A stretch of DNA of 64,000 nucleotides from contig NC_135550.1 of NCBI RefSeq assembly GCF_964340395.1, positions 32,674,176 to 32,738,175 of the forward strand. Reading direction: 5' to 3'. Source of the stretch: Glandiceps talaboti (lineage: Eukaryota; Hemichordata; Enteropneusta; Spengelidae). The notes under the pieces are model-generated. The model did no database searches and was not told the DNA's origin. It was given only the letters and a program-made list of their open reading frames with translations. Of the stretch, positions 1 to 64,000 are shown in pieces. Within the stretch, counting starts at the first letter, position 1. Each line of letters opens with the position of its first letter. Made by a program: the position numbers and the translations under genes.

Positions 1-891
1 ATACTTGTATAAATAATTAATACGGTAACCACTCAACGAGACAGCAAAATGTCAGAATCCAACAAAATATTGAGAAGACCAAATCAAAGTCTTATCCCAC
101 TATCGTTTGAATGTCTGACGTATGAATTCCAATACATAAATATAATTTCATTTCATAAGATTGACCAATACAATCAGTTATCTGTCGACTTTTTTGACCT
201 CTTTTTGACAATTTATCATATTAATCATAAATTTAAAGTCCAACGCCTCCCCAGATTGAAGTGGATTTTTAAGTCCTCAGAAAGTGAATAAAATAAGAGA
301 GGTGTGAAACTTGTAAACGTATACGGTAGACATAACTTACCTAAGTACACTTCCAAATATGTTTTGTTTAGTACAAGACTATAGACAAATATTTTATAAA
401 TGTGTCGTAAAAAGCCCTGTCTTTAATCCTATAACAAATAAAATGTTGTTGTTGGCGACACATAGTAGAATGATGGATTGTTGGTGTGATAGGTCAAGAT
501 GGCCCACGGCCATACTCAACAGTACTTGTACAATATAAATCACCGTGTTTAACATCGCATGGTTACGTCCTTAAAACAGGTTGACGGATCAGTTTGTTCA
601 CATATACATATCTGTTCAGTATGTTTAGGACGTGGCGAATCGATATCGAATACTTCGTTCAATGTCAATATTGTCCCATTCATTATGGAACTATTGGCAT
701 TTACGATGTGTCCAATCTTACACGCTTACACCATAGTTCAGTATAAAAAGATGTCTGCTGGCGAATACTTTGTTCGTCGGATTATAAAGCAAATACCATT
801 TGAAAAGTCAAACCAAGTAAAGGTCATAAGTTTGGATGTGTTATCAGAACATCCGTAAAGGTTGGTGTCCCATGAGTATAAAACCAATTAT
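1..891. other. Intergenic, no gene recognised
   Basis: AT-rich sequence without a recognisable gene, repeat family or RNA. Two short open frames (49-291 and 559-858, plus strand) show no family resemblance, no splice context and no low-complexity bias typical of the neighbouring genes, so they are treated as chance. The right end is the downstream flank of the minus-strand gene at 892-1710. Confidence 0.5.
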
Positions 892-1710
892 TTAGCGTCT
901 TTCACGTACATTATCATGCCTTTCTTCAGTTATAAGTTCAGGTAAAGATACGGGTCTGCTATACCTCTCATTTTTATCCACCCCAATTTCTTCCTGTTTA
1001 TTCTTAATTGAAAATAAACTTTCGCTGGACCATGCCTTATCCTTGACAGTCAAAGGTGCTCCTTGTGACGATACAGTTGATATCATTGGCAAAGACAAGT
1101 CATTTAATGCTGTGGTTTTAGTTTCATAATTACTTGGCAGTTTACTGTCAGTACTAGCATCTACCAAGTCTTCTAGGATTTCAGATTTATTTGACATGCC
1201 TTTCTTTTGATCAATGCTGTTTCTCGCAGTACTTTTTCCGGACTCATCCGATCTGTTAGTTCGATGTCGCTTGTGCTTACTGTGACCAGCATGACGAGGC
1301 GGATCTCCGTTCTCTGGCTTCGGTTTTTTCTTCTTTACAAGTATTGGCAACGTAACAACTTCGTTATCCACCCTTACTTTAATCAACTCTGTTTCGGTGT
1401 TCTCCATGAGTCGTCTGCGTTTATGTTTTCGGTCGATTCTCTTGAGTTCGGGGGCTGCTGGTTTGATCTTTTGAACGTCATTCATAAACTGTTTTAGCTC
1501 TAGTACTTCAGTGTGCATTTTTCGGATGAAATCGCGATGTTTCATTCGTAAATCCTTCAGGGAATTTTGTAATTCACAATCATAAGCTTTATATTTACTT
1601 GAATTTTGTACCTTGGTTTCCGACGGAAAGAACATGGACTCTCCGGCTTCAGCCAACCGTCTGTAGAAAGATTTTGCCCTCGGCATTTTAGCACAAGTTT
1701 GTAAACTCAT
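892..1710 (-). CDS. Basic, disordered protein of unknown function
   Basis: An uninterrupted 272-residue frame. I do not recognise the family. Seen: an N-terminal third with helical, charged sequence and the start MPRAKSFYRRL at residue 9 as an alternative initiation point; a dense basic stretch around residues 93-101 (KHKRRR type) and another near 125-155 (KKKKPK, KHKRHR) that look like nuclear localisation signals; and a Ser/Thr/Glu-rich C-terminal half with no hydrophobic core, signal peptide or membrane segment. The N-terminal region (about 35-90) could form a coiled coil. It may be a single-exon gene or the last exon of a longer one, since no stop was found immediately upstream and no clear acceptor was chosen. 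It lies 5 kb downstream of another disordered minus-strand gene, and a shared origin is not evident. The length and lack of repeats make it likely to be coding. Confidence 0.6.
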   Translation of the reverse strand: MSLQTCAKMPRAKSFYRRLAEAGESMFFPSETKVQNSSKYKAYDCELQNSLKDLRMKHRDFIRKMHTEVLELKQFMNDVQKIKPAAPELKRIDRKHKRRRLMENTETELIKVRVDNEVVTLPILVKKKKPKPENGDPPRHAGHSKHKRHRTNRSDESGKSTARNSIDQKKGMSNKSEILEDLVDASTDSKLPSNYETKTTALNDLSLPMISTVSSQGAPLTVKDKAWSSESLFSIKNKQEEIGVDKNERYSRPVSLPELITEERHDNVRERR

Positions 1711-3039
1711 ATACTGGTATATTGTCCATGTCCTTATGGGTTCTCGTCAAATAAGCAATAATCTGATCTTACTTAGTAATATTTGAGTGTCCAGCTCTCT
1801 ATTACATCCACTTTCAACGTCCAGGTACATATATGCAGAACGACCATTCACAGCGATGAGTCGACTTATATGTTTTTCAGGTTTTCTAAAGTCACCTGGT
1901 AACACTTGTGATACACTCCCAGTCGTAGCGTCAGTAAATCGATAGTTGGCAGTCCAATGTTCACCTCAATGTATACATTGACTCCGGGAGAGGAATTATA
2001 AACAGGTGATAAATGGGACTGCTGCCCATGCTTGACGACTCAAGCACGTTATAGATTTAAGCACGGAGTACATGTCGGCAACGTTACAGCTACAATACCT
2101 CAGTTGAAAGGCTGGCTTTGTCGTGCATACAATAAGCAATATGATCACCCTGCCTGCCTAGCCTAGTAACGAAGCGACTAAATGGCTTTGTTGAGGGAAG
2201 ATAATATTCAGCGTCATCATATTGATCTACGTTGACTCAAATATTATCTATATGCTCGAAAATAAATTTGTCTTACTTAAGAATTGTGTACGATAAGTTT
2301 ATAATTTGGACTGTCCTTGAAACGAGGACAACACCACTGATGCATCGATTTAAGACATATTGTATAAAACAAAATATTCCTTAGCCTTATTCTTAAATTT
2401 CATATTATCTGCAATTATAGTTTGAGATTAAAAATCTAACAAAATTCACAGAAAATGCTTAAATGCTTAGTTTTACCTAATAAAATCTCTGGTTTTAACA
2501 CCTCGACGACAGAATGAATATTATTTATAAAATGTCCCGGTTTAGTTCGAATTGAAATCCGTATGACAATGTTTATACTGTGACGTGGCATCGCATGGTA
2601 ATATGGTGTATGCTCAGAACTTAACTAGCTGATTACAAACCTAAAACAACTTCTTCCCTACATAAAGCTAGCTTCCCAACGAGTGCAGATATGTTGATCA
2701 GAAAGGAAAACAACATTTTTTTTTTTTAAAGTTAGCAATGCGTCAGTTCACACTGTAATGTCCCAAAATGCGACGAATGTCATTGTTTCGGACCGATACA
2801 TTCATATAATTAAATACATTTGATGAAGTCATAATAGTCGTCATAGCAACCGAAGTAAAGCGAATAATCGTCATATTATCGTAAAAAATGTGCACCGAGC
2901 GAAAAATGAGAGGATTATTTCATGTCACATTGACAAAAACCGAAGGTGCTTGTGTTTGCTTTCATGTCAGTGAGTGATGTGACAAGTTGAGTTTATTGTT
3001 ATTCTGCGAGATATGCGTATTTTAGTCAGTTTTACGGTA
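1711..3039. other. Intergenic, no feature recognised
   Basis: About 1.3 kb of AT-rich sequence upstream of the minus-strand gene. It holds a short T-run near 2717 and otherwise no recognisable repeat, exon or RNA. Confidence 0.4.
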
Positions 3040-3240
3040 GGCATTCCCAAGTTCAGTGACTCAGATTACCAAATTGTCAGTTTACTGTTACAGTAGCCAT
3101 CCCTGAATTCAGTGAATTACCAAATTGTTAGTTTTACTGTTACAGTATCCGTCCCCAAGTTCAGTGTGAATTACCAAATTGTTAGTTTTACTGTTACAGT
3201 AACCATCCCTGAGTTCAGTGAATTACCAAATTGTCAGTAG
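3040..3240. repeat. Minisatellite, about 55-60 bp unit, about four copies
   Basis: Successive copies share CAGTGAATTACCAAATTGT followed by an AGTTTACTGTTACAGT-like stretch and a CCATCCCTGAGTTCAGTG-like stretch. Copies differ by a few substitutions and small indels. Confidence 0.85.
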
Positions 3241-3290
3241 ATAATTTGGATGCTAGCATCCGATCTACATTTACTTCGATATGCAGAGCA

Positions 3291-3385
3291 AGACAAGGCA
3301 AGGCAAGGCAAGGCAAGGCAAGATAAGGTAGGGAAAAGGTAAGGCAAGGCAAGGAAAGGTATGGTAAAGTAAGGCAAGGCATACT
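3291..3385. repeat. Degenerate (AAGGC)n simple repeat
   Basis: Runs of AAGGC interrupted by AAGATAAGG, GGGAAAAGG and GGTATGGTAAAGT variants. Confidence 0.85.
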
Positions 3386-4029
3386 GAAGTCATAAATTAT
3401 TTATGCTTTCTTTTGCTTGTCTGTGGTATTGGCTAAAATCGTCGGTGTTTGGAATATTCAAGTAATTTATTTCAAAGCATTATGATAGGCTTACGGAAAT
3501 TGACATCTAAGTCATCCTGCAAACCCATTTCGCCGTCGTCATGGCTACAAATTCTCGGCGACTTTGGAATGAATCCGAAAATAACGAGATGTTTGTCTCT
3601 TTGTATTTCGTTTGTTCGTGATTTTGTTGTTTTGATGTATCTCGTGTGTGTATTGGTTCTTGAGTATTTCACAAAGATTTTATTCAGATTCATTAAAATA
3701 TTGACACTTTAGTCAAAAACTAGGAAGTGAACTTTTAAATAAGTGAGGAAGCCTTCAGTAATTACAAGGGGGTGCGGGGGAAATCAGACCCGGGCTGTTG
3801 TGTAAAACATGACATTCCTCCGAATCCGTCGAGTTAAAAAGTGATCATCCCTCAGTTTACTTTCTCCAAAGCAAGACCCCCCACCCCCCTCCCCGTTGAA
3901 ATATTTCAAAAACATAGTTTAAATGCTGGCAGACACAGAAAGGACACTAGTCCCAGAATCAATGGTGCAAAGGACTTAATGCCACCACGTTGAGCTACAT
4001 TTACACTTACATATACAAATATACAATAC
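3386..4029. other. Intergenic, no feature recognised
   Basis: No gene or repeat family recognised. Overlapping opposite-strand frames near 3449-3712 mirror each other and lack any protein signature. Short G- and C-runs lie at about 3768-3780 and 3880-3895. Confidence 0.4.
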
Positions 4030-4040
4030 AGATTTCCAGC

Positions 4041-4123
<83 letters not shown>

Positions 4124-4127
<4 letters not shown>

Positions 4128-4179
4128 TTGGTAGTACTGGAACTCTTTTAATGAAAGAGTTCCAGTACTACCAAAACTA
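4124..4179. repeat. Perfect short hairpin (24-25 bp stems)
   Basis: AGTTTTGGTAGTACTGGAAC continues to CTCTT and is followed, after a loop of about 6 nt, by its reverse complement. It begins directly at the end of a long TA run. Confidence 0.85.
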
Positions 4180-4193
4180 TTACGCTCTACCAC

Positions 4194-4302
4194 TGCGGTA
4201 TAGAGCACTGTCTTATAGCAGATTGATACTCACCGAGTTATATATATATATATATATATACATAACTCGGTGAGTATCAATCTGCTAAGACAGTGCTCTA
4301 TA

Positions 4303-4307
<5 letters not shown>
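4194..4307. repeat. Second inverted repeat (about 45 bp stems) closed by a TA loop
   Basis: The left arm starts TGCGGTATAGAGCACTGTCT and runs to ACCGAGTTAT. The right arm is its reverse complement, ending at CTATACCGCA, with a small bulge difference (TTATAGCAG against CTGCTAAGA). A TA run forms the loop, and another TA run follows the right arm. Confidence 0.85.
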
Positions 4308-4386
<79 letters not shown>

Positions 4387-4500
4387 GTACAGATTTCCAG
4401 CTACACTTACATATATATACATATACATATACAGCACAGATTTCCATCTACACTTACATATATACATACACAGTACAGATTTCCATCTACATTTAGTTAT

Positions 4501-5138
4501 ATTATTACGCATAATCTCACTAAAGATCTTTTTGAATATGTTGTGTATTTATTTTTGTCATTTACAGTAAGAGGAGCCAAAGATTTTAATAATCTACCTG
4601 TACATTTGCGTAAAATAGATGCAGTTGATGTTTTTAAGAGGGATTGCTACAATTTCTTATTTACAAAGTATATGGATGAATCATTTTAAGTCAATTGTAC
4701 TTATTGTATCTGTAAATGTATTTTAAACAGTCTATTGAAATTTTATTCCTCTATTGATTGTCACCAATGTCAATTTTAAGTGTTTGTTTGGTATTGAATA
4801 TTTATAGTGCACTGTATTGCCGTGTATTTTATTGTGTTGTTATTTTGTATTTTGATGTATCTCGACCTCCACGAAAAGAGGTTTAAAAACCTATGGAGTT
4901 ATCGAGATTAATAAATAAAGATTAATAATAATAATAATAATAATATATAAACTGGTATAATTTTATTTCAAAAAATATTGTGACACGAAAACTACGACCA
5001 CAGATAATCAGTATATGGATTGACGTTCGTTATCTATAGTTATTGACTATGATGTGGTATGTTGGGCGGCTGATGAGTAGAAAAAAACAAATACACAACA
5101 TATTCAAAAAGATCTTTAGTGAGATTATGCGTAATAAT
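4501..5138. repeat. Inverted pair of 53-bp repeats flanking a LINE tail
   Basis: The segment 4501-4553 (ATTATTACGCATAATCTCAC onward, including AAAGATCTTTTTGAA) is repeated as its reverse complement at 5086-5138 with almost no mismatch. Between them lies the 3' end of a LINE. They could be the ends of a small inverted-repeat element into which the LINE tail was copied, or a product of target-primed reverse transcription with 5' inversion. Confidence 0.8.
4560..4948 (+). mobile_element. 5'-truncated LINE 3' end (CR1/L2-like)
   Basis: The reading frame at 4570-4689 gives the C-terminus of a LINE ORF2: [16 protein letters not shown] then [10 protein letters not shown], the same position and pattern as WNSIPDFIKNLNKRHEFKYH at the ORF2 end of the full LINE in this window, but clearly another family. 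A stop is followed by a 3' UTR of about 250 bp, a small hairpin (CCTCCACGAAAAGAGG... GTTTAAAAACC region), AATAAATAAAG, and a terminal (AAT)n tail. Everything 5' of the last 40 codons is missing, as expected of abortive reverse transcription. Confidence 0.75.
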
Positions 5139-6205
5139 CTTAGGTACCAAATATTGACAGTCGCAAGCATCCTTGGATACCATATGACCAGTTTGCTGAC
5201 CAAACGAAGCCTAGAATATATTTTGAAAACTTGAAAAGATGAAAAATGTCGAACGACCTTGGAATGTTGGGATGACCTACAGATAAGTCAATCAAGTGAC
5301 CCTTGTTATCGATTATAGTCCTGACACGACTTTATGATCGACTCGATTATCACGCACACACCTCATTAATTACGGTGACAAGTTAAAAGCCTTCTGTATT
5401 TACATTCTAAGATAATGATATTGGTGAAGTGCATTTTTGACTATAGTTGACCATGACGTCATTCAATGAATCCTATGATATAATTGTATCGATCGGAAAC
5501 TAAAATGTCAGCCATTCCAACTGTCATTGCTGTATATGTACTTACATCAATATTCAAAGCTAAAATTCCGAACTCATCAGTTGCTCTCTCGAGTCTTCAC
5601 CGATTGTTCAACAAAAACCCAAATATAGTACCCTAGTGTAAACATCATCCTCTCGACGTAGCACACAATACATGTAGCTTGTTTTTATATTGTAAATCAT
5701 CAATAAAATACGTTCAAATTACTCTAAACCTTCGACCACTACAGTAACGTACATGTAATAATCATCTTTCATAACATTGGGTTTATTCAGTGAAAACGAT
5801 GATTGCTGAAATTGGCGATAAAATGGACAGTGGCTATGCTGCTATCTTCAATTGTTTTCCATAGCCTCAAACCAGTGAAAATACGATAATTTTTGTTTCT
5901 AATAAAGTATACAAAAACACCAGACAAATTCTGGAATCGATGCTAACAGCAAAAATCCCATTTCGTGAAATAATTGTACAGCAGGGTAGCCGGATAGAAT
6001 ACACCCTAATCACATGTCAGTTCATATCCTTATGTTAATGTAGAATGATAGCATATGGTCTCTACGTTATAATATTTGCGACCCAAAATTATTGTTTATT
6101 TTTGAAATCTATTTCAAAACTTTGATTTTCACTGTATATCGCCGAACAAGAACGGTTGAAACTCTCTGGAATGGTGATCTTGGGGAATGTATGCTAAATG
6201 TGGTA
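5139..6205. other. Intergenic, no feature recognised
   Basis: AT-rich sequence with no exon, repeat family or RNA recognised. Confidence 0.4.
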
Positions 6206-6256
6206 TTACATTACATTACATTACATTACATTACATTACATTACATTACATTACAC
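6206..6256. repeat. (ATTAC)n microsatellite
   Basis: About ten tandem ATTAC units without interruption. Confidence 0.95.
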
Positions 6257-6828
6257 TTATTTATTTCATACTTTTATTGTAGTTTGTTCTTTTTGGGGGT
6301 TCTGTGTGCGCTTTGTACCTGTAGGTAATCGTGCCAAGTTCACTACATTAGATTTTAATCAGATTTTAGGCGAAAACTAACTGGTGAGTTCGATAAGAAA
6401 ATATCCATTACATGACACCACAAGTATTGAAAACGTATTTAAAAAACCGTGGCAAGTGTGGTGTGTGTTGAAATCACCTGAACGCATGCATCTAAAATAA
6501 TTCTTCCGTCTAAAACCCAATATTCATTAGCGAAATAAAAAGTAGCAATAATTAATACTAGTATTTTCATTCACTAATATACGTATAAAACAAACGTTTT
6601 AAGAACTCTTTATGTATATAACATGGGAGTGAAAGTTGTTACAACTATCAATGTATTTGTGTTACGAGACTTGCTTTGCATTTCCACTTTTCTTAAAATT
6701 GCGATTGGTAATTATGACAAACAAATGTGCATACATAATATAAACAGAGTTATGATCATGGCAAACAAAAGTGCATAATTACAATAATAAAAGCAAAGTT
6801 TAAACAACAACTGTACATGTATATTAAT
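6257..6828. other. Downstream flank of the minus-strand gene
   Basis: Probably contains the 3' UTR of the minus-strand gene ending at 6829. No unambiguous AATAAA was assigned on that strand. Nothing else recognised. Confidence 0.35.
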
Positions 6829-9800
6829 CTATTTGTTAATATTAGCCCTTGCTGCTTCCATTTCTAATAGTTCAACAGTTCTTCTTTGTAAAGTCATTTC
6901 ATTTAATGCCTTTCGAAGTTGCCCGGATGCGCTTCGAGTACTCTGAACTCGCATATGTAAAGGTGGTGGTCCTGTTAGTGGTCTACTTCTTTGTTTCTGA
7001 CGACGTTCTTCAATCCTATTTCTAAGCTCTGTCTCGATGTCTCTTTGTATTTCTACATCGCTTCGTACAATTATCGATCCCGATGTAGACTTGGTGTCCG
7101 TGTTGATACGACTGTTTTGTTCCATTTTGTCGACACATAATACTTTTTCTTGGACACATTCATCACCGATCGTTTCAGTGTCATCTTCAGAGTTTCTTAC
7201 TCGAAGATTAAAGTCAACATTTAGAATAGGTATATCCCCCGACAGCAACGAACGCCGTCGTTGAGCATTGATGGAACGGTCTTCATTTGGTTTAACGTCA
7301 TCCTCATTTCGATTATGAAGACTATGTATTGGTTGGGGTACTGTAAGGCGTGTTCCGAATGTCAGAGAATTCCTTCTTCCTCCCAAGTATTGAGTTGGTT
7401 CATTCTCCTTAGACACTTCCCGTGCAAGTGAAGAACCCAATATTAGAGAATCTGATGAACGTCTTTCTGTTGGCTTTATTTCTGACTTACAAAGCAAGAC
7501 GTCTTTCTTGATTCCGAAAGTATTTATCGTTTTCTCCAATTCTTTGGTACAATTGAATGACCCTCTTCGACCAGTTAACAGGTCAGGCTGAAAAGAAAAC
7601 AGTAAACTGTTATTAAAACTACTAGAACATGTGATGCTATGATATTGATTTTCACGACAGTTAAGTTTATTTTCTATCTACATTCAATTCCAACATTTTC
7701 GAACACGTAGACGCCTAACCACTAACAATTCGGCCGAGGGCTTACTCAGTCAGCACAAGCATACAATGTTTGAAAAGGAGACATGCAAGAAATTACCGGT
7801 CATGATTTTATTTCTCTATCGTTGTCCGATCATGTATTAATACAATACAATTTTACACAGAGTATTGAGAGTTTGCCTTTTTTTTATTCCGAACCATGAT
7901 ATAATAGTTTTCAATTCTAGTTAAATAAATGTAAAGTAGATTGAACAACACAGACAATACTAACTTGCAGATACTACCAGTAATTGGGTATAGGTGCTAC
8001 CAGTAATTGGGTATAGATGCTACCAGTAATTGGGTAAAGATATTACCCGTGACAGACTAGCATGAATAAGTGGAAAGTGTTACAAAAAGGGAAAGTAAAC
8101 AAGTACACGGATTGGATTAAAATAACACTTGGTAAAATCATGTTGGAAGTACAGAGACACGTATTACATTGTATTATTTGATATGAACACTTTTACACAA
8201 TATTTCCCATTCATAAACAAACTTCCCCTGGTATTTCATGTACATGCAAAGAGGTCATATATATCTGTTCTTATCTATATATTTTTTTATTTATAAACCA
8301 TCCAACAGGCATTGCTAAATGACAAGAGGAGGGTTCCCTGTTAGTTCATGAGGTAGGCGGAGTACCTGGGGAAATCCTGCGTTGTTCAAGTACGGGTAGA
8401 GTCAAACTGAATGGCACTCTTCTTACTTACAACGTGTTAAATTTAATCAAACCCAGAATTGGTTCGAACTCTGACCACAGTGGTTAGAGGCAAGTGGTTT
8501 AACTACTGGGCGACCGACAACCCTGTCAAATAATGAAATGTAATACATGATTGTCTCCTAGTTCCAACATGCCTTGCCTATTCATCTCCTTGTTCATGCT
8601 ATCCTGTGGATGATCGTAGATGGCAGTAACTCAATAAAGCAGCAATCGCTTCTTTCGAATGCAAGAATCGAATAAACACATCATATTTACATAGGTAAGA
8701 TTTCATCACACATGACGAATAAACCTAAACGTTTACTTACCGAAACGGGTAAAGTATTGTACTCACTTGACGTGGATAGTGATGCTCGACGTGCAAAGAT
8801 ATCTCGTGGTGGTAATATCTGACTACACACGGGACTGCGTTGGCGTTCTTCTTTCTTTTTAGTATTCAATCCAGCAATCACCTTTGAGCGTTCGTCCTTC
8901 AAAGCCTCAAGACGAGCCGAGACTGTGAGCAAATCCACAGATGAACGACGTCGGCTAGAGGTCATTTTAGTCTTAGGTAAAATACTCTCCGATGATGACC
9001 TCAAAGATGATGTTGAACTTGCAGACGATCTCCTTGAACTCAAAGAAGATCTCGACCAGGTGGAACAATCAGAGGACACCGACAATCGTCTACAAGCTTC
9101 GTTCGGGATACATGTGTATGGTGGTGACACTTCAGCGTTATTGATTTCAATTTGTTCATCGTTTGGCATGTTGCCACTGTCATTGCCATCTTCAATCGAT
9201 GTGGTGGTAATGTCATTGGTAACGTTGTCCAGTGACGATATAACAATTGAGATTCCGTGGATGTCACCATCATGGCTTGGATAATTGTGGAATTTGTTGG
9301 TCGGATACTTGTGGTTTGTGACGATATCTGGTGATACAGCTGTTATTTCCTTTTCAACCATTGTTGATTCAGAGTGTGATCTAAGACTTTCTACAGCTTT
9401 CTGCTCCTTAGAAATCACTTCCATTAATTTGACATCTTCTCTCGAATGTTCACTAGTATGGTTTTCATATGCCTCTCTATAATTTTCCTGTCCGATCTTA
9501 TCACTTTCATTTGCATCTGTATCGTCACTATATTTATTTCCCGTATCGTATTTGCTTTTATCTCCTGATTCAATGTTCAAATCCCCACCGCAAGACTGGC
9601 TGCTACACGGTCGACGTTTACAACTTTCCATGACAGCAATAGACTCTGGACTTGCAATTCCCTGACAAACAACTGCATTTGGTTGGACACTGTCTAACGA
9701 GGACTTCGATGCCCCTGCCCAATTCTTTTGATCCTCTCTGATTTTCGGTTGTCTTTCTTCACACTTCGTTAATGGTAATGTGGCAGTTAACAGTGTTGCG

Positions 9801-10153
9801 CTCTGCGATTGTTTCTTCAGACTATCAAGACCAGTTTTGCTTTCTAAAAGACTGATTTGCGAAGCTGCCTGCCGACCAACAGTTACGGTGCTTGCAGTGT
9901 TCATACCGGAATATAAATATCTTACATGTCGTTTTTTCCTATCAAATCCTTCACCACCTTTCAAAAACTGTCGTACAGCTTTTCTTCGTGTGCCAAGAAC
10001 GGTCGTGGTCTTCGACTTGTCCGCTATGCTATCAAGATCTATATGTTGGTAGTTGAGGATTCCTCCTTGCACGTTATAGTCAGACTGGCTCCTCGGTCCG
10101 AGTGAGTCGTCGGAGTGGGGACGGGTCATCAGTTGGTCTCTTTTCTGTGGCAT
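6829..10153 (-). CDS. Two-exon gene for a Ser-rich disordered protein (about 723 aa)
   Basis: Exon 1 is 10153-8741 and exon 2 is 7587-6829, joined in phase 0 by a GTAAGT donor and a polypyrimidine-CAG acceptor, giving about 723 residues. I do not recognise the family. Seen: an N-terminus starting MPQKRDQLMTRPHSDD; a long acidic/serine-rich middle; a Ser-only patch before a short predicted helix (LLTVSARLEALKDERSKV); and at least five RRxS motifs spread over both exons (RRRSS, RRASL, RRGSF, RRNSL, RRRSL), which match the basophilic kinase (PKA-type) consensus. The last 80 residues contain two basic, likely coiled-coil helices (IETELRNRIEERRQKQR and LNEMTLQRRTVELLEMEAAR). No signal peptide or membrane segment. 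The intron holds a SINE and a small tandem repeat. A cytoskeletal or scaffold role is possible but only a guess. The start codon is the first Met of the frame, and upstream non-coding exons are not excluded. Confidence 0.75.
7968..8048. repeat. Short tandem repeat, about 25 bp unit, three copies
   Basis: TACCAGTAATTGGGTATAG-type unit repeated three times, the last ending in TAAAGATATTACC. It lies in the intron of the 6829-10153 gene. Confidence 0.85.
8283..8524 (-). mobile_element. tRNA-derived SINE (minus strand)
   Basis: Read on the minus strand it starts GTTGTCGGTCGCCCAGTAG (A-box position), has a B-box-like GAGTTCGAACC, then a body containing TTTGATTAAATTTAAC, AAGTAAGAAGAGTG, GGATTTCCCCAGGTACTC, and an AT-rich tail. 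The same order occurs in the copies at 17.2-17.9 kb and 53.3 kb. The A box is degenerate, so this copy is probably old. Confidence 0.8.
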
Positions 10154-10720
10154 AAGTGTAGTTGTTGGCTTAACTTGTAGTTGAAACTCTTATAAAAATT
10201 AAGCTAACACCGGGTTGTGTGTGTGAATGAATCACGACGTATTCACACTAAAACACCCAGGAAGAAAACAAAAAGCTGCGTCTTCTTTTTGTTACCGGTT
10301 AGTTGGTTGTTTTGTTGCTGTAAAGTTCTTGTTCAAATGGTATCGGGTAGACTACACTAAAATCCAACTTGATATAGGTGAACGAGTAACTCAATACGCC
10401 GTACTGCTGCTCTGACACACAACTGATTGATATTAATGAGAGACAACCTTTTCTCCTATTTTAAACCATGGAAGTAGAACCCCTACAGAAAGATTATGTC
10501 AGCAGGAAACATGATCACGTTTGTAGAAGATGCTTATTTTATAAAACGTGCGAAAAACACCCACTAAAGCATCAAAGGCGTGTCACAAAACGTGTTCACA
10601 TATCAACAAAGGACGTCTAAAAGCTGAAAGAGCAAGTCTCCCTTCAATTTTTATATTGTTCCCCTGATTTTAAATTATACACCAACTTCTACAACTAAAC
10701 AGGAAACCTTGTACATCCTA
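10154..10720. other. Upstream region of the disordered-protein gene
   Basis: Presumed promoter and 5' UTR of the minus-strand gene. No clear TATA box or CpG island was identified, and no repeat family recognised. Confidence 0.35.
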
Positions 10721-10728
10721 GTTCTAAG

Positions 10729-11245
10729 AAGAGCGCAGCTATATACCAGCTGTGTGCACCACAGCCCTGGTACATGGTTGTGAAAAAGATGCCTGTTGTA
10801 TGGACGTGGAATACCACCTCTGTGCCACGACTATTTTGCACATCCCAGTACCATAGCTATGTACTGCACACCTAGCACACAATCATGTAACAGTTATGGT
10901 AGAATAATATCCAGTAGCAACCCTTTTCTTCATATCCGACTAGCATATTGCACACACATAGCTGGTTCATTGCTGTGGGAAATACCTACATTACAGCTCT
11001 GTTCACATAGCTGTTACATGGCTGTGGGAAAAAGAAAAAGGCTTGTGTACGTGGATTTTATAAAAAGCTATGCTGCATTGCTATTTTTAACACCCATGTT
11101 ACGTTGATGTTGGCATACCAGTTACACATCAAATCTAGGTATGTTACACCTAATGTGTTCGCCAGAACTATTACATGGATATTGTACACATAGCTGCAAC
11201 AGCCCCGTGGCTCCACTGAGCTGGTATAGCTATGTGCACAACCCT
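10729..11245. mobile_element. Likely hAT-type MITE with 8-bp target duplication
   Basis: The 517-bp segment is bounded on both sides by GTTCTAAG (10721-10728 and 11246-11253). Its ends are imperfect inverted repeats sharing an AGCTATATACCAGCT/AGCTATACCAGCT core. The interior is made of diverged repeats of a GCTGTGG/TACATGG-like motif on both strands, which is common in old non-autonomous elements. An 8-bp duplication fits the hAT superfamily. No coding capacity. The termini themselves are too diverged to name a family. Confidence 0.55.
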
Positions 11246-11253
11246 GTTCTAAG

Positions 11254-12580
11254 TATGTGAATGTTAATGTTACAGATGTGCGCAAGGTTCCCTGTATATA
11301 TAGTGCATACTAATTGTTATTTTTTTTATTCATACTAGTATATATTTTCTATAATAAAAGGCTTCATATCTTTGTTTTATTACTAGCTAGAATCCTATAA
11401 ATACCGAAGCTAGACAACCATCCTTCCCTTTTTTCATTCGTGTTCAGATATTCGTTCTATCATAGACATTGTCTATGATTCTATAAATAGAATCAAATAA
11501 GTACCATCATTTCCATTTTCATCAAATTAATATGCGAAGTTGTTCTGTATATTTTAAAAAAATGGTTTGATGTGACGATGTTATTAGTTAACATATCGAA
11601 GAGTTGTGTGATTTTCCTAGCCGAGAGACTGGTCGTCGGATTTCGAATCTAGCGTCATACTCATAATCATGATCGCGAGGTTTGAAAGCCAACATCCAGT
11701 CTTATAAGCTATAAAATTCCCGGAAAGGAGTAGAAAGCTGTTTGGGAAGGGGCCGAGTCTTCGGTTATGACACATTTCCTTTTCACAACGTTGTTGTTAA
11801 AAGAAACTAGGTCTAAATATAGACGTCTTATTAAAGTCACGTGTTTATAGGCACGTGTGACGTAAATGTTAAACAGTTACATCACAAATTTGGTAATGTC
11901 ATTTCCATCAACTACTGAAAATGGTTAACTTCTCAAGGACTGGGTAACTTTTAATACCATAATGAATCAGTCAATATGCAGATCAATCGATCGATCGATC
12001 AATTACAGGTTGTAAGAGTGTCAGAATCGCAAACAATGTTCTGTCAAATACCACTGTATGGCTAGCGCACAAAACTCCTGGTAGATGAAAACCACCAATG
12101 ACATTGACCATATGAAGCAGTATGGATCTACCGGTTGTCCAAAATGGGTGTCAGTTCTTTCAATTTTCGTTGTGAAACACACATCAACATATATGACAAC
12201 CCAAAACTATGCAAGACATAACTGAATATCGATTCTCATTTTCATTGTAAGCCAAATCTTTGCAGATATCCAAGTGTCCAGTCTGGAACTACAGCAAAAG
12301 ATCTTTTCTTGACACCAGATCATTCGTAGTTCTAGAAAGAGTCTACATTTTAAGGGAGGGGGGGGGGGGTGTTTTGAAGGCAGTCGGGTGATTACTCAAA
12401 AGCTTTTTCCATTCTGGCGACTAAGTTGAATTCTAAACACTTATTCGCACAAGTTTCTTCCACACAATATCTTTTATCTATAAAACATTTTGTGAAATAT
12501 ATATAATTTTCTACCCATTGTAATTTTTGTCAGTCAAGCATAATTAGATGTATGATTTTTACCATTTAATTAGACTCTTG
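11254..12580. other. Intergenic, no gene recognised
   Basis: Holds a short hairpin near 11460-11480 (ATCATAGACA/TGTCTATGAT), a short GATC run at about 11985-12000 and a G-run at about 12359-12370. No exon, RNA or known repeat family seen. Confidence 0.4.
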
Positions 12581-12589
12581 GTATTTGAC
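12581..12589. repeat. 9-bp target duplication, left copy
   Basis: GTATTTGAC, matched exactly by 13303-13311, brackets the small foldback element. Confidence 0.75.
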
Positions 12590-13302
12590 GATTGCGATTC
12601 ACTTCGTCCCATTTTCAACTCGTCCCATTTCAACTCGCCCCAATTTCAACTCGCCCCATTTTCAACTCGCCCCATTTTTAACTCGTCCCATTTTCAACTC
12701 GCCCCAACAACACTAGTAAACGTTTATAAATCTAAACGATACACGGACTCGAAGTACGGGGACCGAAACATTTACATGAGTTTACCTACGTAGCCAGTCG
12801 AAGCGTAACATTTCGTAGCAGAAAGTGGTGTGGGTTTTGGCTAAAGTGTTTGGTAGATCTAGAACTTATACTAGCACAACAACTTTAAATTTCCTCAGTC
12901 ATGGAATATAACTTTTCACATTAGGACTTAATGTTTACAACCCAAATAAGAAATAATAATGATAATAACCAAGGAGAATATTAGTGACTGACACGCTTAC
13001 GACTTCCGCGCGTACGGGTTTTGGAGACGTGTCTCCTCTCCCTAGTTAACGCAACTAAGTATTGTAGTATGTGTTTACAGCGCAAGTGGTACTTCATTAG
13101 TGGAATACGAGATACCACAGACCCTCCAAACTGAGTACTACTAGCTTCGACTTCATATATGCACAGGTAAATTATATTGCAAAGAGTTGGGGCGAGTTGA
13201 AAATGGGGCGAGTTGAAATTGGGGCGAGTTGAAAATTGGACGAGTTGAGTGGGACGAGTTGAAATGGGACGAGTTGAAATTGGGACGAGTTGATCCGTCA
13301 CC
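12590..13302. mobile_element. Small foldback element with tandem-repeat termini
   Basis: A 713-bp unit whose two inverted ends are arrays of a 15-16 bp subrepeat: CAACTCGCCCCATTTT-type on the left (about 12600-12706) and its reverse complement, GGGGCGAGTTGAAAATG-type, on the right (about 13183-13292). The outermost 17 bp are related (GATTGCGATTCACTTCG against the reverse complement GGTGACGGATCAACTCG). It is flanked by an exact 9-bp direct repeat. The 480-bp centre has no recognisable gene. Inverted ends made of tandem subrepeats plus a 9-bp duplication are the hallmark of Drosophila Foldback (MuDR-related) elements; the assignment here is by analogy. Confidence 0.75.
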
Positions 13303-13311
13303 GTATTTGAC
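13303..13311. repeat. 9-bp target duplication, right copy
   Basis: GTATTTGAC, identical to 12581-12589. Confidence 0.75.
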
Positions 13312-13762
13312 ATACGATGTATGATTAACTGGACATTAGTCTGCCAACAATAGTTCATTTATCAATGATGAAGAACATGTTTCCTTTTAAGATGCGCAGG
13401 TGACCTTTATAACACCTTTCGCGAGTTGTATTGTCCAAGTCAAGATTTCATAACGTCTTTACATGAGGATGTTGTGCAATGGATTCTTTGTAACATCTAT
13501 TTGAAGCCCTCAGCAGGAGACAAGCTTCTGAGAACAAACATCCATGGTTTATTATTATCTAAGGTAAAGGATGCATCTTTGCACACATCATTGTCTTCAG
13601 CAATATACATGCACAGTTATGGGTAGTGATAAATATATATTATAGAAACTACTTCTGACTGGGAACGACTGGAACTATTGATGGACCATTGTCGTTGAGC
13701 ATAAAGAAGTCAGGCTATGATACTGCATAATAACAGGACCAATGATGATCCTACACAACTTA
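13312..13762. other. Intergenic, no feature recognised
   Basis: No exon or repeat family seen. A plus-strand open frame at 13426-13626 has no family resemblance. Confidence 0.35.
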
Positions 13763-14175
13763 CACAAGGTACCACCATTGTGCCATACTCAAGTCTAGCT
13801 TCACATCATCACACCAAGGTACCACCATTGTACCATACCCAAGTCCAGCTTGACAGCATCACATCAAGGTACCACCATTGTGCCATACCCAAGTCTAGCT
13901 TCTCATCATCACACCAAGGTACCACCATTGTGCCATACCCAAGTCCAGCTTGACAGCATCACATCAAGGTACCACCATTGTGCCATACCCAAGTCTAGCT
14001 TCACATCATCACATCAAGGTACCACCATTGTGCCATACCCAAGTCTAGCTTCACATCATCACACCAAGGTACCACCACTGTGCCATACCCAAGTCTAGCT
14101 TCACATCATCACACCAGGGTACCACCATTGTATGATACTCAAATCTAGTTCACAGCATCATGTCAAGGTAGCACC
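13763..14175. repeat. 50-bp minisatellite, about eight copies
   Basis: The unit begins AAGGTACCACCATTGTGCCA, continues TACCCAAGTCTAGCTTCACA and ends in CATCATCACACC. Starts fall every 50 bp (13816, 13866, 13916, 13966, 14016, 14066, 14116). Two alternating variants (TCTAGCTTCACATCATC and TCCAGCTTGACAGCATC) suggest a 100-bp higher-order unit in the middle of the array. It lies beyond the GALM 3' end. Confidence 0.95.
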
Positions 14176-14447
14176 AAAGTACCACCATTGTACAATATCT
14201 CACCATAAACAGTACAGTCTACAATCATATACATGATGTGTTAAATTTTACTGTACATTGCTAATTATGATTACTTTGTATTACATCTCAATACAGTCTT
14301 TGGGAATTTTTGATATCTACACCAGTAAAGCCTCTTTCCCCCCCCCCCTTCCCCCCTACCCCCAGTGTTGTAGTTACATTGTAATCCGAGTTCTATATAC
14401 ATATATCACTATTACGCAGTATCAAATTTATATGGAGATCCTTTTCA

Positions 14448-14453
14448 TTTATT
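14448..14453 (-). terminator. Candidate poly(A) signal of GALM
   Basis: AATAAA on the minus strand, about 340 bp downstream of the GALM stop codon. It is one candidate; no other evidence supports its use. Confidence 0.35.
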
Positions 14454-14789
14454 TTTAGTGTTGGTCAACATCACTACTGATGGGAACATTTTGAAATGGG
14501 AACCTGACAATTATTGATACCATCTATTACAAGTGATGGAAATGTACACGCACTAACCAAAATATGAAGTTTGATGATGATGTTTGACTACATAATTCAT
14601 TAAAAACATACTTTAATATTCTCTCACTGATTTGATAATGTCAATTCAACAATAAGTCATTCAGTATTCAAATGTTCTTGATTGAGGTCCTATTATATCT
14701 ATTGGCTATCAAATTCATCATGTACATGATTATCATTTTCTTCTATACTTCCTCCAAGGTCTTCTTCATCCTTCAGTCAGTCATTTTTT

Positions 14790-17700
14790 TCACTTAGTAA
14801 CTGAAAACTTGTACCATGTTGTATGGTCATATGTTTCTCCTGGACGCAGCACAGCATTTGGAAAATTTGGCTGAAATTGAGAAGAACACAGATAATCAGA
14901 GTGATGATAATAAAACAAACTCCCTATACAAATGATTTAAAACTTTGAAATATGATAAATACTTTTTCCATCAATCAATCAATCAATCAATCAATCGATC
15001 AATCATTGTATTTCAAGACTTGGCTCCAACCAATCATTGTACTTCAGTGCTTGGCTTCAGCCAATCATTGTATTTAATTACTAGGCTCCAGCCAATCATT
15101 GTATTTCAGTGCTGGGCTTCAGCCAATCATTGTATTTCAATGCTGGGCTTCATCCAATCATTGTATTTCAGTGATAAGCTTCAACCAATCATTGTAATTA
15201 AATGCTAGGCTTCAACCAATAGAACAGGTCATTTTGTAATAATTACCATGCATGGTAATATTTGAGTTGGTGTGACAATAAAGAAAAATAACACACCAGG
15301 ATTTGATTTCAAAGTGAATCAGGTTTGTTGCCTTTGAAAACACATGTTGTCTTTTCAATGTCAATGCATCACTATTCATTTAAAATGCAGATAATGTGAT
15401 AAATAAATAAATTTGGAAAGTTTGTAACTAACGTGATTGGCAGCATCAGGATAATTCTGAGCTTCAAGACACAATCCTGAATGTTTGGGATACTTGGCAC
15501 CATCTTTACCAACTGATGAACCATCTAGAAAATTACCAGTATAAAACTGTACACCAGGTTGTGTTGTGTAGGCTTCCAATAAACGACCAGATTTAGGATC
15601 AACAAGTCTACAATTAAGGAAATAATTCAGTTATATCAGTTATATTTTAAGATTCTATAATTCACAGGAATTGAACAGATTCAAAATACAAGTAGAACAA
15701 TAAATGAAAAGAAATGTCCCAGCAAATACTCCTCCAGATTGAGAGGTCTTAATAAATGGCCAACACATGGTGAGAAATCTTTTAAGACTTGTATATCATC
15801 AGTAAGTAATTTCCCTGTATCATGTTTTGTTTGATTACTGTATATACCAACTTAATTAAGCTATCTATATCTCTCAGGAAATATATTTATTTATTTACTT
15901 ACAATCAAACATTTGAACTATTAAATGCAATAATCTTTTGCCAAGCAGTCTATAGATACATACAACTGTAAGTCAACTGCTTGGCCATCTTAAGACCTCA
16001 TTTGTCTAAATCTCCTTGCCAGTCTATAGATACATACAACTGTAAGTCAACTGCTTGGCCATCTTAAGACCTCATTTGTCTAAATCTCCTTGACAACTTC
16101 ACCAGACAGAGGTAAAGGTAATTTTTGGTGACTGAGAACACCTAGATCATCTTTCTTTCAAACAATACAGAGAGCCAAATATCATACACCATAAAATATA
16201 TTAACATTGTTTTATATATACATATGACAAATATCAATGGCTACATATATATGGGTCAACAATAAAGTGAAGTGTATCATCATTAATTCTCATTTAAAGT
16301 GGCTATATGGATGAGGATTGGGTATTTATTTTGGATTTTTAATTTGTAAAGTAATTTTATCATGGCTTCCTACTTGACAAGTGAATGTGAAACAACATAT
16401 GTCAAGTCTGTGTTTGTAACTCAATACTTTGGAAAAAGCTAAACAATGTGTAAAAAGTTTGTTATTGTATGTACAATAACAAACTTTTGTATTGAATCTT
16501 TTACAATGTATTGAGTTACAAACACAGACTTGGTCAATGTTGTTTCACATTTATTATTCAAGTAGGAAGCCATGATTAAATTACTTTATAAATTAAAAAT
16601 CCAGAATAAATACCCAATCCTAATACATATGACTACTTTACTTAATGATTTATCTATTTCATTTACCTGGCATATAAATGTCTATTATTGGATGGACCAT
16701 AGCAGAAATTGATATCATATCCACCAGGTACTTTGTGTATTCTATCACCAACGGTTACCGGTTCTCTTAAATCAAACAGAGTTCCTTGAACTGCTTTGAT
16801 TTCACCTGAAATATGTCAACACAATTGCAACTCCTTTCAGAATGTGGTTGTTTGATGATAAACTTTGAGGTATTTTTTCCCCAAACTATATTTCTTGGTA
16901 TACACTTAAACAGAAAATAGTGCTGGATTGTTGTTGAAGTGTCACAAATATTTGGTTGACAAGTCAATGATGTCATTGCAAATAGGAACTAAGTATGCTG
17001 TAGTTGACATCAGATAATTACCAATCACATGTCGTTTGTACCATCCGCCATCTTTTTTTGAGTTAGTTTCCTCTATGCATATATCAGCCACTTCCCATAC
17101 CCCACTTTCAAACCATCTCTCCACTCTGTCTGTAACCTTAAGTCAAATGTTTTATTATAGACATTGGGTTGTCGGTGGCCAAGTGGTTAAACAATTTCCC
17201 TCTTACCCACAGGCACTCGACCCAAGCAAGATCTATGAATAAATGGATATTGAATGAAATGATACCAAGTTTACAAACTAAATGTCTAATGTTTCCTGTG
17301 TATGTATGTATACCGTGTTGTGCACCGGCCGTAAGAATGCTGTGTGTTCTATGTGACTTCTGAATGTACACAGTGTGTACGCTATCACTAGTATTGCACG
17401 CTATATATATTATACAATGTGAATAGGGTATGCATATAACATGCAGGAAATGTATAAAAACAACACAAAATGCAATATTTCACACTTAGTAAGGCTATAT
17501 ACTACACTATTATTAAGGCTAGCGTGCAATACTAGCAATAGCTTACACACTATGTACATTCGGAAGTCACATAGAACACACAGCATTCTTACAGCGCACA
17601 ACATGGCATACATAAACAGGAAATATTAGACATTTAGTTTGTAAACTTAGTATCATTTCATTCAATATCCATTTATTCATAGATCTCAGGTTGAGTGCCT

Positions 17701-19163
17701 GTGCTCTTACCACTGTGGTCAGGGTTCAATTAAATTTACCACTCTGTAAGTAAGAAAAGTGTTATTCAGTTTGACTCTACTGAACAACACAGGTTTTCCC
17801 CAGGTACTCTGGTTTCCTCCTGCATTAACACTGAACACACAAGGGTTGGCCCTCACTGGACTTCTTGGGGGATAAGTGTTTATATACTTAATGAACTATC
17901 CAGTATAAATAAAGATTACTGTATTATTTTTACATTGTACTCTTACCTGTTGGAACTGACGTTTCATCCAGAGGTGTATAGCTGTCAGCAGGTATAGTGA
18001 TTTGATGGTCATAAATATTTGGTGCATCCTGAAATGAACATTTGATGATATCCAATTGTTAAACACACCAACTGAGATTGGATAGTCAAGTAAACTCTAC
18101 AAACTCACTTCAACTTTGGTTCAACATATGTGTATGAATTGATTTCACATTGTATTGATTCAGAAGTACTTCGGCAAAAAAAAGGCGGAATTGTTTCTGG
18201 TCATGACAGTTTATCTATTACATGGCCTGCAAGGTTGAAATAGCAATGGTTGACCAAGTTAACCAGGGTTGCCTTTCTAAAACTAGCAATAATATGAAAT
18301 ATACATATACTTACATGGCCTGCAAGATTGAAATAGCAATGGTTGACCAAGTTAACCAGGGTTGCCTTTTTACAACTAGCAGTAACATGAAATATAATTT
18401 CATTGTCCTCTGTTAATTGATATGTAACTTGGGTTGTTAGTTCACCTGGATAGCCTTCTTCACCATCTGGACTAACATATGTAAATTTCACTAGGTCATC
18501 TTCTATGCTGGAATCCCAGAATGCCTACAATGAAGTAAGAACCAATGTACACATTCAAGGTAGATTTTTGTAGGTACAAAGTACTGAAATTTGTGCACAT
18601 ATTACAAACAAGAAAGTCACAGACAAAGGACTTTATTTATTTCAGATACAAGAAAGTGTTTGGCCTGTACAAAAAAATAACTTGTCATAAGCTACAAAAT
18701 TTCCATGGTGATTAACAATAAAAATGTTTGTATAGTGATAAAGATGAGGCGTTTGGTTTTCTGTGAATCTTCAAACATTTTAAACTAACCTTACAAAATC
18801 CATGATATCCACCATGAAGGTGATTTGGTCCATTATTGACTGTTAACTGGTATTCTTGGCCATCTATTGAAAGTTTACCTTTAGCTGTTCTATTTGCTGC
18901 CCTTCCAACAACAACACCATAGAAAAATGGATCAGTTTCATAACCTACAAATACACATACAATGAAATAAACTATGCGATATTTGGATGATTCTGATGTG
19001 ACAGAGTTGACCATGGATTCTTGTATCTCTTCAACACTCTTCAATAAAATGTACCAGTACATGATTTGCATGCAGGTATGCAGTGCAGTGTAAATAACAC
19101 TGGTATTAACACCAGGATCTATGAATAGTATGATTCCAAGCATACATTAAAAAAGGGATGCAA

Positions 19164-19194
<31 letters not shown>

Positions 19195-19411
19195 CATTAG
19201 TACCAGTTAACTTACCTTCAACAGTTGGGTAACCAGGGACAACATCTTTATAATTTCCGGCCTTATCAGGTACTTGTACTGAAGTAATGGCTGCTCCAAC
19301 ACTGATCAATTCTACTGTCATGCCATTACTGTTTTTCAGTTTATATCTCTTCACTTCTTTACCATCTTTTGTCTTGCCAAAGACATCAGTGGTAATGCTT
19401 GTATTGCTCAT
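14790..19411 (-). CDS. GALM: Aldose 1-epimerase (galactose mutarotase)
   Basis: Cytosolic enzyme that interconverts alpha and beta anomers of galactose and glucose, feeding the Leloir pathway. Seven exons: 19411-19216, 18944-18790, 18524-18315, 18028-17947, 16805-16667, 15607-15433, 14870-14790, all GT-AG and frame-consistent, giving 345 residues (human protein 342). The start MSNTSITTDVFG aligns with the family N-terminus. Active-site residues are present: N83-R84, H109 in LHGG, H179 in NHCYFNLAG (catalytic acid), D245 in GGYD, and E309 in GLCLEAQNYPD (catalytic base). The protein ends HTTWYKFSVTK. Exon 3 carries a 93-bp duplication of its 3' end (see findings). Introns hold SINE, MITE and duplication insertions. 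About 1 kb upstream of the start codon begins the 21-kb foldback element. Nothing in the coding sequence looks broken. Confidence 0.95.
14974..15225. repeat. (CAAT)n run plus about 41-bp minisatellite in GALM intron 6
   Basis: A short CAAT run is followed by about six copies of a unit built on CCAATCATTGTATTTCAGTG and CTGGGCTTCAG. A few substitutions separate the copies. Confidence 0.9.
15946..16093. repeat. Tandem duplication of 74 bp in GALM intron 5
   Basis: The segment starting CAGTCTATAGATACATACAA and ending at CTCCTTG occurs twice in a row, at 15946 and 16020, almost without difference, so it is recent. Confidence 0.9.
16297..16638. mobile_element. Palindromic MITE, TA target site (Tc1/mariner-like)
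   Basis: Almost the whole 342-bp unit is one inverted repeat. The left end starts AAGTGGCTATATGGATGAGG and the right end, reversed, starts AAGTAGTCATATGTATTAGG; both continue with ATTGGGTATTTATT and later TGGCTTCCTACTTGA. It is flanked by TA on both sides (16295-16296 and 16639-16640). The centre is a short hairpin around AAGTTTGTTATTGT. TA duplication and lack of coding sequence fit a Tc1/mariner-derived MITE. It lies in GALM intron 5, 29 bp from exon 5. Confidence 0.75.
17166..17935 (+). mobile_element. tRNA-derived SINE, split by a MITE
   Basis: The SINE head (17166-17199: TGTCGGTGGCCAAGTGGTTA, an A box) and its body and tail (17712-17935: CTGTGGTCAGGGTTCAA as B-box region, then AGTAAGAAAAGTG, TTTTCCCCAGGTACTC, ending AATAAAGATTACTG) become contiguous if the MITE and one copy of its 8-bp duplication are removed. 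The joined order matches the SINE at 53.3 kb. It lies in GALM intron 4. Confidence 0.85.
17208..17703. mobile_element. MITE with about 190-bp inverted ends inserted in the SINE
   Basis: A 496-bp foldback-type MITE. The ends are CACAGGCACTC and GAGTGCCTGTG, and the inverted arms run inward through AGATCTATGAATAAATGG, TCTAATRTTTCCTG, GAATGCTGTGTGTTCTATGT and CTAGTATTGCACGCT. It is flanked by a perfect 8-bp duplication, CTCTTACC (17200-17207 and 17704-17711). An 8-bp duplication fits the hAT or P superfamilies, and the CA-start ends do not separate them. No coding capacity. Arms differ by roughly a dozen substitutions and small indels. Confidence 0.85.
18219..18404 (-). repeat. 93-bp tandem duplication across GALM exon 3 end and donor
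   Basis: Two adjacent copies (18312-18404 and 18219-18311) each contain the end of exon 3 (ATLVNLVNHCYFNLAGH) and the start of the intron. The upstream copy has a strong donor (CAT|GTAAGT), the downstream copy a weaker one (CAT|GTAATA). The period is 93 bp, that is 31 codons, and the frame stays open through both copies. Confidence 0.9.
19163..19195. repeat. (ATAA)n microsatellite
   Basis: About eight tandem ATAA units in GALM intron 1. Confidence 0.95.
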
Positions 19412-20397
19412 TGCTGGATATACGTCAAGACCTGCTAGTCAAAATACCAGTTGAAAAAGTTTGCTAAATTCTCAGTGATTTGTAGGAAATCTACTGAATA
19501 TACAGTTCTTTAACTATGGCATGTTGACAAACAGCAGTAGCTTGATATTGGGAGAAATTGCAAAACAACAAGGTAAAATTAGAAAGTTCGACGTTAATAT
19601 CACACTTCCTAAATTTCTAATCGAAAATCTACAATATTTAAATTGAATGCGTTCTGTAAGGGAATCATCAATTATGCAAATTACCCATTAAAATGATATT
19701 CAAAAAAATATGGTAATGAACGTTATAATAATTAATTATGCAAAGTGTTCCCTAAATCTTTAGGTGAAATTGATGGCTTTTATAGTACATATGCACTCTG
19801 TTACATTTAACGTATGTACTAAATTGTATGGAAATTGAAGTATGCAGTCTAAAGATATTGCCTAAATACCAAAACTCATTAATTAAGCAAATGATTTATT
19901 AACAGTGTAAGGTACATCAGCAAACATTATAGGATACATACGATTTGTTATGGTTAAAATATGTACGAATGGTACTGAAATTTACCTCGGAAATTTAAGT
20001 ATGCATTCTAAAGACATAGCCTAATTACCGAAACTCATTACTTATGTAAATTAATCTTTAAAACTGTGAGGTACATCAATAAACTTAACAGGACATATGG
20101 GATTTATTAATATTGCATACACTGGGATGCATCAGCATTCATTATCACGCTTAACATGATTGGACAATCATGTCCTCTATCTAAAAGGTCATGATATGGT
20201 TAGACTGTCGACAGTCGCTCGCGCCTTTTTTTTCCTACGTTTTATCGTCGCCGCGCTCCGATCCGGCGCAACACTACTACTATAATCAGAGAGATCGAGG
20301 GCCGCAGTGTTCACTATACATTTTTAAAAAAAAATGATACACATTGATTCGAGTGCCTGTGATATTACCTACCGTTAGAAATGAGTGCAAAACAGCT
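19412..20397. other. GALM upstream region
   Basis: Between the GALM start codon and the 21-kb element. At about 19830-20120 two diverged copies of a segment of about 165 bp are visible (shared AAGTATGCA-TCTAAAGA, ACCRAAACTCATTA, GAGGTACATCA-type blocks). A small GC- and CpG-rich patch at about 20205-20310 (CGCTCGCGCC, CGTCGCCGCGCTCCGATCC) stands out from the AT-rich surroundings and may be the GALM promoter or a non-coding first exon. Confidence 0.45.
20389..20397. repeat. 9-bp target duplication, left copy (AAAACAGCT)
   Basis: Identical to 41363-41371. The two copies directly abut perfectly matching inverted ends of the 21-kb element. Confidence 0.9.
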
Positions 20398-20815
20398 ACT
20401 AAGTTGAAGCAGGCAGACACAGGCAGCAAACAATGGAAGCAGGCAGAAATGACCTTTGACCTTGAACATCGAACCCTCTAGCTTACTGTCAAATTACTGT
20501 ATAGCAAGAAACAAGGACTTTACCTTTCTTTATCAGTTTCACAGACTTTCAGAAGTGATAAATCATAGAAGTAACATAATATAAGACATAAATGAAAACC
20601 CGAAGTAACTTTAAAAAAAAAATATTCCTATGCAATGTGATATTTACATGTTGTAAGTATTAACCAAACAATTATTTTCTCCCCATGCAAGAGTACTGTG
20701 TATTCACCATGCTTCAAAATACAGCTCTATGAAATCTGTATTATTAAAATTGGTTGTACTTAAATATTGTCTTTTACACCCTTCACTATAATAATGGGAA
20801 TGTTACTAATTCATG
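20398..20815. repeat. Left terminal inverted repeat, non-satellite part
   Basis: Matches the reverse complement of about 40945-41362 with very few differences: in the outer 280 bp I count about one substitution and one 3-bp indel. It contains a T-run/A-run, a DR1 nuclear-receptor site, and no open frame of note. The inner edge passes into satellite at GGTGCATTATGGGAAATTTC. Confidence 0.85.
20450..20462 (-). promoter_or_regulatory. DR1 nuclear-receptor site in left terminal repeat
   Basis: On the minus strand AGGTCAAAGGTCA, a perfect direct repeat of AGGTCA spaced by one base (the HNF4/RXR-type consensus), preceded by TCA, so that TCAAGGTCA (ERR/SF-1 half-site form) overlaps it. About 1.04 kb upstream of the GALM start codon. 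The match is seen; binding is not shown. Confidence 0.55.
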
Positions 20816-23800
20816 GAAAGATGGGGTGCATTATGGGAAATTTCACTATTTCATACACAATTAAAATTCACTTTTCTCGCAAACCATTGAGTGTGCACAC
20901 TATTAGGCCTAGTACACTACTATATGAGCTATCAAATGATATATGTGACTTTATATAAATTTCGTCTTTCATACCCAGCAGACACACTTTTAATTAAGAA
21001 ATTATAGGAATATTTACAAATTTTGATGAAACTGCACGTGCGTTTTCTTGCAAACAATTGAGTGTGCACATTATTCATATAGTAGGCTTAATACAGTTAT
21101 ATATAAGCTATGACATGATATATTTCACTTTTAATAAATTTCGTCATTAATACCCAGCAGACACAGAAAGATGTGGTGCATTATGGGAAATTTCACTATT
21201 CCATACACAAATGAAATTCACTTTTCTCGCAAACCATTGAGTGTGCACACTATTCATGTATTTGGCCTAGTACACTACTATATGAGCTTTTAAAGAATAT
21301 ATGTGACTTTATATAAATTTCGTCTTTCATACCCAGCAGACACACTTTTATTTAGGAAATTATAGGAATATTTACAAATTTTGATGAAACTACACATGCG
21401 TTTTCTTGCAAACAATTGAGTGTGCACACTATTCACCTATTAGACCTAGTACAATATCATATCAGCTATTATATGATATATGTGACTTTATATAAATTTT
21501 GTCTTTCATACCCAGCAGACACACTTTTATTTTAATATACAATTATAGCAATATTTACAAGTTTTGATGAAACTGCACATGCGTTCTCTTGCAAACAATT
21601 GAGTGTGCACACTATTCGCATAGTAGGCTTAATAAAGTTATATATAAGCTATGACATGATATATTTCACTTTTGATAAATTTCGTTGTTGATACCCAGCA
21701 GACACAGAAAGATGTGATGCATTCTGGGAAATTTCAATATTTCATACACAAATCAAATGCACATTTCTAGTAAACCATTGAGTGTGCACACTATTCGCGT
21801 ATTAGGCCTAGTACACTACTATATGAGCTATTAAATGATATATGTGACTTTATATAAATTTCGTCTTTCATACCCAGCAGACACACCTTCATTCAGGAAA
21901 TTATAGGAATATTTACAAATTTTGATAAAACTGCACATGTGTTTTCTTGCAAACAATTGAGTGTGCACATTATTGATATAGTAGGCTTAATACAGTTATA
22001 TATAAGCTATAACGTGATATATTTCACTTTTAATAAATTTCATCATTAATACCCAGCAGACACAGAATCATGTGGTGCATTCTGGGAAATTTCACTATTC
22101 CATACACAAATGAAATTCACTTTTCTCGCAAACCATTGAGTGTGCACACTCTTCACGTATTAGGCCTAGTACACTACTATATGAGCTATTAAATGATATA
22201 AGTGACTTTATATAAATTTCGTCTTTCATACCCAGCAGACACACTTTTATTTATACAATTATAGGAATATTTACAAATTTTGATGAAACTACACGTGTTT
22301 TCTTGCAAAAACAATTGAGTGTGCACGCTATTCACCTATTAGGCCTAGTACAATATCATATCAGCTATTATATGATATATGTGACTTTATATAAATTTTG
22401 TCTTTCATACCCAGCAGACACACTTTTATTTATACAATTATAGCAATATTTACAAGTTTTGATGAAACTGCACATGCGTTCTCTTGCAAAAAATTGAGTG
22501 TGCACACTATTCGCATAGTAGGCTTAATAAAGTTATATATAAGCTATGACATGATATATTTCACTTTTGATAAATTTCGTCGTTGATACCCAGCAGACAA
22601 AGAAAGATGTGGTGCATTCTGGGAAATTTCACTATTTCATACACAAATCAAATGCACATTTCAAGCAAACCATTGAGTGTGCACACTATTCACGTATTAG
22701 GCCTAGTACACTACTATATGAGCTATTAAATGATATATGTGACTTTATATAAATTTCGTCTTTCATACCCAGCAGACACACCTTCATTCAGGAAATTATA
22801 GGAATATTTACAAATTTTGATAAAACTGCACATGCGTTTTCTTGCAAACAATTGAGTGTGCACATTATTCATATAGTAGGCTTAATACAGTTATATATAA
22901 GCTATGACATGATATATTTCACTTTTAATAAATTTCGTCATTAATACCCAGCAGACACAGAAAGATGTGATGCATTATGGGAAATTTCACTATTTCAAAC
23001 ACAAATCAAATTCACTTTTCTCGTAAACCATTGAGTGTGCACACTATTCACGTATTAGGCCTAGTACACTACTATATGAGCTATTAAATGATATATGTGA
23101 CTTTATATAAATTTCGTCTTTCATACCCAGCAGACACACCTTCATTCAGGAAATTATAGGAATATTTACAAATTTTGATAAAACTGCACATGCATTTTAT
23201 TGCAAACAATTGAGTGTGCACATTATTCATATAGTAGGCTTAATACAGTTATATATAAGCTATAACGTGATATATTTCACTTTTAATAAATTTCGTCATT
23301 GATACCCAGCAGACACAGAAAGATGTGGTGCATTCTGGGAAATATCACTATTTCATACACAAATCAAATGCACATTTCAAGCAAACCATTTAGTGTGCAC
23401 ACTATTCACGTATTAGGCCTAGTACACTACTATATGAGCTATTAAATGATATATGTGACTTTATATAAATTTCGTCTTTCATACCCAGCAGACACACCTT
23501 CATTCAGGAAATTACAGGAATATTTACAAATTTTGATAAAACTGCACATGCGTTTTATTGCAAACAATTGAGTGTGCACATTATTCATATAGTAGGCTTA
23601 ATACAGTTATATATAAGCTATGACATGATATATTTCACTTTTAATAAATTTCGTCATTAATACCCAGCAGACACAGAATCATGTGGTGCATTATGGGAAA
23701 TTTCACTATTCCATACACAAATGAAATCCACTTTTCTCGTAAACCATTGAGTGTGCACACTATTCACGTATTAGGCCTAGTACACTACTATATGAGCTAT

Positions 23801-25343
23801 TAAATGATATATGTGACTTTATATAAATTTCGTCTTTCATACCCAGCAGACACACCTTCATTCAGGAAATTATAGGAATATTTACAAATTTTGATAAAAC
23901 TGCACATGCGTTTTCTTGCAAACAATTGAGTGTGCACATTATTCACCTATTACGCCTAGTACAATATCATATCAGCTATTATATGATATATGTGACTTTA
24001 TATAAATTTTGTCTTTCATACCCAGCAGACACACTTTTATTTATACAATTATAGCAATATTTACAAATTTTGATGAACTGCATATGCGTTTTATTGCAAA
24101 CAATTGAGTGTGCACATTATTCATATAGTAGGCTTAATACAGTTATATATAAGCTATGACATGATATATTTCACTTTTAATAAATTTCGTCATTAATACC
24201 CAGCAGACACAGAAAGATGTGATGCATTATGGGAAATTTCACTATTTCAAACACAAATCAAATTCACTTTTCTCGTAAACCATTGAGTGTGCACACTATT
24301 CACGTATTAGGCCTAGTACACTGCTATATGAGCTATTAAATGATATAAGTGACTTTATATAAATTTCGTCTTCCATACCCAGCAGACACACTTTTATTTA
24401 TACAATTATAGCAATATTTACAAGTTTTGACGAAACTGCACATGTGTTTTCTTGCAAACAATTGAGTGTGCACACTATTCGCATAGTAGGCTTAATAAAG
24501 TTATATATAAGCTATGACATGATATATTTTACTTTTGATAAATTTCGTCATTGATACCCAGCAGACAAAGAAAGATGTGGTGCATTCTGGGAAATTTCAC
24601 TATTTCATACACAAATCAAATGCACATTTCAAGCAAACCATTGAGTGTGCACACTATTCACGTATTAGGCCTAGTACACTACTATATGAGCTATTAAATG
24701 ATATATGTGACTTTATATAAATTTCGTCTTTCATACCCAGCAGACACACCTTCATTCAGGAAATTATAGGAATATTTACAAATTTTGATAAAACTGCACA
24801 TGCGTTTTCTTGCAAACAATTGAGTGTGCACATTATTCATATAGTAGGCTTAATACAGTTATATATAAGCTATGACATGATATATTTCACTTTTAATAAA
24901 TTTCGTCATTAATACCCAGCAGACACAGAAAGATGTGATGCATTATGGGAAATTTCACTATTTCAAACACAAATCAAATTCACTTTTCTCGTAAACCATT
25001 GAGTGTGCACACTATTCACGTATTAGGCCTAGTACACTACTATATGAGCTATTAAATGATATATGTGACTTTATATAAATTTCGTCTTTCATACCCAGCA
25101 GACACACCTTCATTCAGGAAATTATAGGAATATTTACAAATTTTGATAAAACTGCACATGCATTTTATTGCAAACAATTGAGTGTGCACATTATTCATAT
25201 AGTAGGCTTAATACAGTTATATATAAGCTATAACGTGATATATTTCACTTTTAATAAATTTCGTCATTGATACCCAGCAGACACAGAAAGATGTGGTGCA
25301 TTCTGGGAAATATCACTATTTCATACACAAATCAAATGCACAT

Positions 25344-27850
25344 TTCTAGCAAGCCATTCAGTGTGCACACTATTCACGTATTAGGCCTAGTACAATATCA
25401 TATCAGCTATTATATGATATATGTGACTTTATATAAATTTCGTCTTTCATATCCAGCAGACACACCTTCATTCAGGAAATTATAGGAATATTTACAAATT
25501 TTGATAAAACTGCACATGCGTTTTCTTGCAAACAATTGAGTGTGCACATTATTCATATAGTAGGCTTAATACAGTTATATATAAGCTATGACATGATATA
25601 TTTCACTTTTAATAAATTTCGTCATTAATACCCAGCAGACACAGAAAGATGTGATGCATTATGGGAAATTTCACTATTTCAAACACAAATCAAATTCACT
25701 TTTCTCGTAAACCATTGAGTGTGCACACTATTCACGTATTAGGCCTAGTACACTACTATATGAGCTATTAAATGATATATGTGACTTTATATAAATTTCG
25801 TCTTTCATACCCAGCAGACACACCTTCATTCAGGAAATTATAGGAATATTTACAAATTTTGATAAAACTGCACATGCATTTTATTGCAAACAATTGAGTG
25901 TGCACATTATTCATATAGTAGGCTTAATACAGTTATATATAAGCTATAACGTGATATATTTCACTTTTAATAAATTTCGTCATTTATACCCAGCAGACAC
26001 AGAAAGATGTGGTGCATTCTGGGAAATTTCACTATTTCATACACAAATCAAATGCACATTTCAAGCAAACCATTTAGTGTGCACACTATTCACGTATTAG
26101 GCATAGTACACTACTATATGAGCTATTAAATGATATATGTGACTTTATATAAATTTCGTCTTTCATACCCAGCAGACACACCTTCATTCAGGAAATTACA
26201 GGAATATTTACAAATTTTGATAAAACTGCACATGCGTTTTATTGCAAACAATTGAGTGTGCACATTATTCATATAGTAGGCTTAATACAGTTATATATAA
26301 GCTATGACATGATATATTTCACTTTTAATAAATTTCGTCATTGATGCCCAGCAGACACAGAATCATGTGGTGCATTATGGGAAATTTCACTATTCCATAC
26401 ACAAATGAAATTCACTTTTCTCGTAAACCATTGAGTGTGCACACTATTCACGTATTAGGCCTAGTACACTACTATATGAGCTATTAAATGATATATGTGA
26501 CTTTATATAAATTTCGTCTTTCATACCCAGCAGACACACCTTCATTCAGGAAATTATAGGAATATTTACAAATTTTGATAAAACTGCACATGCGTTTTCT
26601 TGCAAACAATTGAGTGTGCACATTATTCACCTATTACGCCTAGTACAATATCATATCAGCTATTATATGATATATGTGACTTTATATAAATTTTGTCTTT
26701 CATACCCAGCAGACACACTTTTATTTATACAATTATAGCAATATTTACAAATTTTGATGAACTGCATATGCGTTTTATTGCAAACAATTGAGTGTGCACA
26801 TTATTCATATAGTAGGCTTAATACAGTTATATATAAGCTATGACATGATATATTTCACTTTTAATAAATTTCGTCATTAATACCCAGCAGACACAGAAAG
26901 ATGTGATGCATTATGGGAAATTTCACTATTTCAAACACAAATCAAATTCACTTTTCTCAGAAACCATTGAGTGTGCACACTATTCACGTATTAGGCCTAG
27001 TACACTGCTATATGAGCTATTAAATGATATAAGTGACTTTATATAAATTTCGTCTTTCATACCCAGCAGACACACTTTTATTTATACAATTATAGGAATA
27101 TTTACAAATTTTGATGAAACTACACATGTGTTTTCTTGCAAACAATTGAGTGTGCACGCTATTCACCTATTAGGCCTAGTACAATATCATATCAGCTATT
27201 ATATGATATATGTGACTTTATATAAATTTCATCGTTGATACCCAGCAAACACAGAAAGTTGTGATGCATTATGGGAAATTTCATTATTTCATACACAAAT
27301 CAAATTCACTTTTCTAGCAAACCATTGAGTGTGCACACTATTCACATATTAGGCCTAGTACAATACTATATGAGCTATCAAATGATTTTGTGACTTTATA
27401 TAAATTTCGTCTTTCATACCCAGCAGACACACTTTTATTTAGGAATTTAATTATAGGAATATTTACAAATTTTGATGAAACTACACGTGCATTTTCTTGC
27501 AAACAATTGAGTGTGCACACTATTCACCTATTAGGCCTAGTACACTTCTATATGAGTTATTAAATGATATATGTTACTTTATATAAATTTCGTCTTCCAT
27601 ACCCAGCAGACACACTTTTATTTATACAATTATAGGAATATTTACAAATTTTGATGAACTGCATATGCATTTTCTTGCAAACAATTGAGTGTGCACATTA
27701 TTCATATAGTAGGCTTAATACAGTTATATATAAGCTATAACATGATATATTTCACTTTTGATAAATTTTGTCGTTCACACCCAGCAGACACAGAAAGCTG
27801 TGATGCATTATGGGAAATTTCACTATTTCATACACAAATGAAATTCACTT
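25344..27850 (+). repeat. Higher-order repeat unit of 2,507 bp, copy 1
   Basis: About 14 monomers. Nearly identical to 27851-30357: irregular landmarks such as TTCTAGCAAGCCATTCAG, CATATCCAGCAG, GATGCCCAGCAG and AGGAATTTAATTATAGG recur at exactly 2,507-bp offset. Few substitutions separate the copies. Confidence 0.9.
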
Positions 27851-30357
27851 TTCTAGCAAGCCATTCAGTGTGCACACTATTCACGTATTAGGCCTAGTAC
27901 AATATCATATCAGCTATTATATGATATATGTGACTTTATATAAATTTCGTCTTTCATATCCAGCAGACACACCTTCATTCAGGAAATTATAGGAATATTT
28001 ACAAATTTTGATAAAACTGCACATGCGTTTTCTTGCAAACAATTGAGTGTGCACATTATTCATATAGTAGGCTTAATACAGTTATATATAAGCTATGACA
28101 TGATATATTTCACTTTTAATAAATTTCGTCATTAATACCCAGCAGACACAGAAAGATGTGATGCATTATGGGAAATTTCACTATTTCAAACACAAATCAA
28201 ATTCACTTTTCTCGTAAACCATTGAGTGTGCACACTATTCACATATTAGGCCTAGTACACTACTATATGAGCTATTAAATGATATATGTGACTTTATATA
28301 AATTTCGTCTTTCATACCCAGCAGACACACCTTCATTCAGGAAATTATAGGAATATTTACAAATTTTGATAAAACTGCACATGCATTTTATTGCAAACAA
28401 TTGAGTGTGCACATTATTCATATAGTAGGCTTAATACAGTTATATATAAGCTATAACGTGATATATTTCACTTTTAATAAATTTCGTCATTGATACCCAG
28501 CAGACACAGAAAGATGTGGTGCATTCTGGGAAATTTCACTATTTCATACACAAATCAAATGCACATTTCAAGCAAACCATTTAGTGTGCACACTATTCAC
28601 GTATTAGGCATAGTACACTACTATATGAGCTATTAAATGATATATGTGACTTTATATAAATTTCGTCTTTCATACCCAGCAGACACACCTTCATTCAGGA
28701 AATTACAGGAATATTTACAAATTTTGATAAAACTGCACATGCGTTTTATTGCAAACAATTGAGTGTGCACATTATTCATATAGTAGGCTTAATACAGTTA
28801 TATATAAGCTATGACATGATATATTTCACTTTTAATAAATTTCGTCATTGATGCCCAGCAGACACAGAATCATGTGGTGCATTATGGGAAATTTCACTAT
28901 TCCATACACAAATGAAATTCACTTTTCTCGTAAACCATTGAGTGTGCACACTATTCACGTATTAGGCCTAGTACACTACTATATGAGCTATTAAATGATA
29001 TATGTGACTTTATATAAATTTCGTCTTTCATACCCAGCAGACACACCTTCATTCAGGAAATTATAGGAATATTTACAAATTTTGATAAAACTGCACATGC
29101 GTTTTCTTGCAAACAATTGAGTGTGCACATTATTCACCTATTACGCCTAGTACAATATCATATCAGCTATTATATGATATATGTGACTTTATATAAATTT
29201 TGTCTTTCATACCCAGCAGACACACTTTTATTTATACAATTATAGCAATATTTACAAATTTTGATGAACTGCATATGCGTTTTATTGCAAACAATTGAGT
29301 GTGCACATTATTCATATAGTAGGCTTAATACAGTTATATATAAGCTATGACATGATATATTTCACTTTTAATAAATTTCGTCATTAATACCCAGCAGACA
29401 CAGAAAGATGTGATGCATTATGGGAAATTTCACTATTTCAAACACAAATCAAATTCACTTTTCTCAGAAACCATTGAGTGTGCACACTATTCACGTATTA
29501 GGCCTAGTACACTGCTATATGAGCTATTAAATGATATAAGTGACTTTATATAAATTTCGTCTTTCATACCCAGCAGACACACTTTTATTTATACAATTAT
29601 AGGAATATTTACAAATTTTGATGAAACTACACATGTGTTTTCTTGCAAACAATTGAGTGTGCACGCTATTCACCTATTAGGCCTAGTACAATATCATATC
29701 AGCTATTATATGATATATGTGACTTTATATAAATTTCATCGTTGATACCCAGCAAACACAGAAAGTTGTGATGCATTATGGGAAATTTCATTATTTCATA
29801 CACAAATCAAATTCACTTTTCTAGCAAACCATTGAGTGTGCACACTATTCACATATTAGGCCTAGTACAATACTATATGAGCTATCAAATGATTTTGTGA
29901 CTTTATATAAATTTCGTCTTTCATACCCAGCAGACACACTTTTATTTAGGAATTTAATTATAGGAATATTTACAAATTTTGATGAAACTACACGTGCATT
30001 TTCTTGCAAACAATTGAGTGTGCACACTATTCACCTATTAGGCCTAGTACACTTCTATATGAGTTATTAAATGATATATGTTACTTTATATAAATTTCGT
30101 CTTCCATACCCAGCAGACACACTTTTATTTATACAATTATAGGAATATTTACAAATTTTGATGAACTGCATATGCATTTTCTTGCAAACAATTGAGTGTG
30201 CACATTATTCATATAGTAGGCTTAATACAGTTATATATAAGCTATAACATGATATATTTCACTTTTGATAAATTTTGTCGTTCACACCCAGCAGACACAG
30301 AAAGCTGTGATGCATTATGGGAAATTTCACTATTTCATACACAAATGAAATTCACTT
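27851..30357 (+). repeat. Higher-order repeat unit of 2,507 bp, copy 2
   Basis: Direct tandem copy of 25344-27850. Similarity to the start of a third unit continues to about 30406 and then switches to another monomer type, the usual footprint of unequal exchange. Confidence 0.9.
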
Positions 30358-30950
30358 TTCTAGCAAGCCATTCAGTGTGCACACTATTCACGTATTAGGC
30401 CTAGTACACTACTATATGAGCTATCAAATGATATACGTGACTTTATATAAATTTCGTCTTCCATACCCAGCAGACACACTTTTATTTATACAATTATAGG
30501 AATATTTACAAATTTTGATGAAACTACACATGCGTTTTCTTGCAAACAATTGAGTGTGCTCACTAATCACCTATTAGGCCTAGTGCAATATCATATCAGC
30601 TATTATATGATATAAGTGACTTTATATAAATTTCGTCATTGATACCCAGCAGACACAGAAACATATGGTGCATTCTGGGAAATTTCATTATTTCATACAC
30701 AAATCAAATTCACTTTTCTAGCAAACCATTGAGTGTGCACACTATTCATGTATTAGGCCTAGTACACTACTATATGAGCTATTAAATGATATATGTGACT
30801 TTATATAAATTTCATCTTTCATACCCAGCAGACACACTTTTATTTAGGAATTTAATTATAGGAATATTTACAAATTTTGATGAAACTACACGTGCGTTTT
30901 CTTGCAAACAATTGAGTGTGCACACTATTCATCTATTAGGCCTAGAACAT

Positions 30951-33900
30951 TAGCTGATATAATATTGTACTAGGACTAATACGTGAATAGTGTGCACACT
31001 CAATGGTTTGCTAGAAAAGTGGGTTTGATTTGTGTATGAAATAGTGAAATTTCCCATAATGCACCACATCTTTCTGTGTCTGCTGGGTATGAAAGACAAA
31101 ATTTATCAAAAGTGAAATATATCATGTTATAGCTTATATATAGCTTTATTATTAAAGTCTACTATACGAATAGTATGCACACTCAATTGTTTGCAAGAAA
31201 ACACACATGAAGTTTCACCAAATTAGTAAATATTGCTATAATTTCCTAAATAAAAGCGTGTCTGCTGGGTATAAAAGACGAAATTTATTTAAAGTCACCT
31301 ATATCATATGATAGCTGATATAATATTGTACTAGGCCTTATAGGTGAATAGTGTGCACACTCAATGGTTTGCTAGAAAAGTGGGTTTGATTTGTGTATGA
31401 AATAGTGAAATTTCCCAGAATGCACCACATCTTTCTGTGTCTGCTGGGTATCAACGACAAAATTTATCAAAAGTGAAATATATCATGTTATAGCTTATAT
31501 ATAACTGTATTACACCTACTATATGAATAATGTGCACACTCAATTGTTTGCAAGAAAACGCATGTGCAGTTTCATCAAAATTTGTAAATATTCCTATAAT
31601 TTCTTAATTAAAAGTGTGTCTGCTGGGTATGAAAGACGAAATTTATATAAAGTCACATATATCATTTGATAGCTCATATAGTAGTGTACTAGGCCTAATA
31701 CGTGAATAGTGTGCACACTCAATTGTTCGCAAGAAAACGCATGTGCAATTTCAGCAAAATTTGTAAATATTCCTATTATTGTATAAATAAAAGTGTGTCT
31801 GCTGGGTATGAAACACGAAATTTATATAAAGTCACATATATCATTTAATAGCTTATATAGTAGTGTACTAGGCCTAATACGTGAATAGTGTGCACACTGA
31901 ATGGTTTGCTAGAAAAGTGAATTTCATTTGTGTATGAAATAATGAAATTTCCCATAATGCATCACATCTTTCTGTGTCTGCTGGGTATCAACGACGAAAT
32001 TTATCAAAAGTGAAATATATCATGTTATAGCTTATATATAACTGTATTAAGCCTACTATATGAATAATGTGCACACTCAATTGTTTGCAAGAAAATGCAT
32101 ATGCAGTTCATCAAAATTTGTAAATATTCCTATAATTGTATAAATAAAAGTGTGTCTGCTGGGTATGAAAGACAAAATTTATATAAAGTCACATATATCA
32201 TATAATAGCTGATATGATATTGTACTAGGTCTAATAGGTGAATAGTGTGCACACTCAATTGTTTGCAAGAAAATGCACGTGTAGTTTCATCAAAATTTGT
32301 AAATATTCCTATAATTTCCTAAATAAAAGTGTGTCTGCTGGGTATGAAAGACGAAATTTATATAAAGTCACATATATTCTTTAATAGCTCATATAGTAGT
32401 GTACTAGGCCTAATACATGAATAGTGTGCACACTCAATGGTTTGCTTGAAAAGTGAATTTGATTTTTGTATGAAATAATGAAATTTCCCATAATGCATCA
32501 CATCTTTTTATGTCTGCTGGGTATCAACGACGAAATTTATCAAAAGTGAAATATATCATGTTATAGCTTATATATAACTGTATTAAGCCTACTATATGAA
32601 TAATGTGCACACTCAATTGTTTGCAAGACAACGCATGTGCAGTTTCCTCAAAATTTGTAAATATTCCTATAATTTCCTGAATGAAGGTGTGTCTGCTGGG
32701 TATGAAAGACGAAATTTATATAAAGTCACATATATCATATAATAGCTCATATAGTAGTGTACTAGGCCTAATACGTGAATAGTGTGCACACTGAATGGTT
32801 TACTAGAAATGTGAATTTGATTTGTGTTTGAAATAGTGAAATTTCCCATAATGCATCACATCTTTCTGTGTCTGCTGGGTATCAGCGACAAAATTTATTA
32901 AAAGTGAAATATATCATGTCATAGCTTATATATAACTGTATTAAGCCTACTATATGAATAATGTGCACACTCAATTGTTTGCAAGAAAACACATGTGCAG
33001 TTTCGTCAAAACTTGTAAATATTGCTATAATTGTATAAATAAAAGTGTGTCTGCTGGGTATGAAAGACAAAATTTATATAAAGTCACATATATCATATAA
33101 TAGCTGATATGATATTGTACTAGGTCTAATAGGTGAATAGTGTGCACACTCAATTGTTTGCAAGAAAACGCATGTGCAGTTTCCTCAAAATTTGTAAATA
33201 TTCCTATAATTTCCTGAATGAAGGTGTGTCTGCTGGGTATGAAAGACGAAATTTATATAAAGTCACATATATTCTTTAATAGCTCATATAGTAGTGTACT
33301 AGGCCTAATACGTGAATAGTGTGCACACTCAATGGTTTACTAGAAAAGTGAATTTGATTTGTGTTTGAAATAGTGAAATTTCCCATAATGCATCACATCT
33401 TTCTGTGTCTGCTGGGTATCAACGACAAAATTTATCAAAATGAAATATATCATGTCATAGCTTATATATAACTGTATTAAGCCTACTATATGAATAATGT
33501 GCACACTCAATTGTTTGCAAGAAAACGCATGTGCAGTTTTATCAAAATTTGTAAATATTCCTATAATTTCCTGAATGAAGGTGTGTCTGCTGGGTATGAA
33601 AGACGAAATTTATATAAAGTCACATATATTCTTTAATAGCTCATATAGTAGTGTACTAGGCCTAATACATGAATAGTGTGCACACTCAATGGTTTGCTTG
33701 AAAAGTGAATTTGATTTTTGTATGAAATAATGAAATTTCCCATAATGCATCACATCTTTTTATGTCTGCTGGGTATCAACGACGAAATTTATATAAAGTC
33801 ACATTTATCATTTAATAGCTTATATAGTAGTGTACTAGGCCTAATACGTGAATAGTGTGCACACTGAATGGTTTGCTAGAAAAGTGAATTTCATTTGTGT

Positions 33901-34902
33901 ATGAAATAATGAAATTTCCCATAATGCATCACATCTTTCTGTGTCTGCTGGGTATCAACGACGAAATTTATTAAAAGTGAAATATATCATGTCATAGCTT
34001 ATATATAACTGTATTAAGCCTACTATGCGAATAGTGTGCACACTCAATTGTTTGCAAGAGAACGCATGTGCAGTTTCATCAAAATTTGTAAATATTGCTA
34101 TAATTGTATAAATAAAAGTGTGTCTGCTGGGTATGAAAGACAAAATTTATATAAAGTCACGTATATCATATAATAGCTGATATGATATTGTACTAGGCCT
34201 AATAGGTGAATAATGTGCACACTCAATTGTTTGCAAGAAAACGCATGTGCAGTTTCATCAAAATTTGTAAATATTCCTATAATTTCCTGAATGAAGGTGT
34301 GTCTGCTGGGTATGAAAGACGAAATTTATATAAAGTCACATATATTCTTTAATAGCTCATATAGTAGTGTACTAGGCCTAATACATGAATAGTGTGCACA
34401 CTCAATGGTTTACTAGAAAAGTGAATTTGATTTGTGTTTGAAATAGTGAAATTTCCCATAATGCATCACATCTTTCTATGTCTGCTGGGTATCAACGACG
34501 AAATTTATCAAAAGTGAAATATATGATGTTATAGCTTATATATAACTTTATTAACACTACTATATGAATAATGTGCACACTTAATTGTTTGCATGAAAAC
34601 GCATGTGCAATTTCAGCAAAATTTGTAAATATTCCTATAATTTCCTGAATGAAGGTGTGTCTGCTGGGTATGAAACACGAAATTTACATAAAGTCACATA
34701 TATTCTTTAATAGCTCATATAGTAGTGTACTAGGCCTAATACGTGAATAGTGTGCACACTCAATGGTTTACTAGAAATGTGAATTTGATTTGTGTTTGAA
34801 ATAGTGAAATTTCCCATAATGCATCACATCTTTCTGTGTCTGCTGGGTATCAGCGACAAAATTTATCAAAAGTGAAATATATCATGTCATAGCTTATATA
34901 TA
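30951..34902 (-). repeat. Right satellite array, inner part (inverted)
   Basis: The same A and B monomers in reverse orientation (GTGTCTGCTGGGTAT every 180 bp or so), about 22 monomers, starting abruptly at the symmetry centre and ending where the LINE begins. Not a mirror copy of the left arm: monomer order and substitutions differ. Confidence 0.95.
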
Positions 34903-34986
34903 ATAATGTTTATTTTCGCCAGAAAAAAAAGACAATATCTCGTACAAAGAGCTCGACATTACAAATAAATTTACAGAGCTTAATGT

Positions 34987-35003
34987 TATAAATTATTCAG
35001 ATT

Positions 35004-35075
<72 letters not shown>
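34987..35075. repeat. (CA)n microsatellite in LINE 3' UTR
   Basis: Uninterrupted CA dinucleotides inside the LINE 3' UTR. Confidence 0.95.
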
Positions 35076-35080
<5 letters not shown>

Positions 35081-35297
35081 GGTGAACATTTCTGGCGGGG
35101 ATCACAAATAGTTCATTCGAACTAGTCTGAATGTGACCCTCAGACACAATGCGAAAAATACTTTTAAAGGTGAACGTCTGTGAAAGATGGTCGAACGGTA
35201 TAAGAAGTATAACAGCTGTATATGCCGATGGGTAGATTAATTAACAGTAAATGATATCTACATAACATAACAGTGGAATAGCACTGAAAAGAGAAGT

Positions 35298-38225
35298 TTA
35301 GCTGGTAAGTAGCCAGTTCTTCAAGTGATACTTAAATTCATGGCGTTTATTGAGATTCTTGATAAAGTCTGGTATTGAGTTCCAGTGTTTGGTTGCAGCG
35401 TACTTGAAGCTATGATGGTTCAAAGAAAGATTAAATTTTGGAGTATAAAAATTGTCACTTGTTGCCTGTCGTGTTGAGTAACTATGAGGTAAAATGTCGA
35501 GGTAATTATAAACGCTGTGCGCAAAGCGACTACTCTTTAAATCAAAAATAAACATACAGGTACTAAATTTGCTCTGTTTATGAATATCTAAAATATTAAG
35601 TTTACGAAAAATAGGAGCAGTGTGAGCACGAAAGTCTGCGAAAGTAATAAGGCGAACTATTTGCTTCTGTAACTTCAAGATAGGATTTAACAAGCTCATA
35701 TAGGTATTGCCCCAAATTTCAATACAATACGATATGTGTGGTAAGATCATGGAGTTGTACAGTAGGATAAGTGTTGATTGGGGAACGATATGACGGAGTT
35801 TTGAAATAATCCCTACAATTGGTGCAATTGAATTTCTAACCTTGTCAATGTGAGGTTTCCAAGTCATATGTTCATCTAGGAATACTCCCAGATAGTTGGT
35901 TGAAGAGACACCAAGTATGGGAGAATTACCAATGTTCAGACTACCAGATACATTGACGGATCTCTGGGGTGTTTTTATTATCATGTAGTTCGTTTTTTCG
36001 GAATTTATAGTCAGTTTGTTCGCATTACACCAATCGCAGACTTTCCTGAAATCAATATCGATCTGATTTAGATTGACAGTATTAGTCTGGTTCTTGATAA
36101 ATTGGAATAAATTCGTATCATCTGCAAAGAGTCTGAAGTCAAATGATCCAGTGGAGTTAACAATGTCATTGATATAGATTAGAAACAAGATAGGACCTAG
36201 TATTGATCCTTGCGGAACACCACAACTTATTGACATGCATGATGAAGAACTATCACTGATATTTACAGTTTGCTTACGATTGGTCAGATAGCTTTTGAAC
36301 CAGAGTAGTGGTAAACCCCTTATGCCATAATGTTCTAATTTACATAACAAAATGTCATGATTGATTGTATCAAATGCTTTTCTAAGGTCTATAAAAATTC
36401 CAAATGTCAAAAATCCCTTGTCCAATTTTTCAGCAATGTTAGCGACCAGATCAGCAAGAGCCAGTTTTGTACTGTGCTTCTTGCGAAAGCCGAACTGTGT
36501 TTCTATTAAAATATTATATTTTTCGAGGTAGTTAAGTAATTGCTTATTTATAACGGATTCAATTATTTTGCTGATAATTGGCAAGATCGAGATCGGTCGA
36601 TAATTACCAACATCTTGGGCAGAGCCCTTCTTATAGACTGGGATCACTTTTGCAACTTTTAAATCATCTGGGAAGGTACCTTGGATCAGTGAACAGTTAA
36701 TCACATGGGTGAGTGGAGCGGAAATTATATTTGCGGCATGTTTCACCAATTTTGGATGAACCATGTCTTGCCCGGTGGCTTTTTCAGGGTCCAGTTTTTG
36801 AATTTCACTAAGAACTTCGTTCTCACACACAGGTCGAAAGTAAAAAGAGTTGACGTAGTTACCTCTAAGATATTGATTAAAATCAGAAATAGTTGTTATC
36901 CTCGCTGCAAGCTTAGGACCAACATTCGTAAAGTAGTAATTAAATTCTTCAGCTATATCTTTGTTTTCTGAAAGGAGAGTTTTTTGAGGGTCTCTTCCTT
37001 TGATACTGTCTGGGATAAGGTTTGACTTACTTTTGTTTAAAATTTCCTTTATCACTCGCCATGTCTTGTTAGTGTTTCCATGAGATAAAGTGAATAGATT
37101 AGCATAATGACTTTTCTTTGCTGACTTGAGGAGCTTCGACAAGATATTCCTGTACGCTGTGTACTTAATTTTGATATGATGATCATGGGGGTTACTTTTC
37201 ATTTTCTTGAATAATCTATGCTTTGTAGAAATAGATTTGAGCAAACCCTTGGAAAGCCAAGGTTTCTGGATTGGTTTTGGCTTGTGATGAGACGATTTCA
37301 GGCGGAGATGTTTTCTCAGTACACTATAGAATAAGTTATAGAAATTTGCATAGGCATCAGTCGGGTCACGGCAGTCATAAACTGTTTGCCATGGTATATC
37401 ATCCAAATCAGCAAGGAAAGCGTCTTTGTTATAGCTCTTAAAGTCATAACGTTGAAAGGTAGTGTTAGGTTTGAAAACGTGGTTAAACTGTTTGATGATA
37501 CCGAATATGGGATAGTGGTCGGTAATGTCTGACAGAATAACTCCGCTTTCAATGAAATAGTCAGTGATGGTAGAAAGAAAGTGATCAATGGTTGAACTTG
37601 AAGAGGAAGTTACTCGGGTAGGGGTGTTAATTAACTGTGAGAAATTGTATGTGTTTAAAAGAGAGTTGTAATGAATAGCAGGTGTATTGTCAAAGGAAGT
37701 ATCGATGTTTACATCACCAAGGATTACAAATTCCCTTCCCTTGATTGACATCTGGTCGATGCATGCTTCAAAACTATCAAAGAATTCGTCATATGGCGTA
37801 TTGGGTCTACGGTAAATAACACCTACCACAACTCTTTTGTTTTCAATGACACATTCAACAAAAAGAGACTCACAATGTGCAATACTTTTTGAATTTATGC
37901 GGGTGGTTTGCAAGGAGTTGTGAGTGTACAATGCAACGCCGCCACCCTGAGAACCCTTACGATTACATGTGATAAGATTAAACGAAGGTAAATTGTAAAG
38001 GCAACAGTTTGAATCTGGTTTCAACCATGTTTCTGACAGAGCAATAAAGTGAAAATTCTGCTGTAAGATGCTAAGCAAGGACACAAAATCATCGTAATGT
38101 TTTGACAATGATCTTATGTTTAGATGCAGGAAAGAACAAGCATTACATGATATCTCTCTGTTTTCATTGAACTGATCAACACTATATGACTTACAATTGT
38201 ATTTGATTATGGCTTCTTCAGTCAT
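35298..38225 (-). CDS. LINE ORF2: endonuclease and reverse transcriptase
   Basis: Open frame of 975 residues. Residues about 30-245 form an APE-type endonuclease: HLNIRSL, ALSETWLKP (catalytic Glu), GGGVALY, ILGDVNID (Asp/Asn), STIDHFL and SDITDHYPI (terminal Asp-His). A linker of about 200 residues follows. The reverse transcriptase starts near residue 490 and shows VIPVYKKGS, NYRPISILPIISKIIE, GFRKKHST, GIFIDLRKAFDTINHD, GVPQGSILGPILFLIYINDI and the catalytic FADDTNLF. The C-terminal part (about 750-975) has the usual HMTWKPHIDKV, NSMILPHISYCIEIWGN and WNSIPDFIKN blocks of the Jockey/CR1/L2 group. No RNase H domain. It copies the LINE RNA by target-primed reverse transcription. No broken positions seen. 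Confidence 0.95.
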   Translation of the reverse strand: MTEEAIIKYNCKSYSVDQFNENREISCNACSFLHLNIRSLSKHYDDFVSLLSILQQNFHFIALSETWLKPDSNCCLYNLPSFNLITCNRKGSQGGGVALYTHNSLQTTRINSKSIAHCESLFVECVIENKRVVVGVIYRRPNTPYDEFFDSFEACIDQMSIKGREFVILGDVNIDTSFDNTPAIHYNSLLNTYNFSQLINTPTRVTSSSSSTIDHFLSTITDYFIESGVILSDITDHYPIFGIIKQFNHVFKPNTTFQRYDFKSYNKDAFLADLDDIPWQTVYDCRDPTDAYANFYNLFYSVLRKHLRLKSSHHKPKPIQKPWLSKGLLKSISTKHRLFKKMKSNPHDHHIKIKYTAYRNILSKLLKSAKKSHYANLFTLSHGNTNKTWRVIKEILNKSKSNLIPDSIKGRDPQKTLLSENKDIAEEFNYYFTNVGPKLAARITTISDFNQYLRGNYVNSFYFRPVCENEVLSEIQKLDPEKATGQDMVHPKLVKHAANIISAPLTHVINCSLIQGTFPDDLKVAKVIPVYKKGSAQDVGNYRPISILPIISKIIESVINKQLLNYLEKYNILIETQFGFRKKHSTKLALADLVANIAEKLDKGFLTFGIFIDLRKAFDTINHDILLCKLEHYGIRGLPLLWFKSYLTNRKQTVNISDSSSSCMSISCGVPQGSILGPILFLIYINDIVNSTGSFDFRLFADDTNLFQFIKNQTNTVNLNQIDIDFRKVCDWCNANKLTINSEKTNYMIIKTPQRSVNVSGSLNIGNSPILGVSSTNYLGVFLDEHMTWKPHIDKVRNSIAPIVGIISKLRHIVPQSTLILLYNSMILPHISYCIEIWGNTYMSLLNPILKLQKQIVRLITFADFRAHTAPIFRKLNILDIHKQSKFSTCMFIFDLKSSRFAHSVYNYLDILPHSYSTRQATSDNFYTPKFNLSLNHHSFKYAATKHWNSIPDFIKNLNKRHEFKYHLKNWLLTS

Positions 38226-38271
38226 TCATGTGAAATGATTAAGTACTATTGGAAATATTAATCGGTAAGAG

Positions 38272-39138
38272 TTACTTTATACGTTGAATGTCGTCTTCTG
38301 ACTTTATCTTCACTACAGGTGAATCATCTTCTTTCCTAGTGAATATATTTCCGTTCTGTGTCCAGATGTGTTTCCATCTTGCTTCTTTTCGTCTTCTGTT
38401 CGTCTCATGAAATAACTTCTTATTCTTACTGGTTAATTGTTCGTTGATGTAAATTCGACCGTCTTCCCTTTTCGTTGTTGGCAGACCTATGTCCGATATC
38501 TTCTTGTTTTGTAGAAGTTTCTTTGCTTTGTATATCTTGTTGCGTACACTTCTCCTAGTGAAACGTACGATGATTGCAGGTTGTTGTTGACCGGTTTTCT
38601 TTGGGAGGCGATGACTGATGTCAATATCACTTGCTGTCACTGGTACTCCAATAGCTTCAGCTACTTTTATAACAATGTCATCTGTGTTTTCATCTTGTAT
38701 TTCATGTATACCCTGTATTTCGAGGTTATTCCGTCGAGTATACTGTTGCAGGTCTTCGATTTCGTTCTCGGCGTCTTTGAGTCTTTTGTCTGCTATTTGC
38801 AACTGTTGACGTAGTGACTTGTTTTCTGTGAGGATGTCTTGCATTTGCTTTCTGTGTTCTTCAAACAATGTATTCATGTAAGTGACTGACCGCTGTAGTT
38901 GATCCAGAGTAATTGTCATCGTGGAGAGTTGGTCTACTTTCTGCCAAAGGGCATCAAGTCTCTGTTCAATAGGACCTGTTGATGGTGAACTTTTCACACT
39001 CTCCGCCATCTTGTCTTTGTTATTGTCAATCTTCTCGGCTGTTCTTGGAAAACGTTTTGATTCACATTTTCTACACAATTGCAGATCTCCTTGACATGAC
39101 CGTACGCCCCTTGTGGTATCACAGTCATTGCACTTCAT
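38272..39138 (-). CDS. LINE ORF1: RNA-binding protein
   Basis: 288 residues. The N-terminus is cysteine-rich (MKCNDCDTTRGVRSC, LCRKCESKR), a zinc-binding pattern. Residues about 60-135 form a long heptad-like coiled coil (LDALWQKVDQLSTM to IEDLQQYTRRNN). The following domain starts NNLEIQGI and includes SHRLPKK, PAIIVRFTRRSVRNKI and IYINEQLT, the RNA-binding fold shared by ORF1 proteins of several LINE groups. Ends 46 bp before ORF2 in another frame, so ORF2 would need re-initiation or a similar mechanism. It is presumed to coat the LINE RNA and chaperone nucleic acids. Confidence 0.9.
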   Translation of the reverse strand: MKCNDCDTTRGVRSCQGDLQLCRKCESKRFPRTAEKIDNNKDKMAESVKSSPSTGPIEQRLDALWQKVDQLSTMTITLDQLQRSVTYMNTLFEEHRKQMQDILTENKSLRQQLQIADKRLKDAENEIEDLQQYTRRNNLEIQGIHEIQDENTDDIVIKVAEAIGVPVTASDIDISHRLPKKTGQQQPAIIVRFTRRSVRNKIYKAKKLLQNKKISDIGLPTTKREDGRIYINEQLTSKNKKLFHETNRRRKEARWKHIWTQNGNIFTRKEDDSPVVKIKSEDDIQRIK

Positions 39139-39214
39139 TTTACATGGAATAATAGTGCCTCACCGATTCCAGTGGGGACTTATTCTGGAGAGGCTATCAG
39201 AGCGTGCACACGCG

Positions 39215-40944
39215 TGTATTAAGCCTACTATATGAATAATGTGCACACTCAATTGTTTGCAAGAAAACACATGTGCAGTTTCGTCAAAACTTGTAAATAT
39301 TGCTATAATTGTATAAATAAAAGTGTGTCTGCTGGGTATGAAAGACAAAATTTATATAAAGTCACATATATCATATAATAGCTGATATGATATTGTACTA
39401 GGTCTAATAGGTGAATAGTGTGCACACTCAATTGTTTGCAAGAAAATGCACGTGTAGTTTCATCAAAATTTGTAAATATTCCTATAATTTCCTAAATAAA
39501 AGTGTGTCTGCTGGGTATGAAAGACGAAATTTATATAAAGTCACATATATTCTTTAATAGCTCATATAGTAGTGTACTAGGCCTAATACATGAATAGTGT
39601 GCACACTCAATGGTTTGCTTGAAAAGCGAATTTGATTTTTGTATGAAATAATGAAATTTCCCATAATGCATCACATCTTTTTATGTCTGCTGGGTATCAA
39701 CGACGAAATTTATATAAAGTGAAATATATCATGTTATAGCTTATATATAACTGTATTAAGCCTACTATATGAATAGTGTGCACACTCAATTGTTTGCAAG
39801 ACAACGCATGTGCAGTTTCCTCAAAATTTGTAAATATTCCTATAATTTCCTGAATGAAGGTGTGTCTGCTGGGTATGAAAGACGAAATTTATATAAAGTC
39901 ACATATATTCTTTAATAGCTCATATAGTAGTGTACTAGGCCTAATACGTGAATAGTGTGCACACTCAATGGTTTCTGAGAAAAGTGAATTTCAATTGTGT
40001 TTGAAATAGTGAAATTTCCCATAATGCATCACAGCTTTCTGTGTCTACTGGGTATCAGCGACAAAATTTATCAAAAGTGAAATATATCATGTCATAGCTT
40101 ATATATAACTGTATTAAGCCTACTATATGAATAATGTGCACACTCAATTGTTTGCAACAAAACACATGTGCAGTTTCATCAAAACTTGTAAATATTGCTA
40201 TAATTGTATAAATAAAAGTGTGTCTGCTGGGTATGAAAGACAAAATTTATATAAAGTCACATATATCATATAATAGCTGATATGATATTGTACTAGGTCT
40301 AATAGGTGAATAGTGTGCACACTCAATTGTTTGCAAGAAAACGCATGTGCAGTTTCCTCAAAATTTGTAAATATTCTATTAAATTTCCTGAATGAAGGTG
40401 TGTCTGCTGGGTATGAAACACGAAATTTATATAAAGTCACATATATTCTTTAATAGCTCATATAGTAGTGTACTAGGCCTAATACGTGAATAGTGTGCAC
40501 ACTCAATGGTTTACTAGAAAAGTGAATTTGATTTGTGTTTGAAATAGTGAAATTTCCCATAATGCATCACATCTTTCTGTGTCTGCTGGGTATTAATGAC
40601 GAAATTTATTAAAAGTGAAATATATCATGTCATAGCTTATATATAACTGTATTAAGCCTACTATATGAATAATGTGCACACTCAATTGTTTGCAAGAAAA
40701 CACATGTGCAGTTTCGTCAAAACTTGTAAATATTGCTATAATTGTATAAATAAAAGTGTGTCTGCTGGGTATGAAAGACGAAATTTATATAAAGTCACAT
40801 ATATCATTTAATAGCTCATATAGTAGTGTACTAGGCCTAATACGTGAATAGTGTGCACACTCAATGGTTTCTGAGAAAAGTGAATTTCAATTGTGTATGA
40901 AATAGTGAAATTTCCCATAATGCACCCCATCTTTCCATGAATTA
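39215..40944 (-). repeat. Right satellite array, outer part (inverted)
   Basis: Continuation of the inverted array beyond the LINE, about ten monomers, ending where the non-satellite terminal segment begins (CCCATCTTTCCATGAATTAG). Confidence 0.95.
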
Positions 40945-41362
40945 GTAACATTCCCATTATTATAGTGAACTCTTTGAAGGGTGTAAAAGACAATATTTAA
41001 GTACAACCAATTTTTATAATAATACAAATTTCATAGAGCTGTATTTTGAAGCATGGTGAATACACAGTACTCTTGCATTGGGAGAAAATAATTGTTTGGT
41101 TAATACTTACATGTAAATATCACATTGCATAGGAATATTTTTTTTTTAAAGTTACTTCGGGTTTTCGTTTATGTCTTATATTATGTTACTTCTATGATTT
41201 ATCACTTCTGAAAGTCTGTGAAACTGATAAAGAAAGGTAAAGTCCTTGTTTCTTGCTATACAGTAATTTGACAGTAAGCTAGAGGGTTCGATGTTCAAGG
41301 TCAAAGGTCATTTCTGCCTGCTTCCATTGTTTGCTGCCTGTGTCTGCCTGCTTCAACTTAGT
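40945..41362. repeat. Right terminal inverted repeat, non-satellite part
   Basis: Reverse complement of 20398-20815, ending CCTGCTTCAACTTAGT. See the left copy. Confidence 0.85.
41298..41310 (+). promoter_or_regulatory. DR1 nuclear-receptor site in right terminal repeat
   Basis: AGGTCAAAGGTCA, the mirror of the left copy, again preceded by TCA. It points toward the gene-bearing flank on the right. Confidence 0.5.
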
Positions 41363-41371
41363 AAAACAGCT
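41363..41371. repeat. 9-bp target duplication, right copy (AAAACAGCT)
   Basis: Identical to 20389-20397, directly following the inverted end. Confidence 0.9.
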
Positions 41372-41930
41372 GCAGAAGTTCAGGACCCGGAACTATCAGT
41401 GAATTAATTTTTTACAGATCAATTGTTTTAACGTTCTTTCTTGGCTTTTATATGTGTCGCTTGTCCGTCCTCTACCTGGTTCAAACGAGTAAAATTAACA
41501 CCCTGCTTCGCCGAAAACAGTCAAATCCCCTTCTGCAGTACTATTACACAATGTTACGTGAACTGTACATGATGAGTTGTGATGGGGGCGGGGCCATAAT
41601 CCTGGGTCAATGCGACTGCGTACACTATTTCCCATACAGCATTGATTAACTTCTGAAACAAAACAAACTATAAATAAGTTGTTGTTTGGGGGGCTTTTAA
41701 ATAAGAAAGAGAAATCTATATTTCGATCAAAATATATGCTTTATATTCCCTGTAAGAATAGACTCCTGAACGTTCAACGGACTGGACCCTGTTCGCGCAA
41801 GAAAAGTTACAATTTGTGCTTTCTCTAAAAAGTGGGTGATATGTATCTGGAAATTCCAGATGTGACCATTGGGGGGGGGGGGGTAGTGTGTGTTTGTTCG
41901 TTGGTTTGTTGTCGTTTACTCATGTATATA
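41372..41930. other. Intergenic, no gene recognised
   Basis: Unique sequence to the right of the foldback element, with a G-run at about 41871-41883. No exon recognised. Confidence 0.4.
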
Positions 41931-42175
41931 TCTACTCATTTGTCGGTTTATTTTGTTTGTTTATTTATTTGTTTGTTTGTTTGTTTGCTTGTTTGTTTGT
42001 CTGTCTGTTTGTTTGTTTACTTACTCATTTGTCAGTTTATTTTGTTTGTTTGTTTTTGTTTGTTTGTTTGTTTGTTTGTTTGTTTGTTTGTTTGTTTGTC
42101 TGTCTGTCTGTCTGGTTGGTTGTTTGTTTGTTTGTTTACTTGTTTATTTGTTTGTTTGCATTCGTAAACAAAACT
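41931..42175. repeat. (TTTG)n-type microsatellite
   Basis: GTTT/TTTG tetramers interrupted by GTCT, TTAT and CATTTGTC variants. All three plus frames are open (Cys/Leu/Phe/Val-rich) only because of the tetramer. Confidence 0.9.
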
Positions 42176-42293
42176 AACTGAGCCTGAGCTCCCTGTGGTG
42201 TAAGTTGTAAGGTTTGGCGTAATGACTCACATACATATGACTTGTATATATATAGAAACTATGTTCATTTACCTGGAAGTAGAGTACAGATAG

Positions 42294-42363
42294 TATAAAA
42301 TGATGCGTTCTAGGATATTCACATCATTCTGAACACAGGATTCACAATCGAGCCGCAAATCTC
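42294..42363 (+). promoter_or_regulatory. Candidate TATA promoter and short non-coding first exon
   Basis: TATAAAA at 42294-42300, an initiator-like TCATTCT about 30 bp downstream (42324-42330), and a consensus donor GTAAGT at 42364. The spacing is right for a TATA-driven first exon of about 40 nt that could splice to the acceptor at 45850 before the oxygenase start codon. This is a pattern match only. Confidence 0.35.
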
Positions 42364-42369
42364 GTAAGT

Positions 42370-42815
42370 AACATTTTTAGTAACATGTTTTCATTTGAGA
42401 TGTTTATGTGAGAGTACATGTTAACCCATTACATGTAGACGACCGAACGACACTCACAGAGAAATGACATCGTTAGTGAACGAGAATAAATGTAATATAT
42501 AACAGCGCAGTGTACGATATGAGTCTAATATTTATGTTATCTCAAGCATATACATTTTAGTGATAATTGCATGACGAATGATATTCTAGAACTTAATGTA
42601 AGGCGTATATAGCATGTACTTGTTTTCCGCTTGTGTGTTCCAAGCAAACGATCGATGCCGTGCTGATGGCCGTGCTGCAGATCCGACGGAGAGGACTGCC
42701 AGCATCCGGGTGGGGTGGGCATACTGACACAGTAAATGTATGTATAATGTCCCGTGGTTTTGAATCCCCTTTTTTAAAGACTTGTTTAGACTTTTGACTC
42801 TTGTTTTTTTAAGCA
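42370..42815. other. Intergenic, nothing recognised
   Basis: No exon or repeat family recognised. It leads into the 44-bp minisatellite. Confidence 0.35.
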
Positions 42816-43482
42816 TTATGTAGAGGTGTGACCATGGATGTATTAATAGGGGAGATGTAGCATTATGTAGAGGTGTGACCATGGATGTATTAGGAGAGAT
42901 GTAGCATTATGTAGAGGTGTGACCATGGATGTATTAGGGGAGATGTAGCATTATGTAGAGGTGTGACCATGGATGTATTAGGGGAGATGTAGCATTATGT
43001 AGAGGTGTGACCATGGGTGTATTAGGGGAGATGTAGCATTATGTAGAGGTGTGACCATGGATGTATTAGGGGAGATGTAGCATTATGTAGAGGTGTGACC
43101 ATGGATGTATTAGGGGAGATGTAGCATTATGTAGAGGTGTGACCATGGGTGTATTAGGGGAGATGTAGCATTATGTAGAGGTGTGACCATGGATGTATTA
43201 GGGGAGATGTAGCATTATGTAGAGGTGTGACCATGGATGTATTAGGGGAGATGTAGCATTATGTAGAGGTGTGACCATGGGTGTATTAGGGGAGATGTAG
43301 CATTATGTAGAGGTGTGACCATGGATGTATTAGGGGAGATGTAGCATTATGTAGAGGTGTGACCATGGGTGTATTAGGGGAGATGTAGCATTATGTAGAG
43401 GTGTAACCATGGGTGTATTAGGGGAGATGTAGCATTATGTAGAGGTGTAACCATGGATGTATCATAGGGGAGATGTAGCTCA
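42816..43482. repeat. 44-bp minisatellite, about 15 copies
   Basis: The unit contains GTAGCATTATGTAGAGGTGT, GACCATGGATGTATTA and GGGGAGAT. GGATGTATT and GGGTGTATT variants are interspersed. Copies are almost identical, which suggests recent expansion. The end has a partly inverted tail (CTAATACATCCATGGTGTGACC at 43482-43505). Confidence 0.95.
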
Positions 43483-43651
43483 CCTAATACATCCATGGTG
43501 TGACCATATCTTTTGAATGTACGTATGACTTTTGATCCCCCAAACTTTGTTTCCAAATTGCTGATTTTCAACGTTTCTGCATGATGTTTTATTACCTCTA
43601 TTTCCTTCGTATATTGTTGTTTTGTTTTGTTTTGTTTTATTTTGTAGTGGA

Positions 43652-43689
43652 TCATAGACCCTCCACCAACGTTGGTGGACGGTCTATGA
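43652..43689. repeat. 38-bp near-perfect palindrome
   Basis: Two 19-bp arms centred on AACGTT (CCACCAACGTTGGTGG core) with one mismatch, continuing to TCATAGACC on both sides. It lies between a TTTTG run and the CAAT microsatellite. Confidence 0.85.
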
Positions 43690-43708
43690 GTAGATCAATC
43701 AACCAACA

Positions 43709-43843
<135 letters not shown>

Positions 43844-43849
43844 TGATTG

Positions 43850-44775
43850 ATAATCAACAATCAATTAATTATACATTTATACATTTAGTAACTTTGTTTA
43901 TTCATTTGTACACCGTAGATTCGTGTACAATACAAAAAATGTATACTAGATATACCTTTTTCACCCAAGAGGGCGCTCTATACTCTCCTCGCAAATCAAC
44001 ATGTCCGTCAACACACCTGTGTACGTGTAGACACACACAGATCGAGATTACGGTTACCCGGAATCACTTGGTCACTGCTAGAGTTTCCACCATGTAGGAT
44101 GACGAACTTTCTATTTATGTCTTAACCTTTGATTTGCCTACATAATAGGGAGTGTCTACAGTTCGACTCAACAGATCTTGCCCGAACTTCGAAGTGAGAT
44201 CAGTCTGATCTCAGTACACGATAGCAACGCAAGGCTTGACGGACTAGTTTTGAAAGGTGAAGGTAAGTGTGAAGTGTATCGTTATTATCGGTAGTTTTGT
44301 GTTTTCAAGTTTCCCCAGCCCTCTCCCATGTCCTGAACAATTAGATGGTAAAATGTGTAGACGGTGAAATGTACATTACAGGATCTAGAATTCGTAAAGT
44401 TGTGGAGATATCTGTACACGTATGCCGGGTATAAGTAACCATGGTGATATTTTCATGGTCTAATCATGGAGGTATAAAAATATTTTTATACCTTCATAGT
44501 CTAATTATATCATATAACTTATAAGCGATCTGTAGGACACAGATAGGCAGTGATGTTTACTGTATTATATTGCGACCGTTACATGCCCATGAACTCATAA
44601 TCACTGCAGAACAGTTGCATTTCGTCCACATAGAACAGGACAGCATGGATTCTATTTAAGATAGGTTACATTTATCACTAGATATCAAGTTATCAACCCC
44701 CATAATATACAGACCTCGAAAAGAGGGTGCTCCTACACTGAAGGAGTATTCCCCCCCCCCCCAATTTTTAAAAAA
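43850..44775. other. Intergenic with possible oxygenase 5' exon
   Basis: The stretch ending at 44262 (AAAGGTGAAG|GTAAGT) is followed by a consensus donor and could be an untranslated first exon of the oxygenase gene. A small hairpin is seen at about 44471-44497 (GAGGTATAAAAAT/ATTTTTATACCTT). A (AAC)n run follows at 44781-44809. Confidence 0.3.
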
Positions 44776-44779
44776 AAAT

Positions 44780-44810
<31 letters not shown>

Positions 44811-44898
44811 ATAACAATATTGCCAAGATAATGCAATTTACACTCATGTTAGTTATTTCAATATTTTGATGAAGGATTGGTGCCTTTCAATCTGATAC

Positions 44899-45010
44899 AA
44901 TACCATACATATGTCTAGAAGGGAGTTGTCCTTAACATATATGCAAATTTAATACCATACATATGTCTACAAGGGAGTTGTCCTTAACATATATGCAAAT
45001 TTAATACCAT
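44899..45010. repeat. 52-bp tandem duplication
   Basis: AATACCATACATATGTCTA-AAGGGAGTTGTCC occurs at 44899 and 44951 with one substitution. A third start (AATACCAT) follows at 45003. Confidence 0.9.
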
Positions 45011-45106
45011 TACTTCCGTGTTCTTTTGTCAAGTAAATATGGAAATAAAAGTATAGATAAGCATTATTTAGGATTAGTTTCTTCCCCTTCACTCATAGAC
45101 CTTGTA

Positions 45107-45613
45107 AGATATAATATCTGAAGGCCCTTGTAAGCTAGCCTATGATATCTGAAGACCCTTGTAAGCTAGCCTATGATATCTGAAGGCACCTTGTAAGCTA
45201 GCCTATGATATCTGAAGGCCCCTTGTAAGCTAAGACTTAGTCTATCTGAAGGCACCTTGTAAGCTAAGCCTTAGTCTATCTGAAGGCACCTTGTAAGCTA
45301 AGCCTTAGTCTATCTGAAGGCACCTTGTAAGCTAGCCTATGATATCTGAAGGCCCCTTGTAAGCTAAGCCTTAGTCTATCTGAAGGCACCTTGTAAGCTA
45401 AGCCTTAGTCTATCTGAAGGCACCTTGTAAGCTAAGCCTTAGTCTATCTGAAGACCCTTGTAAGCTAGCCTATGATATCTGAAGGCCCCTTGTAAGCTAA
45501 GCCTTAGTCTATCTGAAGGCACCTTGTAAGCTAAGCCTTAGTCTATCTGAAGGCACCTTGTAAGCTAGCCTATGATATCTGAAGGCCCCTTGTAAGCTAA
45601 GCCTTAGTCTATC
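45107..45613. repeat. Compound minisatellite, two interleaved unit types (about 30-36 bp)
   Basis: All units share CCTTGTAAGCTA. One type continues GCCTATGATATCTGAAGG, the other AGCCTTAGTCTATCTGAAGG. The two alternate in an irregular pattern over about 15 copies, immediately upstream of the oxygenase gene. Confidence 0.95.
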
Positions 45614-45878
45614 TGCTAGACCTCGGATCTTCTTCCGATATAATACAACACATGACCGAACATCGCTATCGAGGATGGAACATCCAAGTGTTCAGGCAAG
45701 CCCTCACTGCGAACTTCGTTCGCTTATGGTATCGAAAGAATATTTATTCACCAATTTGTGTTTGGTTAATCATTTAAAACTGTTATTTGTAATTCACCAA
45801 ATATATTGAATACCATCTAGATACTGGAAATGTTTTAATTTTTTTTCTAGATTTGAACGTTAAGTATCAACCAGTACA

Positions 45879-51120
<5,242 letters not shown>

Positions 51121-51611
51121 AGATTACCAAACCAGTCAATATCATCATAAATAACTACATTACTTTAGATGAATCAAGAAGAAGACAACTTTGACAAAAG
51201 CTTGGATGATGTTACATGTAGACCTTTATTATTTACAAGGCTGTCATTTTCTGTCAGTCTCTAATGTACATGAATTAGCTGCACTACCTACTGACAGCTG
51301 ACACCATGTTGTTGCCAAACTTAGTTTCAGCTAAATGAGCTGAAAGCCAAAATATCTATATTGACTGTAGTGTTAAGATAGTAATATGGACAATATGTAT
51401 GATTGGACATTTACAAATACACAGAATTTAGCAATTTACTCTTGGTTAAGAACAAATGAAGATATGATTTATATCTGCTATCATTTCAATCATTTGACCA
51501 GTCACATGCCTTCAAAAAGCAGTACATGAAATTCATGATTTATTGATGTACACTATAATTTATTATTGTGAAGCATTTCAGTGTAGCTTGCTACAGAAAC
51601 TGACAAGCCCT

Positions 51612-52316
51612 AAAGTACATCAGTGTAAACAAATGTAGTGTACATCACTGTAAACAAGTCCTAAAGTACACCACTGTAAACAGACCTAGTGTACATCAGT
51701 GTAAACAAATCTAGTGTACATCACTGTAATTAATCTAGTGTACATCAGTGTAAACAAATCTAGTGTACATCAGTGTAAACAAATCTAGTGTACATCAGTG
51801 TAAACAAGTCCTAAAGTACATCAGTGTAAACAAATCTAGTGTACATCAGTGTAAACAAGTCCTAAAGTACATCAGTGTAAACAAATCTAGTGTACATCAG
51901 TGTAAACAAGTCCTAAAGTACATCAGTGTAAACAAATCTAGTGTACATCAGTGTAAACAAATCTAGTGTTCATCACTGTCATTAATCTAGTGTACATCAG
52001 TGTAAACAAATCTAGTGTACATCAGTGTAAACAAATCTAGTGTACATCAGTGTAAACAAGTCCTAAAGCACATCAGTGTAAACAAATCTAGTGTACATTA
52101 GTGTAAACAAATCTAGTGTACATTAGTGTAAACAAATCTAGTGTACATCAGTGTAAACAAGTCCTAGTGTACATCAGTGTAAACAAGTCCTAGTGTACAT
52201 CAGTGTAAACAAGTCCTAGTGTACATCAGTGTAAACAAGTCCCAGTGTACATCAGTGTAAACAAGTCCCAGTGTACATCAGTGTAAACAAATCTAGTGTA
52301 CATCAGTGTATCCAAA
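51612..52316. repeat. About 25-bp minisatellite in the oxygenase 3' flank
   Basis: Some 27 copies built on GTACATCAGTGTAAACAA followed by ATCTAGT or GTCCTAAA or GTCCTAGT. The variants form runs, showing local copy spread. It may lie within the 3' UTR. Confidence 0.95.
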
Positions 52317-52616
52317 TTCAAATTCATCTGTGTTTTTAAATCATAATATTGAATTGAACTTTTGTACCAAACACAAACCTAAAAATTGTACCTTAAATTT
52401 TCGACTGCACATTTCAGTCTTTGTCAACAGATTAACCCACTATTCAGCACACATTACCTTATGAACACATGAGTCTAAAAAGGGATCATAAGTGTCTGGA
52501 AGTTGTATCAATTATTTATACACTTTTATATGGTATAATTGTTATGGATATCAATATGCTGCAAGTGTACTGATGGTGATTCCTGTAATATTGACAAAAT
52601 TAATTTTATGTAAGTT

Positions 52617-52985
52617 GTGAATGTTATTTGCTGTGTTTTCAAATGTAAAATTTTGATGTGTTTTAGATGTAAGAAATAACTTGTAGAATGCTGAGCTGCT
52701 GTATAATCTGAAAATATTATGTTTAAAGATTGGATTCATGAAGTTATTATTGAAACAATACTGTACATTTAGTAAAAACATATTCTAATTTTGGTTCCTG
52801 TATTAAATACTTCCAAGATCAAGTTTATCAAATTTTACAATGTAATTATATTTTGTTGTGTTTTCGAAATGTAAAACATATAGAATGAGCTGACTGACGT
52901 ACTATCTGAAAATATTATTTTTTTAAAGATTGGATTCATGAAATTATTATTGAAACAATACTGTACATTTACTGATAATAGTAAA
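52617..52985. repeat. Diverged direct duplication, offset about 205 bp
   Basis: CTGAAAATATTAT, AAAGATTGGATTCATGAA, TTATTATTGAAACAATACTG and TACATTTA occur in the same order twice (about 52697-52770 and 52904-52975), as do TTTTGATGTGTTTTAGATGTAA/TTTTGTTGTGTTTTCGAAATGTAA-type blocks upstream. Confidence 0.8.
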
Positions 52986-53270
52986 CTTGATAGCAGTATC
53001 TTTTAATCTGTACATTTATGTTTGACATGGATATTTATCTTATAATGATTATTAAATATAACATATAACTTGCTGAGGCTGTGTTTACACTCAATATTTG
53101 ATCTGTGGTTTTTCTATACATACAGTTGTAAAGTTAATATATTGTAGTGTGTAACCCATGCTGGTAAAAGATCAAACTGATTATGGTTGTCATCAGAATT
53201 TCACTGACAAGTAGCTGTTTGTAAATTGTCAAGCATTGCTACACAAAAGATCTTGTGCATTCAAGACCAT

Positions 53271-53540
53271 GGTTGTCAGTGGCCGAGCAGTTAGCTCGTA
53301 CACCTCTTACCTCTGCAGTCTGGGTTCAAACCCGCCTGGTGTCGGCTGGGTTTGATTTAAAATTTAACCAGGTCTGTATGTAAGAAGGGTGATGTTTGAC
53401 CTGCCAAACAACGCAGGTTTTCCTCAGGTACTCCAGTTTCCTCCTGCTTCTTCAATACTAGGGCGCTGCTCTTGCACCGACCATTCAACAAATTTCTGAA
53501 TATATTTGGAGGAATAAAGATTATTATTATTATTATTATA
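53271..53540 (+). mobile_element. tRNA-derived SINE with (ATT)n tail
   Basis: Head GGTTGTCAGTGGCCGAGCAG contains an A box (TGGCCGAGCAG, 53280-53290), and GGTTCAAACCC (53323-53333) is a B box; the order and the GGCCGAGNRG form suggest a Leu/Ser-type tRNA origin. The body contains TTTGATTTAAAATTTAACC, GTAAGAAGGGTG, GGTTTTCCTCAGGTACTC, and the tail AATAAAGATTATTATTATTA. It is the best preserved of three SINE copies in the window. Confidence 0.9.
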
Positions 53541-54047
53541 CTTAACTCCACCAATACACAGACCTGAAGTATACTTTTACTTTGACAAGAAATTCTTGCC
53601 CTCAGGATTCAATTTAAAATAAATTTTCATTTCAGAAATCAGAAAAGGAAAATAATACCATATGTAGTATTGTACGGGATAAACTAATGGATTGTTTTGA
53701 AATATCAAAATTCAAGAATTTGCATTATCAAAATAAGAAATGGGGTTAGTTCCTATTTTCAGTGTTCATAAACAAAATATGAAATAAGTTGGCCACAATC
53801 TGTCACAGGCCGGGTTGGTTTTTTGTTTTCTTTGTTAATTGTAAAACAAAAAAGGGAACATGGTTTCTTTCACTTTTTGGTTATTTTATCATGAATGGAA
53901 AAATTATTTGTTTTCCTTGTTCCGTTTCCTTATCTATGACAAAAAAAAACCATGAAAAAGGCATTGTTTCTGCTTTTTTGTTTGCAATAGAAAAGCGAAA
54001 AACAAAGGGATGGTATATACACAGACCAAGATGTCTTACTTCATGTA

Positions 54048-54097
<50 letters not shown>

Positions 54098-54360
54098 AGT
54101 ATATTGTAACTTAAAATTGGTACACTAAGCATATGTGATAAAACATTTACTGATTCGCAGTGTATTTATCATTTTATGGTAATATTCTATCAGTCCACAT
54201 ATGCTGAAGTTCAAACAATTTTTGGCAAATATTTTCTCGGCTTTTATTGACATTTATTTTTGAAAAATGTATCTTTCTGTAGTTTCGTTTTGTTTCAGCG
54301 TGTTTCAACCTGTATTCGGAGCTGAGTGCAGTGTAGTGTTTTATATAATGACGGGATACA
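53541..54360. other. Intergenic between oxygenase and hnRNP L
   Basis: No exon recognised. A (GT)n run of about 22 units lies at 54049-54094. Confidence 0.4.
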
Positions 54361-54448
54361 GTCACGTGATGTCAAGCTAGAAGCTTCGAAGTCACGTGAG
54401 TCACGTTGGTGGCGCACTATTGTACCCGGAAAAAGATCATTTAGCAAG
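54361..54448 (+). promoter_or_regulatory. hnRNP L promoter-proximal region with paired E-boxes
   Basis: TCACGTGA occurs at 54362-54369 and again at 54392-54399, exactly 30 bp apart (three helical turns), both perfect CACGTG palindromes of the USF/MITF/MAX class. A CCCGGAA ETS-like site follows at 54425-54431, 18 bp before the start codon. The region is richer in GC than its surroundings and has no TATA box. The transcription start is not known, so part may be 5' UTR. Confidence 0.55.
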
Positions 54449-57400
54449 ATGGCGACGTATGATGGACACGCCACCAAAAGACAGAGAACTACAACTGATT
54501 CCGACGGAAGGGGAGTACAGTCTGGTGCAAGGGTAAGTATTTTATGAAATAAGTAAAAGAAATGTATCACCTTGATGAGCAAGTTTAGGGGGTAGCGTCG
54601 AAAAATTAAGAGCTATGCCTCATTTTGTTTTGCTGTTCAACATGCAGCGCGTGATGCATCATGCACGCTACAATAGACAGGCTCGCTACACGTTATTATC
54701 GACAGCGTGGGCTTAATGTCGGTTGGAGATATATTCAGTTTTGTCGCTCAGCGGTAAATTATTTTTGTGTGAGTGATTGTAAATGCAATCACCATACATG
54801 TATTGGTACAACCAGTTTCAGAATTGTAGTATTTTTCTCTTCGTTTTTTCAAGTCGCCAGTCCATTCTCGTGTGAAAATCACAAATCATATCAAATGCGT
54901 TGGTTTGGGGCCAATTGGTTGCTACCCTTTGTTTTCCAATGAATACATCAGAATAAATCATTGGCTGTTGTTTACTTTCACTACGAATCTATTTATTCTT
55001 TTTCAATGTACGTTACACCGCTTACCAATTTTCTCATCGAACTCTATTAGTATTAATGATAGACGTCTATTTCTGGATCTAGCAAAGCAAAGCTGTGAAG
55101 TTTATCGCGTTTTATTAATTGATTAGCAGGGAGGTCATGTTAACCAGTGGGTAAATCGAATTTTGAAAAGTGGAAGTATCATCACTTGAACATGCTTTGT
55201 TACACTTTTACTCTCAATCCTGTGTGAAACACTCAAGTACTTATATATGTACTGGAAAACAACACTGAACATTGAATTTACTAGAGAACAAATTACTATG
55301 TGCTTTGACTAAGAAAGTGAGAACGGCAAACATGGTATATGGTACGTTACTATAATATTAATAAATCAAAATACATGTCAGTAGCACTACCATGGACGAT
55401 GGTATTACTTTGTTTGTGTGATGAACAGAACAATGACAAAGTGATCTATGTATGAAATTTCACTTTTAGATAGATATTATGATATGTATCTTCGAATACG
55501 GTAGCTATACCATATGCAGTATGTGAAACCAAAATTCATCATAATTTCATTTGGTGCACCAAATGGCAATGTACACACATAAGTAGCTACATGTATATTA
55601 TTAACATGTTGCCGCTGAACAAGTTTGTATTTTATCAGTTCACTTACAGTTACACTGACTTAGTGTTAGCAAACTTGATGTCATTTCACGACTTTTTTCT
55701 CATGCTCAGTTCACATCATGGCAATTGTACACATGCATAAACTGCTGTTCTGTCAGCATGGTATTTTAACAAACACGAAACTGGTTTCTTGAGGCAATAT
55801 GTTTAGTTCATTGTAAGTGTAACAACTGTTGAATAATGCTAACAATTATTTACTTTCAGCCTTATGCTGTAAATGTAGTATTTATTCTATAAATGATAGC
55901 AATATGTTGTAGTACTGTAATTATAGCAGTGACTGTGATTAGGCCTAATAAAAAAAAATGTTTAGTTCTGGGTTACCCAACCTCACCTAGTTTTCACACA
56001 GACCCTAAACTTTTTTTATGTATTCGAGAAAAAAAAAATCACGAAAATTGTGAAGTCTCAGAAGAAATAGTGGATGGGGAAACTGACAATATAAAACTGT
56101 TCTTCAATCTGTAATGACTGTACATCTGATGAGAAGAAACCAAAAACACAGACCATATGGAAAACATAACTACCTGAACTAGACACGTACATATGAAAAC
56201 AAATACATAATAAAAATAAAATAAAAAATCTACCTACCAGACCTAATCTAAAATTGAACATAATCGGAACCACACAATTTTTTGTTAGGTTTTTTGCTGG
56301 TTTATAGATTTTGTAAGCAAGACACCGGGATAAAATGTACATCCATGTGCCCCAGGCATTTTACACTTTTATGCCTCCAAAATTTAGCTTGTACTAAACT
56401 AAATGAGTAGGGTTTTAGTATATACCCCACTTATATTCATATAAGTTCTAAAACCATGGCAAAAATGTTGACAATGTGTAAAATTTTGGGTGATATGATG
56501 AGTCATGGTGGAACTAAAAGAAACAGTTGAAAGCAGTGTGTGGTCAAGTGACAAATAGGTATTGTGAATATCTGTATTGATGGCCATGAGACAGTAGAGG
56601 GGAGGATGTTTCAACAAGAGTGCTTTTATTTATTCTATGGTGTAGGACAAGTTTGAAGACCCCCACAAGCCCCCACCATCACCAGTTGTTCATGTAAGAG
56701 GATTGTCGGACACAGTTATTGAAGCCGATTTGGTGGAAGCAGTTCAGCATTTTGGACCTATCAGGTAAATATTGAACACAATCATTGAATGAGTTCACTG
56801 GGTGTGTGCCAATCTCTGTTGTTAGTTTACATGTTGCTACCTGTCTAGGAAGTAGTCATTAAAGGTTTCTATTCTGCCAACAATAGCCATGTATAGTGAC
56901 ACTAATCAGGCATCCTAAAAATTTAGATTCAGTACAACTCTGTACAAAAGGATATTTTTAGAGCTATTCTATCGTTAAAGAAAGAGACATACGAGTCCTA
57001 ATTCCATTCTGCCTTAATATGCATATGTATTTCAAATACTGAAATCATAATTTTGTGTGCAAACTGTACTTTGTTTTTTCAAACCATGCCATGATGATGG
57101 TATAAATCTCTTTTGTATATTGTAACATGACCAACATCAGAGTCTTTAAGGTAAACAGAAAAGAGTTTTGTACCAAATATTGTTTATCTGTGGGTTGTTT
57201 AAGCCACATGGGACTCCACGGATGATAACATACATGGCAATCCAATCTTCAACTGAATAAACATTCGTCTTTAGAATGTGTAGAATACAAGTGCCAAGGG
57301 GTATGATGTTTATACTGGTATGAATTGTATACACTGGGTGTCAAGAGTATCTAAAAAATGTCATGTATATTATGACATGGCCCAGTAAGACTCCAAACAT

Positions 57401-60400
57401 ATCAAAAGTTTGGAATGATTTCGTAAAAAAAAACCCCCAAAAAACACACTTTTAGCCATATAAGAATATTTTTGTGTAAAATATGTATTATTGTATTTTT
57501 TTCTATTTAATTGTCCTGCTAGTTATGTGATCATGATGCCAAGGAAAAGGCAAGCCCTCATAGAATTTGAAGATATTGATGGTGCACAAGCATGTGTCAA
57601 TTTTGCTCAGGTATGAAGAATGTCATTATTACCAATTAAAAATGTCTGATGGCATTGCTATATCATTAATATTACTTGATCAATCAAGCATAGGTTTTTC
57701 TGTCTCCAATGTATTTGCCAGTAATTAGATTAGTATATGCAGTGTGTAAGGATGAATGAGCAATGGCAAGATCTCATGAACAGTGTCCATGTCATCAATT
57801 TCCTCCATCAGGGTCTGCTCTGCAAATCGTTGCTTCACTTAAACAGAATTAAATGGACTTTTTGTAACAGCTGTCGTTGGCAGTTTACTTGCATCACATG
57901 AACCTGATAGGTTGGCTGAAAGCAAACTCAATACCGTGGATCAGTGTTAGTGCTATTTATAAATCATGGAATAGTTCATCAGTTATACTTCTGTAATGTG
58001 CAGCTGACAAAACATTGACAAGTAGACTTTTCCTTTCTTGGTTGACTTTTACTTCTGACAGCAAAACTCATTTCATCTCTAAGTGTAGACCGGATATTGA
58101 ATAATGAACTTATCAGAAAATACTATATCAACCTGGCTTGCATTGTAAATAATTCATGTTTGTTCCTTCCTTGTGTTCTCAGCAAAATAACATCATAAGG
58201 GTTGGCAACTCACCTGCATACTTCAATTTCTCCACAAGTCAACGGATTTCACGACCGGGGTAAAAACACTAATTTCCTGTTTTTATGGACTTTTTCTGAG
58301 CAAATTATATTGTGCTATGAAGCAGCTGAACAGGAAATTTTGAAAAACAATTTATAGCCTAAAATAATATGTTTGTTTGTAGTTTCCAAATTCCATGCTG
58401 TGCTGTAGATCAACTTTGTAACATAATGATTTAAAACCTTTATTTTACATTGAACTAAGCTATCAGAATTTATCTGTACAATCTTATTTCAAATTATATA
58501 TATGTATAGCGAGAATAGTTTGATGAATTCCATTCTTTCATTGAATATAACAGAGTCAAAATTAATTTTCTTCCCTTTAGAAAGGACACCATTACATTTA
58601 TTAATGTTTTGTGTAGAATGTCCATAAATTTTATTGCCTTACTTAATATGTAACTTTCAGTGATATGAACTGTCTGTAGTAATTTCCTATGAAAGGGCAT
58701 AGTATCTTTTATTTATTCACATCCTGTTAAAGAGAGAAAGATAATTTGACAGATGATAATCAGAGTTATATGTGGTATCTGGTTACAGAGGCACTGAGGA
58801 TAATCGCAACACCAACCATATATTACTGGTAACTGTTATCAACCCAAGATATCCAATTACAACAGTAAGTACCCCAATGGCTGATAATTTGGATTCAACT
58901 TCTCAGAAAAGTACTATTTGTCTTTTAAAAAGAGGCAATCATCCCCTTTACTGTGTTATTCTTATCTTAACATTTGCAGTCAGTCATGTGCTTACAAATG
59001 TACCAGTGTGTCTCATTAACACAGTAATTTTGAAACATGCTGGACTGTTGCCATAGAAAACACTTTTCATCCAAATTATGCTCATTAGAATGTCATTACT
59101 GTACATCATTAAAAGTTGGATTAAATGATATGATTGATATATGCTTCTGCAGGTCTTGATTAATTTCATTATGTAGAAGTGACTGGGTAACTATGCACAG
59201 AGAAAAGATTTAGTCCTTAAAAAACTTGTATTAGTAGTCACATGATAAAACAGATCTGATAACCTACAGGCCCCATACTTCTTGCATGTAGTTCTGATAA
59301 CCTACAGGCCCCATACTTCTTGCATGTAGTTCTGATAACCTACAGGCCCCATACTTCTTATGCAGTTATCCAAATGTTAAATATGGTGATTAAATTTGTG
59401 CAAAGACACATACAAGTAAGATATCATGAAGGTTTCTGTATTATCACTGAAGAAAAACAGCATGGATGATTTCTATGTAGCCCAGTTACTAGTATCTCAA
59501 AACAACGTCATCCTACATCTCTGTACAGAGTTGAGAAGATACAAAAATAAATTCCTTCCCACCATGACTTTTTTTAAAGGCTTGTTGATGTTACAAATAA
59601 TGTTTTATGGTCGCCTGGGTGAAGTACTACTGGTTTTGTATGCATCGCTATGCAATTGCTGATTGTACACTTGACAGATAGATAATTGAAAGTTATAAAA
59701 GTTGATGTGACATTAACTTCATGATTTATGTATGTTTGTAATAAATAAACCGTCTGAAAAATAGATCAAATTCTCAAGGCTTAGAAATGATGCTGTGATT
59801 TGTTCATTTTTTTGCAATAGACAGAAAACAGTGAAAGATACAGCCACAGTATGGGCTTGTTGTAGAAATGTTGCATTTATAAAACATCAGTCTTGTAATG
59901 TTAGGACAGTTGAAATGTGACAAAACTACCAAATATGGGAGATTTGCTGAATAAATAAAGAAAGCCTGTCTACAAAACAAATGAATTATACAGTGTTTAA
60001 GTTTTGCACCCAGTAATTAAACACCAGATGTTAGGTGTAAACCATGTGTGATAAGATTGTTTTCATGAATATAATATAACAAGTTTTCAAACTCCCTGCC
60101 ATGGAGCAGACCATTTGCCATTTGGAATTCAAGGAAGATAGTAACTAAATTGGATTTTTGGTTTCATGGATATATTTTGTTTTCACTTCTCCTATGCTTT
60201 TTTTGCTGCACAATTTTAATGATGTGCCAGTGCTTCAAACCAGTCTTGTCTACTAGTTTGGTTTGGTTTCCCAAAGGGATGATGTATATTCTGAAAATTG
60301 TTTTATTAAAACCAAGTTCACACAACTGCAAACCAGGAAGCATTTACAATAGCTTGATGGTGTACCTAATTACTGTCATTAAAATTTAAATTTGATTTAA

Positions 60401-62699
60401 TTGCCTGTAGGATGTGGTACATACCATCTGCAACCCGTTTGGACCTGTACAGCGAATTGTCATCTTCAGAAAGAATGGCGTTCAGACAATGGTAGAATAT
60501 CCTTTTTCAGACACAGAAATATTAAGAGATTGTCTCCTGTTGATTTTATTGTCTCTGAACTAGTTTTTGTATAAATAGACCAGTGTGCTTTATTGCTGAG
60601 CAGTGCAATATGAGATGTAAATAAATATACAGTGTTGTCTGTGTGTGTGGATAACAGTTACTGTGGAATAGTATGATTGTATGTCACTAGATAGATTTCT
60701 GACCCTGTCTGGATTTGTAAATGTCAAAAGTTATTATTAAGTCAATTACATCTTTAACTCTTTGATATGTGATTCATAGTGTTTGGTACTTGGTATTTGT
60801 TGTACAATCAACAGTGGAAGAAACAGTATTTTTCGTTGTGGTGGTGGCGATCACTTTCAGAATTTTGCATTTTAAATCATGTGTAGACATGAACTTGTTT
60901 CATTTATGATAGGAAAAAATTGTGAATACTCTTTTGAATTTCTTTGCATGTCCTAAGAGTGAAAATGTGAACCTAATTGTAGGGTTATAGCAATCTGATT
61001 AAAATCCGGTGTAGTTTCCAGATCAAGATACATATATGTTATTTGCCAAATACCGTTCCATATCTTGCTGCGAGAGGTAATTCTTCCAGTAATAACAGAG
61101 TCGGAGGCGAGCCGTTATACCCAAAAATTTACCTCGAGCAGCAAGATTTAGCAAATAACATACTTATACGTCACCTGCGAATACAAATTAATTTTTGAAT
61201 GTCTAAAAATGCTATTTCATTTTAAAATAAAATCACTTCTGCGTTATATTGTTGAGCGTAATATCACACACCTCTCTGATAACTGCTATATAGTTGTTTA
61301 CACGTCGGCCTGAACTTATAACCATCAGCTGAAAAATGAGTGCATCTTTGTTTTGTGTACTGTATTCCATTAATGTACATAAATATTTGTGAAATGCTTT
61401 CTTGTTCTAGTTAACCAAAAATTGCACCCTCTGTGGTGGTAAGTTTGATATCCTTCATAAATTTACGAATTCATGTTTATGATTGCGTGACAACTGTGCG
61501 TTCACCGTCACTGGACTTTTGTCATTCTGTGTGGAATTTTTTACTATTTCCCTGTGACATAAAAAGTACAGTTCAAGGACTTGTTATAATGTATACAACG
61601 GTGATATTTTGTTCGGTTGACAACAAATTTGGCATTAGAAATGTTGGTTATAGCTGGATTTTTAGTTGTCTGCTAGGTTTGTTTACAAGGGGATGTACAG
61701 TGATCACATCATACCACAAGCAAAAATATGGCTGTTGGTGAAAAATATGCCTGCATATCTGCAGGGCTCTCGACCAATCAGAATGCGAGATTGGTGACAG
61801 GTGACGTATAATTGGTATTATCCATTCTGTTATGTGAGAAAGTACATATCTGCCAACATTAGGCAAGGGAAAAATAGTCAAATGTAAATACACCATTGCA
61901 TGTAAAAACTCATCTGCCTACTAAATAGCTGTAGGGGGGACCAAGGAATAGTTGAAAGTGTGCCATGTATTGAGCCAGAGTATTACAACTGACTACCATA
62001 TGTTGAATTCAGCATAAAATGAATGTGTTCTGTCACTAATAATGACAACCATCTTGTTACGTTTAATAGGTTTCATTGTGCTCAAAACAGTTCACATTAC
62101 CAATGCATTTGTCATGCAACTCAAATCTTGCTAAGGTATTCAGATTTCACTACATAACCAGAGTCACAGATTTCTTCCTTAACTTTGCATACATTTGACA
62201 ACGTAGACAGTGCTTCCCGTGCCAAGGCTTCATTAAATGGAGCTGATATCTACTCAGGGTGTTGCACACTAAAAATAGAATATGCCAGGGTAAGTGGATT
62301 ATTTAATAAGACATTCACTGTGTGATATGTATTGAAAGCAGTTGTGTTTGTTTATTGTAGTCATACCAAGAAGAGACTGATCAAACATTGGATGACAAAG
62401 CCATTAACAAGTTGTTGTTTTTTTCTCTCTCTCTCCCTACTCAAGTTACTGTATAAACTAGTTGCAATGATGTCATACAATAAGTTGGAATTCATTTACT
62501 GTCTAGAATTGTTCCTATTATGTGAAACATACTATGAACTCATTCATTATGTAATATTGACAAGATGACAATCGTCCTCCTTCCTCCTTTCTGTATTGAT
62601 ATGGTTCATGTTTTGATTTTATGCAGCCAACTCGTCTCAATGTGTACAAGAATGACAGTGACACATTTGACTATACTAACCCAACCCTTGGAACCGGCG
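54449..62699 (+). CDS. HNRNPL: hnRNP L/LL-type RNA-binding protein, 5' half (runs off window)
   Basis: Nuclear protein binding CA-rich RNA and regulating splicing. Eight exons seen: 54449-54532, 56646-56764, 57523-57610, 58183-58259, 58789-58864, 60411-60496, 62193-62289, 62627-62699, giving about 233 residues; the rest (linker, RRM3, RRM4) must lie beyond 64000. The start MATYDGHATKRQR has a nuclear-signal-like basic patch. RRM1 is about residues 41-122 (VVHVRGL as RNP2, RKRQALIEF as RNP1-like). RRM2 is about 132-215 (HILLVTVINPRYPIT, ICNPFGPVQRIVIFRKNGVQ, MVEFDNVDSASRAKASLNGA). PTRLNVYKND and FDYTNP follow, as in the vertebrate proteins. All introns are GT-AG except that after exon 6, an AT-AC U12-type intron splitting codon E177. 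The copy could equally be called the single ancestor of vertebrate HNRNPL and HNRNPLL. Confidence 0.95.
54533..56645. other. hnRNP L intron 1
   Basis: A 2.1-kb intron with GTAAGT donor and TGTAG acceptor. No repeat family recognised; several A-runs. Open frames inside it show no family resemblance. Confidence 0.6.
56765..60410. other. hnRNP L introns 2-5
   Basis: Introns 56765-57522, 57611-58182, 58260-58788 and 58865-60410. No mobile element recognised apart from the triple repeat at 59256-59360. Confidence 0.5.
59256..59360. repeat. 38-bp tandem repeat, three copies
   Basis: CTGATAACCTACAGGCCCCA followed by TACTTCTTGCATGTAGTT, at 59256, 59294 and 59332 (third copy truncated), in hnRNP L intron 5. 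Confidence 0.95.
61036..61160. repeat. Imperfect hairpin repeat inside the U12 intron
   Basis: ATGTTATTTGCCAAAT and CTTGCTGCGAGAGGTAA on the left pair with TTACCTCGAGCAGCAAG and GCAAATAACAT on the right. Probably a small palindromic mobile element or its end. Confidence 0.65.
61163..61812. mobile_element. Possible non-autonomous DNA element in the U12 intron
   Basis: TTATACGTCACCTG at about 61163-61176 has its reverse complement CAGGTGACGTATAA at about 61799-61812, as inverted ends would. The right part also contains ACCAATCAGAATGCGAG, a motif common in invertebrate DNA elements. No target duplication was identified and the interior has no gene. Confidence 0.35.
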
Positions 62700-64000
62700 G
62701 TGAGTTTGCAAGTAATTACAATTTTATATACTAGCCCCTTTACTGACAACAAGCTTTCCCCCATTTTTAGTTTTAAGTTTCCTATGATTTACATGACATT
62801 GTATTTCACCCTTTTTAGTTTCACTGCAAAATCAGCATGCATGCACTATACATGCAAGATGAGAAGACATTACATTACATACATGTAGTATGATCCCCCT
62901 GTAAAATACATTTTTAGATTCTAAGCAGTCCCTAAGTAAATTTTCTTTTTTTGCTTCAACACTAAATACCCAATCACATTAGATATATTGTATAAATAAT
63001 TCGAATATACTTGAATACTTGCTAAAACATTGAAAGGATATAAAGTAACATTTTGAACATTTCTGCATCCATCATTATATGGTAACAGATATAATATGGA
63101 TATTTCAAACTTTCATCTGTCATTTACAAGCATATTAGCTCATGTTGACAAACAAATTTAGAGGTTTCTTCTCCCCATGTATAATGAAGATGACCACTAG
63201 TGAACATTACAGAAGCATAGACACAACACAATACTGGCACTCTCAAGACATGCAATATTGGACCTGATAGCTGACACCCTGTCAGTTGGATTACTTTTAA
63301 CCCCTTTCCTGCCATGGAGGGCTCTACTGACAACATATAAGATTTCACTTATTCTGAAGATACAGTAGTCAGTACTTACACATCCCGAGAACAGGTAGAC
63401 AGAAACTCACACCAAGATGTTGTCTAGTGTCACATTGTTATCAGAAAGCAGGTTGACCAACCAGCATCAGAAGCAAGCTACCTCAGCTGACATACATACA
63501 GACATGAACACTGTCCAAATATACTGCACTCGCAGAAGATCTAAACAAAGGAGTACAAGAACATTGAACTGCCCAGCTTGTCAGTGAGTCTGACCCATCA
63601 CCTTGGAGATGATGTACTCTACACACATTTGCATACAGATTCAAGAACTCTCAATATAACGCAAGAACATTATACTTTCTGAGTACCAGATTTTCAAGCA
63701 AGAAATGGTCATATCTTCACCATCGTTTTTTGTGCCCATTCTACTTGGAATTATGCAGCATAGCAAGGGAATACAGCTTTCTTTGTCAACATTTTTTCTG
63801 CAAAATGTGCACTCTTTGAATGGATTATCAACATCATCATCTTCTTCAATATCTTCAATTGTTGCCCCAGGGCTGTTTCACTGTTGATTCCCGTATATCT
63901 GCTGCATAATTCCAAAGTGGATATTACACCAGAGGAAGTCTTTCAACATTTTTCTCAAACGGAACCATCACAGAAGCATATGCACATCAATTTTTCCAGG
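62700..64000. other. hnRNP L intron 8, continuing past the window
   Basis: Starts with GTGAGT. No convincing exon for the linker or RRM3 was found up to 64000. The window ends in TTTTTCCAGG, which could be an acceptor, but nothing follows to test it. Confidence 0.5.

Follow-up and report, generated by a model that had tools for sequence, protein, structure and literature searches.

The window, i.e., the whole 64,000-nucleotide stretch of Glandiceps talaboti DNA analyzed here, contains a large foldback element made of two head-to-head satellite arrays (Table 1). The element is flanked by AAAACAGCT as a perfect 9-bp target site duplication (TSD) at 20389-20397 and 41363-41371, which is not readable beyond 9 bp, since the base 5' of the left copy is C and the base 3' of the right copy is G, while the element starts with A and ends with T. 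Its tips are exact inverted copies (ACTAAGTTGAAGCAGG inward), and the terminal segments of about 423 bp differ between left and right by three mismatches and three indels. An earlier note on this DNA had described the 9-bp duplication, the exact inverted ends and the two arrays, all of which were borne out to single-base level. Its 21-kb element holds as the span between the TSDs, but 4.3 kb of this is a later LINE insertion, which splits the right arm and was overlooked in the first reading, so that the transposon proper measures about 16.65 kb.

Table 1: Features of the window element (positions within the window).
Feature	Position	Strand	Remark
TSD AAAACAGCT, left	20389..20397	.	
Left terminal segment	20398..20820	+	outer ~220 bp unique; tip ACTAAGTTGAAGCAGG
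Inner half of left terminal segment, like degenerate satellite monomer (weak)	20617..20820	+	score reached by 4/500 shuffles
Left satellite array, 179-bp monomer, 358-bp dimer	20821..30949	+	56 anchor positions in arm
Internal tandem duplication of left array, 24984-28430 vs 27492-30941	24984..30941	+	offset 2508 bp, 97.16%
Head-to-head junction of arrays	30925..30980	.	breakpoint identical in L009, L011, L012
Right satellite array, inner part	30951..34903	-	
Nested non-LTR retrotransposon (LINE) within right-arm monomer	34904..39218	-	boundaries good to a few bases
LINE ORF2, 975 aa	35298..38225	-	endonuclease (PF03372) + reverse transcriptase (PF00078)
LINE ORF1, 295 aa	38272..39159	-	PF25298 domain
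Right satellite array, outer part	39219..40939	-	
Right terminal segment	40940..41362	-	inverted copy of 20398-20820
TSD AAAACAGCT, right	41363..41371	.	

The subrepeat, put at 180 bp in the earlier note, was measured at a period of 179 bp with a dimer of 358 bp. The arms are unequal, with about 10.1 kb of satellite (56 anchor positions) on the left versus about 5.7 kb (31 positions) on the right, and differ by about 6%. Collinearity of the arms was considered as a trace of an old inverted duplication, but the register test revealed little beyond the periodic order of variants (similarity 0.934 in register versus 0.930 out of register). The nearest monomer mostly lies within the same arm (34/36 and 40/48), a sign of turnover inside the arms.

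Paired ends in the genome and the mobilizing enzyme

A tip search over the 590-Mb genome gave 64 matches, from which convergent pairs within 60 kb were taken. All 11 convergent end pairs (ten of ten inverted pairs and an 88-bp pair in L030) are flanked by perfect and mutually different 9-bp TSDs. The refuting condition of the earlier note, terminal segments elsewhere that are never flanked by such duplications, therefore does not hold. The length is strictly 9 in four loci, while in the other seven an adjacent base matches the end letter of the element and the repeat could extend by one or two further bases. Nine of these loci are satellite foldbacks of 5.5-26 kb and two are tiny. Around the nine large loci, flanks of up to 300 bp do not match one another, and a weak candidate pair below the threshold (L038, second end with four mismatches in 16 bases) is without a duplication. 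Long inverted ends built mostly of tandem subrepeats in nine copies, together with a TSD of constant 9 bp in all pairs (unambiguous in four), place the family in the foldback structural class. Common to all 11 paired members are the outermost 20 bp or so of the unique ends of about 220 bp (tip ACTAAGTTGAAGCAGGCAGA).

Among the satellite matches listed (358-bp dimer, 314 matches in total), every one lies at one of 13 loci with terminal segments (38 of 39 candidates scored) and none belongs to a free-standing array away from such segments. Thus, among these matches, the satellite is apparently confined to loci with foldback ends. Near C5:12.49-12.51 Mb and C12:19.15-19.18 Mb, the tip matches represent fragments in which a satellite match is absent, and a tip scan of viral contigs found nothing. 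For a 500-aa frame at 8690-10189 of the window, outside the element, a homologue was likewise not found.

Members of the Mutator superfamily produce TSDs of 8-11 bp, usually 9, a range into which the duplications of all 11 pairs fall. The family is probably mobilized by a Mutator-type transposase, which would act in trans by cut-and-paste and recognize the outer 220 bp or so. The MuDR-related placement in the earlier note fits TSD size and architecture, but a MULE transposase with these ends was not found among the 31 genome matches to PF10551, the nearest of which lies 371 kb from any tip match. In the window element and the other copies read, a transposase was not seen, nor was one recognized by eye in frames of at least 85 aa at the unpaired ends L021-L026 and L028; the autonomous partner may be diverged or missing. 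The distance of the MULE matches from every tip would suit an enzyme from another superfamily, e.g., P/Galileo-like, Merlin or hAT, as foldback architecture arises convergently. We regard this as rather unlikely, yet as an alternative to be taken seriously, given that duplications of 9 bp at all 11 sites suit Mutator best and that Tm1, described as a Mutator/Phantom foldback, likewise has mostly 9-bp TSDs (PMC3169594).

It is improbable that the 26-kb copy at C11:16280094-16306104 is near the autonomous form and that its 1085-aa ubiquitin-protease/Ulp1 protein aids mobilization. Both ends and a perfect TSD (GGAAGTACC) are present, the frame is open with UCH and Peptidase_C48 domains, and elsewhere in the genome a frame in L035 combines a MULE domain with apparent Ulp1 and PHD parts (the latter two by eye). 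However, the 1085-aa protein lacks a transposase domain, has just two weak homologues in a protein search and is not significantly similar to the L035 protein, and its gene could be captured cargo.

Arrays in sister copies

Whether arrays moved together with the element was assessed in sister copies. The central head-to-head breakpoint of the window element is common to L009, L011 and L012, and its outer 220 bp show zero to four mismatches to all other ends in its group, save the right end of L010. The latter carries an insertion. L009 and L011 have no mismatches in the outer 220 bp at either end (gaps ignored) and are 97.7% identical over the first 2681 bp. In a second group, L013 (C12), L014+15 (C13) and L016+17 (C9) sit on different chromosomes with unrelated flanks, and have both unequal ends in common, which are separated by 49 mismatches in each of them and in L018-20. 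A middle of about 310 bp is nearly identical among the three (by eye), their arrays agree in register at 98.5-99.9% over 1.3 kb at equal distance from the ends, and one block reaches 98.71% over 3560 bp. As end gaps were free in the shifted array comparison, shifts of up to 537 bp permit in-register overlap and those of at least 716 bp are the true control; in the ACTATG arm, similarity at these control shifts is still 93.0-97.4%. Ectopic conversion among copies could also raise array similarity.

The claim of the earlier note that a satellite array moves as a transposable unit is thus upheld by sister copies whose junctions, ends and in-register arrays agree although their sites are unrelated. 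Unequal ends, middle and arrays held in common at such sites indicate, as read from the sequences, that the element carried arrays of roughly 30 monomers or more along when it moved.

Alternatively, small foldbacks might have transposed while arrays grew independently at each site by unequal crossing-over, without any large array having moved. This would account for the differing array lengths (8.6, 10.4 and 17.7 kb in the three close sisters), the tandem duplication in the left arm of the window element, the similarity of its arms in register being barely above that out of register, and the predominance of nearest monomers from the same arm. Nevertheless, we consider it hardly likely as a general account. 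The breakpoint common to the window element, L009, L011 and L012 speaks against it, as do the shared middle and in-register arrays at three unrelated sites, since an identical order of variants is unexpected from separate expansions. Furthermore, by substitutions alone (93/3451 in the duplication versus 3/420 between the terminal segments; Fisher p 0.011, but 0.14 with indels counted), the left-array duplication would predate the divergence of the terminal segments of the window element. In the L013/L014/L016 group, independent growth is contradicted over some 3 kb of each arm, but it may account for the additional length of every copy, that in the window included: the outer arrays of the window element are only about 86-96% like the other copies of its group (best blocks >800 bp, 95.1-96.2%), so that some of the 16.65 kb may be due to expansion after insertion. 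That the unit arose by coincidence, as an inverted satellite with an accidental 9-bp repeat, or is an artefact of assembly, can be dismissed as next to impossible: although the assembly of inverted satellite arrays is difficult, the difference between the arms suffices for separate placement, the probability that a given inverted pair has identical 9-mers directly at its two ends by accident is calculated at about 4^-9, and 11 of 11 pairs carry perfect, differing TSDs.

It is therefore highly probable that the window contains a non-autonomous foldback-type DNA transposon whose satellite arrays travel with it as one unit, the simplest reading of 11 perfect TSDs, a common junction, shared unequal ends and arrays that agree in register between unrelated sites. 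The element possesses unique sequence in the outer 220 bp or so at each end, the remainder of the inverted end being the tandem 179-bp array. The arrays also change in length, as the internal tandem duplication and the differing sister sizes show.

Origin of the monomer and known systems

Where the repeats came from is suggested less firmly. The inner terminal segment weakly resembles the monomer, at the right end with a score reached by 6/500 shuffles (reverse strand 68 versus forward 71), and the repeats may derive from it. Tip and monomer further have the motifs GCAGACACA and GCAAACAAT in common, which were spotted before being tested; an equally good pair occurred in 4/1000 shuffles and 4/952 real flank windows, while a single 9-base tip-monomer match was far commoner (67/1000 and 70/952, respectively). 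Meaningful sharing is a lead here, not proof, and the repeats might carry additional tip motifs as putative transposase-binding sites. A CENP-B box pattern was absent from the nine satellite foldback elements. Only tentatively, and as a possibility short of an even chance, we propose a satellite that exists solely as the body of giant foldbacks: its monomers would stem from the terminal segment and repeat tip motifs as putative transposase-binding sites, in tens of copies per arm without halting transposition, and would reach new sites as ready-made inverted islands of 5-26 kb, in at least one case next to a gene. Members ranging in size from 88 bp to 26 kb form a series along which the emergence, expansion and spread of a satellite can be followed. 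The family also bears on how satellite arrays scatter in gene-rich DNA, as footprinted sisters indicate that arrays of about 30 monomers or more arrived within a DNA transposon.

Drosophila FB and sea urchin TU elements (TSDs of 9 and 8 bp, respectively) resemble the present family in their long inverted ends of tandem subrepeats, but these subrepeats are short; Rehavkus elements relate to MULE-NOF. In its published description, Rehavkus-1_TC of Tribolium castaneum is a 9.5-kb DNA transposon whose inverted termini contain a satellite as in our family, namely TCsat23 (164 bp), although mostly with five and eight monomers, fewer than here (PMC10218199). TCAST transposon-like elements of the same genus likewise bear satellite pieces in inverted ends and are dispersed near genes, but are described as mariner-like, up to about 1.2 kb long, with one near-complete and one partial monomer and a 3-bp ACT duplication in some (PMC3411249). 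The Tm1 Mutator/Foldback family of Meloidogyne, as far as its description goes, agrees in composite TIRs with variable tandem repeats, in MITE-like members and in TSDs of 8-10 bp, most commonly 9, in 45 of 53 complete elements, but its repeats measure about 14 bp and some members encode a putative Phantom-type transposase (PMC3169594).

Tetris of Drosophila virilis is, by the account of its authors, a non-coding foldback with repeats of about 220 bp in inverted arms and TSDs of 8-10 bp (PMC4079207). Like the present family it has a unique external flank followed by satellite-length tandem repeats that have a stretch in common with the flank, lacks coding capacity and, in that account, an autonomous partner was not found. 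A foldback subrepeat of nucleosome length that is a satellite is hence not new, as Tetris and Rehavkus-1_TC demonstrate. The novelty lies in how large the arrays are within footprinted units and in the satellite being apparently confined to these: Tetris TIRs are given as up to 1.7 kb with few repeats, whereas units with perfect TSDs here hold roughly 9 to 56 repeats per arm, and sisters have arrays in common. Tetris arrays of up to 66 repeats are described as satellite arrays, and its authors suggest that transposition may have been disrupted once arrays became larger (PMC4079207); contrary to this proposal, our copies suggest that arrays of the size seen here need not block it.

Structure of the element and its surroundings

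The 9-bp duplication, exact inverted ends and head-to-head satellite arrays described in the earlier note were confirmed in the window element (see table). Its ends are exact inverted copies starting ACTAAGTTGAAGCAGG, the left and right terminal segments (~423 bp) differ by three mismatches and three indels, and the body consists of two arrays of a repeat of 179 bp (dimer 358 bp), with 56 (left arm) and 31 (right arm) anchor positions. The reported size of 21 kb holds for the element as it stands (20965 bp), but ~4.3 kb of this is a LINE, without which ~16.65 kb remain. The LINE was inserted into the middle of one monomer, both halves of which are still recognisable, and an obvious target duplication is absent around it in the right array. 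Its open frames comprise ORF1 with PF25298 and ORF2 of 975 aa with endonuclease and reverse transcriptase domains, and its closest named relatives are Glandiceps proteins (60-64%). No transposase was seen among the frames listed for the element, those other than the LINE's being short satellite translations. Judged by the apparent start codon of the aldose 1-epimerase, the element starts ~1 kb upstream of that gene.

Features of the window element, its neighbourhood and other family members (L, locus; C, contig; TSD, target site duplication)
Feature	Locus	Position	Strand	Details
TSD AAAACAGCT	window, C2	20389-20397 and 41363-41371		either side of element
LINE, ~4.3 kb	window	34904-39218	minus	interrupts right satellite arm
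Aldose 1-epimerase matches (PF01263)	window	18715-19438	minus	two frames; apparent start codon 19411
Tandem array	window	42812-43479		unit 44 bp
Tandem array	window	45115-45615		unit 34 bp
Tandem array	window	47696-48679		unit 48 bp
Tandem array	window	51615-52317		unit 25 bp
TSD CTGCCTGCG	L009, C13
TSD GTTCATGTA	L010, C4
TSD GTCAGCAGA	L011, C6
TSD GCGCCAGTC	L012, C8
TSD TCAGTATAC	L013, C12
TSD GAATAACGC	L014+15, C13
TSD GCGTTGTTG	L016+17, C9
TSD GGAAGTACC	L018-20, C11
1085-aa open frame	L018-20, C11:16280094-16306104	13105-16359 of element		UCH 3.6e-25; Peptidase_C48 6.5e-12
TSD TGTGGCGAT	L027, C23			element 404 bp
TSD GGTACCTGA	L030, C20:15290917-15291004			element 88 bp

Family members and target site duplications

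As genome queries, the terminal segment gave at least 53 matches (40 of 102 candidates scored), its inner part 27 (27 of 27 scored) and the 20-bp tip with up to three mismatches 64, versus 16 for the reversed control. Among these 64 tip matches, 11 convergent pairs no more than 60 kb apart were found. When 9-mers were compared with the tip fixed at ACTA, the duplications which the earlier note had proposed to look for at other inverted pairs were present throughout, an identical 9-mer standing on both sides in 11/11, window included. A repeat longer than 9 bp is excluded by the neighbouring bases in four pairs (window, L012, L013, L018-20); in the other seven an adjoining base happens to match the element's end letter, and the repeat is readable one or two bases longer. 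Unpaired ends (C24, C26 with two, C11, C12, C17 and smaller pieces) were left out of this comparison, and L038, a weak candidate pair below the threshold (second end with four mismatches in 16 bases), showed no duplication.

Nine copies are large (5482, 7059, 7337, 8575, 9330, 10388, 17728, 20965 with the LINE, and 26011 bp), all of them with inverted satellite arrays. L009 lies within another family member's tip, and the right terminal segment of L010 carries an insertion. The 88-bp L030 consists of almost nothing but two tips placed back to back, and its 9-bp duplication is perfect. The 358-bp dimer had at least 314 genome matches (38 of 39 candidates scored); all those listed, sorted by eye, fall at 13 loci with the terminal segment, and to judge by these the satellite is likely private to the foldback element.

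Probable common ancestry of the arrays

That the satellite arrays travelled together with the element is the simplest reading of the aligned copies. The flanks of the nine large copies (up to 300 bp) gave no hits among themselves, so the copies do not look like segmental duplications. One head-to-head breakpoint is common to the window, L009, L011 and L012 and absent from L010; L009 and L011 show no mismatches in the outer 220 bp of both ends (gaps not counted) and are 97.7% alike over 2681 bp. Close sisters are L013, L014+15 and L016+17, in which a ~310-bp middle is almost identical (compared by eye) and unequal ends, shared also by L018-20, have 49 mismatches left versus right in each. In the 1.3 kb compared at each end, their arrays agree to 98.5-99.9%, versus 90.8-96.3% (ACTAAG arm) and 93.0-97.4% (ACTATG arm) when shifted by at least 716 bp. 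The alignment of L016+17 with L014+15 contains a block of 3560 bp at 98.71% and one of 3394 bp at 96.76%. Counted in 179-bp units (our own arithmetic), the two blocks imply that the common ancestor of these copies already had ~17 monomers in one arm and 16 in the other.

Array lengths kept changing, as follows from the sizes of the three sisters (8.6, 10.4 and 17.7 kb) and from a 2508-bp tandem duplication in the left arm of the window element (97.16% over 3451 bp). Among monomers of the same type in the latter, the closest one belongs to the same arm in 34/36 and 40/48 cases, a within-minus-between difference reached by 4/1000 shuffles for one type and 117/1000 for the other; the arms are barely more alike in register (0.934) than out of register (0.930), and the outer arrays are ~86-96% alike to those of other copies of the window's group. 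The proposal that an array moved as one unit is supported by sisters with common arrays, middles and ends, but part of the window element's ~16.65 kb could have grown after landing.

Enzyme, origin of the repeat and known systems

A MuDR-type transposase with the same tips, as envisaged in the earlier note, was not found in a genome search with PF10551 (MULE), none of whose 31 matches lies less than 371 kb from any of the 64 tip matches. Two of these 31 loci were examined, and foldback tips are absent near both: L035 (C7:2092500-2099500) has a 778-aa frame with a MULE domain apparently followed by Ulp1-like and PHD-like parts (the latter two by eye), and L036 has inverted repeats of its own, different from the foldback tips. 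The L035 frame recalls plant MULEs carrying Ulp1 genes. In the 26-kb L018-20, the 1085-aa frame joins a ubiquitin-specific protease domain and a Ulp1 domain, with a partial duplicate of the C48 region upstream. It lacks a transposase domain, has two weak relatives only in a very large protein collection and may be a cargo or accessory gene. Nested in the same copy, at element positions 6615-8195, is what seems to be another DNA transposon, 1581 bp long, whose inverted ends are GGCCAAACAAAAAAAA and which has TTA on either side.

The monomer is similar to the inner half of the terminal segment, with a score reached by 4/500 shuffles (left end) and 6/500 (right), comparable to the 37 bp shared by flank and repeat in Tetris (excerpts of PMC4079207). 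Against this likeness, the right end scores almost equally on the reverse strand (68) and the forward strand (71). This makes the boldest reading, a satellite existing only as foldback body, with monomers born from the terminal segment and tip motifs as binding sites, slightly less probable; on the whole it is rather doubtful. Among the monomer's best-conserved 12-base stretches are ACCCAGCAGACA and ATTGAGTGTGCA, and the 9-mers GCAGACACA and GCAAACAAT of the element's outermost 40 bp recur within or next to these stretches; post hoc, a pair as good occurred in 4/1000 shuffled tips and 4/952 real windows, a single match as good in 67/1000 and 70/952. The 179-bp repeats might hold extra transposase binding sites by analogy with Galileo, whose internal repeats contain such sites according to excerpts of the Tetris paper (PMC4079207).

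This kind of element is already known. In the excerpts concerned, Tetris has TSDs of 8-10 bp, 220-bp repeats and TIRs of up to 1.7 kb (PMC4079207), and Tm1 is a Mutator foldback with TSDs mostly of 9 bp (PMC3169594). With this precedent and the 9-bp duplication, the family would be mobilised by a Mutator-type enzyme; the Foldback-like interpretation is largely supported and the underlying observation confirmed, but Mutator membership is unproven. A giant-transposon review states, in part, that the efficiency of DNA transposition falls above 6 kb of cargo and that Pack-MULEs of one study reach at most 7 kb, which makes foldback units of 9-26 kb notable. Expansion of internal arrays is named as one origin of satellites in the excerpts of a 2025 review. 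No acorn-worm element of such kind was found among the best matches in open-licence papers. New are the array size inside footprinted units, sister copies with common arrays and a satellite that appears confined to the element; the TCAST transposon-like elements, as excerpted (PMC3411249), contain single satellite pieces, whereas the family described here carries long arrays.
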